A stretch of DNA of 64,000 nucleotides from Sphingomonas immobilis. GTDB lineage: Bacteria > Pseudomonadota > Alphaproteobacteria > Sphingomonadales > Sphingomonadaceae. The translations under genes and the position numbers were made by a program. Numbering within the stretch: position 1 is the first letter of the stretch; the number at the start of each line of letters is the position of its first letter. Below are positions 1 to 64,000 of this stretch, piece by piece. The DNA is taken from assembly GCF_030580995.1 (NCBI RefSeq), contig NZ_JAUQSZ010000003.1:62001-126000 (forward strand), read 5' to 3'. The notes beneath the pieces are model-generated. The model had not been told where the DNA came from, made no database searches, and was given only the letters and a program-made list of their open reading frames with translations.

Positions 1-1717
1 CCTCCGGCGATCCCGTTGGCACCATAGGACGAAGTTCGGGCACCTCTTCATTTTCTGCGGCCAGCCTTTCGCTGCGGGGCACCAACATCTCTACAGTCGT
101 GCCTACGCCAAGTTGCGATTGGATCCGCACGCGACCGGCCGACTGATCGATAAAACCGTAGATTTGCGACAGTCCAAGCCCGGTGCCGCGCCCGACTTCC
201 TTGGTTGTGAAGAATGGCTCGAAAGCCCGACGGATCGTTTCGGCGGACATGCCCTCGCCATTGTCGATGATCCGTATGCGCACATAATCCCCGGCGGAAA
301 GGTCGACGCGAGCCGCTTGTGAAGAAGACAAATTCACGTTTGCGGTTGCGATGATCAATTCGCCGCCTGTCGGCATCGCGTCGCGGGCGTTCGCCGCCAG
401 ATTGACGATCGCATTCTCAAACTGACCGCGATCAATGAGGACGCACCAGACGAGATCCTCGAAGTCGAACCGAAGTCGGACCGTCTCGTCAAGCGTACGG
501 CTCAGTAAGGGCGCCATGGACTTTAGCAGATGATTGACGTTGGTGACGACAGGTTCGAGCTTCTGGCGCCGTGAGAATGCGAGCAATCTTCGTGTGAGCT
601 CGGCGGCGCGATTGGCCCCGTCCATTGCATTGTCGATATAACGATCGACGTCGTCCCGGCCGCTCGCGCGGCGTCGCCGCGCCAGGTCGAGGCTGCCGAT
701 GACAATCGCCAGCATGTTGTTGAAGTCGTGCGCGATTCCGCCGGTCATCTTACCGACCGCCTCGAGGCGGAGCGCCTGCTGCACGCGTTCGTCGGCTTTG
801 CGCTGCGCCACCATCACGCGCATCAGCGTCCAGACGAGTCCGACCGCAAGCGCGATGCTGATGACCAGCGCGACGGTCGACGCGAAGTTGGACCACCACA
901 AGGGCGTATCGAAGCGCGCCTTCGGCACAGCGACATGCGTTGACCATCCGGTGATCCGGGATGTCGAGAACGCCGTGTAATTCGCGAGACCTTCGAAGGT
1001 GACGCCCTGATAGATACCGCGCTGACCGCCCCGGATGGCGTCGAGCACGAAATGTGTGGCAGGTTTGCCGACACGGTCCGCGAAATTTTGCGTGCGGGCA
1101 ATGAACCTGCCCGACCCGTCGACGATCGCGCTTGTGCCCTCGGCCGGCGCGCGCGCGATTAGTTCCTTCTGAAAGATCGCAGGATCAAGGATGATCCTCA
1201 TGACGTATCGGATCGCGCCATTGCGCCGAACCGGCGCGTCGACGGCGATACACGGACAGCCTTCACCCGACCTCGTGATGCTTTCGAACGCGAGTGGCGC
1301 CGTTGCCAGGCGCTTGACGATCGCCGGATCGACTCGGAAGGGCTTACGCTCGCCAAAGGGCCGGCGAAGGTCGAATATTTCCTGACCGCTCTGCGTGTCG
1401 ATCAGACGGACCGACTTCCAGTCGTAGTTGAGCGCCCGCAACTCCTGCGCCCTTACATAGGCACCAGCCCAATCGTCGCGCTTTACGGTTGCGGCGCTCG
1501 CGAGGGCCAGCGCCGAGGCGCGCGTCCGCTGCATGTTGCCATCGAGCTCGGCCATAATGGCATCGGCCTTGGCGAGCGTCGCGGTCTCGAGCGATTGACG
1601 CTCCGCCCGGTACCCAAACCCGAATTGTAAGGCGACGAAGATCAGCGACGGCAGCAGGATGGCCGCAACGAGCAACGTGAGAGTGATTTTGTTCGCTGTC
1701 ACGGTCTTGTCGGCCAT
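1..1717 (-). CDS. Membrane sensor histidine kinase (5' part; runs off the left edge)
   Basis: A membrane-bound sensor kinase that would autophosphorylate on His in response to a periplasmic signal. Residues ~11-30 form a first membrane helix, ~31-280 a periplasmic sensor of cache-like layout, and ~280-302 a second helix. A HisKA H-box with core GGIAHDFNNML lies near residue 327. HATPase boxes follow: NLAANARDAMPTGG (N), NGEGMSAET (G1) and GRGTGLGLSQIYGF (G2). The frame is open to base 1, where the catalytic domain has just ended, so a C-terminal receiver domain (hybrid kinase) may lie outside the window. The ATG at 1717 is chosen because the charged start MADKTVTANK leads directly into the first helix. 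The ligand and partner regulator cannot be told. Confidence 0.85.
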   Translation of the reverse strand, partial: MADKTVTANKITLTLLVAAILLPSLIFVALQFGFGYRAERQSLETATLAKADAIMAELDGNMQRTRASALALASAATVKRDDWAGAYVRAQELRALNYDWKSVRLIDTQSGQEIFDLRRPFGERKPFRVDPAIVKRLATAPLAFESITRSGEGCPCIAVDAPVRRNGAIRYVMRIILDPAIFQKELIARAPAEGTSAIVDGSGRFIARTQNFADRVGKPATHFVLDAIRGGQRGIYQGVTFEGLANYTAFSTSRITGWSTHVAVPKARFDTPLWWSNFASTVALVISIALAVGLVWTLMRVMVAQRKADERVQQALRLEAVGKMTGGIAHDFNNMLAIVIGSLDLARRRRASGRDDVDRYIDNAMDGANRAAELTRRLLAFSRRQKLEPVVTNVNHLLKSMAPLLSRTLDETVRLRFDFEDLVWCVLIDRGQFENAIVNLAANARDAMPTGGELIIATANVNLSSSQAARVDLSAGDYVRIRIIDNGEGMSAETIRRAFEPFFTTKEVGRGTGLGLSQIYGFIDQSAGRVRIQSQLGVGTTVEMLVPRSERLAAENEEVPELRPMVPTGSPE

Positions 1718-2119
1718 GACTACTTTTCGCGTTGCGGCGTGCAAACGGCAAGGCGAAAGCTTGATGAGAGTAGGGCAGCTTTTGAGAACGCTAAGCGATT
1801 GTGCGAACGGCCGTATATGGGGTGCCCAGCCGACAGGCAGCAAATACCAGAAACTGCCAAGCGACTCTTGGGCCATGAGCTGCCTGACGGCTTCCACGCG
1901 CTCACTTGTATGAAGCAGCCCGGTGCGGCGGCCTGAATACGACGGTTTACCCTGAACGAGTCAATTTGCGCAGCGGCTTGTGCGCCGCCACTTCGAACGT
2001 CAATCAAGTGTTTAGCCGCAATTGCATCGTGTTGCGCGGGATGCCGTAGCGCTCTGCAACATAAGCAGCGCCTGCTATTTGCTTGGAAAATACTGCCCTC
2101 GAGATGGATGGGCATAGCG
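1718..2119. other. Spacer without a supported gene
   Basis: I see no convincing gene here. The left end of the broken repeat protein at 2120-3242 may extend slightly into this stretch in a shifted frame. Confidence 0.5.
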
Positions 2120-3242
2120 GCAGCCATCAACTTATTCGGCGTCAACACCGCCTCTTGCGGCGTCATTCCCCTGCCGAACGCCTAGGCAAACGGTCGCGAC
2201 AGGCACGGCGTAAGCAGACGCGAGCGCGTAGAGGCCACAATACGTGACGCCTTCTACGATAACCGCCTGGGCCTCGCGCTTTGCCTGCGCTGCCAACCGC
2301 TTGGTATTGCGCGCCTGCTCGACCGACGCCTGACGGTCGGCGCGGTCGACCCAAAAGAAATTGGCGGGGCCATAAGAACGGGTCCTATCGGTACGCTCGA
2401 AGTCGCAATTAGGCCGGTCGCCGCCGACATCGGCGGCGAAGGCAGGAAAATCTGCCCAGCGCGGATCGCAACCCTGGATGCTGCTGGCTGCGCGTGCGCG
2501 CACCCCGACCCAGCACTCATGGAGCGGCGTCCCGGTCTAACCATGACTGCGATTTGTTGGAAAAGCTTTCAGCGCGAACCTGGTAACGAGAGCGAAATTG
2601 TCGGGGTCGAACGGCTGGGTGCGGTCCGGCCGCATCAGGATGATCCCCGTCTTGACCCCTGCTCCGACGGCCGCGCGGAAAATAGGATAATCTAGCCATG
2701 CCTGATCGATCTCGAACCCCTGCCGGCGGGCAACATTCTTCATCGACTGCCAGCGTTTATAGACGGGGATGCGATGATCGTCATGAGGGCATGCTTGGTA
2801 CCGTGTAGGCCGACTAGTCGGCTGAGGTCCGCCTGCGTGCCCAGTCAAAGTTAGCCGGCCCCAGGCCTGATGCCAGTCTTTGGGGATCATGACCGCGCAG
2901 TGGCTGCAGCTCGCCGCGATGTCGGCCTCGAAGCGATCGAAGTCGCGCCATTCCTCGACGGCACCGCGGTCGTCAGGCTTTTCGGCCCGGCACAGCATGG
3001 TCCGCCAGCGCCGGCAATGGAGTGTACTGACCTTGGGGTGATCGACGAACGAGGCGGGCTGGATTTCGAAGTCGTCGGGGCCCCACGGTTTGGTTCGGTC
3101 CTTGCGGACGGGGCGGTCCTCGCGTGAGCGTTGCGAGATCGGCCGCGAAGCGCTCCCAGTCCTGCCAGCCGGCGCCCAACTCCGAGGAGGCATTGTTCCG
3201 CATCGCGCGCCAGCGGCTCCACAAAAAGGTGCCGGCGACATT
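2120..3242 (-). pseudogene. Broken phage-like protein with four tandem repeats
   Basis: Four copies of one module can be followed on the minus strand. Each has an RW..M-type opening, then W.DF..F.AD (GWQDWERFAADL, EWRDFDRFEADI, AWLDYPIFRAAV, RWADFPAFAADV), then a stretch resembling the DRIDN-GNYEPxNCRW segment of phage HNH-type proteins (FERTDRTRSYGPANFFWV in copy 4). The last copy ends in a segment like the sla.WA...G...I..R...GMsPeeAl tail of such proteins. The frame breaks near 3100, meets an in-frame TAG at 2537-2539 between copies 3 and 4, and shifts again near 2163. The 5' end is joined to an IS6 transposase fragment. Function unknown; the protein is certainly not made intact. Confidence 0.6.
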
Positions 3243-3484
3243 CCGCGCATTCGCAAGACGCGCTGCCGACGGATATCACAGGCGAACATCGGACCGAACC
3301 TGTTCCACCACATCCGTACAGTTTCATGAATGATGTCGATGCCGCGCTCGAACAGCAGATCCTCCACATTCCGCGACGACAGCGGGAAGCGAACGCCAAT
3401 CATCATCACGAGGCGGTTCACCTCGGGTGATGAGCTTAAACGCCGAAACGGACTGGGTGGTAGGGCTTGAGATTTGCGGCTCAT
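3243..3484 (-). pseudogene. IS6-family transposase, N-terminal fragment
   Basis: The first ~80 residues match the start of IS6-family DDE transposases: a PPEVI-like opening (SSPEVNRLVMMIGVRFPLS), then RNVEDLLFERGIDI.HETVR and WWNRFGPMFA, ending at the RRQRV.RMRG point where the catalytic domain should begin. The frame then runs into an unrelated repeat protein, so the whole DDE domain is gone. This is a truncated insertion-sequence scar. Confidence 0.75.
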
Positions 3485-4051
3485 CCGATCCCGGCATCAT
3501 CGAACACCGCTGTGTGCCACGTTGCTTTGACAGCGCCCGATCGAGGCTTGGCGTTTGCTTCCAAATGATATACAGACTGAATAGTCCCGAAAGGGGGGCA
3601 CCGTTGCTGCAGCGACTTTCCGGCCGGTTGATCTGGAGCGTCGTTCTCCTGCGACCGCCGCTCTGAATGTTGAAGCGCTCGCTTCAGCGAAGTTCGAAGG
3701 CATGGCGTAGTTGCTGAGAGCTCGAAGCTCTGCCCGCGCTGGAACCGGGGGACGTGCGCGAGCAGAGCGAGCAAAAGGCCATACATCCGACCTGCTGCCC
3801 TTCTGTGCGATATTGGTTAAATTTTTGTCACCGAAGCAGCGATGCCCGAGCCGTCGCACATCGCCAATGCTCGCGCCCTTGAGCAATGGGCTGGCGATCT
3901 GCACGACCGTGCGGCCGACATATCTGACCCGTCGCGGTGAATTGCTCGATCCGACGCGCTGACAGCCGAAGGCGAGCGCATCGCTGGTGCGGTGCGCGCT
4001 GTGTTCCGGTGAAGTAGAGCTTACCGGCTGCTGATTATGCGGCGGTGATTG
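3485..4051. other. Accessory spacer, no intact gene
   Basis: No complete gene is supported. A 36-codon plus-strand reading starting MPEPSHIANARALEQW at 3841-3951 has a coding look but ends at TGA, and in-frame codons continue to about 4013. It may be the remnant of a small phage-type protein. Confidence 0.4.
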
Positions 4052-4375
4052 TCAGTCTTCGGCATATCCGCGGCGCAGCTTTGCGACCCGATCTCGGAGA
4101 TCGTTCCAGCTGATATCGACTGGCGCGTGAGGCACGTCTCTCATGGCAAGTGTCAAATGTAGACCGGCAGATCCCGTGTCGCTCCGCCAAATGGCTTTGA
4201 TCGCCCTTAGTATCTGATCCTTCGCAAAATCTTGGCGAGGGGCTTTGCTGAGAACGTCGATCATGTTTTCCAGTAGGGCCGGTGCATGCGCGCGTCGCTC
4301 AGGTTCGTCGCGGTTTGCCACCCAAAGGTGAAGCGCGTCCTCAGCCGCGCTTCGCGCTCGTAAATTGTCTTCCAT
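4052..4375 (-). CDS. Hypothetical protein, 107 aa
   Basis: Not recognised. The ATG at 4375 is preferred over a longer reading because GGAGGGGG lies directly upstream. The product is soluble and mostly helical, with a charged first half (MEDNLRARSAAEDAL) and a basic end (RDRVAKLRRGYAED). It sits alone between degraded mobile DNA and a truncated HNH gene, so it may be cargo of the same accessory segment. Confidence 0.5.
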   Translation of the reverse strand: MEDNLRARSAAEDALHLWVANRDEPERRAHAPALLENMIDVLSKAPRQDFAKDQILRAIKAIWRSDTGSAGLHLTLAMRDVPHAPVDISWNDLRDRVAKLRRGYAED

Positions 4376-4586
4376 GCCCCCTCCGTCATGAAATCTTGCT
4401 GCGTGATCAACACGATGCGGTTTAATCCGGTTGCATGCAGTTGCGACGATTCGCAATCAGTTCGCATCGGTTCGTCGTCACAACCGTTCACGCCCTAACG
4501 TCCGACCGTCCGGGACGACCCGGTAGGCCCGCCTCGGTACCGCCTCCCGGCCTACCGAAGCGGCGAGGTTTAGCTCGGAGGCGCGT

Positions 4587-4790
4587 ATGGCCAAGACATG
4601 GCAGCGTAATTGGCTTGATAATCGCATCCGTGGCCGAGCAGGCCAAGTTGCACGCAAGGGCCGTCTCGCCCGCACCAACGGCTTGTGCGAGCACTGCACC
4701 AAGGCGGGGCGGGTGACTCTCGCGACCAAAGGCGATCACATCAAGTCGCTGGCGCATGGCGGCGAGGACGTCGCCGACAACACGGGGCAG
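4587..4790 (+). pseudogene. HNH endonuclease, truncated
   Basis: The N-terminal two thirds of a phage-type HNH nuclease. A basic start (MAKTWQRNWLDNRIRG) leads to a CEHC zinc-knuckle half-site and the HNH core GDHIKSLAHGGEDVADN. The expected NLC..CH..KT ending is missing; after DN the sequence changes to unrelated coding DNA. Such small HNH proteins usually sit beside terminase genes in prophages, so this is probably a prophage scar. The frame stays open to 4876 but the extension is not homologous. Confidence 0.65.
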
Positions 4791-4911
4791 CACCGGCGAC
4801 GATCCGGCGTTCACGCGCGCGCTCGTGCTGGCGCGGCTGCCGCTCTACATGTGGACCAAGCCGGATGGGCATAGTCTGGCGGTGCTGACGGCGGCACGGG
4901 CGATCGTCTGA
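4791..4911 (+). pseudogene. C-terminal gene fragment, unrecognised
   Basis: Directly after the HNH break a second frame reads TGDDPAFTRALVLARLP, then YMWTKPDGHSLAVLTAARA, and ends in TGA at 4909-4911. It has no start codon and sphingomonad-like codon use, so it looks like the tail of another gene joined by deletion. Function unknown. Confidence 0.35.
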
Positions 4912-4978
4912 TCCGGGCAGGCCTGCATGCGTTTAAATCGCGTGACTCAAAAACTAGAATATTTCTATCCGAATGCGC

Positions 4979-5146
4979 TCAATGGAAGATCGCGGTCGCA
5001 GAGTGAATCAGGGCTGCCCAAAGCACTAGCGATGCGGGGGCCGCCAGCAGGATTCCGTGAGCGCCAAACGGATGGCGTCGGGCGCGAGGGACGTGCGAAC
5101 TGAAAGCGGTGGGACTTGGCGACACCGCGCCAGTTGGCTTTGCCAC
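4979..5146 (-). CDS. Small single-pass membrane protein, 55 aa
   Basis: A 55-codon gene starting at GTG 5146, chosen because AGGAGAG lies five bases upstream. A polar, basic first half (HVPRARRHPFGAHG) is followed by one hydrophobic helix, GILLAAPASLVLWAALIHSA, near the C-terminus. The family was not recognised. Small proteins of this layout are common in sphingomonads. Confidence 0.5.
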   Translation of the reverse strand: MAKPTGAVSPSPTAFSSHVPRARRHPFGAHGILLAAPASLVLWAALIHSATAIFH

Positions 5147-5396
5147 TTTCTCTCTCCTAGACCGATTCACCGTTTCTCCCGTTGACAGCTCCCCACATTC
5201 TATTTGTTTTGCAACGGTTTTTTCTTTTGAGCATGGCGCACTTTCAGTGCGCCGCAGCGCAGGCACCGCGAGACGGTGGTGCCCGCGCGCGCAGTTTCCT
5301 TGGTAATCCAGCGATGTATCCCGAACTGGCAGAAAAAAATCATCCGTCGACCCCTGTCGCACCGCAGCGCTTCGAAGGCAGAATAGTTCCTGCCGG

Positions 5397-5686
5397 TCAG
5401 CGGGGCGGGTCGAACTCAGGCTGCTCGCCGAGCGCCGCGTCGATCATGGCACTCCGATCACGGATCGCTGTCACGCTTTTCTGGCCACTGCCGAGCCACG
5501 CGGCTTTCATCGCTTCGGTAGGCTCGCGCATCGCCTCGATGATGGCGCGCGCTTCCACAACATGTACCTGCCAGCCAAACCACGTCAGCCAGGTAACGTG
5601 ACCTTCGCCGATGCAGACTTCATCCGGGTCTCGCCATTCGAGCCTGCAGATTTCGGGTGCAACCTTTCGATCATCGTTTTAAGCAT
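5397..5686 (-). pseudogene. Frameshifted hypothetical (phage-like)
   Basis: An ATG at 5686 starts MLKTMIERLHPK, but this frame soon stops. The coding signal moves to another frame reading PEICRLEWRDPDEVC, then GHVTWLTWFGWQVHVVEA, and ends FDPPR at 5397. One indel near 5650 explains this. The protein is not recognised, and its neighbours are prophage scraps. Confidence 0.45.
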
Positions 5687-5721
5687 GGATCTCCTTGACG
5701 CAGTAGAAGCGTTTTAAAACT

Positions 5722-6390
5722 TCAGGCCAAAGACAACGCTTGATCCTTACGCCTTGCCCGCCGAACGGCGCTGCCGATGAAACCGAATCCACTAATCATC
5801 ATCGCCCATGATGCTGGTTCTGGCGCAATGGCAGCTGCGAATACGGCCGAAAATTGAAGATCGTAATTATTAGCAAAAGTGTTTACTACCGCGCCCTCAG
5901 GATTGCCGCTGCTGCCGAGGTTGAAGTAACTGCCGCCGGAGTAATATTCCCCCGTATTTCCCACGTTGATAGCCCGAAACGTGACGGTGCTTGAGCCCGG
6001 ATTTGCTGAGTAGGGCGTAATAGCAAAGGCGTAAGTATCACCGGCAGTGGTGGCGACGTTGATGTTGTTTAACGTCAACGTACCAGATGCGAGCGGATTA
6101 AATTGGGTGAGATATAGCTGCTGGCCAATCGTAGAAGTCGCAGCGTTGTAATCATAAACGCCAAAGCTGTAGGTGCTTGCCGGATCGCCACTGAGCACCT
6201 GCAAGGACACAGTTTGGAGCGACTGACCCGGCGACGTTATGGATTGACCTAATGCAAGGTCTGGCCTCGCCACCAAGAGCGATCCACCTTGGCCGTTTCC
6301 GGTGCCAATAGTCGTTGTTTGTGCTTTGGCCGGGACCACAGAAATCAACAAAAGCAGGCTCGCTGCACCAATTAGTCGCGTCAACGCCAT
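5722..6390 (-). CDS. PEPxxWA-CTERM sorted surface protein
   Basis: A 222-residue exported protein. A signal peptide (residues 1-23, ending PAKAQ) is followed by a beta-rich Ser/Thr/Gly domain. The tail is PEPASWAMMISGFGFIGSAV plus a basic RRARRK end. This is the PEPxxWA-CTERM signal found in sphingomonads, which an exosortase system recognises and cleaves. No exosortase is encoded in the window. The bulk resembles secreted choice-of-anchor domains of unknown role, probably associated with the cell surface or exopolysaccharide. Confidence 0.85.
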   Translation of the reverse strand: MALTRLIGAASLLLLISVVPAKAQTTTIGTGNGQGGSLLVARPDLALGQSITSPGQSLQTVSLQVLSGDPASTYSFGVYDYNAATSTIGQQLYLTQFNPLASGTLTLNNINVATTAGDTYAFAITPYSANPGSSTVTFRAINVGNTGEYYSGGSYFNLGSSGNPEGAVVNTFANNYDLQFSAVFAAAIAPEPASWAMMISGFGFIGSAVRRARRKDQALSLA

Positions 6391-6535
6391 TGCTCGAGTC
6401 CCCCAGTTCGTTTGTGGCTACATAGGTTTACCGACCTGGGAACCCCAGCAGAATCTTTGCGGTAAGCTTTAGTGCGGGCTGATGTAAGTGGTCGGTCCAC
6501 CCACCGCGCTCAAAGCCAAATCCCTCCTGCGCAGA

Positions 6536-6688
6536 CTAACGGCCACGACGACTGAGCCAGCGCCGCCAGCCCCGACGCTTCCGAATACCCTGATCCAAAC
6601 CATAGCTATGCGGCGTGATCTGCGACCAGAGCATTATCCCGCACAGCGCGGAGAAGAGTATCAGAACGGCAAAAAGCCCGTACATCAT
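6536..6688 (-). CDS. Possible small membrane protein, 50 aa
   Basis: A 50-codon reading from ATG 6688. One hydrophobic helix (GLFAVLILFSALCGIMLW) is followed by a strongly basic end (RKRRGWRRWLSRRGR), a positive-inside layout. It lies between two PEP-CTERM genes. There is no clear Shine-Dalgarno sequence and no recognised family, so it could be a chance reading. Confidence 0.3.
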   Translation of the reverse strand: MMYGLFAVLILFSALCGIMLWSQITPHSYGLDQGIRKRRGWRRWLSRRGR

Positions 6689-6783
6689 GTCATTGAAAAT
6701 CCCGCAACTCCTGAGCACCCCGTAATAAGCAGGCACTGCCAGCATCATCCGAAAACAGTGGCTATGTACCGCAGCCGGGCTCG

Positions 6784-7413
6784 TCAGGCGAGAGCAGTTG
6801 CTGTTCTTTTCCGTTGCCGCATCGCGCCGCCGACCAAGCCAAAGCCACCGATCATCATCGCCCAAGAGGCCGGCTCCGGCGCGGCGGCGATGCCACTGAC
6901 GCTGAACGCGGTATCTTGGGAGGTATTGGCGATGAACGCCAAGTTGGAACTGGTAGTGAAAAACACGTCACCGCCCGCATAGGGATTGCCAGCGCTGCCC
7001 GACGACAGGAAAGAGAAGTCGGTATACATGTAATAAGTTGAACCGCCGGTCAGCGAAACGGCCGGGTCGAAGGTGAAGATGCTGTTGTTGGCATTCGCGA
7101 TGGCGAGAAAATCCGGTGAGGCCGTCGAAGCCGCTAACCCATCCGGCGTGCCGGTATAGGGCGCGCTATAAAGTTAGAGGTTACCGGTCAGCAAACGCGA
7201 TGAAGCAGTCTGATCGAGAAAGGCGACCTGGATATTGTCATAGTTCGCACCCACCGAACCCGCCGTGAAGCTCTGACCTAGATAGGAGGTCGTGGAGCCC
7301 TATGCGGTTGTGCTTTGCGCGAGCGTGACACTCTGCGCGGCGACGGGGGCGGTATGCCCCACGGCCAGCGTCAATATGCCAAACGCCATAACCAGCCGCT
7401 GCTTCAATGTCAT
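6784..7413 (-). pseudogene. PEPxxWA-CTERM protein with two in-frame stops
   Basis: From ATG 7413 a single frame reads a signal peptide (ending APVAAQS), a secreted domain with GSTTSYLGQSFTAGSVG, and a PEPASWAMMIGGFGLVGGAM tail with a basic end at 6784. It is interrupted by TAG at 7300-7302 and TAA at 7174-7176 with no frameshift. The context of each stop suggests a lost TAT/TAC (Tyr) codon. The intact form would be 209 residues, similar in size to the neighbour at 5722-6390, which suggests a decayed paralogue. Confidence 0.75.
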
Positions 7414-7751
7414 CTTGTGCCCCCGTCCACCGACGCCCGCATCGATTCGAGCGCTTCCGCCAATGATTGGGGCCTTTGCGAGGAGGATCGCACTGACTTC
7501 GCGCAAGTGTCCTCGCTTCGAAGCGCGGGTGCGCTGTTTTACTGCCCAACTCAGTCCGAACCTCGCCCGCAACCTTATTAGCCGCCTGGCTCAGCGCCGC
7601 GATCGTCATCGGCGATAAATGCGTTTCCCGTGCTGGACGGCGGAACGTCGGCGCAAGGGAAACGCATTTCTCGTCGAGCCGCGTGTTGTCGTTCCACAGT
7701 CCGACTCGCACACATGATGCCATGCGCAGCGCCGGGAAACGCTGGCGCGGC
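7414..7751. other. Spacer without a supported gene
   Basis: No gene supported on either strand. It forms the upstream region of the broken PEP-CTERM gene, where any promoter for that gene would lie. Confidence 0.5.
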
Positions 7752-7943
7752 TTAGTCGTCCTCTTCCTCTTCATCGCTCTCGTCATCGCCGCCGTTCTCG
7801 ACATCTATGTCACGGCTAAATGTGAGCGTGACGATGTCGCCGTCTTCATCGAATTCGACCAGCTCAAATTTCTCGTCGGTTGCTACGTCGCGCACCACTT
7901 CGACCAGAGAGCGCGCCCTTGGAGAAAGGCTTTTAATATTCAT
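7752..7943 (-). CDS. Small acidic hypothetical protein, 63 aa
   Basis: From ATG 7943 (GAAGAGGGG upstream). The first half is mixed alpha/beta (ARSLVEVVRDVATDEKFELV) and the last 15 residues are almost all Asp/Glu (DDESDEEEEDD). Not recognised. The acidic tail could suit protein or metal binding, which is inference only. Confidence 0.5.
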   Translation of the reverse strand: MNIKSLSPRARSLVEVVRDVATDEKFELVEFDEDGDIVTLTFSRDIDVENGGDDESDEEEEDD

Positions 7944-8043
7944 GAGTTAGGCCCCTCTTCGTGTCCTGACCCGCCGCAACGAACTTTGGAAACGATGTAT
8001 CCGGCGAGCGCTTTGAAAATCTGCACGCTCGTGGCCCGAAGTA

Positions 8044-8127
8044 AGGCCAGGCCGAGAATGACGGGGGGCGCCGCCTCGGCCTGGCCTGCCACCGGAAAAA
8101 AGGTCGTCCCCCAAATCGGCTGGCAGC
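8044..8127 (+). repeat. Dispersed hairpin repeat, copy 1
   Basis: An ~84-bp element built on a 13-bp inverted repeat, AGGCCAGGCCGAG (8044-8056) with CTCGGCCTGGCCT (8075-8087), followed by CACCGGAAAAAAGGT and CCCAAATCGGCTGGCA. A second copy lies at 24928-25007. The stem differs between copies at paired positions (C-G here, T-A there), so pairing is conserved. It resembles a REP-type or transcribed hairpin element. Confidence 0.75.
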
Positions 8128-8187
8128 TTTCCAACAGTTGCGGCACACGATAGTTTCGAACGTCGCCCGGTGTGGGCAGGTGATCGA

Positions 8188-8517
8188 TTAGTCGCCTCTC
8201 TCTGCGCGGAGCCGCTCGATCTCTTTTTCCGCCGCTCCCTCGACACCCGCTACTTCATTACGCGCGCCTTTCATGGCGACGATCAGCTCGTCGATCTTAA
8301 GATGCAGCGCGTTGTCGCGGCGGCGCTGTTGATTGAGCACCATCTGGGTAAGGATGAAGCCGCCGATCGTCAACGCAGAAGCCAATGCTGCCTCGCCGCC
8401 GCCAAACACCAGCCATGCAACGCAGCCAACGAGGACTACCGCCTGGACGACGCTGTTTGCAGCAAAGTTCGAAACTGCGGTCGATGCTCGTTCAAGTGGA
8501 AGACGAAGCCAGTCCAT
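8188..8517 (-). CDS. Low-affinity iron permease family protein
   Basis: 109 residues. Two hydrophobic helices (VVQAVVLVGCVAWLVFG and LASALTIGGFILTQMVL) are followed by the family's polar segment QQRRRDNALHLKIDELI and a helical C-terminal tail. This matches the small bacterial proteins named after the yeast low-affinity iron permease (PF04120 type). Bacterial members are inner-membrane proteins with little direct evidence of iron transport, so the name reflects family rather than proven function. Confidence 0.75.
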   Translation of the reverse strand: MDWLRLPLERASTAVSNFAANSVVQAVVLVGCVAWLVFGGGEAALASALTIGGFILTQMVLNQQRRRDNALHLKIDELIVAMKGARNEVAGVEGAAEKEIERLRAERGD

Positions 8518-8652
8518 TATGTCAGAACGCGCTCAGCCGGGAGCCGGCTTATCCCGCCCAACAAAGTGTGTCCGCTTCTCACCGTAGAAAATCGCGAGAT
8601 TGGCGACGATAAGCTGACTAACCGTCGGCTGCCGGTCGCCTGCGATCTCAAG

Positions 8653-8901
8653 TCAACGTGCCGAAGCCTGCCGCTGACGCTCGGCATCCTGCCGCTGAGC
8701 CGCGGCTTCACGCGCCTTGTGCTTGTAGTAATAATGGCCAGCGACGCAGCCACCCATAGCACCCACCACGGCATGGTGATGGGCAAAGTGCCCGGCAACT
8801 CCGCCCGCGATAGCGCCTCGAATGCAGCCCTTCGCATGCACAGGGGATGCTGAGCTGGCAGCCAGACCGACGGTCGACACGATCATCGCGAGTTTCTTCA
8901 T
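8653..8901 (-). CDS. Small secreted Gly/His-rich protein (glycine-zipper type)
   Basis: 82 residues. A signal peptide (MKKLAMIVSTVGLAASSASP, cleavage near VHA) is followed by a Gly-rich helix, IRGAIAGGVAGHFAHHHAVV, of glycine-zipper character. The end is basic and Gln-rich. Similar proteins are found in the alphaproteobacterial envelope without a defined role. Confidence 0.6.
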   Translation of the reverse strand: MKKLAMIVSTVGLAASSASPVHAKGCIRGAIAGGVAGHFAHHHAVVGAMGGCVAGHYYYKHKAREAAAQRQDAERQRQASAR

Positions 8902-9074
8902 TGGTTGCTCCTTGGAAGGCTACCTGCGACAGACATAAACGCTGCTTTCCAAAGGCGGATCCATAGGCTCTCCGCTGCATTCACGCGCGCCCGCGATCGG
9001 TCGCGAAACGGCGTCTCAACCTAGGGACGATACATAAACTGGTCACCAATGGATTAGCCAAGGCGAGCAAAGTC

Positions 9075-9204
9075 ATGGAGAGCGAAAAAGAGGAGGCGCG
9101 GCGCAGAGCGTCGGAATGATGACCGTAGACGACATGTTGTCGAAGACCTGCCTTTCCCCGATCGTCGTAAACAAGATCGCCGAGCTGGAATGGATCGTCG
9201 GTAG
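9075..9204 (+). pseudogene. Possible decayed Arg-rich small ORF
   Basis: From ATG 9075 the reading MESEKEEARRRASE stops at once. One frame over, the sequence reads ERRNDDRRRHVVEDLPFPDR, followed by two more DRR/DRRAG units, to TAG at 9202. A single indel would join them into a small protein with periodic D-R-R motifs. It is the only coding-like signal between 8902 and 9393. Weak evidence. Confidence 0.25.
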
Positions 9205-9393
9205 CCCGGCTAAACGCTGATCCTACCAAGCAATCACAACGCGCCGTAATCGGAGCGACGACTGGGAGGCGGGCCATCGGCGTTGGTATCAGCGACGTAG
9301 ACGAAGGCGCCGCCGTTGTCCGTAAGGCCTCTTTAACTGCCCCCTGCTACTAGCGGAAACTGCCGCAAGAACCGCAGTGTTCGCGAGGAAAAT

Positions 9394-9789
9394 ATGTCAG
9401 ATCACCCAGGGTTCGCCGTCGCGTGGCACCCGACCTACAATAATATTTTGACCATGCGAATAGTGGGTTTCTGGCCTACTAAAACGGTGACCGAGTTCAT
9501 CGACCAGGTCTGGGCAAACCTCGCGCAGAGGCCGGATGTCGAATACGACAATCTTTCGGACATGAGTGGTCGGGGCGTCCAATCGCAGGAAGTGCTCGAA
9601 GCGATGATGCGGGCTGGGGAAGACATTAAGCGCCGTCGGCCTGCCCGACGCACCGCCGTGATTATGGGGGACGCCGCGCGTCCTACTCTCACCCAACGGC
9701 AAGTGAATCGAACCGTCGAGAAAGTCTTGGTGGAATCGCGCCAGTTTGTCGCCGAGCCGGAGGCTCTGGCATGGCTTCTTCAGGAGTAA
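9394..9789 (+). CDS. Hypothetical protein, SpoIIAA/STAS-like fold suspected
   Basis: 131 residues, soluble. The layout (short strands, MRIVGFWPTKTVTEFIDQVW, a central DNLSDMSGRGVQSQEVLEA region, RTAVIMGDAAR, then a helix ending PEALAWLLQE) resembles the short SpoIIAA-like proteins of alphaproteobacteria. The next gene, on the opposite strand at 9817-10191, has the same length and layout, so the two are probably paralogues facing each other. Role unknown. Confidence 0.6.
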   Translation: MSDHPGFAVAWHPTYNNILTMRIVGFWPTKTVTEFIDQVWANLAQRPDVEYDNLSDMSGRGVQSQEVLEAMMRAGEDIKRRRPARRTAVIMGDAARPTLTQRQVNRTVEKVLVESRQFVAEPEALAWLLQE

Positions 9790-9816
9790 AAGAGACCGCG
9801 CTAGGCAACGGCGTCG

Positions 9817-10191
9817 TCAGGCGATCAGCCAGGTCTCTGCGGCGGTAATCGAGAGAAACGCCTTTGTGCCGACGTGCGGCATTCGCTGCCTGAGGCTCGC
9901 TTTTGTTAAACTGCTATCGACCACCAACGCTATCCGATCGTCGGCCTGGAAGATGGCGCTATTGGCCACCGCGAGGCGCGCGGCGACATCTGCCGACTGT
10001 ATCGACACGTCGCGACGATCAACCAACACGCGAACTCGTCCGAACATCGCGCGACTTGCGACCACGCAGGATTTAAGGGCGGCAATGTAGCGATCGGTCT
10101 CGTCGAGCGACCAGCAATCTCGGGCTTCGCCGCGAACTAGCATCGCTTCGGTATCGAGCCGTATCTGATACAAAATCACGCCGTCGCTCAC
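9817..10191 (-). CDS. Hypothetical protein, paralogue-like to 9394-9789
   Basis: Read from GTG 10191 (124 aa), because this gives the same VSD/MSD opening and length as its convergent neighbour; a longer ATG start at 10284 is possible. Features are a YQIRLDTEAML strand pair, SLDETDRYIAALKSCV, VRVLVDRRDVSIQSADVAAR, and an end IALVVDSSLTKASLRQ..TAAETWLIA. Soluble; role unknown, possibly a SpoIIAA-like fold. Confidence 0.5.
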   Translation of the reverse strand: MSDGVILYQIRLDTEAMLVRGEARDCWSLDETDRYIAALKSCVVASRAMFGRVRVLVDRRDVSIQSADVAARLAVANSAIFQADDRIALVVDSSLTKASLRQRMPHVGTKAFLSITAAETWLIA

Positions 10192-10333
10192 ACGCTTCAG
10201 TGCCGTGGGCACTAAGGCGGACGGGCTGATTGCCGCTGAAAAGGACGCGTTCAAATGCACTCTCGGCACAAAGCGGATTTCCATTAACGAAGCGTTTGAA
10301 GGGCGCGGACCGCAAGGCCGCTTCGACCAAGGT

Positions 10334-10813
10334 CTAGTTCCAATCCAGTTGATCCGCGCCGATCTGTGGATTGTAGCACAGTGTCGAGGATCGCCCTCTA
10401 CGCGGGCCCGACGCCAGCAGAGGCATGGCCTTGGCGGTGATGCGGGCGGCATCAACGATGATTGCGCCCATGTCCTTCATCTCTCGCTCGAAGGTATTCA
10501 CCTCGTAGAGATTGATCGCCTGGACGGTCGCTTGCATCTCGTCGATCGCATCGTCGAGCGATCCGATCAGGCTGACGATCGCGCCGCGATCGAACGGGGT
10601 CAGGAAGGTCTCGCGCACCGTGCGCAGCACCTCGCGGTTGATCTCGTCGGCGTCATTCTCGCGCTCGATGATCTCGCGGATATGATCCGGATTGCCGTCT
10701 TGCAGCAGCCGCGCGAGCGCGTCAGCGGCGGCCACCAACGTCACGACATGCGCCTCGAACAGTTCGAAGAAATTGCCGCTGTTGGGGAAAAGGCGCTGGA
10801 ACCAGGCGAACAT
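10334..10813 (-). pseudogene. DUF47 (PhoU-like) protein, C-terminally truncated
   Basis: From ATG 10813 the protein matches DUF47/PhoU-like proteins that pair with Pit phosphate transporters: MFAWFQRLFPNSGNFFELFE, ERENDADEINREVLR, FLTPFDRGAIVSLIGSLDDA, and EMKDMGAIIVDAARITAKAM. Homology stops at MPLLASG; the final third (normally an ..EADxxh..G.. helix) is replaced by about 20 unrelated residues. The pit gene that should follow is absent. The frame is also continuous upstream with the tail of the broken NUDIX gene. Confidence 0.65.
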
Positions 10814-10879
10814 GTGACCAACCTTCAATTTGTAGGCGACGGTGCCGAGGAGGGAATTGCGGCGGGCCGCCGCCTTGAA

Positions 10880-11310
10880 ATCCACCGGCCCGAACGAGCG
10901 GATCAGGTCGCGCAGATCAGGTTCGTCGACGGCTTCCGCCGCTTCGGCAAGACTGAACCAGCGCCGTTCTCGCTCGGGCCGTTCCTTCCACCAACCAAGC
11001 TCGGTATTCCCCGCGAGCGGGAAGGACATGGACGTCGATCATCAGCGACGCGCCGTTGTTGCGGCGCTTGCGATAACGACGAACCGAGCGGCGTCGGGCA
11101 GACGAGCCCGAGCACGCCGGCTTCCTCCTCCGCCTCGATCGCCGCCGCATTGTGCGCCGTGACGCCGGTGGGATGATTGCCCTTCGGGATGACCCAGTGC
11201 TTCGTCTGCCGCGATATAACGAGCAGAATGTTGAGGGGTGCTTCGATCGCGTTCCCAACAGGGCGGTAAGGCAAGGCTGCAATCTGACGAATGGCGAAGC
11301 TCCCTCGCCA
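10880..11310 (-). pseudogene. NUDIX hydrolase with two frameshifts
   Basis: Three frames hold one protein. The first reads ALPYRPV..LLVISRQTKHWVIPKGN and the Nudix-box segment AAAIEAEEEAGVLG up to CPTPLGS. The second continues RYRKRRNNGASLMIDVHV. The third gives FPLAG.....WWKERPERERRWFSLAEA and EPDLRDLIRSF. NUDIX proteins of this type sit upstream of DUF47/pit genes in sphingomonads, which matches the neighbour. The start codon is not clear. Confidence 0.7.
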
Positions 11311-11332
11311 TTACGAAGCTCCCTCGCCATTA
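11295..11332 (+). repeat. 19-bp perfect tandem duplication
   Basis: The unit CGAAGCTCCCTCGCCATTA occurs twice head to tail (11295-11313 and 11314-11332). Each unit can also fold, because GGCGA pairs with TCGCC. It lies at the ruined 5' end of the NUDIX gene and could be the lesion that removed its start. Confidence 0.7.
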
Positions 11333-11414
11333 CGGCGTCGCGAAGAGTTACACTTTTGTGACGGCATCCGGCAACAACAAGCAGGGAACACTTTTTGCGG
11401 TTGGCCCCAGCAGG

Positions 11415-11480
11415 GAACGGCAGGTTTTGGATTTCGAGTGGGTTTCGTCGAACGGCGGCAATTAGGGCGCAAAGCCGCCG
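11415..11480 (+). repeat. Dispersed intergenic repeat, copy near 11.4 kb
   Basis: GGCAGGTTTTGGATTTCG, a TTCGTCGAACGGCGGCAAT block and TAGGGCGCAAAGCCGCC. The first blocks recur at 52090-52155. The TAGGGCGC-N-TAGC-N-GCC block recurs at 27716-27739 and 29137-29168. It looks like a degenerate repeat family found only between genes. Confidence 0.5.
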
Positions 11481-11508
11481 GAGCGCTTCCACGTCAAGCA
11501 GACGCAGC

Positions 11509-11985
11509 TTACTTTACCGGCACCACATTCGCATGTCGCGCGAACCATCGCCATGTGCCGCCGGTGCGGACATAAATATTGGTGTAACGACGCTTCAGAG
11601 GGACAGCTCCATAGATGCGTCCAAGCTCGCTTTGCGCGGTCGGGGTGAAAACCTCGCCGCCCATCACCACGCCCACGTTGCCGTTCACCGCCACACTTTC
11701 GACCGAGCGTTCAAAGTTCTCGGCGCCAATTTGGCCATTGCGCATCATGGCAAGGAACTGCTCCCGAGTAAGCACACGTCCCGTAGGCGCATTGATCGTT
11801 AGCTCCGGCGCCGAGAGCGCTGCCAGTCCGTCGACATCCGCTGTAGCCACCATTTCCTTTTGCTGAAGGTCGAGCTTCGCCAAAGTTTCGCTAGCGTGGT
11901 CCCGTTTGTTCAACTGCGAAGCAACTGGTGTCGCGGCAAGTGCCGCCAACAGAAGCGCGCAAAACACATTCGAATTGTGGCGCAT
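11509..11985 (-). CDS. Exported NTF2/SnoaL-like (DUF4440-type) protein
   Basis: 158 residues from ATG 11985, chosen for GGGAGG seven bases upstream. A signal peptide (MRHNSNVFCALLLAALAATP, cleavage near VAS) precedes a single NTF2-like domain: QQKEMVATADVDGLAALSAP, EFLAMMRNGQI, VGVVMGGEVF, and YTNIYVRTGGTWRWFARHAN. Such periplasmic DUF4440 proteins bind small ligands or have unknown enzymatic roles. Catalytic residues cannot be assigned. Confidence 0.75.
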   Translation of the reverse strand: MRHNSNVFCALLLAALAATPVASQLNKRDHASETLAKLDLQQKEMVATADVDGLAALSAPELTINAPTGRVLTREQFLAMMRNGQIGAENFERSVESVAVNGNVGVVMGGEVFTPTAQSELGRIYGAVPLKRRYTNIYVRTGGTWRWFARHANVVPVK

Positions 11986-12547
11986 CGAAGCCTCCCGATA
12001 AGATGCGCTTTTCTGCACGCGAATGCGGCCCGACCGCAATCCACGCAATAACCACCGTGCGCCCGCGCCTTCCGCGAACAGTCGCTTGCGGGATCACTTT
12101 CGACTAGGCTTAGCGGCTGATTTTAGCGCAAAGCCGCAGATCAGAGGCCGCCTCAGCACCCTTCCGTCAGCATACGATGTGCGCCGATAGGACAACATCC
12201 AGACCAGTCTCCCCCTTCGCGACCGCGCGCGCTGCGGTCGAAGTCGATCCAGCCATCGTTGAGGCTGTCCACCATGCGGATGGGAGAAAGCGCCGCCCTT
12301 TCTCGGGTTCGGTCCGCCATGAAAATCGCCGCACCCTCTCACTCTCTGTCCCGCGGCGCTAGGCGCCAGCCACGCCGACGGATCGATCGGAGCTCCGAAA
12401 CTACGTCCCATCCGATTGGCGCTGCTTGGCGGCGTCAGCGAATACGTCGTGGCGCCCCGCCCTTCAGCCAACCTCGGACCAGGAAAGATCATCGCTGTGT
12501 GCCCTTCGAGCGCCTAATTCCGCCGAAAGCTGTATCCTCGATGGGCG
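11986..12547. other. Spacer without a supported gene
   Basis: About 560 bases in which no reading on either strand looks like a protein. It separates the DUF4440 gene from the end of the chemosensory operon and may hold the terminator of the latter. Confidence 0.5.
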
Positions 12548-14527
12548 CTACGCTTGCACGCGATCAAGCACGTCACGCACTTTTCCAGCCAGAGTCACAT
12601 AGGTAAAGGGTTTGGAAATCAAGTCGACACCAATATCGAGCCTGTCGTCATGCATGATCGCATCGCGGGTATAGCCCGAGGCGAACAGCACCTTGATGTG
12701 TGGGTGCAGGTTGCGAGCTTTCAGCGCCAGTTCCTCCCCCGACATCTTTGGCATGACCATATCCGTGAGGAGAAGATTTATGACGAAATCCTCACGCTCG
12801 AGCAGGCGGAGGGCGGATACGCCATCATGCGCTTCGATCACGCGATAACCGAGTTCGCGTAGAATACCGACGGTGTAGGCCCGAACCTCATCATCGTCTT
12901 CCACCACCAGCAGCGTCTCGGTTCCCCCAGCGACCGCGCCCTGCGCGCCTGGACTTTCGAAGCTGTCGCCTCCCCTGTCCGTTTTTCGGCCGAGGTAGAG
13001 GGTGAACGTCGTCCCTTCGCGCTCTTCAGAGTCAATGGCGATGTAGCCGCCCGACTGTTTGGCGAAGCCATAGACCATCGAGAGGCCGAGTCCCGTTCCT
13101 TTCCCCACCTCTTTCGTCGTGAAGAACGGATCGAACACTCTCGCGACCGTATCGGCAGACATGCCAATGCCCGTGTCGGTGACCGATATGGCAATGTATT
13201 GACCAGGCGGCGCGCCATCCGGACCTTCTTCAGCGAGTTCGACGTTGCGCGCCGCGATCGTGAGGGTGCCGCCGCCGGGCATTGCGTCACGTGCGTTCAC
13301 GGCAAGGTTCAAGATCACGTTTTCGAGCTGGTGCGGATCGGCCTCAACCGGCCAGAGATCGTCGTCGGCGACGATCTGGATTGCGATCGATTCCGTGATC
13401 GAGCGAGTCAGCAGGTCAGACATGCCGGCGAGAAGGCGATCGACGTCCACCGTTTTCGGGTCGAGCGGTTGCCTGCGCGAGAAGGCGAGCAGGCGCTGGG
13501 TGAGCGAGGCCGCGCGTTCGGCGCCCTTGAGCGCATTCTCGAGCGAGCGGCGCGCGCGCGGATCGCCGCCGGAGTCGAAGCGGCGCAGCACCGTGTCGAT
13601 ATTGCCGATAATGATCGTCAGCAGGTTGTTGAAGTCATGGGCGATGCCGCCGGTCAGCTGGCCGACCGCCTCCATCTTCTGCGCCTGACGGAGCGCTTCT
13701 TCGGCCTCGCGGCGTTCGGCGACTTCCTGCTCGACGCGCACTTCCAGCGTATCGGCAAGGTCGCGCAGCCGCGCTTCCTGTTCCTTCGCGGCAGTGACGT
13801 CGTAGATCACGCCGATCAGGCGATAGCCCGATCCCTCGCGCACGATCTCGCCACGCCGCGCGATCCAGCGCGCCATGCCGTCCTCGTTCCTGACGATACA
13901 GAAGACGCCGTCCAATGTTTCGGGGATGGTGTCGTGACCGGGCTGCGGAATGAGCAGCGGCTCGCCTTCGGTCAGTACGCCGTTGATCGTGCGAACCGGC
14001 AGGACGGATGCCGGGTACAGTCCCAGCAATTGACAGAATTCCGACGAGACGGTCGCGGTGGCAAAGCCGTCGATATATTCGAACGTCCCGATCCCACCCG
14101 CCGATTGCGCGACGCGCAGCCGTTCCTCTGTGCGCTTGCGTTCCGTGACATCGACAAGCAGCCCGGTGAAACGGACGGGCATGTCCTGTTCGTCGAAATG
14201 GGCCTGCCCGCGGCCGTGCATCCAGAGGATGGAGCTATCCGGCGCGACGACGCGAAATTCCTTGGAGAAAACCTCCGCGCCGCCGAGAATGCCCGCCAGC
14301 GCGATGCGCATCCGCGCCCGATCCTCGGGATGGATCGCCTTAAAGAAAAGCTCTGTGGAAACGCCCGCCAGCGCCTCTTCCGGATCGAGACCGTAAAGTT
14401 CGGCGAAGCGCGCGTCGGCGTGCAGCACGCCCTCCACAATGTCCCAATCCCAGCTGCCGCTGGCGCCGGCCGCGACGAGGATCGACCGCGTCCGCGCCGC
14501 TTCGGCCTGAAGGCGGGTCTCAGCCAT
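12548..14527 (-). CDS. PAS hybrid histidine kinase (HisKA-HATPase-receiver)
   Basis: 659 residues, no membrane segments, so cytoplasmic. Domains: PAS/PAC 1 (~15-135, SWDWDIVEG start, FTGLLVDVTERK end), PAS 2 (~136-255), coiled coil (~255-290), HisKA with H-box LTGGIAHDFNNLLTI (~295), HATPase (NLAVNARDAMPGGG, TGIGMSADT, GKGTGLGLSMVYGF), and a C-terminal receiver (~535-655) with LLVVEDDDEVR, a phospho-Asp in LLLTDMVMPKMSG, and Lys in SKPFT. It is the last gene of the chemosensory operon and overlaps the CheC-like gene by 8 bases. It may feed phosphate into, or take it from, the CheA/CheY branch. Confidence 0.9.
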   Translation of the reverse strand: MAETRLQAEAARTRSILVAAGASGSWDWDIVEGVLHADARFAELYGLDPEEALAGVSTELFFKAIHPEDRARMRIALAGILGGAEVFSKEFRVVAPDSSILWMHGRGQAHFDEQDMPVRFTGLLVDVTERKRTEERLRVAQSAGGIGTFEYIDGFATATVSSEFCQLLGLYPASVLPVRTINGVLTEGEPLLIPQPGHDTIPETLDGVFCIVRNEDGMARWIARRGEIVREGSGYRLIGVIYDVTAAKEQEARLRDLADTLEVRVEQEVAERREAEEALRQAQKMEAVGQLTGGIAHDFNNLLTIIIGNIDTVLRRFDSGGDPRARRSLENALKGAERAASLTQRLLAFSRRQPLDPKTVDVDRLLAGMSDLLTRSITESIAIQIVADDDLWPVEADPHQLENVILNLAVNARDAMPGGGTLTIAARNVELAEEGPDGAPPGQYIAISVTDTGIGMSADTVARVFDPFFTTKEVGKGTGLGLSMVYGFAKQSGGYIAIDSEEREGTTFTLYLGRKTDRGGDSFESPGAQGAVAGGTETLLVVEDDDEVRAYTVGILRELGYRVIEAHDGVSALRLLEREDFVINLLLTDMVMPKMSGEELALKARNLHPHIKVLFASGYTRDAIMHDDRLDIGVDLISKPFTYVTLAGKVRDVLDRVQA

Positions 14528-15158
14528 CGGTCCCGACGACGCGCGCGATGAATTCGTCGAGCAGTTCCTTCAGAACCTCGAGCGAGGGAATGTCCATAAT
14601 CATCGCAATATATCCGCGGATGTCGCGCTTGCGGACGGCGAAGTCGATGTAGAGGAAGAGGACCAGGCCATCCGCGGTCTCGTTCGCGCCGACTCCGAAC
14701 AGCGTCGCGCCGTTGCCGCGGAGTACCTCCGGGATCGTCATCGTCAGCGACCGCTTGAGCATGTTCGCCATCGTCGCGAGACACGAATTGAGAATGATGT
14801 TGCCGGTCTCGGTGAGCGCCTCATGCTCCATCTCGACGACTTCCTGCGCCGTAAGGGAGTCGCCGGTGACGGCGCGGACCAGTTCGAGGCTATTCGCTTC
14901 CGGGAAGATCAGTAGCGCGCGCCCGGAAAATGGGCCGCTGAAATCCTGCCGGACGGCGACCAGATCGGCAGCCTCGCGTTCACTGATCAGCCGCGCCGCG
15001 CGGCTCTGGCTCACGACGTCGATCGACGGGACCGAAAGCGTGACGTGGTCACCGATCATCTTGCGCAGGCTCGAAGCGGCTCGGCTGACGCCGATATTGA
15101 CGATCTCGGTCAGGGCATCGCGCTCGAGCTCGCCGAGCGCCACGCTGTCGGGGATCAT
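14520..15158 (-). CDS. CheC-family chemotaxis phosphatase
   Basis: 212 residues with two copies of the CheC/FliY/CheX-type phosphatase helix: DALTEIVNIGVSRAASSL (D14, E18, N21, fitting D-x3-E-x2-N) and EALTETGNIILNSCLATM (~113-130). Two such helices define CheC rather than CheX. These enzymes dephosphorylate CheY-P. The gene overlaps cheY by 4 bases (ATGA), so the substrate is probably the product of 15155-15538. CheC proteins are less common in Alphaproteobacteria than CheZ-like activities or phosphate sinks. Confidence 0.85.
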   Translation of the reverse strand: MIPDSVALGELERDALTEIVNIGVSRAASSLRKMIGDHVTLSVPSIDVVSQSRAARLISEREAADLVAVRQDFSGPFSGRALLIFPEANSLELVRAVTGDSLTAQEVVEMEHEALTETGNIILNSCLATMANMLKRSLTMTIPEVLRGNGATLFGVGANETADGLVLFLYIDFAVRKRDIRGYIAMIMDIPSLEVLKELLDEFIARVVGTDG

Positions 15159-15538
15159 GCCTTGGCCGACCGCAGCCGAAGCGCGGCACCGGACAGGAAA
15201 TCCTCAAGGCTGTCGGCCGTGACCGGCTTGGCGACGAAGGCCGCGCCGATCGCGCGGGCGCGGGCGATGATCTCATCCTGAATGTTCGCGGTGATGATCG
15301 CGATCGGCATGGTGGGGCGCAGGTCGCGGAGTTCGGCGGCGAGCTGGAGCCCATCCTTGTCGGCCATGTTGAAGTCGATCAGCGCGACGTCGACGCTGTG
15401 TGCCGCGATGATCGTGTGGGCTTCGACGGCGCTGCCCGCCTCGACCTTCTGCCATTCGGGCTGAAGCGCGGCCAGCGCCTTGCCGGCGACGATGCGCGCG
15501 AGCTTGCTGTCATCGACGATCAGAACAGTGAAGGGCAT
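15155..15538 (-). CDS. CheY-like single-domain response regulator
   Basis: 127 residues, a receiver domain only. Acidic pocket D9/D10 (LIVDDSK), phospho-acceptor D55 (ALIDFNMADKDG), Thr in AIITANIQ and Lys in VAKPVT. There is no output domain, so it acts by binding a partner or as a phosphate sink for CheA. It overlaps the CheC-like phosphatase gene by 4 bases and follows the STAS gene after an 88-base gap, the largest gap in the operon. Confidence 0.85.
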   Translation of the reverse strand: MPFTVLIVDDSKLARIVAGKALAALQPEWQKVEAGSAVEAHTIIAAHSVDVALIDFNMADKDGLQLAAELRDLRPTMPIAIITANIQDEIIARARAIGAAFVAKPVTADSLEDFLSGAALRLRSAKA

Positions 15539-15626
15539 TCGCGTCTCCAGGGTGCCGTGTAGGCGTTACGTGCTTTCCCTCCCGAGGAGCGCGACCCGCA
15601 CACCATAGGAGCAGGCCGGCGTCTTG

Positions 15627-15860
15627 TCATTGCATCAGATCAACGACGTGCTGCGCTAAGAATTCGCTATCGGGGATGCCCAGAACAGGCGGTCGCGCAG
15701 CCAGCAGCACCTGCAGGACCGCGAGATGCAGTCGCTGCGTCGCCGACAGGTCGATTGCGGCACCGGGATGTTCCTGAAGCGCCACGATCAGCAGTTCCGC
15801 ATCCTCCGCCCGGCAGCGCCCGGCGAGATGGATGACGTCGCCGTCGACGCGGACGCTCAC
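15627..15860 (-). CDS. STAS-domain protein
   Basis: 77 residues. The layout is that of a minimal STAS domain: MSVRVDGDVIHLAGRCRAED, a helix, AAIDLSATQRLHLAVLQVLL (the loop where anti-sigma-factor antagonists carry a phosphorylatable Ser or Thr; S59-type position reads DLSATQRL), and a closing helix. Its start overlaps the end of cheA by 4 bases. Small STAS proteins are found in several chemosensory operons that control functions other than motility; the partner is unknown. Confidence 0.75.
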   Translation of the reverse strand: MSVRVDGDVIHLAGRCRAEDAELLIVALQEHPGAAIDLSATQRLHLAVLQVLLAARPPVLGIPDSEFLAQHVVDLMQ

Positions 15861-17791
15861 GCCGCGAGCGCCGGCAGATCGAGAACGAGCAGCACGTCGC
15901 CGTCACCGAGCAAGGTCGATCCCGTCACGCCCGGAACACCGGCGAGGATGCCGCTCGACGGTCGCACCAAAGTATCGACCCGCTCGGCAAAACCATCGAC
16001 CGTCAGCGCGACATTTTCGCCGCCCGAGCGGGTCACCAACAGCTTGGTCGCGGCATTCGACCGCTCCGCGACACCGAGCAGCGCGGCAAGGCTCAGGACC
16101 GGCACGGTGCGCCCGCGCAACACACACGCCCGACCGCCGCCGACCGGCATCAGCGCGCTGGTGTCGACGCGCACCGTCTCCACGATCTGGTCGAGCGGGA
16201 CGCCGTAGCGGTCGCCGCCGATCTCGACGATCAGGAGCCGCGTCGTCAGTGCATTGGCCGGCAGACGCAGCAGGAAGCGCGTGCCCGCGCCGGGCGCGCT
16301 TTCGATCTCGATCGTGCCGCGCAGCCGATCGACCGCCGTGAGCACCGCGTCCATGCCGACGCCGCGCCCGGAGACCTCGGTCACGGCGGCGGCGGTGGAA
16401 AAGCCCGGCGTGAAGATCAGGCGCAGCGCCGCGGCGTCCGAGAGTTGCGCGGCCGCCTCCTCGCCGATCAGCCCGCGCGTCGCCGCGACCCCGCGGATAC
16501 GGTCGGCATCGATGCCGGCCCCGTCATCCGCGAGGACGAGGAGAATTGCATCGCCGTCGCGGCTGGCGGTCAGGGTGATCCGCCCCGCTGCCGACTTGCC
16601 GGCCGTCTCGCGGTCGCCAGGCGCCTCGATGCCGTGATCCACGGCGTTGCGCACCAGGTGCAGCAGCGGTTCGAACAAGCCGTCGGCGACCTGCTTGTCG
16701 ACCTCGAGCCTTTCGCCGGACATCGTGAAGGCGACCTGTTTGCCGAGCGACGCCGCGATCTCGCGCACCATGCGCGGCAACCGGCGCAACGTCGGCGCGA
16801 GGGGTACGAGGCGCACCGCGCTTACCCCGCGATGCAGATCGCTTGCCGCGCGCTCGATCCCCGCCTGCACCGCGCGGATACGGGCTGCGAGATCGCGGTC
16901 GATCGCATCGGCCTGTTCGGCGAGCGGCGCGAAGGCGTTGACAGCGACGACCAGTTCGCCGAGCCCGTCCGCCAGCGCGTCGATCCGCGCGGCGTCGACC
17001 CGCAAGGTGGCCGCGGCGTGCCCTGTAACGCCCACGCTTTCCGGCTGCGCATCGATGAACGGTGCAATCGGGTGGATTGCGACCTGATCGGGCATCATCC
17101 GGAATGCCGCCTGCACCGCCTCGATCGCGGCAGCGCTCAGGCCCTCGATGATCGATGTGCAGACAAAGGGGTCGATCTCGGCCAGCGTGGGCCAACTGCC
17201 GCCTATCGGAAGGACAGCCAGCGCGACGATCTCGGGCACGCCCGCCACGACGGCGAGCGGATCCTCGCCGCGGAAGAAGCACTCGGCATCGGGCGTGTAG
17301 CGGAACGCCGTCAGAGCGGTCGTCGCACCCTGCAGGACACCCCGCTCGCGCTCGATCAGCGCATGCACCCAGAAAGACGGAGCTGGGGCGACCTCCTCCG
17401 ACGCCGCCGGATCAGCGCCCGGCAGCCGCGCGATCGCCGCCGCCGCGACCGCTTCGGCGTCCGGCGACAGCGCGCCACCCCCTTCGAGATCGTCGACCCA
17501 GCGGTCGATCGCATCGAGGCAGCCGACGATTGCGGCGATGGTCGCGGCATCGAGCATCGCGCGTGCCTTGCGGGCGCGTTCGAGCACCTCTTCGGCCGCG
17601 TGCAGCACGCGCTCCGCCGGCCCCATCGGGAAGATGCCGACCGAGCCCTTCAGCGTGTGGATCGCGCGGAACGCGCTGTCGATCGCTGCGGCATCCTTCG
17701 GGTCACGCCGGAGCGTATCAAGATCGGCGGCCGCCTGCGCGATCAGGTCGCGCCCTTCGATCAAGAATTGCTCGAGCAGATCGTCCATCAC
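15857..17791 (-). CDS. cheA: CheA chemotaxis histidine kinase
   Basis: 644 residues. P1/HPt domain (1-~110) with phosphorylated His45 in AIHTLKGSVGIF. A middle region (~130-260) does not look like a standard P2. P3 dimerisation follows, then P4 ATPase with N-box HLVRNAVDHGIE, G1 ADDGAGIDADRI and G2 VSGRGVGMDAV. The C-terminal P5 is CheW-like (RYGVPLDQIVETV, CVLRGRTVPVLSLAALLG). It autophosphorylates in receptor arrays and passes phosphate to CheY and CheB. It overlaps cheR and the STAS gene by 4 bases each. Confidence 0.93.
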   Translation of the reverse strand: MMDDLLEQFLIEGRDLIAQAAADLDTLRRDPKDAAAIDSAFRAIHTLKGSVGIFPMGPAERVLHAAEEVLERARKARAMLDAATIAAIVGCLDAIDRWVDDLEGGGALSPDAEAVAAAAIARLPGADPAASEEVAPAPSFWVHALIERERGVLQGATTALTAFRYTPDAECFFRGEDPLAVVAGVPEIVALAVLPIGGSWPTLAEIDPFVCTSIIEGLSAAAIEAVQAAFRMMPDQVAIHPIAPFIDAQPESVGVTGHAAATLRVDAARIDALADGLGELVVAVNAFAPLAEQADAIDRDLAARIRAVQAGIERAASDLHRGVSAVRLVPLAPTLRRLPRMVREIAASLGKQVAFTMSGERLEVDKQVADGLFEPLLHLVRNAVDHGIEAPGDRETAGKSAAGRITLTASRDGDAILLVLADDGAGIDADRIRGVAATRGLIGEEAAAQLSDAAALRLIFTPGFSTAAAVTEVSGRGVGMDAVLTAVDRLRGTIEIESAPGAGTRFLLRLPANALTTRLLIVEIGGDRYGVPLDQIVETVRVDTSALMPVGGGRACVLRGRTVPVLSLAALLGVAERSNAATKLLVTRSGGENVALTVDGFAERVDTLVRPSSGILAGVPGVTGSTLLGDGDVLLVLDLPALAA

Positions 17792-18642
17792 GACTTACGA
17801 TAGACGATTGCGTCCTCAAGGCGAGCCATCACGAAGGCGTCGCTGATGCGCGACATCGACTCGCTGTGGCCGAGGCAGAGGAAGCCGCCATGGTTGAGAC
17901 TGGCGTACAGGTTCCGCGCCGCCTGGACGCGCGAGGCATCGTCGAAATAGATCAGCAGGTTGCGGCACAGGATAACATCGAACATGCCGAGCCCGCCGAG
18001 CGTGGAGCGCTCGATGATGTTGGCCGGCACGAACCGCACCGACTCGCGCAGATCGTCGATGATCTTGCGGCGATGCCCGCGTTCCGGCTCAAAATAAGCC
18101 TCGACGACGGCCGCCGGCAATTTCGCCAGCGCGCGCTCCGCATAGCGGCCGACGCGCGCCTGATCGAGCGCATGCGTATCGATGTCCGATCCGACGATCT
18201 CGATATTATAGGCATCGACCAGCGGCCAATTCTCCAGCAGCCAGATCGCGATCGAATAGGCCTCCTCGCCGCTCGAACACGGCATCGACCAGATCCGCAC
18301 GAGATCGCCCGGCCGCTTGTCGCGGATCACCGCCGGCAGGATCTCGCGGCTGAGCGCGGTGAGCTGATGATCCTCGCGGTAGAAATAGGTCTCGTTGATC
18401 GTGAAGGCGTTGATCAGCGCCTCGCGCTCGGTGCCGTCGGTCGCCGCGAACGCCAGATAGGAGTATGCGGTGGAAAACCCCTTTTTCGCCATCCGGTCGG
18501 CGACGCGGCGCTCGATATAATAGCGCTTGCTCGGGCCAAATATCATGCCGCTCCAGCGGTAGAGCAGGTCGCCGATGCGCTGCATCTCGTCATCGGAGAG
18601 ATGCAGCGCGAGACCTCTCTGGGGAACGCCGGCATCGCTCAC
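17788..18642 (-). CDS. cheR: CheR receptor glutamate methyltransferase
   Basis: 284 residues from GTG 18642, whose GTGA overlaps the cheB stop. The small N-terminal domain (LSDDEMQRIGDLLYRWSGM) is followed by the SAM-binding domain: FTINETYFYRE, IWSMPCSSGEEAYSIAIW, EIVGSDIDTHALDQAR and DVILCRNLLIYFD, all standard for CheR. It methylates receptor glutamates for adaptation, probably those of the receptor at 21127-23043. It ends overlapping the cheA start by 4 bases. Confidence 0.92.
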   Translation of the reverse strand: MSDAGVPQRGLALHLSDDEMQRIGDLLYRWSGMIFGPSKRYYIERRVADRMAKKGFSTAYSYLAFAATDGTEREALINAFTINETYFYREDHQLTALSREILPAVIRDKRPGDLVRIWSMPCSSGEEAYSIAIWLLENWPLVDAYNIEIVGSDIDTHALDQARVGRYAERALAKLPAAVVEAYFEPERGHRRKIIDDLRESVRFVPANIIERSTLGGLGMFDVILCRNLLIYFDDASRVQAARNLYASLNHGGFLCLGHSESMSRISDAFVMARLEDAIVYRKS

Positions 18643-19727
18643 GTCGCAAGGAGCGCCGTAAGTTCGTCCGCAATCCGGTCGAGCGGGGCGACGATCGAGG
18701 CGCCATCGGCGGCGACGAGCGCGCCGGGCATGCCCCAGACTACGGCGGTATCGGCGGATTCGGCGATGGTATGGCCGCCGGCGGCCTTGAGTTCTGTCAT
18801 CGCCGTGGCTCCATCGTTCCCCATCCCGGTCATCAACACGCCGACGAGGCTTTCGGGCGCGACGAGTGTCATCGCGCTCGCAACGAGCCGGTCGACGCTG
18901 GGATGCCAGTAGCGCTCGGGATCGCTCGGCGCGGCGAGCGCGTGAAGCACGCCGGAACGGCGCGTGAGGACGAGGTCGGCATCGCCACGCCCGATATAGA
19001 CGTGTCCCGGCACGAGCGGCGTCGCCTTGCTCACCTCGCTGACGCCGAGCGCGCAGAGCCGGTCGAGACGGCGGGCGAGCGGGCCGGTGAATGTGGCCGG
19101 CATATGCTGCGCGACGACGATCGGCCACGGAAAGCCCGGCGCGAGCTGCCCGAGCAGCGCATCGAGCGCGGGCGGCCCCCCGGTCGAGCAGCCCACAAGC
19201 ACAAGCCCCTCTCGCGGCAGCGGCCCGGCAGGGGGCGTTATTCTGCGAGGGATGCGCGGTGCCGGCGGAGGCTTGCGCAGCGCGCCGCTGGCCTGCGCCC
19301 GGACGCGTTCGCGCAGCCGGGTCGCGCGCGAGATGCGCGCGCCGGCCGCCTGCCGCACCTTTTCGACCAGCGCGGGCGCCAGCGCGGCGATCTCCAGCGA
19401 CACCGCGCCGCGCGGCTTGGCGACGAAATCGACCGCGCCGAGCGCCATCGCCTCGAGTGTCTCATCGGCGCCTTCGGCGGTAAGCGACGAGACCATTACC
19501 ACTGGGCATGGCCGTAGCACCATGATCCGGTCGAGGCAGGCAAGCCCGTCCATGCCCGGCATGTGGATGTCGAGCGTCACCACGTCGGGCGCAATCGCGA
19601 CGAGCATATCGAGCGCTTCCGCGCCGCTGCGCGCGATCGCGACCTCGAAATCGCCCACCGCGGTAAAGACCTCGGAGAGCAGCCGCCGCATTAGCGGCGA
19701 ATCGTCGACGACCAGCAGCTTGATCAC
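18639..19727 (-). CDS. cheB: CheB receptor methylesterase
   Basis: 362 residues. N-terminal receiver (LLVVDDSPLMRRLL; phospho-Asp53 in VVTLDIHMPGMDG; Lys in VAKPRG), a long linker, then the methylesterase domain with the catalytic Ser in VGCSTGGPPAL, His in VVAQHMPATFT and Asp in TGMGNDGA. It removes methyl groups or deamidates receptors when phosphorylated by CheA. Overlaps of 4 bases with both neighbours show tight coupling. Confidence 0.93.
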   Translation of the reverse strand: MIKLLVVDDSPLMRRLLSEVFTAVGDFEVAIARSGAEALDMLVAIAPDVVTLDIHMPGMDGLACLDRIMVLRPCPVVMVSSLTAEGADETLEAMALGAVDFVAKPRGAVSLEIAALAPALVEKVRQAAGARISRATRLRERVRAQASGALRKPPPAPRIPRRITPPAGPLPREGLVLVGCSTGGPPALDALLGQLAPGFPWPIVVAQHMPATFTGPLARRLDRLCALGVSEVSKATPLVPGHVYIGRGDADLVLTRRSGVLHALAAPSDPERYWHPSVDRLVASAMTLVAPESLVGVLMTGMGNDGATAMTELKAAGGHTIAESADTAVVWGMPGALVAADGASIVAPLDRIADELTALLAT

Positions 19728-21124
19728 GAGGCGGAGGCCGCACCCTTTCCGGCAATCGCGCGCAGCAAATCCTGCTCGGCACGGTCGAGCAATTCGCGCG
19801 GCGAGACGATCAGCACGATCCGCTCATCCCGCTCCAAATTGGCGACGCGGTCGAACACACGCGTCTGGTCGTTGCCGAGGTCGGGAGCGGGACGCAGTGC
19901 ACTCTGCGCGACGCGCAGCACGTCCGAGACCGCGTCAACCACGAACCCCGCGACCAGATCGCCGATCCGCACGACCATTACCCGGCGCTTGCCGCCGCTC
20001 ACCGAGTCACTCCCGAACCGCTGGGCTTGGTCGATCACGGGGATGACCTGCCCGCGCAGGTTCATCACGCCCTTCACGAACGCGGGCGCCTTGGGCAGGC
20101 GCGTCAGCTTTTCGGGAAGCGAAGCGACCTCCTCGACCGCGCCGATCGGCAGCCCGAAATCCTCCGCGCCGATCCGGAACACCAGGAATTGCTCGAAGGT
20201 GTCTGCGATCGCGGTATCGCTCATAGTTTGCTCTTCGCTCCCCTCGAACAGGCGCGCCGTGATGTCGTCGCGCAGCAGATGCTCGGCCGCCAGGATCGAG
20301 ACCAGTCGGGTCCCGCTATCGAGCCGGCAGATCGCCTGGATGCGCGCCTCGGCGCCGCCGCGCGCCAGCACCTGCGGCACGGAGTCGATATCGTCTTCCG
20401 ACACGCTCAGGATTGCGCGCATCGCATCGACGACAAGGCCGACCCGGTGACCGCCGACGCGCACGAGGAGGATGCGCCCGCGCGTCTCGTCAGTGCCTTC
20501 GGGCAATCCAAGCAGCACCCGCAGGGAGAGCAGCGGAAGGATCCGCCCGTGGACCGCCATGCTGCCCACCACCGCCGGGTCCGCAAGCGGCATCCGCGTG
20601 ATCTCGGCGGGCACGCGCAGCACCTCCTCGACCATGCCGAGCGGGAAAGCGAATTCCTGTCCGCCGATGGCGCAGACCACGAGCGGAACGGTCTCGATCT
20701 GCAGGACGGTCTCGCCATCCGCGGCGATCGCCGCGTCGTGGCTGCGCCGCGCGACGGCTGACGGTCGCGACCGCGCGACGAGGGCCGAGACGTCGAGGCG
20801 TTGCAGCGCCTGGCCGTCCTCGGCATCGGCCGCGCCGAGCTGCGAAACGCCGTCCACCGCCAGCCCCAGAGTCTCGCCGTCGTCAACGATAACGATCCGA
20901 CGTTCGTCACCACCGGCTCTGTCGAGCAAAGTCGCGAGCGACAGCACCGGCACCACCGCGCCGCGCACGTTGGCAAGGCCCATCAGCGCGGGCGGCGCGT
21001 GAGGTACGCGTGCGAGCCGCGGCATCCGCGCGACCTCGCGCACGATCGTTGACGGCACGCCGAAATGCTGGCCGTCGATCGCGAGTGCCAGCAGTCGCTC
21101 GCCGAGGACGGCCGCGTTCGCCAC
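19724..21124 (-). CDS. Triple-CheW coupling protein
   Basis: 466 residues holding three CheW-type domains in one chain: ~8-110 (LLALAIDGQHFGVP..., GLANVRGAVVPVLSLATLL), ~145-290 (CAIGGQEFAFPLGMVEEVL, HGRILPLLSLRVLLG), and ~310-455 (FLVFRIGAEDFGLPIGAVEE, VKGVMNLRGQVIPVIDQAQ). CheW links receptors to CheA; normal members have one domain of ~150 residues. A three-domain chain could bridge several receptor or kinase units. It starts 2 bases after the receptor stop, and no single-domain CheW is seen. Confidence 0.88.
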   Translation of the reverse strand: MANAAVLGERLLALAIDGQHFGVPSTIVREVARMPRLARVPHAPPALMGLANVRGAVVPVLSLATLLDRAGGDERRIVIVDDGETLGLAVDGVSQLGAADAEDGQALQRLDVSALVARSRPSAVARRSHDAAIAADGETVLQIETVPLVVCAIGGQEFAFPLGMVEEVLRVPAEITRMPLADPAVVGSMAVHGRILPLLSLRVLLGLPEGTDETRGRILLVRVGGHRVGLVVDAMRAILSVSEDDIDSVPQVLARGGAEARIQAICRLDSGTRLVSILAAEHLLRDDITARLFEGSEEQTMSDTAIADTFEQFLVFRIGAEDFGLPIGAVEEVASLPEKLTRLPKAPAFVKGVMNLRGQVIPVIDQAQRFGSDSVSGGKRRVMVVRIGDLVAGFVVDAVSDVLRVAQSALRPAPDLGNDQTRVFDRVANLERDERIVLIVSPRELLDRAEQDLLRAIAGKGAASAS

Positions 21125-21126
21125 GC

Positions 21127-23043
21127 TCAGGCCGTCCCGCCGGCGAGCGCGGTGGCGATCGACGCGATCTCCTCAATCGCGGCGGCGAGCGCCTCGGCGC
21201 CCTGCGCCTGTTGCCGGGCAGCGGTGCCGGCCTCGCGCACGGCGCTGCTGGCGATGTCGGCGGCTTCCGCGATCTGATCGGTGCCGCTGCGGATCTCGCG
21301 AACCGAGCGCAGGATGTCCTCCGATCCCGACAGGGTGACCTGATTTGCCGCCTGCGCGCTTTCGAGATCGCCTATGATCGTGCCGAACCGTTCGACCATC
21401 GCGCGGTTGCGGCCGATCTCGACCTCGGCCGCGCCGATCACCTGCTCGAGATCGCGGCGGATCAGCGAGACCTGATCCTGCATCGCGCGGACGATGTCGC
21501 TTGCGCGGCCCGCGCTGGTCGATGCATCGCGCGACAGCTTGCGGATGTCGCCCGCCACCGTCGCGAAGCCGCGCCCGGCCTCTCCCGCGCGCGTCGCCTC
21601 GACGGAGCCGCTGACGGCGAGCATATTGGTCTGCACCGAGACGAGCGCGAGGCTGTCGGTGATCTTCTCGATCCTGCGACCGGTCCCAGCAAGCGTGGAA
21701 AGTAGCTGGGTCACCGCCCGCACCTCGACGAGGCTGGCCTCGACGCCCGTGGCGAGCCGTTCGATCGTAGCACGGCTGTCGTTCGCGCGCGTTACGATCG
21801 CAGCGATCCGCTCTGAGGCGTTCGTGGCGCGCGTCTGCGAGATTTCCGCGGACTTCTCGATCTGGCCCATCGCGGCATTGGCTTCCTGCGTCGCTGCCGC
21901 CTGGATTTGCGTGCCGCGCGCGATCTGCTCGAGCGCGACTTGGATCTGCACCGCCGCGCCCGACATTTCCTGCACCGTCGCCGAAAGCTCTTCGGCCGAC
22001 ACCGCGACCTGTTCGACCGCCGCCTGATTGCTCTCGGTGCCGGAAATATCCTGGATGAGCGCGCCGAGCGCCTCGGCGGTCTGCTGGCTCTGTTCGAGCG
22101 AGGCCGCCTGCTGCTCGATCGCCTGCTGCGCTTCGGCGGCCGCGGCGGACTGTTCCTCGGCAGCGCTGGCGACCTGTTCGGCCCCTTTCTCCGCCTCGCG
22201 CGCGGCGCTCTCGGCCTCGGCCGAGGCGGCAACGATTTCTTGAGAGTCGGCACCCACGGCTGCGAGTTCCTCGCGCGAGAGCTTGAGCTGCGAGACCACG
22301 TCGCGGCCGACCTGCGCCTCGCGCGTTGCCAGTTCGGAGGCCGCGCGGACGCGCTGGACGATCGCCTTCACGTCGGCGGAGACCCGCCGGGCAAGGTCTT
22401 GAATGTCGCCCGCGCTCGCTTCCGAACTCTCGGCCAGCGCCCGCACCTCATCAGCGACGACGGTGAAGCCGGTGCCCGCCTCCCCCGCCCGCGCTGCCTC
22501 GATCGTGGCATTCAAGGCAAGCAGGCTGGTCTGGTCCGACACGTCGGCGACGCTCTGGCCGATGCCGCCGATATCATCGGCGACGGCCTCGAGCGCGGAA
22601 ATTACATCCACCGTTGCAAGTTGGCGCTGCGCGTTGAGCTCGATCGCTGCCACCGACCCATCGATCTGACCACTGATCTCGACGAACGCGCCCTGCACCA
22701 GATCCGACTGTCTCCGGGCGCTTTCGGCGCCGTCGCGCGCGTCGCGGAAATTGCGATTAAGCGCCGCGATCAGCCCCAAAGACTCTTGCGCCGCTCCTGC
22801 TGCCTCTTCCGCGCCGCTCGAAATCCGGTCCATCGAACGCTGCAATTCGTTCGCCGCGGCTGAGGCTTCCCCAATCCCGCTCGAAAGCTCCTGCGTCGCC
22901 TGATCCATCCGCTCCAGGGCATTTGCCGGACGTTTGGCATTGGGACGCGCCGGTGCGCGCGCAGGTTTGACAACCGGTTCCGCAGTCGCCGCCGGGGTGC
23001 CCTTCGAGCGCGACCCCAAGGCTGATTTCTTTACAAGCGTCAT
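21127..23043 (-). CDS. Soluble chemoreceptor (MCP) with two signalling-hairpin motifs
   Basis: 638 residues from ATG 23043 (a GTG at 23070 is less likely because it lacks an SD). No membrane helix and no obvious sensor domain; after a Pro/Ala-rich start the chain is nearly all coiled coil. Two hairpin tips of the MCP type occur: [17 protein letters not shown] (~190) and [16 protein letters not shown] (~510), each with the A.EVR.LA / G.IRKLS return helix. MCPs normally have one tip. It is the first gene of the operon, so it is the likely cytoplasmic input. Its ligand or partner is unknown. Confidence 0.85.
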
Positions 23044-23309
23044 TGGGGTCTCGTCAGGACGGCAAAGCACGACGGTAGAGCAAGCGCCTGTCCTGCACCA
23101 GCCACCCTTCTGACGACCCGTAGCATGGAGGGCTGGACCGTTTATCCCGCCTACGAATTCAGGCGCACAAATCGCTTCGGCCCAACGCTGTGCTTCCAGG
23201 CCCGCTTACGCCACCGCGCCTCACTGCTGCACCCTTTGCGAACGCAGCCGGCTGAGACCGACGCACGTAACCTTCCAAATGACGACATCAAGGAGTGACC
23301 AATTGGTGA

Positions 23310-23798
23310 CTGAGGGCCATCCACTTGCGCCAACCACCCATGGAAGCCAGATTGGTGGCAACGTTTCCCGATGAGTTCGGCTGGCAGTTCGAGCCGAAAT
23401 GGGATGGATTCCGCGCGATTGTCTTTCGCAGGGAGATGCGATCGGTATTCGGTCGAAATCGGGTAAGTCGCTTGCTCGTTGCTTCCCCGAGATCGTCGCG
23501 ACTGTCGCCGCGACGCACAACCGATCGTTCGTTGTTGATGGAGGACTGACCCTGCCGATCAATGGCGCGCTCTCGTCGACGCGCTTCAGGCGTGCCTGCA
23601 GCCCGCCGAGAGCCGTATTCGTAAGCTAGCGGTTCAGACACCTGCTCAGCTCATGGTGTTCGATTGCCTCGCGCTCGGCGAAACAATTTATCGACCAGCC
23701 CTTATCGATGCGAAGGCGCGCTCTCGAGCGCCTTCATGCTGCAAATGGGTCAGAGCGCCTGCCCGCTGCGAGACGCTGGAGGCCGGCCTCGCCTAGCG
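23310..23798 (+). pseudogene. ATP-dependent DNA ligase (LigD/LigC type), frameshifted fragment
   Basis: The start of an ATP-dependent DNA ligase is spread over several frames: PPMEARLVATFPDEFGWQFE with the active-site lysine motif EPKWDGFRA; then GDAIGIRSKSGKSLARCFPE; then DALQACLQPAESRIRKLA and QLMVFDCLAL; then RRRALERLHAAN. At least three indels separate these pieces, and the rest of the adenylation and OB domains is missing. It would have joined ends in a Ku/LigD-type pathway; it is now a dead fragment. Confidence 0.75.
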
Positions 23799-23819
23799 TA
23801 TTGCGACGCCCGCCGCTGC

Positions 23820-24260
23820 CTAGGCCCCCGGTGCCGCCGCGATCAAGGCGAGCGTGTGCGGATCGCGTTCACCGCGAAACCAGCGGGCAAGCGCAGCGTC
23901 GAACAAAGCGGTCGGCCTGGCCATCTCGAACAGGGTCAACGACGATCGCAACTTCATGGCGTCGGTTTCGCCGAACACGGCAACCGCATCGCTGGTCGAC
24001 AGGTCCTGCAACGCCTCGACGCATTCGACATAGCGCGCGCCGAGTACCGGATGGTCGAGATAGGCTATCGCCACGGCGATCGAAGCGATGCCATAATATT
24101 GAGCCGTCGAACTGCGCCCCAAGCTGGTGAGCTGGGGGAAGACGAACCACATCCAGTGCGAACGCTTGGCGCCTCGGCGGATTTCGCCGAGCGCGGTCGC
24201 ATAGATCGGCGCCTGGGCTTCAAGAAAACGGTCGAGCGAAGCAGCGATCGCCATGTTCAT
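23820..24260 (-). CDS. DUF1810 family protein
   Basis: 146 residues. It matches the DUF1810 pattern: SLDRFLEAQAPIYATALGEI, RGAKRSHWMWFVFPQL, LGRSSTAQYYGIAS and a C-terminal LFEMARPT.LFDAALARWF. Members are soluble proteins with calpastatin-like annotation but no established role. Its start overlaps the stop of the gene at 24257-24805 by 4 bases (ATGA), so the two are co-translated. Confidence 0.85.
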   Translation of the reverse strand: MNMAIAASLDRFLEAQAPIYATALGEIRRGAKRSHWMWFVFPQLTSLGRSSTAQYYGIASIAVAIAYLDHPVLGARYVECVEALQDLSTSDAVAVFGETDAMKLRSSLTLFEMARPTALFDAALARWFRGERDPHTLALIAAAPGA

Positions 24261-24805
24261 CGCAAAGCCGCCTGTGCAGACACCGGCGGATATTCGCCCT
24301 TACCGACCGGATACCTGGCCAGCACCAGATATTGGGTATCGTACGGCTTTTCGCGACGGTCGGCCCATTCCTTGAACCATTTCCGGCCGTTGGCGACGCG
24401 CTTCAGCGCATAAAAGAAGCCGCGGTCATTCTCGCCATTATCGCCGGTCGCGGCGGCATAGAAGTCGAGGTGCCACCGGCCGTCATGCTTCGAAAGCAAG
24501 CCGGCATCATCGCGCTTGTCCCGCTTCTGCAGGATCGCCCAGCCAAGCGGCACGTCGCCGGGCGGCTCGAACCAGACGGTGGCGCCGATATGGCCACCTT
24601 GCCACTGCGACCGGTCCATGAGGCCATTGTGTTGGAACCAGCGTCTTCGCTCCTCCCCGCGCAGATGACCTGACGGGGGTTGCTCGACCGTCAGACGAAA
24701 GATCGCATTCCGGGCATTCAGCGCCGCCATATAGTCCGGCGAGCACGGGATATTGCCACGGCCATCGGTCAGCTGAATGCGTTCGGTAAGCGCCGGCAGC
24801 AACAT
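24257..24805 (-). CDS. Hypothetical protein, 182 aa
   Basis: Read from ATG 24805, with GAGGGG ten bases upstream. Soluble, rich in Trp and charged residues, with MLLPALTERIQLTDGRGNIP at the start and FYALKRVANGRKWFKEWADR near the end. The late segment DDAGLLSKHDGRWHLDFYAA looks strand-rich. Not recognised. It is translationally coupled to the DUF1810 gene, so the two may share a function. Confidence 0.6.
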   Translation of the reverse strand: MLLPALTERIQLTDGRGNIPCSPDYMAALNARNAIFRLTVEQPPSGHLRGEERRRWFQHNGLMDRSQWQGGHIGATVWFEPPGDVPLGWAILQKRDKRDDAGLLSKHDGRWHLDFYAAATGDNGENDRGFFYALKRVANGRKWFKEWADRREKPYDTQYLVLARYPVGKGEYPPVSAQAALR

Positions 24806-24927
24806 TCTGGTCGTTCCCCTCAAGCCAAGGTCGGCGTCGTGGCGCAAATCTATGGTGCTGTGTACCGGTCGGCAGGCGATCATTTCCGGCGAGCGCGGTG
24901 AATTCTGTGCGGGTGTCAGTCGAGAGA

Positions 24928-25007
24928 AGGTCAGGCCGAGAAAAGCGGGGGGCTGCCTCGGCCTGACCTACCACCGGAAAAAAGGTTGTCCCCAAATCGG
25001 CTGGCAC
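24928..25007 (+). repeat. Dispersed hairpin repeat, copy 2
   Basis: Second copy of the element at 8044-8127, same orientation. Perfect 12-bp stem GGTCAGGCCGAG (24929-24940) with CTCGGCCTGACC (24957-24968), then CACCGGAAAAAAGGT and CCCAAATCGGCTGGCA. Where this stem has T-A, copy 1 has C-G. Confidence 0.75.
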
Positions 25008-25031
25008 GACCTCAACTATCGCACTGCAGCA

Positions 25032-25786
25032 TTAGTTGCGCCGTGGCCGCCTCACTTCCTGGATACGATCAAGGTGCAGGTAGCGATCATCGAAATCACC
25101 AACGCGGGCAAGTTTCGCAAAATCGATTACCCGGACGACGCGCTTCGTGCGTTCAATCAAACCCTCGCTTTGCAGTGCCTGTAAGGTCCGATTTACGTGA
25201 ACGCTGGTCAAGGCGAGCGCATCCGCCAGATGTTCCTGTGTCATCGGCAACACATAGTCGGACTGCGAGCCGAGGCCTGCAACCGGGAGACGTAGCGCAA
25301 ATTCACAACGCAAATGTGCTGTTCTAGCTCGCGCGTCGCGACGTCCGACGTTGAGTGTCCATTCGCGAAAGATCGCGGCATCGACAAGCGTTTCATACCA
25401 CATCGCCTGACCGACCAAAGGGCGATCGGCGGCAAGCTGTCGGATTGCCAGTGCAGGTATCAGTGCGACGTCGATCGCGGTCAGAGCCTGAACATTGTGG
25501 TCCGCTCGCCTCAGAATTGAATTGTGCAGATCGACCACGTCACCTTTCATATGGATCGAGAATATCTGACGGCCGCCGTTGCCGGCGACTTTGTGGCGAA
25601 AGGCATAACCTGACATAGCAAACACGCATGGGTAGGCCGGTCGTCTTCCCGAACAATGAAATCCTGCGCCTGTCTGGTGCGCAGGGTGTGCGGAAGCGCG
25701 AGCACAGCCGCACAGTCGGCTTGATCCAGCGGCAGCCAAAGCTGGAGCTTGTCTAACATCGGAGCCAGGGCAGACGCGGCAGACAT
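25032..25786 (-). pseudogene. Crp/Fnr-type regulator with one frameshift
   Basis: From ATG 25786 the reading MLDKLQLWLPLDQADCAAVL..RPTHACLLC is the start of a cyclic-nucleotide-binding domain. The next part (SGYAFRHKVAGNGGRQIFSI, MKGDVVDLHNS, ADHNVQALT) is one frame over; a single indel near 25625 separates them. The C-terminus keeps the HTH region (MTQEHLADALALTSVHVNRT, LQSEGLIERTKRVV). Alphaproteobacteria carry many paralogues of this type. Almost the whole gene remains, so the lesion looks recent or could be a sequencing error. Confidence 0.75.
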
Positions 25787-26123
25787 GATCGCTCCGTTCT
25801 TTTGACGGGAGCGCTTCGCATCTCTCAGCCATCGACAGCCAAGGATCGGCCGATGGTGGAGATACCCTAGACAGAAACCGACGGCGTGTCGCTGGGTTAT
25901 TAAACGACGAGGCTAATATGCATCAGCTTAGTCGATTTCGGTCGTCGACTTGCTGATTTGCGGTGCGCTGGCCCAACCTCTCGGCGCAGCTCGCGCGTTC
26001 GAATCCCCGGACATTGCTGCGCACATACGTCGGTATAATCCCGCCTTGAATTAATAACGCTCGTTATAGAGAGCCAGTGCGCTAGGCCATAGCCTCGAAA
26101 ATCGACCGTGTTGGAGGGGACCA

Positions 26124-26318
26124 GTGCCGATCTATCGATTCTGTCGCATCGATGATCGCAACAGGGAAATCGAGAGCTTTGTAGTTGAGGCTATCGACGA
26201 CGACGGAGCGATTGCTGAGGCGATAAGGCTCGATCACGCGCATTTCATCGACATATGGCTTGGCACGCGCATGATCTCACGCGTCTGCCCGCGCAATCGC
26301 GGATCGCACTCCAATTGA
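26124..26318 (+). CDS. Small hypothetical protein, 64 aa
   Basis: 64 residues from a start preceded by GGAGGGGAC. It reads MPIYRFCRIDDRNREIESFV, then an acidic helix EAIDDDGAIAEAIRLDHAHF, then a short basic end. Not recognised; the shape recalls short sphingomonad proteins of the MP.Y.F type that carry a single alpha/beta unit. The 290 bases upstream hold no other gene. Confidence 0.5.
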   Translation: MPIYRFCRIDDRNREIESFVVEAIDDDGAIAEAIRLDHAHFIDIWLGTRMISRVCPRNRGSHSN

Positions 26319-26374
26319 GTACTGGCGGCATTCGGCAAGCCCCATGACCGCCACCGTCAATCAACCAGCCTTGG

Positions 26375-26746
26375 CTATTTCAAACAGTTGGTAATTGCCT
26401 GAACGAGCATCTCAGCGTTGAACGGCTTTTTCAAATACGATGCCTTGTCAAAGGAAGCCGGCAGATCGCTTTTATCCTTGCCGGTCAGGAAGAGGAACGG
26501 AATCCTGGTTGTCTTCAGTGCCTCCGCCAGCGGATATGAGAGCTCGGCGCCAAGGCTTATATCAAGCACTGCAGCGTCGAGCGGAGTTGAATAGTCCAGA
26601 CTTTCCAACGCCTCTACGACTGTGGCGAACGGACCCTCAATCTGCGCGCCAGCGTCGATGACCATGTGGGCGATGTGATCCGCGATAAGGGCGTTGTCCT
26701 CCACAATGAGAATTCGAAGTCCTGAGAGCGGTGCGAGGTGCTGCAT
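26375..26746 (-). CDS. Single-domain response regulator (receiver only)
   Basis: 123 residues from ATG 26746. Receiver fold with RILIVEDNALIADHI (acidic pocket D17), phospho-acceptor D62 in AAVLDISLGAELS, Thr in FLFLTGKDKSD and Lys in YLKKPFNAEML. There is no output domain. This resembles alphaproteobacterial receivers that end a phosphorelay by binding a partner. A longer start up to 26890 is possible but lacks family support. Confidence 0.8.
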   Translation of the reverse strand: MQHLAPLSGLRILIVEDNALIADHIAHMVIDAGAQIEGPFATVVEALESLDYSTPLDAAVLDISLGAELSYPLAEALKTTRIPFLFLTGKDKSDLPASFDKASYLKKPFNAEMLVQAITNCLK

Positions 26747-26795
26747 GACGCACCCTGTCAGTCCGCCGGCTGCAAAGATAGCTCTAACCGGGAGT

Positions 26796-27116
26796 TCAGT
26801 GATCGTAATTGCAGCCAGGTCCGTGAACATGCGGCTCCTTGCGAGCCTCGTCCACGACGTAGGCGAGGAAGGATGGCCCATCGGCCCCACGCATCTCCTT
26901 CAGCTTCTTCACCCAACTCAGCGCGTGGACTGCCGCCGTCTCGCTACCGAGGCGCAGGTCGCGCGGCGTCGTCAGATTGCTGTCGTTGTCGATCAGGGCG
27001 CCGAAGCACAGGCCGAAAAAGGCGTAAAGATCGTCTCCGGTGACAGGCGTTTCCGGATGGAAGCTCTGCAACATGTCCATCACCACCGGAAAGAATTCCG
27101 AGTAGGTGCCCATCAA
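26796..27116 (-). CDS. Hypothetical protein, ~106 aa
   Basis: Helical soluble protein: GTYSEFFPVVMDMLQSF, DDLYAFFGLCFGALIDNDSN, SWVKKLKEMRGADGPSFLAY and a His/Cys-rich end VHGPGCNYDH. The start is uncertain: a TTG at 27116 with an ATG directly after it at 27113. The end hints at metal binding. A decayed copy of its C-terminus is at 52372-52479, so this is a paralogous family in this genome. Function unknown. Confidence 0.6.
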   Translation of the reverse strand: MMGTYSEFFPVVMDMLQSFHPETPVTGDDLYAFFGLCFGALIDNDSNLTTPRDLRLGSETAAVHALSWVKKLKEMRGADGPSFLAYVVDEARKEPHVHGPGCNYDH

Positions 27117-27290
27117 TTCCTGCTCGTTGAGCGTCAGGTCAGGAAGGGTTGCGGATTAGGCTATCGTCGTTGCTCCTCGGCATTCGCAGCCTGTGCGCGG
27201 CATTCTGTGATGAAACTACAGCGCTGCCGGCTGCCGGAACAACCCTGATGTCGTCGACCCGTCCGCAGTCGGCAGCTCGCTCACCGCTCG

Positions 27291-27485
27291 TCAGGACTCG
27301 GGTTCTTCGGCCCTCATGACCGCACCCTTGCCCAGCGGCTCGATGTGGATCTCGTCCAGTTGCGTCAGAAGATCATCGAACATCTCGTCATTCGCCACGG
27401 GGATTGCGCGCTTGAAGCCCGAACCTAGTCGGTCGAGATCGCGTTGAGTCAGCAGTCCAACGGCAACTATGCGAGTATCGGTCAT
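27291..27485 (-). CDS. Small hypothetical protein, 64 aa
   Basis: From ATG 27485 (AGGATCG upstream). It reads MTDTRIVAVGLLTQRDLDRL, GSGFKRAIPVANDEMFDDLL and a QLDEIHIEPL stretch. It is soluble and acidic. The layout recalls short alphaproteobacterial proteins with an LTQRDLD..GS...R.FPV pattern that are often linked to stress genes. Not recognised with certainty. Confidence 0.5.
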   Translation of the reverse strand: MTDTRIVAVGLLTQRDLDRLGSGFKRAIPVANDEMFDDLLTQLDEIHIEPLGKGAVMRAEEPES

Positions 27486-27715
27486 AAGCGATCCTGTCGC
27501 CGTAAGAACCGCTCGCAATATCAATTGTGCCAACCGTTACGGTTGCAGCAATCATTATTCCGCCGCTGCGAACATCGCTGCTGTATTTTTGCCAGACCGG
27601 GCCCTCGCCTTGGCACCGAGCCATAAGAAGGATTTTCGCTTTCCACCCGTAGCAAACGTTTGGGTTTGGCCTGAGCGCTCGGCTGCTTTTAGGATCGCTT
27701 GCGAGTTCCTCGAAT

Positions 27716-27739
27716 GACCGTTTTTAGGGCGCATAGCTG
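27716..27739 (+). repeat. Dispersed intergenic repeat copy (TAGGGCGC type)
   Basis: A short copy, ATGACCGTTTT followed by TAGGGCGCATAGCTGCC, in the spacer between 27485 and 27805. It aligns with 29137-29168 and with the 3' half of 11415-11480. Confidence 0.45.
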
Positions 27740-27804
27740 CCAATGCATTTCGGCCCAGCCCGGTCTTTGCGATGACGGACAGCCACGCCAAAGCGAATGC
27801 CCAC

Positions 27805-28746
27805 CTAAGCGAATGTGAAAGGTGCCAACCGTATCGATATATGAACTGGCAAGTGCCCAACGATGTCGCCATCGGCCTGCACGGGGGCCGCGTCGTCGCT
27901 CGCTATCGTGAGTTCAGTGCAGCGGAAATGGTCCGCGCCCGGCATCCCCCAAATCGATCGGCCCGTCAGCATGTACCTGGCAAACCGCAGAACATCGGTG
28001 CGGGACGCGCGCCGCAGCGCGATCACGTCGAATTCGGGTGAGAAGACGCTTGCTTCCGGCGTCAGTGCCCAGCGTCCCGCGAAATAGCGACCTTTGGCGA
28101 CATAGACCGCCTCGCACGCGGTTTGCCCACCCGCGTGGAACAGCATGATCTTCGCGCGCGGCCAGCGGAGCAGGAACCCGGAAACCGCGAAGAGGTACGC
28201 GGCGCGCCCAATCACGCGTTTCAACGCGGATGACACGGTCGCGACGGCGTAGCTGTCCGGCCCAACGCTCGCGCAGCTCGCCATCGGGATATCGCCGACC
28301 AGGCCGACATAGTGGCGCGCACGCTGGCCACCGTCGAGGATGCGCCGAACAAAGGCTTCCGGGTCGCGCGGATAGCCGCTTTCCATGGCAATCAGATTGA
28401 CGGTGCCATTGGGGTATACGCTGAGCGAAACATCGCGGCCCGACCGGCACACAGCTGCGACGACATGGCGCAAAGTGCCGTCGCCTCCGGCGCAGCAGAC
28501 GTGATCGGCACGCTCGTCGACCGACAGTGGGCTCGAGCCGCTCTCGGTTTCGATGAGCGTCACCCCGCTGGAGGTAAAACAGCGTCGCAGCGCGGCGATA
28601 CGTCGCTTTGCGAAGCCACCGGCGCGCGGATTGGTGAACACCTGTACGGTATCAACTTTCCAGTCGGCCGGGGCGGCCTCGCCCGGTCTCTTTTCATTTC
28701 CTCGAGACGCAACCTGTGCGGTGTTCTGCTCGCCCAATCTCAGCAT
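27805..28746 (-). CDS. Diacylglycerol/lipid kinase family protein
   Basis: 313 residues. N-terminal DAGK catalytic domain: QVFTNPRAGGFAKRRIAALR and the nucleotide-binding motif CCAGGDGTLRHVVAAV, then VYPNGTVNLIAMESGYP. The C-terminal YegS-like half includes GPDSYAVATVSSALKR and ends QADGDIVGHLPVHISI. These cytoplasmic or membrane-associated enzymes phosphorylate diacylglycerol, sphingoid bases or similar lipids. Sphingomonads make sphingolipids, so a sphingoid substrate is possible, but nothing here decides it. The ATG at 28746 is preferred; the preceding TGGATG context is weak. Confidence 0.8.
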   Translation of the reverse strand: MLRLGEQNTAQVASRGNEKRPGEAAPADWKVDTVQVFTNPRAGGFAKRRIAALRRCFTSSGVTLIETESGSSPLSVDERADHVCCAGGDGTLRHVVAAVCRSGRDVSLSVYPNGTVNLIAMESGYPRDPEAFVRRILDGGQRARHYVGLVGDIPMASCASVGPDSYAVATVSSALKRVIGRAAYLFAVSGFLLRWPRAKIMLFHAGGQTACEAVYVAKGRYFAGRWALTPEASVFSPEFDVIALRRASRTDVLRFARYMLTGRSIWGMPGADHFRCTELTIASDDAAPVQADGDIVGHLPVHISIRLAPFTFA

Positions 28747-28944
28747 CCAGTTTGCGGTTGTGCATAGCGATTGATCTTGCCCTCCGTGACGAATGGCGGA
28801 TCGCTATTAGGGACGTCACCCGTGACGCTAAAGCCTGAGTTAAGGCGCTTCTAAGACATGAGAAGCGAAGTTTATGGAGCATTTCCGTCGCGAACTTGCC
28901 CGACATCGCCACAACAGCCCGGCGGGACATCTATTGATACGTGA

Positions 28945-28980
28945 AAGCCCCGCAGCCTGGGGGGGCGGCTGCGGGGCTTA
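28945..28980 (+). terminator. Strong GC-rich hairpin, terminator-like, without a clear gene
   Basis: AAGCCCCGCAGCC (28945-28957) pairs perfectly with GGCTGCGGGGCTT (28967-28979) around a G-rich loop. No T-run follows on the plus strand. On the minus strand the kinase gene lies downstream, so this could sit in its leader. No gene ends here, so it may terminate or form part of an unannotated small RNA. Confidence 0.5.
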
Positions 28981-29136
28981 GTGCGACCCGTGTTATCCAC
29001 GTGACACCTCTACAACGACACGGTGCGCAATTTGTTGCCAGGTTCTTTGGGATCGAGGGGATGGGCCAGCGGTTTCCCGCGCGACGTAACTGCACGCTGA
29101 GTGATGTCGGTTTTCGGGATTATTGGACGCTTGGAC

Positions 29137-29168
29137 TAATGACCGAAACTAGGGCGCGTAGCCGCCAC
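29137..29168 (+). repeat. Dispersed intergenic repeat copy (TAGGGCGC type)
   Basis: AATGACCGAAACTAGGGCGC followed by GTAGCCGCC, matching 27716-27739 at most positions. It lies in the spacer before the M23 peptidase gene. Confidence 0.45.
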
Positions 29169-29206
29169 GATGCCCAGGCCTTCCGATTTCGCGACTAGCG
29201 ATTTTC

Positions 29207-29791
29207 TCAGCTTTCGCTACTACGCAGATAGGGAAACGGGTTCACGTCTGAACCCTGATACCATCGCTGCGCTGTCGTCGTTCGTGTCATGCCGAAATGA
29301 AGATGGTAGTTGCCCGGTGCGGCGTCGCCAGTATCTCCGACATAGCCGATCACCTGTCCAGCCGTGACCAGTTGCCCCTCGTGCAGTCCTGGTGCGTATC
29401 CGGCCAGATGGGCGTAGTAATACGTCCAGCCCCGCCCGAGCGACCGTTCGTAGATCGTGGTGCCTCCCAGACGGCTTTGGAACAGCTTCTCGATCGTGCC
29501 TGGTGCTGCTGCGCGGACCGGCGTCATCGCACCGGCGACAATATCAATGCCGTGGTGAGCGCGCTTGCCATTGTCTCGAGGGTCGCCCCAATTGTCCTGC
29601 AGAGTTGCAGCCTGCACGCCTGCGACGGGGATTATCAGCGCCGGTCTGCCGGCCCTCGTGCTCTTGCCATCTGTAGGTAAGGGCGCTGCGCGACCCCGGA
29701 CTTGGGCATCCGGCAACAGCGTCAGCGCTGCCATCCATAATGCCAGCACCGCCCCGAATGCTCCGAGCAGCAGGAGCAGGAGCCGACGCAT
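29207..29791 (-). CDS. M23 family metallopeptidase (LytM-type)
   Basis: 194 residues. One N-terminal membrane helix or uncleaved signal (LLLLLLGAFGAVLALWMAAL) places the domain in the periplasm. The M23 core carries the first zinc ligands in HHGIDIVAG, a GTTIYERSLGRGWTYYYAHL region and the second pair in YHLHFGMT. Such enzymes cut peptide cross-links of peptidoglycan or regulate amidases. It starts 3 bases after the stop of the L,D-transpeptidase gene, so both act in wall remodelling from one transcript. Confidence 0.88.
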   Translation of the reverse strand: MRRLLLLLLGAFGAVLALWMAALTLLPDAQVRGRAAPLPTDGKSTRAGRPALIIPVAGVQAATLQDNWGDPRDNGKRAHHGIDIVAGAMTPVRAAAPGTIEKLFQSRLGGTTIYERSLGRGWTYYYAHLAGYAPGLHEGQLVTAGQVIGYVGDTGDAAPGNYHLHFGMTRTTTAQRWYQGSDVNPFPYLRSSES

Positions 29792-29794
29792 CGC

Positions 29795-30787
29795 TCAGAG
29801 CTGGAACACGGCCGGGGTACCGGCTTTGACCATCAGCGACAGCCGCGCCGCATCCCAGTTCGTGAGCCGAATGCAGCCGTGGCTTTCGGCACGACCGATC
29901 GTGGCGGGCTCCGGCGTTCCGTGGATTCCGTAATGCGGCTTGGAAAGGTCAATCCAGACAACGCCCACGGGACCGTTGGGACCGGCCGGCAGGGTGGCCG
30001 GATCGTCGCTCTTCTTGGCGTTCCAGAACAGCTTCGGATCGTAGTGAAATTTGGGATTATAGTCCGCGCCCTGAATTTTCCACGTCCCGATCGGCAGCGG
30101 ATCGTGTTCGCTACCCATCGTCGCCTGAAACTGCGCAACGAGTTTGCCGCCCGCATCATAGACCTTGAGCACCTGATCGGACTTGTCGACCACGACCTTT
30201 GCCGCAACGGGCTGCTTCGCATCGACGTTCAGGCCGGCGAGCGTCTTGCGCCACGTTTCGTTCAGTTTCGGACCATAGGCGCGGGAATAGGGCAAGGCGT
30301 TCGGAAACACGACTGGAGTGCCGGCGACGAGCGGTGTCCGCGGCGGATTGAGCGCGCGCAATGCCTCCGGTGTGGTGTGGAACATCTCGGCCAACTTCTC
30401 CATGACGGAACTGTAGCCAAGCGACGACAGCTTCGCCTGCTGATCGAGCGCTTTGGGGATAGGGCTGATGAACGGACCCGCCAGCACCTCCGCGCTCAGG
30501 CGCAGTTTCCGTGTCGCAGGCATCGTCGCATAGGGCTTGAGCGCTATGCGCGTCGCATCATCGAGCGTACCGGATGTCGTAAGACCGCGCGATTCCTGAA
30601 AACCCTTCAGTGCGGTCGTGAATGACTTGCCGGTCTTCCCGTCCAGCAGCCCCGGCGAGAAGCCGAGGTGGTCGAGCACGACCTGAACCTGCAGCACGGA
30701 TTGGTCCACGTTGGCCGGGGCGCCAGCCGACGCAGCGGCGGAAGCGGCCGAAACAATCAGGGCCGTCGCAACAATGAACTTATGCAT
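29795..30787 (-). CDS. L,D-transpeptidase with peptidoglycan-binding domain
   Basis: 330 residues. Signal peptide (VATALIVSAASAAASAG), a PG_binding_1 domain (~30-85: VQVVLDHLGFSPGLLDGKTG), a LysM-like linker (MLAEMFHTTPEALRALN-type segment at ~130-150), and a YkuD domain (~195-330) with KVYDAGGKLVAQFQATMGS and the catalytic motif ESHGCIRLTNWD. It forms 3-3 cross-links or attaches proteins to peptidoglycan in the periplasm. It is the first gene of an operon with the M23 peptidase. Confidence 0.9.
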   Translation of the reverse strand: MHKFIVATALIVSAASAAASAGAPANVDQSVLQVQVVLDHLGFSPGLLDGKTGKSFTTALKGFQESRGLTTSGTLDDATRIALKPYATMPATRKLRLSAEVLAGPFISPIPKALDQQAKLSSLGYSSVMEKLAEMFHTTPEALRALNPPRTPLVAGTPVVFPNALPYSRAYGPKLNETWRKTLAGLNVDAKQPVAAKVVVDKSDQVLKVYDAGGKLVAQFQATMGSEHDPLPIGTWKIQGADYNPKFHYDPKLFWNAKKSDDPATLPAGPNGPVGVVWIDLSKPHYGIHGTPEPATIGRAESHGCIRLTNWDAARLSLMVKAGTPAVFQL

Positions 30788-30933
30788 GTCGTCAAACCTT
30801 GATGAGCCTTGCCGTCGAAAACGACACGCACGCCCGATGTGTCCCCAACTCCGCGATCACCGCGAGCATCTGAAACGATTTGAACTGCCCCGCCGTTTTG
30901 CAGCACACGCAGCGCGGCTGCACAGGAAGACGA

Positions 30934-31767
30934 ATGGTCCTCGCAAAATTCATCCTACTCGTGCGGTTCGCTATCTGCCTGTGCGTGCTCGGCTGTCTGA
31001 CTCTGATGCCTTGGGCATCCGCGCGTAAAGCGCGACCGCGGCCAGTCGCGGAGTTGCTGGTAAATGCCACGACCGGGACTATTCTCGCTGCGCATCTGCC
31101 GGACGTTTCACGCCGGCCTGCGTCGCTCGCGAAGATCATGGCGCTGTATCTGGTGTTCGACGCTATCGACGCCGGCCGCCTGCACCTCGACGACAAGGTC
31201 CGGATATCGCGGCGCGCGGAACGACAGCCGCCTTCGACCATGGGCCTTCCCGAAGGCAGGTCATTGACCGTGCGCGCTGCGATCCAGGCCATTGCGGTTC
31301 ACTCCGCGAACGACGTCACCGTTGCGATCGCCGAGAAAATCGCCGGCAGCGAGCGCGCGTTCGCAACAGCGATGACCGCCAAGGCGCGCAAGCTCGGCAT
31401 GAGCAGCACGCGCTTCCACAACGCCACCGGGCTGACCGATCCCGCCAATACGACCACGGCACGGGACATGGCGACCCTCGCAAGGGCGTTGCTGCGAAAT
31501 CACCCGCGCGATTATGCGGTGTTCGCGACGCGGTCCATTCGCTGGCGGTCGCTGCCGATGATCAACCACAACCATATGCTCGGCAAGGTGCAGGGCGTCG
31601 ACGGGATCAAGACCGGTTACACCGCCGATGCGGGTTACAACATCGTGAGCTCCGCAAAGCGGCGGGGACGACGGGTCATCGCCGTCGTTCTCGGCGCGGA
31701 ATCGGTGCACGCACGCGATGCGCGTGCAGCCAAGCTCGTGGACTTCAGTTTTGCGCGCAAGCGCTGA
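30934..31767 (+). CDS. D-alanyl-D-alanine carboxypeptidase (peptidase S11, PBP5/6 type)
   Basis: 277 residues from ATG 30934 (GGAAGACGA upstream). A signal/anchor helix (LLVRFAICLCVLGCLTLMPW) is followed by the penicillin-binding catalytic set: SxxK in RPASLAKIMAL, SxN in VHSANDVTV and KTG in DGIKTGYTADAG. It removes the terminal D-Ala of peptidoglycan stem peptides. Shorter than PBP5 (~380 aa), it lacks the C-terminal beta domain and amphipathic anchor. It is transcribed divergently from the L,D-transpeptidase/M23 pair. Confidence 0.9.
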   Translation: MVLAKFILLVRFAICLCVLGCLTLMPWASARKARPRPVAELLVNATTGTILAAHLPDVSRRPASLAKIMALYLVFDAIDAGRLHLDDKVRISRRAERQPPSTMGLPEGRSLTVRAAIQAIAVHSANDVTVAIAEKIAGSERAFATAMTAKARKLGMSSTRFHNATGLTDPANTTTARDMATLARALLRNHPRDYAVFATRSIRWRSLPMINHNHMLGKVQGVDGIKTGYTADAGYNIVSSAKRRGRRVIAVVLGAESVHARDARAAKLVDFSFARKR

Positions 31768-31770
31768 TCG

Positions 31771-32418
31771 TCAGACCTTCGCGGAGTAGATCATGCGGCC
31801 CTGGCCGAGGCGCGCGAAAACCTGCTTGAGATCGCTCTCGCCGACCGCGAAACATCCCTGGCTGCGTCCGAGCTGGCCATGCGTTCGCAGCATGTCCGCG
31901 TTTGCGTACCAGGCGGCGTGAACGACCAGCGCGCGCGACAAGGCGTTGCTGTTGGTAGGATCGAGCCCGATCAGTCGCTGCGACTTGCCGTGTTTGCCAA
32001 TGTAATAGTCCGAAGCGAGGAAAGCGCCCTCGCTCGACGCATTGGACCCTTCCGCGTTCGAGAACCGCTGGAGGAAGCCGGTATGGGCGGGATCGCTGCC
32101 GCTCCCGTGCGCGACCAGCAAGGTGGTCGCCATGCCGTTTGCCATATCGACCAGAAAGAAACGCGGCCGCGACGAGGGCTGCGCGAAATCCGCGATGGCA
32201 ATCCGGTCGTGATGTGGGATCTGCGATCCGTGACGCTGGAGCGAGGCCAATGCGCTGCGCAGGAGTTCCGGACGTATGACGCGGCTCGACGCCAACGGCT
32301 GCACCGTGGCCGGCACGGCTGCCGCGACTGCCATGCGCGGGATGGCTGCAACGCTGGCGAGTGCCAGCCCGGCTTTGCCGAAAGACCGTCGTGACAACGC
32401 GATGTTCCGATACTCCAT
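31771..32418 (-). CDS. Murein L,D-transpeptidase catalytic-domain family protein
   Basis: 215 residues from ATG 32418. The N-terminus has a Tat-like signal (ALSRRSFGKAGLALASVAAI). The domain reads ARFFLVDMANG-type FLVDMANGMATTLLVAHGSG, EGAFLASDYYIGKHGKSQ, ALVVHAAWYAN and the catalytic GRSQGCFAVGESD, with Cys as nucleophile. This is the YkuD-related family that keeps the S-x-G-C core but differs elsewhere. It ends 4 bases from the carboxypeptidase gene (convergent) and belongs to the same cell-wall cluster. Confidence 0.82.
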   Translation of the reverse strand: MEYRNIALSRRSFGKAGLALASVAAIPRMAVAAAVPATVQPLASSRVIRPELLRSALASLQRHGSQIPHHDRIAIADFAQPSSRPRFFLVDMANGMATTLLVAHGSGSDPAHTGFLQRFSNAEGSNASSEGAFLASDYYIGKHGKSQRLIGLDPTNSNALSRALVVHAAWYANADMLRTHGQLGRSQGCFAVGESDLKQVFARLGQGRMIYSAKV

Positions 32419-32663
32419 TTGCGGTCGATACCCCATAAGCGTGCAATTTGGTTGTAGCGTTGATCGATGAGCGGCCGATGAGCGGAATCCGATCGGTTCC
32501 CATCCGGAGATGGCGCCTGTCCGACGCCTGGGTCGCCCTATCGCAACAATTGCGTACATGCCGATTATAGGATCGAAAATCAAGGCTTTGCGTTCACCTC
32601 TTCAGACAATTGCCCGGGCACCGTGCTTCGCGATCGGCGGCCGGTATGTCGAAAGGTAGGCTA

Positions 32664-33275
32664 ATGGCATCGTTGCTATTCCGCTGTGGCCAGTACGCCG
32701 CGGCCGCTGCTCTCATACTCCCGCTCGTGGCGCACGCGCGCGACGCAGAGCCGACGGCTGACGTCGTGGCGATGCTCAGTGCGGGCGATTTCGTCTGGGA
32801 CAGCGCTCACAAAGTCCCGGCGAACGCCACCGGCACGCGCATCGTTATCAGCATCGCCGACCAGAAGCTGTACGTCTATCGGGGGGCGACGCTGCTTGCC
32901 GTCTCTGCGGTTTCCACGGGCAAGCCCGGTCACGACACGCCGACGGGTGAGTTCAAGATCCTCCAGAAGCAGGTCGATCACAAATCCAGTCTCTATGACG
33001 ACGCGCCCATGCCGTACATGCAGCGGCTTACCTGGGACGGTGTCGCAATTCACGCCGGGCGCGATCCAGGCTTTGCGGACTCACATGGCTGCGTTCGCGT
33101 GCCCTTAGCTTTCGCGTAGAAACTGTTCGCCGCGACGCGCCTGGGCGCGCGGGTTTCGATCACGGACGAGAGCCTGGCCCCCTACCCCACGCCGGATGCC
33201 CAAGCGATAGCTGACCCCCTAGATCTAGCACTCGAGACTCCCACGCTGCCAGATAACCCACAGTCTGTGCGCTAG
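32664..33275 (+). pseudogene. L,D-transpeptidase (YkuD) with premature amber stop after the catalytic motif
   Basis: From ATG 32664 (AGGTAGG upstream) a signal peptide (CGQYAAAAALILPLVAHARD) leads to a YkuD domain: RIVISIADQKLYVYRGATLL, TPTGEFKILQKQVDHKS and the catalytic SHGCVRVPLAFA. TAG at 33117-33119 follows at once. The same frame continues KLFAATRLGARVSITDESL to a second TAG at 33273, as in full-length homologues. A Lys AAG to TAG change explains it. The 151-residue product keeps the catalytic Cys but loses the last strands, so activity is uncertain. Confidence 0.75.
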
Positions 33276-33403
33276 CAGGTCGGTCGCGCAAAATCAGGAG
33301 AAGAATTAAACAACGGCCGGGTCTAAGGCTTATAGCGCAAATATCTCTAGAGTGTTCGACGTGAGCTTTTGAGATCGAGTAAGGTGGGTCCGAGGAGGAA
33401 CAG

Positions 33404-33784
33404 GTGATCGACGCAGCCGCAAGCGTCGAGACAGTCCTCGTCGTCGACGATGAGGCGAGCATACGGCCTTTATCGATAAGGTCCTGGATGCAATCGATTA
33501 TACCGTCATCGGCACCGCCGACGGCGCGGCCGGACTCAAGGTTTGCAATCAGGCGCAAGGATCGAGCCGCTGATACCGGATGTCGGACTTCCCAACGGAA
33601 TGAACAGCAGACAGGGCGCCGACGCGGCACGGGCGCTCAGGGCTTGCCCGAACGTTCTCTTCATCACCGGGTCCGCGGAGAATGCCGCGGTCGGTAGCGG
33701 TCATCTTGAACTCAAATGGAATTGCTGACCAAACCGTTCATGATGCAGGCTCTGGCAGCAAAAGTTGCTGGCATAATGGCCTAG
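33404..33784 (+). pseudogene. Receiver-domain response regulator, frameshifted
   Basis: GTG 33404 has a strong GAGGAGGAACAG leader. Pieces of one receiver lie in different frames: VETVLVVDDEASIR; FIDKVLDAIDYTVIGTADGA; then PDVGLPNGMNSRQGADAARA and LFITGSAENAAVGSGHLE; finally MELLTKPFMMQALAAKVAGI. The pattern (VGLPxGMNGRQ, FITGYAENA, TKPF) is that of receivers found with hybrid kinases in this group. At least three indels are needed. The upstream bases 33276-33403 hold only the leader. Confidence 0.7.
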
Positions 33785-33889
33785 TCCAATACTGCGTGAA
33801 TTGCCCGACATGTGCAACGAGCGCCTATGAATCGCGTCTCACCTAAACGTCGCGAGCCGGACGGTTCGTTACCGCTCCCGCAGATCCCT

Positions 33890-34459
33890 TCAAAGCACCG
33901 CTGCGATCAGACCAAGACTTTGCGCCTGATTGGCCTCGACATACCAGTTGGCGGGCGCCTTGGTCAGGACCTCGTCCATCGTTACGCTCGATCCGCGGAT
34001 AAGATTCTCGAACCCTTCGTTCTGAATGGCGATTGACGCTTCGATCTCGTGCAGCGTCGCCTTGACGGTGGCCACACAGGTTGTGAGCGGACCGTCGATC
34101 GTCAGCTGCTTCGAAAGCTTGCGCTCATGGATCATCAGCCTTGTGCCGCGCGTGAGATAGCGATTGGGAAGCGCGAAGAAGCTCATGAAGGTGGTGCCCG
34201 CCGAATAGATCGCGGCCTTGCCGAGGAAGACGAACCGGCGGCTCGTGTCAAGATCGCTCAGGAAACGGATATCCTCGCCCATCATCCGCGCGACTTCCGG
34301 ATCGCCCCCGAGCGTAGAGAGCTCGATGACGACCAGCCCGGTCTGCGGCGCGGTGGCGAGCTGCTCGCGGAAACTCTTGTACATCTCGTAATCGACGGTG
34401 CCCGAAAGCAAGACCGACGGCACCGCGAAATCGGCTGCGGCGAGGATCGTGTCGTTCAT
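33890..34459 (-). CDS. ClpP-fold serine protease-like protein (stand-alone)
   Basis: 189 residues. The ClpP/crotonase fold is visible: VLLSGTVDYEMYKSFREQLA, VVIELSTLGGDPEVARMMG (oxyanion strand), nucleophile Ser86 in AIYSAGTTFMSFF, and His111 in LMIHERK. The end, NWYVEANQAQSLGLI, is like the ClpP dFvsA.eA...GLID ending. It lacks the HP and axial-loop features needed to dock a Clp ATPase and has no ATPase neighbour. Related stand-alone members are found in stress regulons. A near-consensus EcfG promoter lies 30-54 bases upstream. Confidence 0.7.
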   Translation of the reverse strand: MNDTILAAADFAVPSVLLSGTVDYEMYKSFREQLATAPQTGLVVIELSTLGGDPEVARMMGEDIRFLSDLDTSRRFVFLGKAAIYSAGTTFMSFFALPNRYLTRGTRLMIHERKLSKQLTIDGPLTTCVATVKATLHEIEASIAIQNEGFENLIRGSSVTMDEVLTKAPANWYVEANQAQSLGLIAAVL

Positions 34460-34488
34460 GGTCTTTCCTGAATGATGCGGCCTCGCGC

Positions 34489-34513
34489 AACGCGGCGCGA
34501 CGCCGAAGGTTCA
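34489..34513 (-). promoter_or_regulatory. Candidate EcfG-type promoter, TGAAC-N16-CGTT
   Basis: Read on the minus strand: TGAAC (34509-34513), 16 bases, CGTT (34489-34492), 30 bases before the ClpP-like start. It differs from the alphaproteobacterial general-stress consensus (GGAAC-N16/17-CGTT) at one base in the -35 box. Confidence 0.4.
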
Positions 34514-34939
34514 ACTAGGCCGCATGGACATCGACCTTTTTTTTCATTTCCAGAAACGCAGTGCGCGGCAGGTCGCGATGAAGCCGTGGCGTCCTTAGCC
34601 TCGGCGAGCTGAACGAACCCATCGGCATCGACACCTTGTCAGCCGGCCGCCAACTTAATTTGAAATAGGGCCGCGTCCGCGTAAGCGGCCTAAATCGTAT
34701 TCCTGTGCCCGGCCCCACGGCCGCTGCGACTGGCAGGATAGTCGGCGTTTCATTGCTCCCGCGCGATCGGAGCGCGCAAACGGGGGAGCGGTCGCATCCT
34801 TGAGGCTGTCGTCGATCTGATCCTGCACCGCCCCGTCGGGCGCTCAACCGTTCGCCATTACGGCAAGCCTTCCAAGTCACCGGCACGACGAAATCAGATC
34901 GGCTTCGCGATGTTCCAAGACCGCGACCGACCCGCAGTG
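34514..34939. other. Spacer without a supported gene
   Basis: No reading on either strand looks like a protein. A small hairpin (GGCCGCGTCCGCGTAAGCGGCC, ~34670-34691) is the only structure noticed. Confidence 0.45.
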
Positions 34940-35578
34940 TCAGCCTTTAACGGCTAGTCCGTCGGCGGCCAGACGGACACCTGTGTTAGCTACATCGGGT
35001 TCGCCACGGGAATAGGTGCCTATCAGCACGCCTGCACCCAGGACGCGGCCCCTCAGCGCCTCGACAAAATCCGACCGGCCGGGGTTGGGCGCCAGGGCAG
35101 GCCCATCGCCGAGCGCGAACAGTTGAAACACATAGTCATGCGACCCGTGTCCGGTCGGGGGATCGGGCGGCAGCCAACCTTCGCCGAGAAAGCTGTTGCG
35201 ACCGATATCGGTTGCACCGGGCTCGCCCGACCCGTCCGGGCGGATCGCGCCTTCTTCAAGACGGCGAAGATCCGCCGGGAGATTCCAGGCAATGGCATGG
35301 ACAAGGGGTCGCGTGGCCGGCGCGTCAGGATCTTCGACGATCAGCGCAAAACTTCGCGTCCCCGATGGCGGATCGCGCCACATCAAAGGTGGCGAGACAC
35401 CGGTGCCATCGGCGGTAAAGCGTTCCGGCAAGCGACCACCCTCGCCGAACGCGAGACTGGCAAGATCTAGATCATGCGCGGTGCCCGCGAATTCGGGCTG
35501 CGCGATGACGAGCTTCTCGGACCCGGCACGGACATTGCGCAACAGGTGGCCGAGCCAATGGGGGACATATTCGAGCAT
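34940..35578 (-). CDS. YbhB/YbcL (Raf kinase inhibitor-like, PEBP family) protein
   Basis: 212 residues from ATG 35578. PEBP fold: GRLPERFTADGTGVSPPLMW, SFALIVEDPDAPATRPLVHA (the DPDAP ligand-pocket motif), a HAIAWNLPAD strand, GATDIGRNSFLGEGWLPPDP and HDYVFQLFAL. The first ~25 residues (MLEYVPHWLGHLLRNVRAG) match the amphipathic start common in proteobacterial members. The biochemical role is unknown; bacterial PEBPs bind small anionic ligands. It lies 58 bases after the DUF883-like gene in a probable stress-regulated series. Confidence 0.85.
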   Translation of the reverse strand: MLEYVPHWLGHLLRNVRAGSEKLVIAQPEFAGTAHDLDLASLAFGEGGRLPERFTADGTGVSPPLMWRDPPSGTRSFALIVEDPDAPATRPLVHAIAWNLPADLRRLEEGAIRPDGSGEPGATDIGRNSFLGEGWLPPDPPTGHGSHDYVFQLFALGDGPALAPNPGRSDFVEALRGRVLGAGVLIGTYSRGEPDVANTGVRLAADGLAVKG

Positions 35579-35636
35579 CTTGAACTTTCGTTCGCAAAGG
35601 AAGCGCGAGTGAAGCCGCGCCGCCGGGACGGGCGCG

Positions 35637-36047
35637 TTACGCGGCCGTCGCCACGGGCTGCTTCGGGGCGGTGCCAACAAGCGCGATGGCGAGCGCAGCA
35701 CCGATCGCCGCGCCGATCGCGATTGTCAGCGCCGGGCGGGCCGCCGCGCCTTTCTGCATATCAGCGGCGACAACGCCGGCATCCTGCTCGTTAATCGATT
35801 GACCGATCTTACGAATGCGACCGGTCACGTCTGTCACGAGCGAGTGAATCTCGGGCCCGAGCGGCAAATTCGCCTCTCCAAGATAGTGATCGAGCGTATC
35901 GGCCGCACCGACGACAATGTTGCCGACTTTTGCGATCTGCTGGTTGGCCATCGTCACGGCGAATTGGGGAATTGCCGACCCATTGCCGCCGTCGGCTGTG
36001 AATGCCTGCTGATCCGTAGGTGTTTCAAGGGTCTCATGTTCGGGCAT
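35637..36047 (-). CDS. Small C-terminally membrane-anchored protein (ElaB/DUF883-like layout)
   Basis: 136 residues from ATG 36047 (AGGAGCC upstream). A polar N-terminus and helical middle (IAKVGNIVVGAADTLDHYLG, SLVTDVTGRIRKIGQSINEQ) precede one C-terminal membrane helix (LTIAIGAAIGAALAIALVG). The layout resembles DUF883/ElaB tail-anchored stress proteins, though it is not a confident family match. It stands between the DUF4142 and PEBP genes. Confidence 0.6.
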   Translation of the reverse strand: MPEHETLETPTDQQAFTADGGNGSAIPQFAVTMANQQIAKVGNIVVGAADTLDHYLGEANLPLGPEIHSLVTDVTGRIRKIGQSINEQDAGVVAADMQKGAAARPALTIAIGAAIGAALAIALVGTAPKQPVATAA

Positions 36048-36122
36048 AGGGGCTCCTGGATTGCAAAGTTGCGGCGGGGTTCGCGTGGCCGGCCGACCGC
36101 GGGGCGACCGGTCGGGACGATT

Positions 36123-36701
36123 CTAGGCCTTGAGTCCCTTGGCCATGTTGAGATGCGCCGTGACCGTCGGCACGAGATCGCTCGCGAATGCCTTCAGCGC
36201 CGGGACGTCCCCGGTCGCCGCATAAGCCTTGAGCGCGTCGAGCGTCTGCTGGTGGCCGCCCGTTTGCGCGTCGATATAGGCCTTGTCGAAATCCGCACCC
36301 TTCAATGTCTTGAGTGCGTCCAGTTTCGACTGCTGATCGGCGGTTAGCGTCGGATCGGGCGTGATCGCCGGCGACAAGCCCGCCGCCGTCGATTTGAGCT
36401 TGTCGGTCGATTTCGTGTGCGCATCGATCATCATCTGCGCGAATTTCTTGACCGATGCGGAAGTCGACGTCTCCAGGGCGGCCTTGGACGTCGCGATCTC
36501 GAAGGCGTCACTCGATGCTGCGGTGTTCGCGAACGTCTGGCCGCCACTGGCTGCGGGTGCCGGTGCCACGGCAACGGTGTTCGTGGTCGTGTCACTGACC
36601 GTCGTGGCGTTAGAAGTGACGTCGGTCGATTCCGTCTTGTGACCGCAAGCCGACAGCGTGAGCGTAGCTGCCGAAAGGAGCACCAAGCTTTTGATCTTCA
36701 T
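36123..36701 (-). CDS. DUF4142 lipoprotein
   Basis: 192 residues from ATG 36701 (AGGAGACG upstream). Lipoprotein signal MKIKSLVLLSAATLTLSACG with the lipobox Cys at residue 19. A Thr/Ala-rich linker leads to a DUF4142 helical-bundle domain: FANTAASSDAFEIATSKAAL, VKKFAQMMIDAHTKSTDKL, KLDALKTLKGADFDKAYIDA, and a late GGHQQTLDALKAYA. DUF4142 proteins are periplasmic four-helix bundles (ferritin-like appearance) of unknown function. A perfect EcfG promoter lies upstream, so it is probably a general-stress gene. Confidence 0.85.
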   Translation of the reverse strand: MKIKSLVLLSAATLTLSACGHKTESTDVTSNATTVSDTTTNTVAVAPAPAASGGQTFANTAASSDAFEIATSKAALETSTSASVKKFAQMMIDAHTKSTDKLKSTAAGLSPAITPDPTLTADQQSKLDALKTLKGADFDKAYIDAQTGGHQQTLDALKAYAATGDVPALKAFASDLVPTVTAHLNMAKGLKA

Positions 36702-36744
36702 GATTTTCGTCTCCTGTTGAAGCATCGTGATAGCCTTGCGTTTT

Positions 36745-36769
36745 AACGGCCCGCAGCGGGCGTCGTTCC
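36745..36769 (-). promoter_or_regulatory. EcfG-type general stress promoter, GGAAC-N16-CGTT
   Basis: Read on the minus strand: -35 GGAAC (36765-36769), 16 bases, -10 CGTT (36745-36748). This matches exactly the consensus of EcfG-type sigma factors. It lies 44 bases upstream of the DUF4142 start codon and directs transcription towards DUF4142, the DUF883-like gene and the PEBP gene. Confidence 0.65.
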
Positions 36770-36871
36770 GTGATGCGGCAACGGCGATCGGGATGCAGCG
36801 GACCCTTGTTTGCTGGCCTTCGTTACCGGGAAAGCGATTCTCAGATCGCAGAACGACCACGGGAGCGAACG

Positions 36872-37294
36872 ATGAGCATTTTCGGCAGCATCATGGGCAA
36901 GATCTTCGGTCATGCCAGCGCCACTCCGACACCGGCATCCCCTCAAGCGACCGCCGATGCGCCTGCGTCTTCACCGGCCTCGTCAGCGCCTTCGCCGACG
37001 CCGACACAGGCTCCCACATCTGCCGCACCCGCGGCGCCGGTCGACGTCGGTGCGGTGCTGAGTGAGATGGCGTCGATGAAGGAAGGCGGCGGCAATTATC
37101 AGACGTCGATCGTCGACCTGCTCAAGCTGCTCGATCTCGATTCCAGCCTGTCAGCACGCAAAGCACTGGCAGATGAACTCAACGTTCATGCCGGGGCGGA
37201 CGGCAGCGCCGAAGAGAATATCGCGCTTCACAAGGCGGTGATGGCGAAGCTCGCAGAAAATGGCGGTGTGGTGCCCGACAGCTTGCGCGGCTAA
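36872..37294 (+). CDS. DUF3597 domain protein
   Basis: 140 residues from ATG 36872 (GGGAGCGA upstream). Opening MSIFGSIMGKIFGHA, a Pro/Ala/Thr-rich linker (~20-60), then the DUF3597 domain: VDVGAVLSEMASMKEGGGNY, QTSIVDLLKLLDLDSSLSAR, KALADELNVHAGADGSAEEN and LHKAVMAKLAENGG. This is a small soluble domain of unknown role. It is divergent from the EcfG-promoted DUF4142 gene. Confidence 0.88.
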   Translation: MSIFGSIMGKIFGHASATPTPASPQATADAPASSPASSAPSPTPTQAPTSAAPAAPVDVGAVLSEMASMKEGGGNYQTSIVDLLKLLDLDSSLSARKALADELNVHAGADGSAEENIALHKAVMAKLAENGGVVPDSLRG

Positions 37295-37549
37295 AGGCCG
37301 AGCGGGGCTCGCCCAACGAGCAGGTCCCGCTCCCTTCTTGCAGCATTCAGTCAGAACATCAGCGGCCTCTGGTCAAACGCCACACTGTGTCGCCGACATC
37401 GTCCACGATCAGCAGCGCGCCCTGAGCGAACGACCGACAGTCCGACCGGTCGCGGCTGACTTGAAACAGTTCCGCCAGCCATAACGCTCCCTTTTCGTTT
37501 GCAATGAAAAAGATACGATCGCGGGATGCAGGTCGTTTCGGACTGACGA

Positions 37550-37987
37550 TCAGCCCGGAAGCGTCACCTCGCCCTGATCCTCGCCATTCCAATAATGCAA
37601 GCGCTCGGCATGCACCTTGATGAGCGTAAGGCACAGCGTGTCGACGCCCTGTTTGAACCAGCGGTCGAGATCGCTGTTCCAATGCGCCTCGAACAGGCCC
37701 TTGTCGCGCAGGATCTCGGCTTTGCCTTCAGCTGCGATGAACATCGGCGGCTTGCCGAGCAGGCTGACATTGCCGTGCAGCGTGAGCCCGACGTTCGGAT
37801 TGCTCTCGATATCGGTGACGGTCTTGGTGTCGTCGAGCGCGAAGAACCAGCTGTCGCCGTCATAATCGACGTCGCGGTTGTTGCTCATCGGCCGTGCGGC
37901 GAGGCCGCCGTCGGGCGACTGTGTGGTCAGCATCGTGAAGTCGATGTCACGCATGACCTCGGCGAGATCGGCGAGTTTCTTGGCCAT
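37550..37987 (-). CDS. Pyridoxamine 5'-phosphate oxidase-like (general stress protein 26 type) flavin-binding protein
   Basis: 145 residues from ATG 37987. Split-barrel flavin fold: DFTMLTTQSPDGGLAARPMS, DGDSWFFALDDTKTVTDIE, NPNVGLTLHGN, and a GKAEILRDKGLFEAHWNSDL segment. It matches the short general-stress GSP26 group, which binds FMN or FAD but is not the vitamin B6 enzyme. It starts 11 bases after the SDR stop and is the last gene of a four-gene operon. Confidence 0.85.
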   Translation of the reverse strand: MAKKLADLAEVMRDIDFTMLTTQSPDGGLAARPMSNNRDVDYDGDSWFFALDDTKTVTDIESNPNVGLTLHGNVSLLGKPPMFIAAEGKAEILRDKGLFEAHWNSDLDRWFKQGVDTLCLTLIKVHAERLHYWNGEDQGEVTLPG

Positions 37988-37998
37988 CGTGATGACCC

Positions 37999-38787
37999 TC
38001 AATCCTGCGCCGAGCCGGGTTCGGCCATCTTGCGGTGCTGCTCGGCAAGAACCGATGCAGGCGTCACATGCGCGAGTGCCGCCTGCACCTTATTCTTCCA
38101 GCCCGAAACGATGCTGGCCTTGCCTGCCATCAAGGCGTCCCAGCCGTCCTTGGCGACGTCTGCAGGCTCGCTCTTGCTGTCGGAGGCGCCGACCGAGGTA
38201 TCGAGCATGTCGGCGCGGTCGAAGAATTCGGTCTCGACCGGCCCCGGCATCAGCGTCGTCAGCGTGACGCCTTTGGCCTCCTTGATCTCGTTGCGGAGCG
38301 CATCGGTGAAGCTGTCGACGAACGCTTTGGTGCCGTTGTAGACAGCCTGGAAGCTGCCGGGGATGAAGCCGGCGATTGACCCGGTCACGAGCACCTTGCC
38401 GTCGTCGCGCGCGACCATGTCCTTCAGCACCTTCTGCAGCAGATACGCCGTTCCGGTGATGTTGGTATCGACCACGCGTCGCCAGTCGGCGAGATCCTGG
38501 TCGAGAAACCCGTGGCCGAGTCCACGCCCGGCATTGGCGCAAAGCAGGTCGATGCGCCGCCCGCCGGCTGCCGCGAGCAACATGTCTACGCCTTCGATGG
38601 TGGAGAGATCGGCCTCGACCGATTGCACGTCGGTGCCGAACTGCTTGAAATCGGTCGCCGCTGCGTCGATCAGCGGCTCATCGGCGACGACGAGAATGTC
38701 GTAGCCGTCCTTCGCCGCAAGCGTTGCCAGTTCAAAGCCGATGCCGGTCGAGGCACCCGTGATGATCGCGAATTTGTCAGCCATCAT
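37999..38787 (-). CDS. Short-chain dehydrogenase/reductase
   Basis: 262 residues (ATG at 38787 or 38784, both behind AGGAGAG). Rossmann motif ITGASTGIGFELA, DLLCANAGRG, then the catalytic Ser region KVLVTGSIAGF and YxxxK in VYNGTKAFVDSF. It is a cytoplasmic NAD(P)-dependent oxidoreductase; a substrate cannot be assigned. It starts 7 bases after the alcohol dehydrogenase stop. Confidence 0.88.
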   Translation of the reverse strand: MMADKFAIITGASTGIGFELATLAAKDGYDILVVADEPLIDAAATDFKQFGTDVQSVEADLSTIEGVDMLLAAAGGRRIDLLCANAGRGLGHGFLDQDLADWRRVVDTNITGTAYLLQKVLKDMVARDDGKVLVTGSIAGFIPGSFQAVYNGTKAFVDSFTDALRNEIKEAKGVTLTTLMPGPVETEFFDRADMLDTSVGASDSKSEPADVAKDGWDALMAGKASIVSGWKNKVQAALAHVTPASVLAEQHRKMAEPGSAQD

Positions 38788-38794
38788 CTCTCTC

Positions 38795-39985
38795 CTATTC
38801 GGCCGCGACGGCGAAGTCGGGCTTGAGCACGACCTTCGTCACTTCGTTCTGGTTGTCGTGGAACATCTTGTAGCCCTTGGGCGCATCCTCGAGGCCCATG
38901 CGGTGCGAGATCAGGAACTCGGTATCGATCTTGCCCTCCATGATCGCGTTGAGAAGCGCGGGCATGTAGTGCTGAACGTGAGTCTGGCCGGTCTTGAGGG
39001 TCAGGCCTTTCTCCATGAAAGCACCGAGCGGGAACTTGTCTACGAAGCCGCCATAGACAGCGGGCATTGAGACCCGCCCGCCCTTGCGGCAGGCATGGAT
39101 CGCCTGGCGGATGGAGTGGGTGCGGTCCGTGCCGAGAAACGTCGACTTCTTGATCTGGTCGAGCACGTTGTCGACGAAGAAGCCGTGCGCCTCTAGCCCG
39201 ACAGCATCGATCACCGCATCGGGGCCGATCCCGCCGGTCATCTCCATCAGCGCCTCGTAAGTCGCACTCTCCTCAAAATTGATCGTCTCGGCGCCGAACT
39301 TCTTCGCCAGCTCCAGCCGGTGCGGGAAATGGTCGATCGCGATCACCCGGTCCGCGCCCATCAGGAACGCCGACTGCACTGCAAACAACCCCACGGGTCC
39401 GCAGCCCCAGACCGCGACGATATCGCCGGGCTCGATCTGCGCATTCTCCGCCGCCATCCATCCGGTCGGCAGGATGTCGGAGAGGAACAGCACCTTCTCG
39501 TCCTCGACGCCGTCGGGGATGACGATCGGGCCGACGTCGCTGAACGGCACGCGGACATATTCCGCCTGACCGCCGGCATAGCCGCCGGTGAGATGACTGT
39601 AGCCGAACAGGCCGGACATCGGCTGCCCGTACAGTTCTTGGCCGATGTCCTGATTGTCTGCCGGCAGGCCATTGTCACAGGCCGAATATTGGTGCTTGCC
39701 GCAATGGTAACAGCTGCCGCAGGCGATGGTGAACGGGACGACGACGCGCTGACCTTTCTGCAGCTTCGACTTCGGTCCGACCTCGACCACCTCGCCCATA
39801 AATTCATGGCCGAGGATGTCACCCGACTGCATCGTCGGGATATAGCCGTCGTAGAGGTGGAGATCCGATCCGCAGATCGCGGTCGACGTCACCTTGATGA
39901 TCGCGTCGCGCGGGTTGAGGATTTCAGGATCATCGACCGTATCGACGCGGACGTCGTGGCGGCCGTGCCAGGTGAGCGCGCGCAT
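38795..39985 (-). CDS. Zinc-dependent alcohol dehydrogenase (MDR family)
   Basis: 396 residues. Catalytic zinc ligands in [12 protein letters not shown] and [12 protein letters not shown]; structural zinc in [15 protein letters not shown]; a cofactor fold at [19 protein letters not shown] followed by [20 protein letters not shown]. It resembles the glutathione-independent formaldehyde/threonine dehydrogenase-like group. Its start overlaps the SRPBCC stop (TGATG). The operon SRPBCC-ADH-SDR-flavoprotein is of the kind seen in alphaproteobacterial stress islands. Confidence 0.88.
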
Positions 39986-40587
39986 CAGGCCTTCTCCTCT
40001 TCGAGCTGCTTCTTCGTGAACGAGGCCGTGGCGATCTCGCCGGTTTCCATGAGCTGCTTGAAGCGCCGGAGATCGCGCCGCGCCTGGATCGCCGGCTCGC
40101 GCTGGAACATCTTGGCGATGAGCTTGCCGATCGTGCCCGCAGGCGGATCGTAAAGGATCGTCGCGGTGACGACCGCGCCGCGCGCCCCCGCGTCACGGAA
40201 ATCGATACGGCCGCTATTCGGCACGTCCGCGCCGTCTTCGGACACCCAGGCGATCAGTTCGTTTTCGCGCTCCTCGGTGACGACCGCGTTCCATTCGACC
40301 GTCTTGCCGCCGGGTGCCTTCACGACCCAGTGCGAGCGCTTGTCGTCGATCGGAGAAACCGACACGACATTGTCCATAAAGGTCGCGAGATTCCCGAAGT
40401 CACGCCAGTACGCGTAGAGCTCAGCGACGGGCCGGTTGATCGTAACGGCACGGCCGACGATCGAAGTGGCAGCGCCCTGCCCCGGCTTGTCGATCAGGGT
40501 TTTGGTGGCGTCGTCTACCGCGTCCCTGCGCTTGGATGCAGCGAGCGGCGCATCGTCGGCGGGGCGCGTGTCGGCTTCATCGGCCAC
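39985..40587 (-). CDS. SRPBCC (START-like) domain protein
   Basis: 200 residues. After a polar start, a polyketide cyclase/dehydrase-like SRPBCC domain: [68 protein letters not shown], and [20 protein letters not shown]. The hydrophobic pocket binds lipid-like ligands; no enzymatic role is shown. It is the first gene of a four-gene operon. A loose GGAAC-like box lies upstream near 40641-40645 without a good -10. Confidence 0.85.
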
Positions 40588-40844
40588 GGCTCGTCTCCTG
40601 TCTGTTGGTCTGATACCTAAAGCGAGCGAGCGCGTTGCAAGTTCCTGTCAGTATCCGCTTGTTTCGTGCGCGAAACCAATATGTTAATGCTCGTTACTAC
40701 TCACGTACACAACGCTCGCTTCCTTTCCGCGGTCAGAGGATTTCGTTGAAACTTCGCCCGCCCCCTTCCGAATCGGACAACCCTGATCGCCGCACGGTGG
40801 TTGAGGGCAGCCCCGTGGCGGGTGTCAGTCTCGCAGCAGGCCCG

Positions 40845-41129
40845 ACTCTCGCTGAAGAGGCTAAAGCCGTGTGCCGCTGCATGAACATCCCGGCCCGCCA
40901 CTGCACCGGCTATAGGGGCGACAAGGGCCTGCCCACACTGGTCGGTGACATGGATTTCTCGGCGTGCTCCGAGGCCTATCTGGGTGGCCGCTCATACGTG
41001 TTCGACACACGGCATAACTATCCGCGAAAGTGCTGCACCCTGATGGCGCGGGGCCGCGACGCGATCGATGTCGCACTGACCAACAGATCCGGACCGGCGC
41101 AGCTCACGCGCTCCGATCTACACCAATGA
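40845..41129 (+). pseudogene. Transglutaminase-like protein, C-terminal fragment
   Basis: The reading EAKAVCRCMNIPARHCTGYR, GDMDFSACSEAYLGGRSYVF, DTRHN and LMARGRDAIDVALT matches the second half of transglutaminase-like proteins (normally ALCRCMNIPARYCTGYLGD... FDARHN). The N-terminal half, with the catalytic Cys region, is missing; the open frame runs further 5' but is unrelated. The His (DFSAC.EAYL) and Asp (FDTRHN) sites remain. Confidence 0.65.
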
Positions 41130-41158
41130 GGACCGGCTTGGGATCATCGAAGGCGCGT

Positions 41159-41332
41159 CTAGACGAGGTGCCGATCGCGCAGCAGCGACAATTCCTCGGG
41201 CGGGCGGCCGCGAAAGTCAATGAATGAGGTGGCAGGATCGCGGTCGTTGCCATGCGCCAGCACTCCGTACCGAAAGCGCGCCGCAAGCACCGGATCGAAC
41301 ACGTCGCCAACTTCCGTAAAGGCCGCGAAACT
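41159..41332 (-). pseudogene. Gene fragment, unrecognised
   Basis: A start-less reading, AAFTEVGDVFDPVLAARF, then YGVLAHGNDRDPATSFIDF, ending LSLLRDRHLV and TAG at 41159. Codon use and composition look real, so it is probably the tail of a lost gene. Family not recognised. Confidence 0.35.
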
Positions 41333-41553
41333 TTACGATTCCTCATCACGCCTTTGCGTTTGATCTAGCTTGTGCCGAAATCGAAATTCGCCAGGATTTG
41401 CTCAGCACCGAAAGCCAGATCGACGAAAGGACTGACGTACTTAAATTAAGCCTTGGCGCAACGCTCCGACGGGCTAAATCAACCGCTTCCTAATGGACCT
41501 TCTGGGCCGGGAGTGGGCCGGCAGCTTTCGGCTCGCGACCGAACAGACCGGCC

Positions 41554-43038
41554 CTATCGCTGGAGCAATTCCAGGGTGACGCCGTTGGTCCAACCGAAGC
41601 CAATTTCGGTGCCGTATTCGCCGCCGCCGCCGGCGGTGCCGCGCTCGACATCGTATTTTTCCAGCAACTGGCCGGTCTCGCGGTAAAATCTGTCGATCAT
41701 GCGCAGCCAATGCTGCGCAATAGTGTCGGCAAGGTCGGTCTGGCCGTATGCGCGCAAACCGGCGACGGCGACCCATTGCAGCGGGGCCCAGCCGTTCGGG
41801 CTATCCCATTGCTGGAAGGTACATGCCTCGGTCGTCACCAAACCGCCAGGCCGAAGCAATCGCCTGAGCGCATTGGCGATCGCCAGCGTGCGCTCGGGCG
41901 GAGCGATACGCGTAAAAAGGACGAACCCAAGCGCCGCCGTCACTAAGTCGTCGCACGCATTGCGATCCAGGTCATAATCGGCATAGCAACCGGCCGTCCC
42001 GTTCCAAAGATGCCGATCGAATGCGGCGGCACGATCTGCTGCGCGCTTTGTAAAGGCGTGCGCCGCGGCGGCGTCGCCAAGCGCTTCGCTCTCTGCGGCG
42101 ATGGCATGTTCAAGTCCGTACAAAAGCGCGTTCAGATCGGTCGGCAGCAATCGCGTCGTTCGGATCGTCGCGAGCGTCGCGCGGTCGCCGAGCCAGCGCG
42201 AGCTGAAGTCCCACCCACTTTCCGCAGCCGCGCGCAGATCACGCCACAGTTCCTGCGAGTCGCGACCCGGCGTCGCGCGCGCAAGTTCCACATCCTCGCG
42301 CCAGGATTCGTCGCGCGGCGCGGCGCGATCGTCCCAATACCGGTTGAGTAGCGCGCCATCTGCGAGCCGGACGACGCGGCGGTGTTCGCCGGGCGCCGCC
42401 AGCATATCCTCGCCCGCCATCCAGAAATCATGTTCGACCCGCATCCAGCCGAGCCGCTGGCGCCGCGCCGCCTCGCTCTTGTCCTGTGACAGAGCGGCCA
42501 TGAGATAAAAGACCGGCGGGTGTGATCGGCTGAGATAGTAACTGCGCGTGCCGTTGGGGATGTGGCCGTAGCGCGTCAGCAGGTCGCCGAAGATCGCGAT
42601 CATGTCCTCGACCAGATCCTGCCGGCCGGAGCGCGCGAGGCCGAGCATCGTGAAGTAGCTATCCCAGTAATACAGCTCGCGGAAACGGCCGCCCGGCACG
42701 ACGTGACGGCGCGTCAGCGGCAGCAGCGATCCGCCCGCATCCGGCCGGTCCGGCTCCCGGGTCAGGCTCGGCCACAATGCGGTGATGTGGTCCGCGAGCG
42801 GCAGCGCGTCGGCCGGTGCCGCGGTCGCATGATCTTCTGGCAGAATGAAATTGGCGAGCACGAAAGCCCTTAGCGCGGCATCGTCCGTTCCGGCCCGCGC
42901 CCGCGCCCAATCCTCGAGGATCGCTGCGACCGGGCGGCGCGGAACGGCGTCGGCGAAGGTCTTGGAATCCGGGAACAGCCCGCGCTCTTGCACGGCGGCG
43001 AACAGCGGCCCCCAGATATCGGACGGCGTCGGTGTCAT
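41554..43038 (-). CDS. Alpha,alpha-trehalase (GH37)
   Basis: 494 residues. Both GH37 signatures are present: PGGRFRELYYWDSYF (PGGRFxExYxWDxY) and QWDSPNGWAP (QWDxPxGWAP), plus the late Gly-rich loop GGGGEYGTEIGFGWTNGV. It hydrolyses alpha,alpha-trehalose to two glucoses. No signal peptide is visible (MTPTPSDIWGPLFAAVQERG), so it is probably cytoplasmic, unlike periplasmic TreA. Its ATGA start overlaps the MFS stop, so it is the last gene of the esterase-MFS-trehalase operon. The signatures give it high confidence, but the true substrate could be a trehalose derivative after trimming. Confidence 0.93.
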   Translation of the reverse strand: MTPTPSDIWGPLFAAVQERGLFPDSKTFADAVPRRPVAAILEDWARARAGTDDAALRAFVLANFILPEDHATAAPADALPLADHITALWPSLTREPDRPDAGGSLLPLTRRHVVPGGRFRELYYWDSYFTMLGLARSGRQDLVEDMIAIFGDLLTRYGHIPNGTRSYYLSRSHPPVFYLMAALSQDKSEAARRQRLGWMRVEHDFWMAGEDMLAAPGEHRRVVRLADGALLNRYWDDRAAPRDESWREDVELARATPGRDSQELWRDLRAAAESGWDFSSRWLGDRATLATIRTTRLLPTDLNALLYGLEHAIAAESEALGDAAAAHAFTKRAADRAAAFDRHLWNGTAGCYADYDLDRNACDDLVTAALGFVLFTRIAPPERTLAIANALRRLLRPGGLVTTEACTFQQWDSPNGWAPLQWVAVAGLRAYGQTDLADTIAQHWLRMIDRFYRETGQLLEKYDVERGTAGGGGEYGTEIGFGWTNGVTLELLQR

Positions 43039-44264
43039 GCGGCCGCCCCGCTACCCTGCCGACGACGAATGATCGGCAGGATCAGCGCGATCAGCGCCAT
43101 CGGCACCAGCGTGAAATAGAAAGCAAGAGTACCGGGCAGATGCTGAAACAGCATGCCGGTGATGAAGGAGCCGATCGTCCCGCCAAGCGCGGAGAAGATC
43201 ACGATCAATCCCATCATCGCGGCATGGCGGTGGCGCGGCAGCGCGCTCAGCGCGACGGAGCAGAGCGTCGGGTAGATCGGCGCGAGGAACACGCCGAGCA
43301 GCGGGAAGAGATACGCCGCAATCGGCGCGTGGAACCAGTCCACCGCCGCATTCGGCTGCACACCCTTGGCGAGCGGCAGCGACAGCAGCACCAGCGCCGC
43401 GACGCAGACGAGGCACCCCAGCAACGCGGGCAGCCACGCGACACGCCGCAGCACCACGCCCGAGGCGAGCCGCCCCAAGGCTGAGGCCCCGACGAAGATG
43501 CTCGCCAGTTGTACGCTCATCGCCGCTGGCAGGTGCAGCACCTCGTTGTTGAAGGTCGGCAGCCAGGTGCCGACGCTCTGTTCGATCAGCACGTAGAAGA
43601 ACAGCCCGGCCAGCACCGCCAGACTCGCCGGCAGGATCGCGAGGCGCGCCATCTCGCCCCAATGCGCGTTTTCGGATCCTTCGGGTGCGGCGGCACCGCG
43701 TTCATCGATCGGCGTGACGGTCCACAGGAGCGCCATCGCCGCGAACGCCGCGCCGAGCGCCCAATAGACGCGCAGCCAGCCGTTGCCGCTGTCATCGAGC
43801 GCGATGAACCAGCCGAACAGCCACACACCGGCGAGGATGCCGGCCATGAACACGCCCTCGATGATGCCGGTGATGCTGGCATGATCGTTCGGGTCGCGCG
43901 CCAGCAGGCCGATCGTCGCATAGGTCGCGACCTTGGCGATCGCGAAGCTGAGGCCGATCACGACGAACAGCGCCTGCATCGCGAAAAACCCGCCCGCGAA
44001 CGACACGGCGAAGCACGCCAGCGCCATCAGCGCCAGAACGGCGATCAGCGCGCGGCGGAAGCCGAACAGCGGCACCCGCGTCGCGACGAGGAAGGAGACC
44101 GCCACGACGGTCAGGTCCTTGCAGGCCTCCAGCGTGGAGCCCATCGGCTTGGTCGCGTCGAAGTGGCGGATCGATTGTAGGATGACGACGCCCACACTGT
44201 TCATCATCACACCGAGCAGGGCGTAAGTGAGGGCGAGCGCGACGATGACGCGGAGGCGGCTCAT
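43035..44264 (-). CDS. MFS sugar transporter
   Basis: 409 residues from ATG 44264, whose ATGA overlaps the esterase stop. Twelve hydrophobic segments can be counted, e.g. VIVALALTYALLGVMMNSVG, ALIAVLALMALACFAVSF, and IYPTLCSVALSALP near helix 10. The central loop (~200-225) is charged. The fold recalls FucP/NagP-like sugar:H+ symporters (MFS sugar permeases of Bacteroidota and Proteobacteria). Position between esterase and trehalase implies import of the trimmed sugar across the inner membrane. Confidence 0.85.
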   Translation of the reverse strand: MSRLRVIVALALTYALLGVMMNSVGVVILQSIRHFDATKPMGSTLEACKDLTVVAVSFLVATRVPLFGFRRALIAVLALMALACFAVSFAGGFFAMQALFVVIGLSFAIAKVATYATIGLLARDPNDHASITGIIEGVFMAGILAGVWLFGWFIALDDSGNGWLRVYWALGAAFAAMALLWTVTPIDERGAAAPEGSENAHWGEMARLAILPASLAVLAGLFFYVLIEQSVGTWLPTFNNEVLHLPAAMSVQLASIFVGASALGRLASGVVLRRVAWLPALLGCLVCVAALVLLSLPLAKGVQPNAAVDWFHAPIAAYLFPLLGVFLAPIYPTLCSVALSALPRHRHAAMMGLIVIFSALGGTIGSFITGMLFQHLPGTLAFYFTLVPMALIALILPIIRRRQGSGAAA

Positions 44265-45298
44265 TTCTTGTCCCCTGCCGCGAGATGGCGATCGAAGAAG
44301 CCCGCGATCAGGCGGAATGCCTCCATCGATTCGGGCATGTCCGGCCACATGAAGAAAGCGTGCGGCAGGCCGTCGAAGAGATAGAGTTCCGACGGCACGC
44401 CGGCCGCCGCAAGACGGCGATGCGCCAGCGTCAGCGCGCTGGCGGCGAAATCACGGCTGCCGGCCAGCAGCAGCGTCGGCGGCATGGCGCGCGTCGCATC
44501 GTCGGAAAGCAGCGCATAGGCCCGCGCGTCGGTCAGCGGAACGCCGGTGAGATAGGGGCTGACCGGCGGCGTCGTCACCGGCGCGGCGCCGGTTAACGGG
44601 CCGGACAGGAGCAGGCTGTCGCCGGTATAAGGCGCGCCGGTGCTGCAGAAGGTGCCGATCGCGCCGGGGCGCGGCAGCCCCTCGCCCTGTAGCGACGCGG
44701 TGGTCTGCGCGACCAGTGCGCCGCCCGCCGAACAGCCGTAGAGGCCGATGGCCTCCGCCCGGTAGGTCTTGAGAAGGACTCGGTAGACCGAACTCATGTC
44801 CTGCGATGCGGCGGGGAAATGGTGGTCTGGCGCGAGGCGGTAGTCGATCGTCACCACGCGCACCCGCATCACCGCCGCGATCGGGATCGCCTCGACCAGC
44901 GCGCCGCTGCCCGCGCCCCACAGGAACGCGCCGCCATGCGCGTTGATCAGAACACGGCCGCGATTGGCCGGACTGATGCCCTCGGCCGGCTCGACCACGT
45001 CGACACCGACCCCGCCGATCGTCTCGTGATGAACGATCGTCTTGAAGCGGCGTTGCATCTCGCCGAGGCGATCGTCGTTAAAACGCTGGTAGAAAGCGCG
45101 CTGCTTGGGGATGTTGCCGGCAATGTCGGCAGGCGCGGCCGCCGCGTCCATACGTTTGAGGATCGCGACCGCTTCCGGGCTCAACTGGTTCGACGGAGGC
45201 AGAGAGAAACCCGGCACTGCCACCTGCGCGCTGGTGGCCGAAAACGCCACGCACGACGCGGCGACAGCGAGCATCATTCTTAGCCGCGCACCGATCAC
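44261..45298 (-). CDS. Secreted alpha/beta-hydrolase (HSL-type esterase)
   Basis: 345 residues from GTG 45298, with GGAGGGGA six bases upstream. A signal peptide ends near SATSAQ. HSL-family motifs follow: oxyanion HGGAFLWGAG, nucleophile elbow GCSAGGALVAQ, LLAGSRDFAA (Asp) and FDGLPHAFFMW (His). It would remove ester-linked acyl groups in the periplasm. It is first in the operon with the MFS and trehalase genes. A LacI-type palindrome (45363-45376) lies 65 bases upstream of the start. Confidence 0.85.
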   Translation of the reverse strand: MIGARLRMMLAVAASCVAFSATSAQVAVPGFSLPPSNQLSPEAVAILKRMDAAAAPADIAGNIPKQRAFYQRFNDDRLGEMQRRFKTIVHHETIGGVGVDVVEPAEGISPANRGRVLINAHGGAFLWGAGSGALVEAIPIAAVMRVRVVTIDYRLAPDHHFPAASQDMSSVYRVLLKTYRAEAIGLYGCSAGGALVAQTTASLQGEGLPRPGAIGTFCSTGAPYTGDSLLLSGPLTGAAPVTTPPVSPYLTGVPLTDARAYALLSDDATRAMPPTLLLAGSRDFAASALTLAHRRLAAAGVPSELYLFDGLPHAFFMWPDMPESMEAFRLIAGFFDRHLAAGDKK

Positions 45299-45362
45299 CG
45301 ACAGTCCCCTCCACCTGGCGGGAGTAAATGCTCCTCGCGTTCCGTGATCGAGTAGGTCGCCA

Positions 45363-45376
45363 TGAAAAGGTTTTCA
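45363..45376 (-). promoter_or_regulatory. Candidate LacI operator 1 (esterase operon)
   Basis: TGAAAAGGTTTTCA, two 6-bp half-sites around GG. On the minus strand it lies next to TTGAAA and upstream of the esterase start. The same pattern (TGAAAW-GG-WTTTCA) occurs at 46493-46506 before the TonB receptor. The form is typical for LacI-family operators. Confidence 0.6.
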
Positions 45377-45388
45377 AGAAAAAGCTGA

Positions 45389-46426
45389 TCACGTCTCGCG
45401 GATCACCATCTCGGTAGGAAGCAGGGTAGATCGCGCCCGCGCACCGTCGAGCTGCTGCATCAGTTTCTCTACGAGCAGCGCACCCGCGACGTCGGTCTTT
45501 TGGTTGATCGTGGTAAGCGCCGGCGTGAAGTGCGCCGCCGGAGGTATGTCGTTGTAACCAACCAGAGAATAGTCGCGCGGAGCGGTCAGGCCGTGCTCGC
45601 GAAATGCGCCCACTGCAGCCATCGCCGCCGTGTCGGAGAAGGCGAAAACCGCGTCGGGGCGGGCTCCACTGACGAGATAGGAGGATACCGTCTGCGCGGT
45701 GGCGGTGAACGCCATCGATACGATCGGCAGGAAATCGACAGTGATGCCCTCGGCCGGGTCGGCCTCTTGGCAGAGCCCCTCGTAGCGCAGGCGCAGCTCC
45801 TCGTGGCGGATATCGCCGAGAAACAGCCAGCGCCTGCGAGCTCGTTCGCGGAAATATCTGCCGGCCAGCCGGCCGCCGCGAATATTGTCACTTCCCACCG
45901 CGCAATAGCCCGCATCCTTGCCCACCGCCCCCCATACCACCATCGGCACGTTGCGTTGGGCCATCGTCCGCAACATCGCGTCGCGCGTCCCCTGCCCGAG
46001 AATGATAAAGCCGTCGGCACCACGCGCACGGTAGAAATCTTCGAAAGCGCGCGCGTCGTCGAGGCCCGGCGGGGACAGCAGCAGCTCTTGGTCGCGGATT
46101 GAAAGCGCCTCGGAAACACCTGCAAGCAGCTCAAAAATAAAGGGATCGCCGATCGCCCCGTGTCTGTGTGAAGCGAAATCGAGCATCACCGCGACAGTTC
46201 CGGTCCGTGCCTGACGCAGTTTCTGCGCATTGCGATTGACGACGTACCCCTGTTCGCGCGCGACATCGAGGACACGCGCGCGCGTCTCTTCGGTAACGAG
46301 CGGACTGTCGTTGAGAACGCGCGACACCGTAGGCATCGATACATTCGCGAGCCGCGCAATGTCCTGCATCGTCGGGCGAGAAGCGCGTGCGCCGCGCTCC
46401 GGCGTTTTCGACAGATCATCGCTCAT
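45389..46426 (-). CDS. LacI-family transcriptional regulator
   Basis: 345 residues from ATG 46426. N-terminal HTH (TMQDIARLANVSMPTVSRVL, hinge helix with NDSPLVTEETRARVLDVARE), then a periplasmic-binding-like effector domain with GFIILGQGTRDAMLR, GSDNIRGGRLAGRYF and YSLVGYNDIPPAAHFTPALT. It would repress until an effector sugar binds. It lies between the two arms of the locus and divergent from the TonB receptor; both arms have matching palindromes, so it is the likely local repressor. The effector is unknown, perhaps trehalose or a derivative. Confidence 0.88.
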   Translation of the reverse strand: MSDDLSKTPERGARASRPTMQDIARLANVSMPTVSRVLNDSPLVTEETRARVLDVAREQGYVVNRNAQKLRQARTGTVAVMLDFASHRHGAIGDPFIFELLAGVSEALSIRDQELLLSPPGLDDARAFEDFYRARGADGFIILGQGTRDAMLRTMAQRNVPMVVWGAVGKDAGYCAVGSDNIRGGRLAGRYFRERARRRWLFLGDIRHEELRLRYEGLCQEADPAEGITVDFLPIVSMAFTATAQTVSSYLVSGARPDAVFAFSDTAAMAAVGAFREHGLTAPRDYSLVGYNDIPPAAHFTPALTTINQKTDVAGALLVEKLMQQLDGARARSTLLPTEMVIRET

Positions 46427-46492
46427 GAGAAAGACCGTAAGCGAGCCCGCGGTAGTGTGGCAAGCCTGCAACAGCGCATTTGACGATACTCT

Positions 46493-46506
46493 TGAAATGG
46501 ATTTCA
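46493..46506 (+). promoter_or_regulatory. Candidate LacI operator 2 (TonB receptor/sulfatase arm)
   Basis: TGAAATGGATTTCA, in the 142-base gap between the divergent LacI and TonB-receptor genes. A TTGACG box lies just 5' (46480-46485), so a bound repressor would cover the promoter. Same pattern as at 45363-45376. Confidence 0.6.
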
Positions 46507-46568
46507 TTACGATTTAGCTAGCGACCCACCAAGGCAATCATGCCGGTTTATTCGCAAGGGGAGGATTT

Positions 46569-49022
46569 ATGATCCGCACCGCTATCTATTTGCTCAGCGC
46601 CGCACCGCTCGCGCTTTCCGCCCAAATCGCCCACGCCCAGTCGGAGCCCGTCTCGACACCTGACACCGCAGCGCCCGCTGCGGACGAACCGGTGCAGAGC
46701 GACATCATCGTGGTCGGCACCGCCGGCGGCGGCACGCGCCGTCAGGATGCCGCCTTCGCCGTCACCACGCTTAGCAGCGATGCGATCACCCGCGCCGCGC
46801 CGACCAGCACGGCCGACATCCTCCGCACTGTTCCCGGCGTCATGGCCGAAAGCTCGGGCGGCCAGAACGGCGCGAATATCTTCGTGCGCGGCTATCCTGC
46901 CGGCGGCGATGCGCAATTCGTGACCTTCCAGATCGCCGGCGTGCCGATCTTTCCACCCTCGACGCTGTCGTTCCTAGAGAACTCGCAACTCATCCGCCTC
47001 GACGAGACGGTCGAGCGCGTTGAGGCCGTGCGCGGCGGCACGGGCTCGCTGTTCTCGGCGGGGCAGCCCGGGCTCACCGTCAACGTCGTGCCGCGCATCG
47101 GCGGCAAGACGCTGAAGGGCTTTGCGAAATTCTCGATCACCGATTACGGCGACAAGCGCGGCGACGCTTGGATTTCCGGTCCGCTGAACCAGGACACCAC
47201 CTTCATGGTCGGCGGCTATTACGCGCAGGGCCACGGCATCCGTAACCCCGGCTTTGACGCAGAAAAGGGCGGTCAGATCACCGCCAACATCCATCATGAT
47301 TTCGACGGGCGCGGCTCGCTCGAAGTCTATGGTCGTTACCTCAACGATCACGGTCAGTGGCTGCTGACGATGCCGGTCGTGCAGAACGGAACGCAGATCA
47401 GCCAGTATCCGGGCTTCTCCGGCAACAGCAACAGCCTGATCGGCCCGGAGACGCAGGTCGTCACCAACGCCGCGGGCCGCCGTATCGACATCTCGGACGG
47501 TCGCGGCGCGAAGATTTTCAACGCCGGCATCACCTTCGATTATGAAGTCGCCGACGGGCTGCGCGTGCGTGAACGTACCGCCTATCTCGGCGGCACGGCC
47601 AACACCAACGGCCTCGTGCCGGTTGCGGCACCGACCACGGCGGCGGCGATGGCGGTTACGCTCGGCGGTGCGGGCTCGACGGTCGGTTCGCTCAACTATG
47701 CCAACGGCGGCGGCGCGGTTTCGACCGGCGCCAGCACGCAGGTGCTGCAGGCCGGCGCGTGGAACGTCCAGAAAAAGATCACCTCGTTCGTCACCGACTC
47801 GGCACTCGAGTGGAAGACCGGCGGCAACACGCTGACGGGCGGCTTCTATTACGCGAACTACACGACTCATGATAATTGGGCGCTCGGCAACAACGTCCTG
47901 CTGACGGCGACGCCCAACGCGCGCCTACTCAGCCTGACGCTCGGCGATGGCCGCGTCGCCTCCAGCACGACCGGCACCAGCGGCGGCCAGGGCTTCCTCG
48001 TGGACGGCAGCTACACCGGCAACGACTACGCCTTCTACGCGGTCGACGAGCTCCAGATCACGCCGGAACTGCGGGTCGATGGCGGCATCCGCTGGCAGCG
48101 CCATGAGGTGACGGGCCAGGTTCGCACGCCGGGCGGCACCGTCAACGTCGATGGCAACGCCAACACGCTGTACGACAACGTCTCCAACGTCCTCGGAACG
48201 ACGCCGCAGGTCATCAATTACGGTGCGGAAGCCTGGTCGTGGACGGTTGGCGCAAATTACGACTTCTCGCGCAATCTGGGCGTCTTCGCGCGCTACAGCC
48301 GTGGCAACAGCTTCCCGCAGTTCGACAATCTGCGCGGGCTGAGCGACTCGGCCATCGCCGCGCACACCGGCACGGCGGTGACGGCGAAGGTCGATACCTA
48401 TGAAGGCGGGGTGAAATATTCGAGCCCGCTGCTCAACCTGTATCTGACGGTGTTCCACAACAAGTTCGACGGTCTGGCGACGACGCAGATCGTCACGCTG
48501 CCGGGCGGCGGGACGGGCGTGGTGTCCTCGATCGGCGGCGCGAAGGCGACCGGCGTCGAGCTCGAAGGCGTGGTGCGGCCGGTGCAGTGGTTCAGCCTGA
48601 CGGCGTCGGGCACGTATCTCGACGGCACCTATCAGGGCTATTTCACCAACAACGGCCTGAACAACAACACCGGCAACATGGTGCAGCGTCAGCCGAAATG
48701 GGCCTGGCGCGTTACCCCGGCGCTCGACGTGAATGTCGGGGGGCTGAAGCCGTCGCTCTACGCGACGGTGCAATATACCGGCGATCGTTTCTCCGATCCT
48801 GAAAACCAGCAGCTCCTGCCGCATTTCTACCAGGTCGATGCGGGTGTGTCGGTGACGATCGCCGATCGCTACACGTTTCAGGTGACGGGCAACAACCTCA
48901 CCAACGAATTCGGTTTAACGGAGGGCAATCCCCGCCAGATCGGCTCGCAGGGCGCAGGCGTGGTGCTGGCGCGTCCGATCCTCGGCCGCTCGTTCCGCTT
49001 CAGCGCGGCGGTGAAGTTTTAA
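46569..49022 (+). CDS. TonB-dependent outer-membrane receptor
   Basis: 817 residues with GGGGAGGATTT upstream. Signal peptide (LLSAAPLALSAQIAHAQS). A TonB-box-like segment (DIIVVGTAGG) precedes the plug (~60-165: FAVTTLSSDAITRAAPTSTA, ILRTVPGVMAES, RVEAVRGGTGSLFSAGQPG). The beta barrel ends in FRFSAAVKF with the C-terminal Phe. It imports a substrate across the outer membrane using TonB energy. It is followed by two sulfatase genes after a hairpin at 49037-49075. Sequence does not separate siderophore from glycan use; context favours a sulfated sugar. Confidence 0.9.
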   Translation: MIRTAIYLLSAAPLALSAQIAHAQSEPVSTPDTAAPAADEPVQSDIIVVGTAGGGTRRQDAAFAVTTLSSDAITRAAPTSTADILRTVPGVMAESSGGQNGANIFVRGYPAGGDAQFVTFQIAGVPIFPPSTLSFLENSQLIRLDETVERVEAVRGGTGSLFSAGQPGLTVNVVPRIGGKTLKGFAKFSITDYGDKRGDAWISGPLNQDTTFMVGGYYAQGHGIRNPGFDAEKGGQITANIHHDFDGRGSLEVYGRYLNDHGQWLLTMPVVQNGTQISQYPGFSGNSNSLIGPETQVVTNAAGRRIDISDGRGAKIFNAGITFDYEVADGLRVRERTAYLGGTANTNGLVPVAAPTTAAAMAVTLGGAGSTVGSLNYANGGGAVSTGASTQVLQAGAWNVQKKITSFVTDSALEWKTGGNTLTGGFYYANYTTHDNWALGNNVLLTATPNARLLSLTLGDGRVASSTTGTSGGQGFLVDGSYTGNDYAFYAVDELQITPELRVDGGIRWQRHEVTGQVRTPGGTVNVDGNANTLYDNVSNVLGTTPQVINYGAEAWSWTVGANYDFSRNLGVFARYSRGNSFPQFDNLRGLSDSAIAAHTGTAVTAKVDTYEGGVKYSSPLLNLYLTVFHNKFDGLATTQIVTLPGGGTGVVSSIGGAKATGVELEGVVRPVQWFSLTASGTYLDGTYQGYFTNNGLNNNTGNMVQRQPKWAWRVTPALDVNVGGLKPSLYATVQYTGDRFSDPENQQLLPHFYQVDAGVSVTIADRYTFQVTGNNLTNEFGLTEGNPRQIGSQGAGVVLARPILGRSFRFSAAVKF

Positions 49023-49036
49023 GGTGCTCCCCGAGT

Positions 49037-49075
49037 GCCCGCTTTCGGTTCCCCTGCCGGAAGCGGGCCATTTTC
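49037..49075 (+). terminator. Intercistronic hairpin between receptor and sulfatase
   Basis: GCCCGCTTTCGG (49037-49048) pairs with CCGGAAGCGGGC (49057-49068, one mismatch region), followed by CATTTTCG. This would act as a partial terminator or mRNA-stability element, giving more receptor than sulfatase message. Confidence 0.5.
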
Positions 49076-49090
49076 GTATAAGGAGTGCGC

Positions 49091-50506
49091 ATGGATCGGC
49101 GTGACGTCCTGAAGGGTATCGCGGGTGTCGCGGCGGTCTCCGCCGCGCCGCTGCGCGCGGTGGCGGCCACACCGCCGAAACGCAACGTCCTGCTGCTGAT
49201 CTCCGACGATCAGGGGCTCGATGCCGGCTGTTACGGATTGGGCATCAAGACGCCGCGCCTCGATCGGCTGGCGCGTGAGGGCACGCGCTTCACCCAGGGC
49301 TACGCCACCGTCTCGTCGTGCAGCCCGAGCCGCGCGTCGATCTATACCGGGCTCTATACGCACCAGAACGGCATGTACGGTCTGGGCCATGACGTGCACC
49401 ACCAGTCGCTGCTGCCGGGCATAGAGACGTTGCCGGCGATGCTGCGCCGGGCAGGCTATGCGACCGCGCTGGCCGGCAAGAAGCACGTCGGGCCTGACGC
49501 CGCCTTCCCGTACGAAGCGGAACTGGTGCCGGAACGCAGCGGCATCCGCGACGTCCACGAACTGTCGGTCGCAGCGGCCAGCTTCATCCGCGCGAGCGAC
49601 GACCGCCCCTTCTTCGTGACGGTCGGCTACAGCGATCCGCACCGTGCGGCAGGCGGCTACGGCAACGGCCCCGCATGGCCGGGCGTGAAACCGGTCATCT
49701 ACGATCCGAAGCGCGTGCCGATTCCATCGCATTTGCCCGATCTGCCGGCTGTGCGGCAGGATCTGGCGGATTATTACCAGTCGATCAGCCGGCTCGACAG
49801 CGGCATCGGCATGTTGCTCGACGATCTCGCCGCGATGGGCCGCGCGGACGATACGCTGGTGATCTTCCTGAGCGACAACGGCCGCCCCTTCCCTGCTGCC
49901 AAGACCAATCTCTACGATCCGGGCCTGCATCTGCCGCTGATCGTTCGCGCGCCGGGCGCGGCCCCTTCCATCAACGATGCGATGGTGAGTTGGGTCGATG
50001 TCGCGCCGACGATCCTCGCGTGGACCGGTGCTGCCGGGCCGAATTACAAACTGTCCGGCCAGTCGCTGCTGCCGCTGCTCGGCAAGGCGGGCGATCCGGC
50101 GCGCGACGCGGTGTTCGCCAGCCACGATTTCCACGAGATCAATCAATATTATCCGATGCGCGCGATCCGCACGCGGACCCACAGCTACATCCTCAACCTC
50201 GCGCATCCGCTCGATTATCCGATCGCGGGGGATGTCGCCGGATCGCCGAGCTGGCAGGCGATCGCCGCCGATCCGGCGATCCTGCTCGGCAAGCGCACGC
50301 AGGCGGCCTATCTGAAGCGTCCGGCCGAGGAACTCTACGACCTGAAGCGCGATCCCGATGAGGTGGTGAACGTGGCGAACGACCCCGCCTATGCCGCCGT
50401 GAAGGCGCAGCTCGCCGAACGCCTGCGGGCAAGCCGCGCGGCCACCAAGGATCCGTGGCTCGCCGGGCAGACCGATCCCTACAGCCATGTGGGCAAGCAC
50501 GAATGA
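49091..50506 (+). CDS. Sulfatase 1 (N-sulfoglucosamine sulfohydrolase-like)
   Basis: 471 residues from ATG 49091 (AAGGAG upstream). A Tat-type signal (DRRDVLKGIAGVAAVSAAP) points to the periplasm. The formylglycine motif is CSPSRASIYTG (CxPxR; Cys converted post-translationally), with metal ligands in LLISDDQGLD and FLSDNGRPFP. The stretch SDNGRPFPAAKTNLYDPGL matches the SGSH-like branch of family S1. It hydrolyses a sulfate ester or sulfamate. A maturase is not in the window. Its stop overlaps the start of sulfatase 2 by 4 bases. Confidence 0.88.
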   Translation: MDRRDVLKGIAGVAAVSAAPLRAVAATPPKRNVLLLISDDQGLDAGCYGLGIKTPRLDRLAREGTRFTQGYATVSSCSPSRASIYTGLYTHQNGMYGLGHDVHHQSLLPGIETLPAMLRRAGYATALAGKKHVGPDAAFPYEAELVPERSGIRDVHELSVAAASFIRASDDRPFFVTVGYSDPHRAAGGYGNGPAWPGVKPVIYDPKRVPIPSHLPDLPAVRQDLADYYQSISRLDSGIGMLLDDLAAMGRADDTLVIFLSDNGRPFPAAKTNLYDPGLHLPLIVRAPGAAPSINDAMVSWVDVAPTILAWTGAAGPNYKLSGQSLLPLLGKAGDPARDAVFASHDFHEINQYYPMRAIRTRTHSYILNLAHPLDYPIAGDVAGSPSWQAIAADPAILLGKRTQAAYLKRPAEELYDLKRDPDEVVNVANDPAYAAVKAQLAERLRASRAATKDPWLAGQTDPYSHVGKHE

Positions 50507-52047
50507 GCGACAGTCCCGATCGCCGCGGCGTCCTTCTGGCCGGCAGCCTCGGCGCATTCGGGCTCTACAGCTGGGCGGCGGGCGCGGAGGCCGCGACACC
50601 GCAATCGCTGACGACACTCAGGCGCAAGCCCGGCTTGAAGCCGAAGAACATCCTGTTCGTCCTCACCGACGATCATCGTTACGACGCGCTCGGCTTCATG
50701 AAGACACAAGGCTTCGGCGACACGCCGACGCTCGACCGGCTGGCGCGCGAGGGCGTGCATTTCCGCAACGCCTTCGTCACCACCGCGCTCTGCTCGCCGA
50801 GCCGCGCGTCGATCTTCACCGGCCTCTACGCGCACCAGCACCGGGTGGTGGACAACAACCATCCGATCCCGCCCGGCCTCGTCTATTATCCGCAATATCT
50901 GCAGCATGCCGGGTACGAGACCGCCTTCATCGGCAAGTGGCACATGGGCATCGAAACCGACGCCCCGCAGCCGGGCTTCGACCGCTGGGTCAGTTTCAAG
51001 GGCCAAGGCCATTATCTGCCGCATGAGGACGGCCTCAACGTCGACGGCCACAAGGTGGCGCAGAAGGGCTATATCACCGACGAGCTGACCGATTATGCGC
51101 TCGACTGGATCGGCAGGCGCGACGGCAAGCGGCCGTGGATGATGCACTTCGCGCACAAGGCGGTGCATGCCGAGTTCATCCCGGCGGAGCGCCACAAGGG
51201 CCGCTACGACAAGGAGACGTTCCGCTATCCCGACAGCATGAAGCCTGGCGTGCCCGGCCGGCCGATGTGGGTGGAGAACCAGCGCAACAGCTGGCACGGC
51301 GTCGATTATCCCTATCACGGCAAGCTCGACATCGGCGATTACTACAAGCGCTACATGGAGACCTTGCTGGCGGTCGACGAAGGCCTGGCCAAGATCATGG
51401 CGTTGCTGGCGCGGCGGGGCGAACTCGACGATACGCTGATCGTCTATATGGGCGACAACGGCTTCATGTTCGGCGAACACGGCCTGATTGATAAGCGGGC
51501 CGCCTACGAAGAATCGATGCGTGTGCCGCTGATCGCGCGCTGCCCGTCGCTGTTCGGGCGCGGTGCGGTGGAGCAGGTCGTCGCTAATATCGACATCGCG
51601 CCGACCATGCTCGCGGCGGCAGGGCTGGAAGCGCCTACGCACATGGCGGGCGCGGACATACTGCCGCTGATCGGCGGACGGGACGTGCCGTGGCGCAAGG
51701 AGCTGCTTTACGAATATTATTGGGAGCGCAATTTCCCGCAAACGCCGACCGTTCACGCGCTGCGCGAGGAGCGCTACAAATATATGCATTTCCACGGCAT
51801 CTGGGATACCGACGAACTTTATGACCTGACCGCCGATCCGCAAGAAAGCGACAATCTGCTCGCTCGTCCTGGTCACGAGGCGATGGCGGAGCGAATGAGC
51901 ACGAAACTGTTCGACCTGCTCGAGAAAACAGGCGGGATGCAAATCCCGCTCAGCGCCGACGCCGGTGAACGCAACGAACTGCGTAATCCAGCAGGATCCT
52001 CGGGTGCTTCTTTCCCCTCACGCTTCTTCCGGCCGCCTTTACGCTAA
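50503..52047 (+). CDS. Sulfatase 2 (iduronate-2-/GlcNAc-6-sulfatase-like)
   Basis: 514 residues from ATG 50503 (ATGA overlap with sulfatase 1). Signal of Tat type (DRRGVLLAGSLGAFGLYSWA). Formylglycine motif CSPSRASIFTG; metal ligands in FVLTDDHRYD and YMGDNGFMFGEHG; substrate-side residues in HFAHKAVHAEF and GKWHMG. It belongs to a different S1 branch than sulfatase 1, so the two probably remove sulfate at different positions. The last ~25 residues are low-complexity (ASFPSRFFRPPL). Confidence 0.88.
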   Translation: MSDSPDRRGVLLAGSLGAFGLYSWAAGAEAATPQSLTTLRRKPGLKPKNILFVLTDDHRYDALGFMKTQGFGDTPTLDRLAREGVHFRNAFVTTALCSPSRASIFTGLYAHQHRVVDNNHPIPPGLVYYPQYLQHAGYETAFIGKWHMGIETDAPQPGFDRWVSFKGQGHYLPHEDGLNVDGHKVAQKGYITDELTDYALDWIGRRDGKRPWMMHFAHKAVHAEFIPAERHKGRYDKETFRYPDSMKPGVPGRPMWVENQRNSWHGVDYPYHGKLDIGDYYKRYMETLLAVDEGLAKIMALLARRGELDDTLIVYMGDNGFMFGEHGLIDKRAAYEESMRVPLIARCPSLFGRGAVEQVVANIDIAPTMLAAAGLEAPTHMAGADILPLIGGRDVPWRKELLYEYYWERNFPQTPTVHALREERYKYMHFHGIWDTDELYDLTADPQESDNLLARPGHEAMAERMSTKLFDLLEKTGGMQIPLSADAGERNELRNPAGSSGASFPSRFFRPPLR

Positions 52048-52089
52048 AGGCCGATGTTGCCCGTCGCTCTGAACCGAAGTGTCGCGGTC

Positions 52090-52155
52090 TCAGCAAGAAA
52101 CGGCAGGTTTTGGGTTTTGTGTAGGCGTCTTCGAGCGGCGACAATTTGAGGCGCG
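52090..52155 (+). repeat. Dispersed intergenic repeat, copy near 52.1 kb
   Basis: CAGCAAGAAACGGCAGGTTT, TGGGTTTTGTGTAGG and TTCGAGCGGCGACAATT align with 11415-11465 in the same order and spacing. It lies just after the sulfatase arm. The 3' TAGGGCGC block is degenerate here. Confidence 0.5.
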
Positions 52156-52371
52156 TTGCGGCGGGTGTGACGAAAACTCGGGCGGTTAATCGCCACCGGT
52201 ACCATTCACCTGGCCGAATTGGGAGATCGAACCCGGCTGTACCCACTATTTGGCTATTTAATTGCGCACCCTTGAATCGGCACGACGGCGCGGCGCTCGT
52301 CCGCCGTTGCGATCCGCGCCGCCGAGCCGACGCAAGATCCTGGCGCGGTGATGATAGTGACGTACCGAGGT

Positions 52372-52479
52372 GGGCGCGATATGCGGGGTACCGATGATCC
52401 GTCTTTTCTCGCCTACGTGGTGGACGAGACTCAGAAGGAGCCGCCTGTTTACGGGCTCGGCTGCAATCACGCCCGCTGA
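52372..52479 (+). pseudogene. C-terminal relic of the protein family at 26796-27116
   Basis: The frame reads RDMRGTDDPSFLAYVVDE, then TQKEPPVYGLGCNHAR and TGA. This aligns with the end of the 26796-27116 protein (EMRGADGPSFLAYVVDE, then A.KEPHVHGPGCNYDH). The rest of the gene is gone. It shows that a second copy existed in this genome. Confidence 0.6.
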
Positions 52480-52651
52480 TCGCGCGATTCAGCACGTCCA
52501 AACCTCAACGTGGTCGATTTAAGACGTGTTTGCCGTTCAGATTCTTCGTCGTGATGTTCGCCAATCCCATAGATATGCCTGTATCAATTCGAAACTATCG
52601 CCACCGCGCAGCCGGTTGCACTGCAGCAATCATTGTGGTGCCTTGGCGCCC

Positions 52652-52930
52652 ATGCGTATCTTCTGTTTGCTCGGGCATCGACGAGCCGATGGCGTCCTCC
52701 ACGGCATGATTTTTTTGGGTGAATGTCGAACCTGCGCGACGCCGGTTGTAAAGCGGCCCGGTGGGCGCTGGTATCCGATCCCAAAAGGCTACCGTGTGGT
52801 CTGGAGAAAGGAAGGGCAGCACGCGCTCCCGCCGCGAGAACTACTGTCGCGGGCGAGGAAGGAAGCTCCATTTCTCCACCGCCGCCGATCGCGACATGTC
52901 GATCCTATGTCTGCCTACCGAATCGAATAA
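52652..52930 (+). CDS. Small CxxC (zinc-ribbon-like) protein, 92 aa
   Basis: From ATG 52652: MRIFCLLGHRRADG, then GECRTCATPVVKRPGGRWYP, then IPKGYRVVWRKEGQ and a basic tail. The pairing of CLLGH with CRTC, ahead of a W.vP.GYRVVWR strand, recalls short sphingomonad proteins with a rubredoxin/zinc-ribbon-like C..H...CxxC core. Metal binding is inferred. The stretch 52480-52651 before it holds no gene. Confidence 0.5.
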   Translation: MRIFCLLGHRRADGVLHGMIFLGECRTCATPVVKRPGGRWYPIPKGYRVVWRKEGQHALPPRELLSRARKEAPFLHRRRSRHVDPMSAYRIE

Positions 52931-52981
52931 TTCAAACCGACCGCAAGTTCGTTGGGCGAATGGCCCTCTGTCACTCGTCCT

Positions 52982-53179
52982 CTAGGGGCACTTGGCAAAA
53001 CGACCCTTGGCATTGCGGCACTTGCCGTCCTTGCCCTTCGAAATGCCGGTGCTCGTCGCCTTTGCAGGCTCCGGGCATTTCACGAACTTGCCCTTGGCGT
53101 CCTTACAGGGCTTGGCGGCGAGCGCCGGAGTAGCCGACAACGCCAGCGATGCGACGGCGAGCAGTGCGATGCGGATCAG
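52982..53179 (-). CDS. Small secreted Cys-Lys repeat protein, apparent CTG start
   Basis: 65 residues. A signal peptide (LIRIALLAVASLALSATPALA) precedes two copies of the unit CKDAKGKFVKCP / CRNAKGRFAKCP, linked by Gly/Lys. The only codon at ideal spacing (6 bases) from a perfect AGGAGG is CTG at 53179; an ATG nearby is out of frame and stops after two codons. Either CTG is used or the start has mutated. The repeat is a short disulfide-forming unit seen in small sphingomonad secreted proteins. Confidence 0.5.
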   Translation of the reverse strand: MIRIALLAVASLALSATPALAAKPCKDAKGKFVKCPEPAKATSTGISKGKDGKCRNAKGRFAKCP

Positions 53180-53258
53180 TACATTCCTCCTGCCGAAAGT
53201 CGGTGAGCGCAAACTATCCCGGTGCTGGGTCGATCGCAATATCGACGCCCAAATCCGC

Positions 53259-53480
53259 TCAGGACTTCGGCACCGCCAGCCGATCCAATTCCACGGGAAT
53301 CTTATGGAACCGTTCGACGCTGGCGCCATCGCGCGCCAATGCCAGTGCTCCGATCCGCTTCACAATCCACCACGGCGCACGATCGTTATGCATGCGCCGG
53401 ATGGTCAGCGGCTCAGGAAGACGCTCCGTTTCTGGCCTCAGTGCAGTCACGACTGCGGCTCGGTCAATCCGTAGTTCCAA
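53259..53480 (-). CDS. Possible small hypothetical protein, 73 aa
   Basis: A TTG start at 53480 without a clear SD. It reads MELRIDRAAVVTALRPETER, then NDRAPWWIVKRIGALALARD and FHKIPVELDRLAVPKS. Composition looks coding but no family was recognised; uncertain. Confidence 0.3.
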   Translation of the reverse strand: MELRIDRAAVVTALRPETERLPEPLTIRRMHNDRAPWWIVKRIGALALARDGASVERFHKIPVELDRLAVPKS

Positions 53481-53679
53481 TCGGCGGGAGGAAGACCCTC
53501 ATGACCAAGCGCACACAAAGCGTCGTTTAGCCTGATCGCAACGTCAGTGAGATGAAGCGAGTCCGCGATGCGCAACGACGCCTCAATGGCGACCGCGAGT
53601 TCGTCGAGACTCATTTCGTTGGACACGTTTCCATGCTTCTCCAGCTTCCGCTCAACGCCCCCTCGCGTACATTACCAGC

Positions 53680-54210
53680 GTGAGCCCACGAGTCGAATCG
53701 CTGACAAAGACACAGGTCGAGTGCCTCAGAGCCAAATGGGATGGCATGACCGACGCTGAAATCGCGAAAATGCGGAATACATCGAGGCGCGTGGTAGAAA
53801 TGCACAACGCCGAATCTCGACGAAAACTGCGCACTAACACTACTGAAAGCGCAGCAAAAATAGCCGCTCGAGAATTGGGGTGGCCACCTTCGGATCGACC
53901 TTCGGATCGCAAATCCGAACTATCTCAAACTTCGATTTTCCCGCCAGCCATCTCCCACGGCCTGGAGCAGGCCACGGAGACTTCCGCGTTACGGGACATC
54001 GGTTGGAACTACGATCCGCCGCCGGCACGCATTTCGCCGTGGCCTCTCCGATCAAGGGGAGCACGCCGCAATGACCTGAGTATCTCGACACGCAATCTCT
54101 GGATCATCGCTATCGCGATCGGGATGCCAGCGGTTTTGGTGCTCTGCATGATGATGGGCGACTATCTGGGTCGGCTCGTCGCCGGCATTTCCCACTTCCT
54201 CGGCCCTTGA
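53680..54210 (+). CDS. LuxR-type HTH regulator with C-terminal membrane helix
   Basis: 176 residues from GTG 53680. The N-terminal HTH (SLTKTQVECLRAKWDGMTDA, EIAKMRNTSRRVVEMHNAES) is the LuxR/GerE C-terminal type used alone. A Pro/Ser-rich linker follows, then one membrane helix (LWIIAIAIGMPAVLVLCMMM) near the end. It would be a membrane-tethered DNA-binding protein. The signal and target are unknown, but it heads a run of five downstream genes that include a RadC-like protein. Confidence 0.65.
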   Translation: MSPRVESLTKTQVECLRAKWDGMTDAEIAKMRNTSRRVVEMHNAESRRKLRTNTTESAAKIAARELGWPPSDRPSDRKSELSQTSIFPPAISHGLEQATETSALRDIGWNYDPPPARISPWPLRSRGARRNDLSISTRNLWIIAIAIGMPAVLVLCMMMGDYLGRLVAGISHFLGP

Positions 54211-54253
54211 TCGCTTCATTTGCCGAAATTCATTCGGCTCAGGGGGTATCATC

Positions 54254-54604
54254 ATGCTGAACCATCGTCTCGCTGCGGCCCGTAAGGTCGCTGCGCATCT
54301 CATGCCGGCTGAAGCCGACCTCGAAAGCTCCATCGTTCGGAATGCACGTCTACAGATCGCGATCGTCGAAGCGCGTCAGGAAGCCAAGGCCCCGAAGAAC
54401 CTTGGTGCAGCCGCTCTTGTGCACCTTGCCGACGCCGGCCAAGCCCTGGCAGCGGCCTGGACCTCCATGACGAGCGCCCATTCCGCGCTGCACGAAGATC
54501 AACGACTGGCCGGTCTCAGCACCTTCGCCTTTGGCGATGTTGACGAGACGCCGACCAAAACGACCGGCATTCACGCCGAACCAGTCCTGCGCGAAGTCGC
54601 CTGA
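54254..54604 (+). CDS. Hypothetical protein, 116 aa
   Basis: Helical and soluble: HRLAAARKVAAHLMPAEADL, VRNARLQIAIVEARQEAKAP, VHLADAGQALAAAWTSMTSA, and an acidic end. CAGGGGGTATCATC precedes the start. It follows the LuxR-TM gene by 43 bases and may be co-transcribed. Not recognised; sphingomonads often carry a similar short protein after this regulator. Confidence 0.6.
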   Translation: MLNHRLAAARKVAAHLMPAEADLESSIVRNARLQIAIVEARQEAKAPKNLGAAALVHLADAGQALAAAWTSMTSAHSALHEDQRLAGLSTFAFGDVDETPTKTTGIHAEPVLREVA

Positions 54605-54647
54605 CGCCGCATTGACGGGATAGAGCAAGTGCGGTCTTCATATCTGC

Positions 54648-55094
54648 GTGTGGCATATAGGCGCCTTTCTGATCTGGTTGACCATGTGCTGCGGACTCGC
54701 CGCTTTGGTGGGTGGGGCGGCCGAGCGGCGAGCGGCGGCGTTGCTGGTTCTGGCATACGTCGCATCCTTCATCGCGGCCCGGATACGCGCCCACTCTCAA
54801 TACACGGCAGTGTATTACGACGCCTGGATCATCGACCTGCTCCTCCTGATCGCTCTCTACGTTCTGGCGATACGATCGACCCGGTTCTGGCCGATGTGGC
54901 TGGTCGCGATACATGTGCTAGCGGTGATCGCGCACCTGCTTCGGGTCATCGACCCCCTGATGATGTTCGAGGGCTATTACGGGATCATCAATCTTGCGGG
55001 ATGGCCGATGGCGGGGATTGTCGGGATCGCAGCATTTCGGCATCGCTATCGGGTCCGGCGCTTCGGCAGCGATCCGTCCTTCGCGACCTTCTGA
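54648..55094 (+). CDS. Hypothetical membrane protein, ~148 aa
   Basis: From GTG 54648. About five hydrophobic segments: IGAFLIWLTMCCGLAALVG, AALLVLAYVASFIAARI, IIDLLLLIALYVLAI, PMWLVAIHVLAVIAHLL, and MAGIVGIAAF. Not recognised. Its 3' end overlaps the RadC-like gene in another frame by about 90 bases. Confidence 0.6.
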   Translation: MWHIGAFLIWLTMCCGLAALVGGAAERRAAALLVLAYVASFIAARIRAHSQYTAVYYDAWIIDLLLLIALYVLAIRSTRFWPMWLVAIHVLAVIAHLLRVIDPLMMFEGYYGIINLAGWPMAGIVGIAAFRHRYRVRRFGSDPSFATF

Positions 55095-55660
55095 GTTGTG
55101 CCAGACCGGGTAATGCAGACGTCTGGGCGGAACGGCTGCTCAACGAATACGGCACGCTCTACGCCGTCATACGGGGACCGGCTCGTCGCACCCTTCCGTT
55201 TTTGAACGGATGTTACGATGCCCTCGACCTGCTGCAGACGATGCATGCCTGCCATCTGGAGATGCTCCGGGGAGAGGTGGAAGAACGGGAGCCTCTCACC
55301 GGGGAAGACGCGGTTCAGTATCTGACGGCTGCAATTGGTCACGAGGAAACCGAGGTCGTCTGGGCGCTCTTCCTGGACCACCGATACCGGCTGATCAAAA
55401 GCGAGGCGCTGTTCCGGGGCGGCTTTGACAGCTGTAACATTGAAGTCGGCATGATCATGCGTCGCGCGCTGGAACTCGAGGCGCGTGCTCTGCTCCTCGC
55501 GCACAATCATCCCAGCGGTGACTGCACGCCAAGCCACGCGGACAAGATTCTCACCTCTCAAATCGCCAGGGCCGGGAAGGACCTTTCCGTAACGTTGGTA
55601 GATCATCTGATCATATCTGCGGAATCGTTCACGAGCTTCCGCAGAGAATTGCTGCTGTGA
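55001..55660 (+). CDS. RadC-like JAB/MPN (JAMM) domain protein
   Basis: 219 residues if started at ATG 55001; a later start is possible. The N-terminal part resembles the helical region before RadC domains (LRDLLSCARPGNADVWAERL). The JAMM metal site is complete: HNHPSGDCTPSHAD (HxHPSGxxxPSxxD), with the family's Glu region RRALELEARALLLAHNH. RadC proteins are named for repair but their biochemical role is unsettled. Many copies lie on mobile islands, and the neighbourhood here (small proteins, IS remnants) fits that. Confidence 0.8.
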   Translation: MADGGDCRDRSISASLSGPALRQRSVLRDLLSCARPGNADVWAERLLNEYGTLYAVIRGPARRTLPFLNGCYDALDLLQTMHACHLEMLRGEVEEREPLTGEDAVQYLTAAIGHEETEVVWALFLDHRYRLIKSEALFRGGFDSCNIEVGMIMRRALELEARALLLAHNHPSGDCTPSHADKILTSQIARAGKDLSVTLVDHLIISAESFTSFRRELLL

Positions 55661-55710
55661 TCCTCTCGTTTGGCGCTGTCCTACAGCGACGCGATTTGCA
55701 AAGTAGCATC

Positions 55711-55860
55711 ATGCCCTCCCCAAATGATCCCGATGAACGTACAGAGTCTCGCTGGCGAGAAATGGGTGAAGCTATCGAGTTTTGGGTGCTCGCGGCACTT
55801 GTTGCCGGTGCGCCGGTTTATGGCATTATCTCCGCACTCCTCGGCGCGTTCCGGAATTAG
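55711..55860 (+). CDS. Small membrane protein, 49 aa
   Basis: From ATG 55711: a charged start (NDPDERTESRWREMGEAIEF) and one helix (VLAALVAGAPVYGIISALLG). No family recognised. It lies 50 bases after the RadC-like gene and 7 bases before the next. Confidence 0.45.
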   Translation: MPSPNDPDERTESRWREMGEAIEFWVLAALVAGAPVYGIISALLGAFRN

Positions 55861-55867
55861 CGCCACG

Positions 55868-56161
55868 ATGCGCGTGCCCGACTGGCAAACGCTCTGCTCT
55901 GCGCGGACTTTTGATGCGTTGCTGCTTCTGCACTTCGGCCCCGGTGAACTCGACGAGCTCTCGCCCGAGGAGTATGACGCCGCGATCGGACGCCTGCGCG
56001 ATGGCTTCGGTCGGGAGCAAGACCCTGGGCGCCGTTTCGCTCTGTGGGCACTTTTGCATCTGTTCGATGAGGCCCCTTCGCTTGAGCAGACTTTCGACGA
56101 TCCAGCCACGATCATAGCGGCGCATGAGTTTGTGAACGCATCGGAACCTGTGATCGTTTGA
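55868..56161 (+). CDS. Hypothetical protein, 97 aa
   Basis: From ATG 55868: MRVPDWQTLCSARTFDALLL, acidic ELDELSPEEYDAAIGRLRDG, then LWALLHLFDEAPSLEQTFDD. Soluble and helical. Not recognised. It follows the small membrane gene by 7 bases, so the pair may be one unit. Confidence 0.5.
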   Translation: MRVPDWQTLCSARTFDALLLLHFGPGELDELSPEEYDAAIGRLRDGFGREQDPGRRFALWALLHLFDEAPSLEQTFDDPATIIAAHEFVNASEPVIV

Positions 56162-56527
56162 ACGCGCCTCGACTTGCCTAATAACATGAGACCGGCGTAA
56201 TCTCAGGTCGGATTTGCCCCCGCAAAATTGGACAATGACTTCGGCATTATTGATCGGGTGTCCGCATCGACGAACCCGACAGCTGTCTGAGGGCCAAGTG
56301 CCAAATCTCGGTCGTCTCGGCCGCTGCTCGCCGCTGGATGAACGAACAACCGCTTTCAGGACGTCGCCGCTTCGATTTCGATGGCCGATGTGAGCACGCT
56401 TAGGTGCCACGCGGTAGCCGGTCGGAATACCTTCAGGGTGCCACTGTACTAGCTTTCATAGCAACTGGTCCAGACGAGAAACCGTCCAGACCAACTGACC
56501 TCGTCTAAATGTCTACAGACCTTCCGC
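56162..56527. other. Spacer without a supported gene
   Basis: No gene supported. Fragments near 56190-56260 have the look of insertion-sequence ends, but no inverted repeat could be fixed by eye. Confidence 0.4.
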
Positions 56528-56965
56528 CTATTGCGCCGTCTTCTGAACCTCACCCTGACCCATGGCAGACACCAGAACACCGCCGTTGCTGCTGAAACTG
56601 GCCGCCGGCAGCGTTGCGAGCTTATCGCCGACCTTCATGCTGATCGTCTCGATCCGCTCCCGCGCGTCGGTGGCGGCCGAGCGGACGCGGCCGATGACGT
56701 TGCCGGCGGTGTCGCGCACCTTCATGCCGCGCGGCCCCCCCGAGCCCGATCCGGCACCCTCGCCGCTGCCCGAAAACGCCGCGCCGTCGATGCCGCCATT
56801 CGCATTGCCCGATGCAATGCCGTCCGCCGAGCCGGAGCCCGACGTCAGACCGGTCGCGCGGTCTTTCGCCGTGCTCACGACATTGCCGGCACGATCGCGC
56901 AAGGTGCCGACGGCGTTGACGGCGCGGTCACGAACCGTCCCGACCGTATTGCGCGCAGTGCCCAC
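56528..56965 (-). CDS. Repeat-rich protein, probably truncated at its start by an IS
   Basis: 145 residues from a GTG at 56965. The N-terminal ~40 residues carry G-T-x-R-N/D repeats (TARNTVGTVRDRAVNAVGTL, RDRAGNVVSTAKDRA). Then comes a Gly/Ser-rich linker and a PRC-like strand block (KVRDTAGNVIGRVRSAATDA) with MKVGDKLATLPAASFSSNGG. The repeat ends abruptly at the junction with IS3 DNA, so the real start and any signal peptide are likely lost. A Gly-rich exported protein is possible. Confidence 0.5.
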   Translation of the reverse strand: MGTARNTVGTVRDRAVNAVGTLRDRAGNVVSTAKDRATGLTSGSGSADGIASGNANGGIDGAAFSGSGEGAGSGSGGPRGMKVRDTAGNVIGRVRSAATDARERIETISMKVGDKLATLPAASFSSNGGVLVSAMGQGEVQKTAQ

Positions 56966-57061
56966 GGTGCCGCGTGTTGATCAGTGTGTTTCAGGTCAGG
57001 ACACAGCTTCAGGAATGGACGCTGAGCAATATCCCTAAAATCCTCATGGCGACATTTCTGC
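56966..57061. other. Junction of truncated gene and IS3 remnant
   Basis: Plus-strand bases ~56985-57083 read ISVFQVRTQLQEWTLSNIPK, then a hydrophobic [14 protein letters not shown] and TGA. This may be the tail of a disrupted membrane protein. Evidence is limited to composition. Confidence 0.25.
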
Positions 57062-57950
<889 letters not shown>

Positions 57951-58007
57951 GCGCCGCACGAACGCGATCACTATCTCCAGCAAATAGCGCGTCCCCCAAC
58001 GCTGAAG

Positions 58008-59231
58008 TTATGGTGTATCGGTGAGCCACTGGCTATCGAGACGGACGATTTGCGCCATCTGCATCTGGGCGTTTGTGGCGAGGTCAACAGGGCCGTTTAC
58101 CGTCACGCTGCGGCCTCCACCAAATGGCCCGCCGAGCGGCAGCAGCGCATAAGCCGTCGAATCTGCGATCATTGGCCTCAAGATATAGGGCCCGGGCGCC
58201 AAGGGCAGACGGTCAATCTTGCACCGTACAGTGGAGCGACCTGGAGCAAGCTGGCGACCGGCGAAGTCGAAAACTGAGGAGACGCAAGTCATGCCGTCTG
58301 GCGTCCAGAGCGAGAAGCCGGGGAAAATGCCAACAACGTCGGGCATTTGCATTTGGATTTCCATTTCCAAGGTAATGGTAGATCCAGTTTCGGCATGACT
58401 CTGCGCGACTTCCCCGAAGCCGAGTGCGAGGATCGCCACTGTGGCGCCGTCGTCGGGCGCGAACGGCGTTTCATGCCGCTCTGTTTCCGCAAGATAGGCA
58501 CGGACGATCGCCTGCGTCTCACCCTCAGCAGTGACGCGACCATGGTCGAGCAAGATGCCGCGTTGGCACACCGCATGAACATGCGCGATCGCGTGCGACA
58601 CTAAGAGCAAACCACCACCGCGCGCCAGAAATTCCTTCATGTACGTCAGACACTTGCGTTGAAACGCCACGTCTCCAACCGCGAGCACTTCATCGACGAG
58701 CAACACGTCGGCTTCCAGCAGAGCGGCAATACCGAACGCTAAGCGCGCCCGCATACCCGTGCTGAAGGTCTGAAGAACTGTATCGGCACTGTCCTCCAGT
58801 CCGGCGAAGGCAAGCACGTCGGGAACCATTGCGGCGGCGCGTTTGCGATTGATGCCGTGGAGCTGCGCCGCCAGTCGGATGTTTTCACACGCAGTGAGCA
58901 ATGGGTTGAGACCAGCGCCAAGCTCAATGAGCGCGACCACCCGGCCGCGTATTACAACCCGGCCGCGGTCCAGGGGTAATAAGCCGGCCAACACCTTCAG
59001 CAGAGTCGACTTTCCCGCACCGTTGCTTCCGAGCACCGCCACAGCCTCGCCGGCGTGCAGCTGTAGGGACACGTCATCGAGCGCCCAGAATTCGCCCCTG
59101 CGTAACCGCATCAAGCGCTGCGTGGGCAAAAATTCGGCGAGAATGTCGAGCGCGCCGTATAACAGCGAGCGGCGCACACCGGGGCAGAACCTCTTACTGG
59201 CGCCATCGACCTGAAGGAGCGGCTTGGTCAT
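58008..59231 (-). CDS. ABC transporter ATPase with Wzt-like C-terminal domain
   Basis: 407 residues from ATG 59231 (TAATG overlap with the permease stop). Walker A GSNGAGKSTLLKV, signature FSTGMRARLAFGI, Walker B ADVLLVDEVLAVGD and the H-loop LVSHAIAHV. The C-terminal ~150 residues are a Wzt-type beta domain (TITLEMEIQMQMPDVVGIFP, SLWTPDGMTCVSS, YILRPMIADSTAYALLPLGG), which binds the terminal structure of the exported glycan in O-antigen systems. It powers export with the permease at 59231-60055. Confidence 0.88.
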   Translation of the reverse strand: MTKPLLQVDGASKRFCPGVRRSLLYGALDILAEFLPTQRLMRLRRGEFWALDDVSLQLHAGEAVAVLGSNGAGKSTLLKVLAGLLPLDRGRVVIRGRVVALIELGAGLNPLLTACENIRLAAQLHGINRKRAAAMVPDVLAFAGLEDSADTVLQTFSTGMRARLAFGIAALLEADVLLVDEVLAVGDVAFQRKCLTYMKEFLARGGGLLLVSHAIAHVHAVCQRGILLDHGRVTAEGETQAIVRAYLAETERHETPFAPDDGATVAILALGFGEVAQSHAETGSTITLEMEIQMQMPDVVGIFPGFSLWTPDGMTCVSSVFDFAGRQLAPGRSTVRCKIDRLPLAPGPYILRPMIADSTAYALLPLGGPFGGGRSVTVNGPVDLATNAQMQMAQIVRLDSQWLTDTP

Positions 59232-60055
59232 TACCCTAGCCGCGCGACGATATGCGGTCGCGCAAGGCGGTAGATGAACCAAGCTACCAGCAGCAGCGCG
59301 GCAGCAAGCGCGGCTGTGGCCGCAAAGCCGTTTGACACTGATAAACGCACCAACAGATTACGCGGCGTGTCCAGCAAAGGTATGAGCGGGTTGAACCGCT
59401 GCACGCCGCTCGCGGTAATTGGATAAGCGACCGGCATCGCGAACACGAGCAGGTTTGTCACCAGTAACAGGCCTCGCGCGCCATCCTCGTATAGAAGCGT
59501 AATCGGCGCAAATAGAAGACCGACCGCCAGCCCCAACATTGCCACAGGAACCGCAGCAAAAGGTGCGAACAGCGTCGTCGTGCCCAATGGCACTCGCAGG
59601 AAAATGCAAAGTATCAGTAACGAGCCAAGCCGCACGGCTGCGTTGAGGAACGCCTCATATACACCCGCCAAGATCATAGCCTCGTGTGGTACACGTAATC
59701 TCGTGACCGTGCCGCGATGTGCGATCAATTGTCGCGTGGGGGCGTTCAGCGTTTCTAACAACAACTGCCATAAGGTCGTACCGGCAAAAACAAACACCGC
59801 AACCGGCATGCCGATATCTGGAAAGTGGAAAATTCCGCGCGCCTGAACATAGCTGATTGCGGTCACCGCCATGATCGCCGGAATAAAAAGCCAAAGATGC
59901 CCGAGCAGGGCGCGACGGCTCTGGGTCTGCAAGCCCGCTTGGAACAGCGTAAACCCGAGCGACAGACTCTGATGGAGATCGGTTGCCGCCTCATGCACAA
60001 AGCGCCGCCCGTTGCGGAGCTGCGGGCCGGCTTCGTAGATGATCTGTTTCTTCAT
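59231..60055 (-). CDS. ABC-2 type polysaccharide exporter permease (Wzm-like)
   Basis: 274 residues from ATG 60055. Six hydrophobic segments (e.g. ALLGHLWLFIPAIMAVTAIS, VAVFVFAGTTLWQLLLETL, LLILCIFLRVPLGTTTLFA, LLLVTNLLVFAMPVAYPI), typical of ABC-2 permeases for capsule, O-antigen or lipid-linked glycan. The start ATG lies 4 bases after the UbiA stop. Confidence 0.85.
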   Translation of the reverse strand: MKKQIIYEAGPQLRNGRRFVHEAATDLHQSLSLGFTLFQAGLQTQSRRALLGHLWLFIPAIMAVTAISYVQARGIFHFPDIGMPVAVFVFAGTTLWQLLLETLNAPTRQLIAHRGTVTRLRVPHEAMILAGVYEAFLNAAVRLGSLLILCIFLRVPLGTTTLFAPFAAVPVAMLGLAVGLLFAPITLLYEDGARGLLLVTNLLVFAMPVAYPITASGVQRFNPLIPLLDTPRNLLVRLSVSNGFAATAALAAALLLVAWFIYRLARPHIVARLG

Positions 60056-60059
60056 GACT

Positions 60060-61124
60060 TCATCGTTTCCCTTGCCGCCGGTCTGGTCCTCGTAATGCAA
60101 AGGACAAGCCCCTAGCTCGCAGTATGGCGAGGAAGAGTGTCGCCTCGCTTAGCAAAATCGGGGCGAACAGGATCAGATGTGTTAACAGGACGGCCGCATC
60201 CTGCGGATGGCGCGAGGTAGCCGCCAGCAAAAGTGAGAGCGGCAGTAACGTGACGTAGTAATCAGCCAACAGCGTCACACATTGTGACCGCGGCTCTACG
60301 AGGGTGATCGACCACTGCCGTGCCTGCAGTTTGATGATCGTCGCGGTGCTGTAGGCGGCGAGCCCCAGCGCCGGGATTTTTCCCGGCAGCAATGCAAGCA
60401 GCGCGAACAGCGTGATTAGCTCCAGCGGGAAGAACAGCCGTTCGCCGCAACGCCTCGCCTTATTCTCGCCGACGCGTTGAACAAAGGTTTGGCTACCGCT
60501 GCGGCGGTCCGCATCCGCATCGCGTAGCTGATGACCGAGAATTGAGCGCAACCCTGTCCCAAGCGCCCAGACGGCGAGAACGCCTGTCCAAAACGGCCAC
60601 GGCGCAACACCCGCCGCGCGAAACGCGACCAGCGCGGCGGTAAGGCTTGGGAATAGGTGCGCTCCACACGCATCCGCCATAAGCCCGGCAAATCCGCACT
60701 CTTTGAGGCGCAGCGGCGACAGCGAATAGGCGGTGAACGAGAGCCAAGCGGCGACGTAGACGAGAACAAGAGCCGGATCGTCCCGCCAATGATATGCAAA
60801 AGCCACGCCTGACGCGACGAGTGCCACTATGAGCACCATCGAGAGCGCGATGCGGCGTGGGCGTCCAGCCAACCGGTTTGGCTTTCCTGCCGCGCGATCT
60901 TCGCGAATGTCAGCCAGGTCGTTGATGATGCTGACGTAGGTGGCGCCAACCACCAATGCGGCCAATAACACGAGCCCCTCACGCCAGGCCGGGACGATCG
61001 GTCTACCAGTCAAGATGAAGGGCGCGTAGAACGCGGCGAGTAACGTTGGCATCTTGGACGACCACCAGTCGCTCGCCCGTGCTATCGAGCCGACATCGCT
61101 AAAACGCTTTCCCAGCCCCTTCAT
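60060..61124 (-). CDS. UbiA-family prenyltransferase
   Basis: 354 residues, about nine membrane helices. First Asp-rich motif NDLADIREDRAAGKPN (NDxxDxxxD) after helix 2; second motif GHQLRDADADRRSGSQTF after helix 6. UbiA enzymes join a prenyl diphosphate to an aromatic or sugar-phosphate acceptor in the membrane. Here it is followed at once by ABC exporter genes, unlike ubiquinone or heme pathway members. Its acceptor is unknown. Confidence 0.88.
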   Translation of the reverse strand: MKGLGKRFSDVGSIARASDWWSSKMPTLLAAFYAPFILTGRPIVPAWREGLVLLAALVVGATYVSIINDLADIREDRAAGKPNRLAGRPRRIALSMVLIVALVASGVAFAYHWRDDPALVLVYVAAWLSFTAYSLSPLRLKECGFAGLMADACGAHLFPSLTAALVAFRAAGVAPWPFWTGVLAVWALGTGLRSILGHQLRDADADRRSGSQTFVQRVGENKARRCGERLFFPLELITLFALLALLPGKIPALGLAAYSTATIIKLQARQWSITLVEPRSQCVTLLADYYVTLLPLSLLLAATSRHPQDAAVLLTHLILFAPILLSEATLFLAILRARGLSFALRGPDRRQGKR

Positions 61125-61223
61125 CGTTCGGCCCTCACCCTCTCATGTTGCCGCTACAAGTTCCGCCGGAGGCAGGCTACAGGATTGCGTTAGATGCTGA
61201 TATTCGAGGAGGTTGGACCGAAG

Positions 61224-62300
61224 ATGGCCGGGGGTTCAAAGGCGCAGCGGGACGTCGATGGCGAACAGGTCAACGCCGCCATCGACCGCGGCCTTGCCTA
61301 TCTCGCCGAGCATCAATATCCCAATGGCGAATTCTGCTGCTATATCGCGATCGATGAGCCGATGCAGGGCTGGTGCGTTACCGACAGCACGGTCTTTGCG
61401 ACAATGGTCGTCGCCTCATGCCTGGTATCGACAGAGGCCCATCCCGCAAGCGAGCACATGCTGCGCAAGGCGACAATATACATGCAGTCGCAGCAACACC
61501 ATGGACCGACATGGCCGGTATTCTCCGATCGCCACCGCTGGCACGCGGCAGTTCCGTACGATTCGGATAGTCTCGCCTATGCCTCAGCCTTTCTGCAGGC
61601 TCGCGGCATCGTATATCCTGCGCTGAACATCCCGTTGCTGCTCGCGAACCGCAACCGCCAGGGTCTTTTCTTAACCTGGTTCCTGTTGCGACCCGTCTGG
61701 CCAAGGAATCGGACGCATTTGCGCGTCACTGCCAAGCGACTGCTGCACCCGTTGCGCAATATACTGTTCTGGCGGGCCAATGAGTGTGATCCCGATGACG
61801 TCGACATGGGGATCAACGCCAACATCCTATATTATCTCGGCGAGCGACCGGAAACGCTTCCGATCGTGACTGCCTTACTGCGTGTCATTGTGGAGGGGCG
61901 CGAGGACGATTGCGACAAATGGTACCGCAACAGGTTCAGCATCTATTATCTCATCGCTCGAGCATATTCGAAGGGAGCGCACGGCCTTGCTCCGGCGCGG
62001 GATCTGATCGTCGAACGCATCCTCGCGACCGCGCAACGCGATGGCAGCTTCGGTACCTCGATCCTCGATACGGCGTTTGCAGTCTCAACATTGCTGTTAC
62101 TCGACGCCCCGACAGCGCAGGTCCATCAAGCGGTGGCAGCGTTACTAGATCAGCAGACCCAGGCGGGAAATTGGGTGCGCTGGCTATTCTATTACGGCGG
62201 CCCGCAGCGCTCGCAAGGATGGGGGTCGGAAGAGTTGACCACCGGCTTCTGTCTCGAAGCTGTGGCGCTTTACCGAGCGAAATTTGGAATCTCAGTCTAG
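61224..62300 (+). CDS. Prenyltransferase/squalene-cyclase-repeat-like protein
   Basis: 358 residues; ATG 61224 is preferred (GAGGAGG upstream), 61194 possible. An (alpha/alpha)-barrel layout: VNAAIDRGLAYLAEHQYPNG, VTDSTVFATMVVASCLVS, WPVFSDRHRWHA, DMGINANILYYLGERPETLP, and the QW-like repeat QRDGSFGTSILDTAFAVSTL. The cyclase DxDD or QW catalytic sets are not complete, so it may be a single-barrel relative of class II terpene cyclases. It is divergent from UbiA and ends convergent with the GT4 gene (4-base overlap on CTAG). This pairing suggests an isoprenoid product. Confidence 0.65.
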   Translation: MAGGSKAQRDVDGEQVNAAIDRGLAYLAEHQYPNGEFCCYIAIDEPMQGWCVTDSTVFATMVVASCLVSTEAHPASEHMLRKATIYMQSQQHHGPTWPVFSDRHRWHAAVPYDSDSLAYASAFLQARGIVYPALNIPLLLANRNRQGLFLTWFLLRPVWPRNRTHLRVTAKRLLHPLRNILFWRANECDPDDVDMGINANILYYLGERPETLPIVTALLRVIVEGREDDCDKWYRNRFSIYYLIARAYSKGAHGLAPARDLIVERILATAQRDGSFGTSILDTAFAVSTLLLLDAPTAQVHQAVAALLDQQTQAGNWVRWLFYYGGPQRSQGWGSEELTTGFCLEAVALYRAKFGISV

Positions 62301-63565
62301 GCCGATTGATCCGCCGGGGCGAGCGTTCGTTCGGCCGCTCGCTCAAAAGCGTGGCCGACAGGTAGTCCGGTATCCGAACTCGGAGCGCGGTTATGCGCCC
62401 CTTGCCGTGCCGCTAAGATCGATAATTCGGCAGCGAGAGTCGCAGACGGGTCAGAAGGAATCTGCGTGCGGATGGAGCGACCGGCCGCTTCGCCGATGGC
62501 TTGCCAATCGTCGCGAGAAGCCCATGCTTCCTCAAGAATGGCGTCGATCTCGAATTCGCTATGTCCAGCGGCAACGAACCCAGTTCTGCCATGCTCGATC
62601 ACTTCAGCGCCTCCCCCAGCGGGCGTGATGACCGCGACACGCCCGCTCAGCATTGTCTCTACCACCGCGAGCGGCAGCCCCTCGCAGCGTGAGCACAGCA
62701 CCAAGCCGTGATGATCGTCCCAAACTCTCTCAGGTGTAGCGATAAATCCCGGGAAATCGGCCCGTTCGACGTCAAGATACCGCGCCATCTCGCGCAACCC
62801 TTCTGCGTCGGGCCCCGCCCCATAGAAGCTGACACGGAGCGGACGTTCACGCCATTTCGGCTGCGCCAACACGCGAAGTAGCGCCGCTTGTCCTTTCTCC
62901 ACAGTGTCCAGCCGGGCGACGCAAGCGAGACGAAAGCCGTTGCCAGTATCAGGCCAGTCGTCGCGCTTGGCCCACGGAACGAGGAAAGGGTTCGCCACCA
63001 CGCGAGCATTGGGCAGACTGCCTGCAATCTGTTCCTCGGTAAGGCGCAGATTGTGATTGGAGACGAAAAGACTTTCGACCGCGCCGCGGTGCGCATCCAT
63101 GAAAGCTCTGCGAATTTCATCCCTTGGCCAATGCATATCATCTGCTTTCTGGCTGATAAGCACATAGGAAAGACCGACCTGCCGACAACGCTCGGCCCAT
63201 TGCCAACCCTCGTAGTTCAGGCCTTGCGAGATTATCACCAGATCGGGTCGGGCAGAACGAAATAGATGGTCGATCTTCGCTGCCTGCGTCATTCGCGTAA
63301 ACGGTGTGCAGGCGTCGATAAGATGCCTGATCTTGAACGGAATCATGCCCGTGTTGCGCAGATCGAAATGGCGAACGCCGCGCTTTTCGAGTCGATCAAG
63401 GGGCGTGATATTGGGGCGGGGAGTCTGAGAGCCCGTGACGACCCGATGACCGGCGTCGGCGAGAGCGAGGGCCGTGCGGCTCCATAACTCTTCGCTGCCA
63501 CCCCACAGCTTGTTGGTGCTTAAAAATGCAAAGCTAAACTCGGCTGCGGAGCGAACGCCCGTCAT
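62297..63565 (-). CDS. Glycosyltransferase family 4 protein
   Basis: 422 residues from ATG 63565 (AAGGGAAGGGG upstream). GT-B fold: FAFLSTNKLWGGSEELWSR at the N-terminus, central RLACVARLDTVEKGQAALLR and LRVSFYGAGPDAEGLREMAR, and the C-terminal donor-site stretch CSRCEGLPLAVVETMLSGRV with GGGAEVIEHGRTG (the E-x7-E pattern of GT4). It transfers a sugar from a nucleotide-sugar donor, probably onto the lipid-linked product of this locus. It converges with the cyclase-like gene. Confidence 0.88.
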   Translation of the reverse strand: MTGVRSAAEFSFAFLSTNKLWGGSEELWSRTALALADAGHRVVTGSQTPRPNITPLDRLEKRGVRHFDLRNTGMIPFKIRHLIDACTPFTRMTQAAKIDHLFRSARPDLVIISQGLNYEGWQWAERCRQVGLSYVLISQKADDMHWPRDEIRRAFMDAHRGAVESLFVSNHNLRLTEEQIAGSLPNARVVANPFLVPWAKRDDWPDTGNGFRLACVARLDTVEKGQAALLRVLAQPKWRERPLRVSFYGAGPDAEGLREMARYLDVERADFPGFIATPERVWDDHHGLVLCSRCEGLPLAVVETMLSGRVAVITPAGGGAEVIEHGRTGFVAAGHSEFEIDAILEEAWASRDDWQAIGEAAGRSIRTQIPSDPSATLAAELSILAARQGAHNRAPSSDTGLPVGHAFERAAERTLAPADQSA

Positions 63566-63899
63566 CCCCTTCCCTTCGTCTTCAGCCGCGTTCCTCCACG
63601 GCAGATTTCGAACTGTAGGCAAGCGGAGGCCGATTGGGTACCAATATCGTGTTCGTCAGAATGTTGGCTCCGAGATCCCGCGTGAGAGCAGGCCCGCAAG
63701 CGGGATCGATCGAAGCGCTAACCTGTCGCTGACCTGAGCCATGTTGACGTGCGCCCCTGAAATGTGACCGATTTTCGGCAAGTCCGACGCGAAGGAGCCG
63801 GACGAAGATGCGCGGCAGCTGACCTGCTGCCCGTTTCTTGGACCGTTTTGAGCTGGAAAATTCCAGTTTAGGATTGAAGGCTAGGTGACGGAGTGGACG
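63566..63899. other. Spacer and probable left end of an IS3-family element
   Basis: No host gene is supported. From about 63740 (TGTTGACGTGCGCCCCTGAA) to 63899 the sequence reads as the leader of the IS3-family orfA at 63900; the exact inverted repeat cannot be fixed without the other end. Confidence 0.45.
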
Positions 63900-64000
63900 A
63901 TGAAGAGATCGAAGTTCAGCGAGGCGCAGATTGCATTTGTGTTGAAGCAAGCTGAGGACGGCACGACGATCGGCGAGGTATTCCGGAAGGCGGGGACCAG
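63900..64000 (+). mobile_element. IS3-family transposase orfA, 5' part (runs off the right edge)
   Basis: From ATG 63900: MKRSKFSEAQIAFVLKQAED, GTTIGEVFRKAGT. This is the typical start of IS3-family (IS407/IS2-group type) OrfA, the HTH protein that recognises the IS ends. It is cut by the window edge. It is distinct from the remnant at 57062-57950, whose orfA begins [11 protein letters not shown]. Confidence 0.85.

What the first reader, a model, noticed from the sequence alone, without database searches (positions are those of the whole stretch)
58008..63565. UbiA enzyme, cyclase-like barrel, GT4 and a Wzm/Wzt exporter in one locus
Seen: UbiA (NDxxDxxxD) overlapping or abutting an ABC-2 permease and a Wzt-type ATPase with its carbohydrate-binding tail; a divergent (alpha/alpha)-barrel protein with a QxDGSFG-type repeat; a convergent GT4. 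UbiA proteins are rarely next to O-antigen-type exporters. Inference: synthesis and export of an isoprenoid- or aromatic-linked glycan not yet described.
Basis: partly seen in the sequence, partly recalled or inferred. Interest (0 to 1): 0.62.

Follow-up and report, generated by a model that had tools for sequence, protein, structure and literature searches.

The report
Prenyltransferase, terpene-cyclase, glycan-exporter gene cluster
A five-gene bacterial cluster pairs an isoprenoid-attaching enzyme with an unannotated relative of terpene ring-forming enzymes, a sugar transferase and a polysaccharide-type exporter, and relatives in several phyla suggest an undescribed family of exported sugar–terpenoid compounds.

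Summary
The five genes are real: Wzt, Wzm and UbiA form a tight minus-strand operon, with a divergent (alpha/alpha)-barrel gene and a convergent GT4. The barrel is the key. Its model (pLDDT 91.8) and family profile match class II terpene cyclases: drimenol synthase best (profile E 8.6e-20; Z 34.6), then monodomain MstE and squalene-hopene cyclase. The Asp pair of the catalytic motif is kept in 36 of 36 barrels checked; the window's next residue is Ser. All 8 barrel-bearing genomes found in the host family carry the UbiA, as do 7 of 7 strong hits in the family of a Pedobacter; in two cyanobacteria both are one protein. Of 44 close UbiA loci, 31 have an exporter nearby (13 Wzm/Wzt, 18 MsbA-like), 33 the GT4 and 23 the barrel, against 0 of 36 distant UbiA loci. 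Most likely UbiA prenylates an acceptor, the barrel cyclises the chain, GT4 glycosylates and the ABC system exports. Substrate, order and product are inferred. Ten searches of an open-access library listed no paper on the combination. New variant of a known kind.

The parts
58008..59231 (-). Wzt-type ABC ATPase with C-terminal tail (ORF could extend to 59282)
   Evidence: ABC_tran E 3.5e-21; profile to full-length Wzt 8dku E 7.6e-90; Wzt_C 21.4 bits, below cut-off, in the window copy
59231..60055 (-). Wzm-type ABC-2 permease (ORF could extend to 60100)
   Evidence: NF050109 E 4.7e-7, below cut-off; profile to Wzm structures 6oih/6m96 E about 1e-23
60060..61124 (-). UbiA-family prenyltransferase, both Asp-rich motifs intact
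   Evidence: PF01040 E 5.3e-15; motif residues invariant in 11 aligned relatives; chlorophyll synthase is the best PDB hit of the clade profile
   Evidence: AF2 pLDDT 91.8; profile hit drimenol synthase 9mhs E 8.6e-20; Foldseek E 1.6e-13; Z 34.6
62297..63565 (-). GT4 glycosyltransferase, convergent with the barrel gene (ORF could extend to 63622)
   Evidence: PF13692 E 2.4e-18, PF00534 E 9.2e-14; a GT4 of the same family in 33 of 44 close UbiA loci

Best explanation
The cluster makes and exports a prenylated, probably ring-closed (terpenoid) glycoconjugate. Proposed steps: (1) UbiA, in the inner membrane, transfers a prenyl group from a prenyl diphosphate of primary metabolism to an acceptor (hydroxyl or carboxyl; inferred). 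(2) The barrel protonates the end of the prenyl chain with Asp125 and cyclises it, as MstE does after prenylation; cyclising the prenyl diphosphate first, as drimenyl diphosphate synthases do, is the alternative order. (3) GT4 adds sugar. (4) Wzm/Wzt, or an MsbA-like ABC protein in Bacteroidota, moves the product out. In relatives, sulfotransferase, P450, PhyH and methyltransferase genes would decorate it. Shown here: gene content, homologies, predicted fold, motif conservation, genetic linkage and fusions. Inferred: every chemical step and the product.
For: Barrel homology to class II cyclases by sequence profile and fold (Z 34.6 to drimenol synthase, 30.2 to MstE, 29.4 to squalene-hopene cyclase, against 21.9 for the first enzymes of another kind in the list); D.D kept in 36 of 36. 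In drimenol synthase the middle Asp of DxDTT is critical (PMC9128629, passages) and in AstC the middle Asp of DxDT is the acid (PMC13244436, passages), so a non-Asp residue after it is compatible with activity. UbiA–barrel linkage with changing order and strand and both in one polypeptide in Nostoc plasmid pC052_D and in an unnamed cyanobacterium. Exporter 31 of 44 and GT4 33 of 44 versus 0 of 36. A Methylomagnum locus has a polyprenyl synthetase 3.5 kb from its UbiA.
Against: 21 of 44 close UbiA loci have no barrel at 40 bits or more in the stretch held; of 19 of those 21 genomes searched whole, 18 have none (completeness not told), so the cyclase is accessory. 13 of 44 show no exporter by my thresholds, 6 of them on stretches cut short by contig ends; the thresholds were set after I had seen the scores. 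G062 has the UbiA near a contig end and is not among the barrel hits of the genus search. One cyanobacterial barrel fragment with a stop (G997) has no UbiA near. The window barrel has Ser after the Asp pair. No prenyl synthase was seen in the window locus. Relatedness inflates the counts, and the 36 control loci are mostly cyanobacterial and archaeal. The window cluster lacks the sulfotransferase, P450 and PhyH of some relatives, and an IS3-type transposase ORF lies next to it, so it could be a remnant.
Confidence: 0.6

Rival explanations
1. A soluble, small glycosylated meroterpenoid is the product; the ABC system is a drug-type exporter and no surface polymer is involved.
For: Tailoring genes in some relatives (P450, acyltransferase–P450 fusion, AprA-like methyltransferase, PhyH, sulfotransferase) are typical of natural-product clusters (recalled); UbiA followed by a cyclase is the general logic of fungal meroterpenoids (PMC10882540, passages).
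Against: The exporter is of the Wzm/Wzt kind with a Wzt_C-like tail; Bacteroidota loci hold a sugar-type aminotransferase and several glycosyltransferases (by eye).
Confidence: 0.27
2. The UbiA is a polyprenyl-phosphate phosphoribosyltransferase that feeds pentofuranose to an O antigen, as in the three-component systems.
For: Those systems work in ABC-transporter-dependent O-antigen loci with a polyprenyl phosphoribose synthase (PMC11127046, passages; that this synthase is of the UbiA superfamily is recalled).
Against: A DPPR-like paralogue in Pedobacter hits the solved DPPR synthase 8j8j at E 1.2e-9, while the window UbiA hits no solved structure and the clade profile hits chlorophyll synthase. 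The window UbiA does score weakly to a DPPR family, 15.8 bits, E 0.0052, cut-off 207. Two DPPR-like paralogues fall outside the clade on a 98/93 branch. The five genes are all assigned to other families, so no GT-C, MATE or phosphatase among them.
Confidence: 0.06
3. UbiA alone makes an unusual linear-prenyl lipid anchor or carrier for the exported glycan, and the barrel is a non-catalytic or sugar-acting barrel.
For: 18 of 19 close-UbiA genomes searched have no barrel, while loci such as L042, L044 and L050 keep UbiA, GT4, GT2-like gene and ABC protein; the fold is shared with sugar epimerases (Z 21.9).
Against: The sequence profile hits class II cyclases and the best folds are class II cyclases; Asp pair in 36 of 36.
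Confidence: 0.07

Closest known systems
MstE, monodomain class II terpene cyclase of merosterol biosynthesis (Scytonema)
   Same: Single-domain barrel of the same fold (Z 30.2); cyclises a prenyl chain already attached to an acceptor (PMC9401909, passages).
   Different: MstE acts on a prenylated dihydroxybenzoate; 16% identity; no exporter or surface-glycan context in the passages read.
AsDMS / AstC, HAD-fused terpene cyclases (drimenol family)
   Same: Closest by sequence profile and fold; DxDT-type motif with the middle Asp essential or the acid.
   Different: They carry a HAD phosphatase domain, and AsDMS turns FPP into drimenol; the barrel has no HAD domain.
Three-component pentofuranose systems in O-antigen loci
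   Same: Polyprenyl-linked chemistry beside an ABC-dependent O-antigen pathway.
   Different: Their synthase uses PRPP and partners with MATE and GT-C proteins; here there is a cyclase instead and the UbiA sequence is not of that kind.
Wzm/Wzt O-antigen exporters
   Same: Permease and ATPase homologous to solved Wzm and full-length Wzt; tail of the Wzt_C kind, weak in the window copy.
   Different: Known ones export polysaccharide on undecaprenyl lipid (recalled); here linked to prenylation and terpene-cyclase-like genes.

Membership tests
Class II terpene cyclase (TC-beta domain) | alpha/alpha barrel of the squalene-cyclase fold | tested here: met
   AF2 model pLDDT 91.8; Z 34.6, 306 residues, 2.6 A to drimenol synthase
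Class II terpene cyclase (TC-beta domain) | sequence homology to characterised members | tested here: met
   22-row profile: 9mhs E 8.6e-20, squalene-hopene cyclase E 3.6e-10, AstC E 2e-9; but no Pfam or NCBIfam family above cut-off for the window protein
Class II terpene cyclase (TC-beta domain) | first and middle (acid) Asp of the DxDD-type motif | tested here: met
   36 of 36 barrels; window D123 and D125
Class II terpene cyclase (TC-beta domain) | strict DxDD | tested here: not met
   Window has DSDS; of 36 barrels 23 have D, 9 N and 4 S at that position. DxDT enzymes are active.
Class II terpene cyclase (TC-beta domain) | cyclisation activity | not testable with these tools
   needs enzyme assay
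HAD-fused drimenol synthase | N-terminal HAD phosphatase domain | tested here: not met
   368-aa single-domain protein; no HAD family listed for the five genes in the Pfam scan
Monodomain meroterpenoid cyclase (MstE type) | single TC-beta domain next to a prenyltransferase gene | tested here: met
   that the mst cluster has a UbiA-type gene is recalled, not from a call
Monodomain meroterpenoid cyclase (MstE type) | substrate is a prenylated aromatic acid | not testable with these tools
   acceptor unknown
UbiA prenyltransferase superfamily | PF01040 above cut-off and two Asp-rich motifs | tested here: met
   55.8 bits against 34.2; motif residues invariant in 11 rows
DPPR synthase / polyprenyl phosphoribose synthase | sequence affiliation with PRK12324 or 8j8j | tested here: not met
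   window E 0.0052, 15.8 bits against cut-off 207; no PDB hit while a control paralogue hits 8j8j; tree branch 98/93
Wzm/Wzt exporter | ABC-2 permease homologous to Wzm | tested here: met
   profile to Wzm structures E about 1e-23; NCBIfam hit below cut-off
Wzm/Wzt exporter | Wzt C-terminal carbohydrate-binding domain | tested here: inconclusive
   window 21.4 bits, below the 30.4 cut-off; 2 of 5 relatives scanned above it; single-sequence PDB search gave no Wzt

The most novel reading that the evidence does not exclude
A phylum-crossing class of envelope molecules: surface glycans or glycolipids carrying a prenyl group that is ring-closed on the glycoconjugate by an unannotated monodomain cyclase, with the Wzt tail recognising the terpenoid- or sulfate-bearing end before export. 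Coiled-coil and TPR fusions in cyanobacteria would then act as scaffold or ruler.
Probability: 0.35. Interest if true: 0.86.

Novelty: new variant of a known kind. Interest (0 to 1): 0.66.

Why it matters
It suggests a function for a conserved family of barrel proteins whose window member falls below Pfam and NCBIfam cut-offs, and ties terpene cyclisation to polysaccharide-type export. Barrel plus UbiA loci were found in Alphaproteobacteria, Acidobacteriota, Bacteroidota and Cyanobacteriota, so the products may be common envelope components or metabolites that have been missed. The prediction can be tested with one enzyme assay and one deletion.

Tried and rejected
Pentofuranose-donor reading tested and disfavoured. 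Reading the window motif DSDS as a dead copy was dropped: a Ser at that position recurs in L047, L055 and L061 and DxDT enzymes are active. The weak hit G322 looks like an ordinary squalene-cyclase region, judged by eye. Sugar-epimerase reading of the barrel rejected because its Z (21.9) is well below the cyclases. Viral family library: no hit for four proteins. Wzt tail alone against PDB: no useful hit. The weak UbiA hit in G060 and three weak barrel hits were not examined.

Tree: two rows meant as own-genome UbiA paralogues (L111, L112) were wrong ORF picks; they distort the root and are ignored. L113 is in the right frame and falls among the distant rows; my notebook entry 9 wrongly calls it mis-picked too.

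Paper searches: no listed paper describes this combination, judged from titles and the starts of abstracts. Some lists were cut (8 of 10: 10 of 16: 10 of 34), and the library holds open-licence PMC papers only. Papers of which passages were seen: PMC11127046, PMC9128629, PMC13244436, PMC9401909, PMC10882540. In PMC12365925 a term search returned nothing, so only its listing entry was seen.

L139 is counted in the 7 of 7 but not in the 36 barrels; L010 and L025 are not in the 36. L069 and L070 have weak barrels (82 and 46 bits), count among the 23 of 44, but were not in the motif count; L069 has DIDC. L065 is partial but was counted. L033 has a Wzm but its Wzt scored too low and was counted as no exporter. 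In one search the script's pattern missed L141; its motif was read by eye. The 44 loci are L030–L073 and the 36 controls L074–L109, together all 80; the controls with enough sequence fall with the distant rows. Thresholds in bits (set): barrel 40, Wzm 55 with Wzt 150, MsbA-like 400, GT4 200, sulfotransferase 100, P450 100, PhyH 75. Below them, one control (L081) has a Wzt-like hit of 85 bits.
Full report
OBSERVATION. The five ORFs are present and intact. Refined starts give Wzt 58008-59231, Wzm 59231-60055, UbiA 60060-61124 on the minus strand, with a 1-nt overlap between Wzm and Wzt and a 4-nt gap between UbiA and Wzm. The barrel gene (+) starts 70 or 100 bases from the UbiA start and its end overlaps the end of GT4 (-) by 4 nt. 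An IS3-type integrase-core ORF lies at 57062-57667. The window is G000:C15:62001-126000 of a 4.13 Mb genome. Its genus also holds G084, whose locus L010 matches the contig titled Sphingomonas bacterium (L030), so the host is probably a Sphingomonas; this is inference.

THE BARREL. Single-sequence scans leave it below every cut-off. With 22 rows (A7) a profile against PDB sequences finds drimenol synthase (9mhs, E 8.6e-20), squalene-hopene cyclase (1gsz, 3.6e-10), AstC (22ty, 2e-9), ent-copalyl diphosphate synthase (3pya, 1.2e-5) and, weakly, MstE (0.0024). The AlphaFold2 model has pLDDT 91.8 and pTM 0.91. Foldseek ranks drimenol synthase first (E 1.6e-13); rows 1 to 31 are drimenol or drimenyl diphosphate synthases, squalene-hopene cyclases, MstE, human oxidosqualene cyclase and an Actinoplanes protein (6ij1, named prenylcyclase); complement C4b is row 32. 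VIA-align gives Z 34.6 to drimenol synthase, 30.6 to 6ij1, 30.2 to MstE, 29.4 to squalene-hopene cyclase; the first enzymes of another kind, cellobiose epimerases, come at 21.9. In one search the DxD stretch aligns with the DLDTT motif of drimenol synthase, so D125 matches its D333 (numbering). First and middle Asp are present in 36 of 36 barrels from 36 loci; the next residue is D in 23, N in 9, S in 4 (L141 by eye). Published work on DxDTT and DxDT enzymes finds the middle Asp critical or assigns it as the acid (PMC9128629 and PMC13244436, passages read).

THE UbiA. Both Asp-rich motifs are invariant in 11 relatives. The clade profile matches chlorophyll a synthase (E 7.7e-7) and digeranylgeranylglyceryl phosphate synthase (0.0017) among solved structures, and nothing else at E 0.01. 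Four relatives scanned (L052, L030, L037 and Nostoc L022) match chlorophyll synthase, homogentisate phytyltransferase and other prenyltransferase families, with no DPPR synthase family at E 0.001. DPPR-like paralogues that lie in two of the Pedobacter loci do match DPPR families, and the one searched matches structure 8j8j. In a 95-row tree the clade is split from the distant UbiA rows and these paralogues by a 98/93 branch (bootstrap not settled, long branches, two mis-picked rows). The host genome has three further UbiA-family genes.

THE CONTEXT. Barrel as bait: in the host genus 7 of 295 genomes match; in the host family sample 3 of 298, of which one is the window's genome and one a weak squalene-cyclase-like hit. 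That gives 8 distinct genomes with a true barrel (G000, G043, G084, G232, G233, G270, G276, G464); 8 of 8 have the UbiA in the same neighbourhood. In the family of G593 (Pedobacter sp. V48, L044) 10 of 251 match, 7 strongly; 7 of 7 strong ones have UbiA, GT4 and an ABC ORF of about 600 residues in the same 19 kb; the 3 weak ones were not examined. In the phylum of G600 (Stenomitos, L062) 7 of 244 match: one full-length hit is a PhyH–UbiA–barrel fusion of 1510 residues, one is a fragment with a stop and no neighbours of the system, the other five are weak (E 1.8e-10 or worse). On plasmids, Nostoc sp. C052 encodes PhyH–UbiA–barrel–coiled coil–TPR in one 1218-residue protein. Novosphingobium sp. 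RL4 has UbiA and barrel together, with sulfotransferase, Wzt, Wzm and GT4 genes between and beside them by eye. Oscillatoria has a UbiA–PhyH fusion and no barrel; Methylomagnum a UbiA with polyprenyl synthetase, ABC permease and ATPase, PhyH and sulfotransferase, and no barrel.

UbiA as bait: the 80 best loci of 142 were split by UbiA profile score. In the 44 close ones: barrel in 23, Wzm+Wzt in 13, MsbA-like ABC in 18, either exporter in 31, GT4 in 33, sulfotransferase 8, P450 5, PhyH 7. In the 36 distant ones: 0 for each at the same thresholds. Fisher P is 3e-8 for barrel, 4e-12 for exporter, 3e-13 for GT4, 0.06 for P450; relatedness makes these too small, the controls differ in taxonomy, and thresholds were chosen after seeing the scores. 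Of 19 close-UbiA genomes without a nearby barrel (of 21 such loci), 18 have none anywhere. Hence the core is UbiA, GT4 and exporter, and the cyclase is a frequent addition; this fits linear versus ring-closed versions of one product class (inference). Gene order and strand differ between loci (divergent in the window, same strand in L052 and L026, opposite strand in L041 and L061, fused in cyanobacteria), so linkage is not just one inherited gene order. The Bacteroidota locus L052 adds an aminotransferase of the dTDP-sugar kind, and by eye a cupin protein like sugar ketoisomerases, a methyltransferase and GT2 genes.

MECHANISM. Known meroterpenoid pathways prenylate first, then cyclise (MstE: PMC9401909, passages; fungal: PMC10882540, passages). 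The barrel lacks the HAD domain of drimenol synthase and is a single domain like MstE, which acts on a prenylated acceptor, so prenylate-then-cyclise is my favoured order (about 2 to 1). The acceptor is unknown; the best-matching solved UbiA relatives prenylate a carboxylate (chlorophyll synthase) or a hydroxyl (digeranylgeranylglyceryl phosphate synthase), which is recalled knowledge. GT4 and exporter suggest a glycoconjugate. Wzt tails in known systems recognise a modified glycan end (PMC11127046, passages); whether that holds here is open. Probabilities: barrel homologous to class II cyclases 0.97; active cyclase in the window 0.75; UbiA and barrel in one pathway 0.85; product glycosylated and exported by this ABC system 0.6.

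NOVELTY. Ten searches of the open-access library listed no paper on a UbiA plus class II cyclase plus O-antigen-type exporter, judged by titles and abstract starts. Each kind of part is known; the combination and this barrel family were not found described there. I file it as a new variant of meroterpenoid-type biosynthesis coupled to polysaccharide-type export.

Noticed in passing
L010:5168-7360, L041:6805-9066, L026:10447-13230: An acyltransferase (Acyl_transf_1) domain fused to a cytochrome P450, shared by loci of Alphaproteobacteria and Bacteroidota; I saw no ACP or ketosynthase beside it but made no search for one.
   Followed up: partly
L010:1604-4288: An 894-aa protein with an AprA MT2-like methyltransferase domain (PF23525 E 3.2e-75) just upstream of the Wzm gene.
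   Followed up: partly
L023:1-28451 (Methylomagnum plasmid): UbiA locus with its own polyprenyl synthetase, split transketolase/DXS-like genes, radical SAM and asparagine-synthase genes.
   Followed up: partly
window 53680-55660 and L024:418-2435: A LuxR-type regulator, a short ORF and a RadC gene lie within about 5 kb of the cluster in the window and also in L024 (G232); BLASTP identities 32-48%: possibly a shared insertion hot spot.
   Followed up: partly
window 57062-57949: IS3-type transposase ORF (integrase core) just downstream of Wzt; the ORF 57683-57949 had no Pfam hit.
   Followed up: no
window 43035-52047: Two sulfatases, a LacI regulator and an MFS transporter beside a large ORF that looks like a TonB-dependent receptor by eye: probably use of a sulfated compound.
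   Followed up: partly
window 12548-23070: Chemotaxis genes by eye, with a CheA-type protein at 15857-17791, in a stretch that reaches 65-70% GC against about 60% around the cluster.
   Followed up: no
L056:12443-15657, L045:11431-14581: Pedobacter loci carry, beside the UbiA studied here, a second UbiA of the DPPR kind with an FAD protein and a HAD-like gene by eye: perhaps two different UbiA chemistries in one surface-glycan locus.
   Followed up: partly
L144 (G997): Barrel fragment with a stop codon and no neighbours of the system in a cyanobacterium.
   Followed up: no
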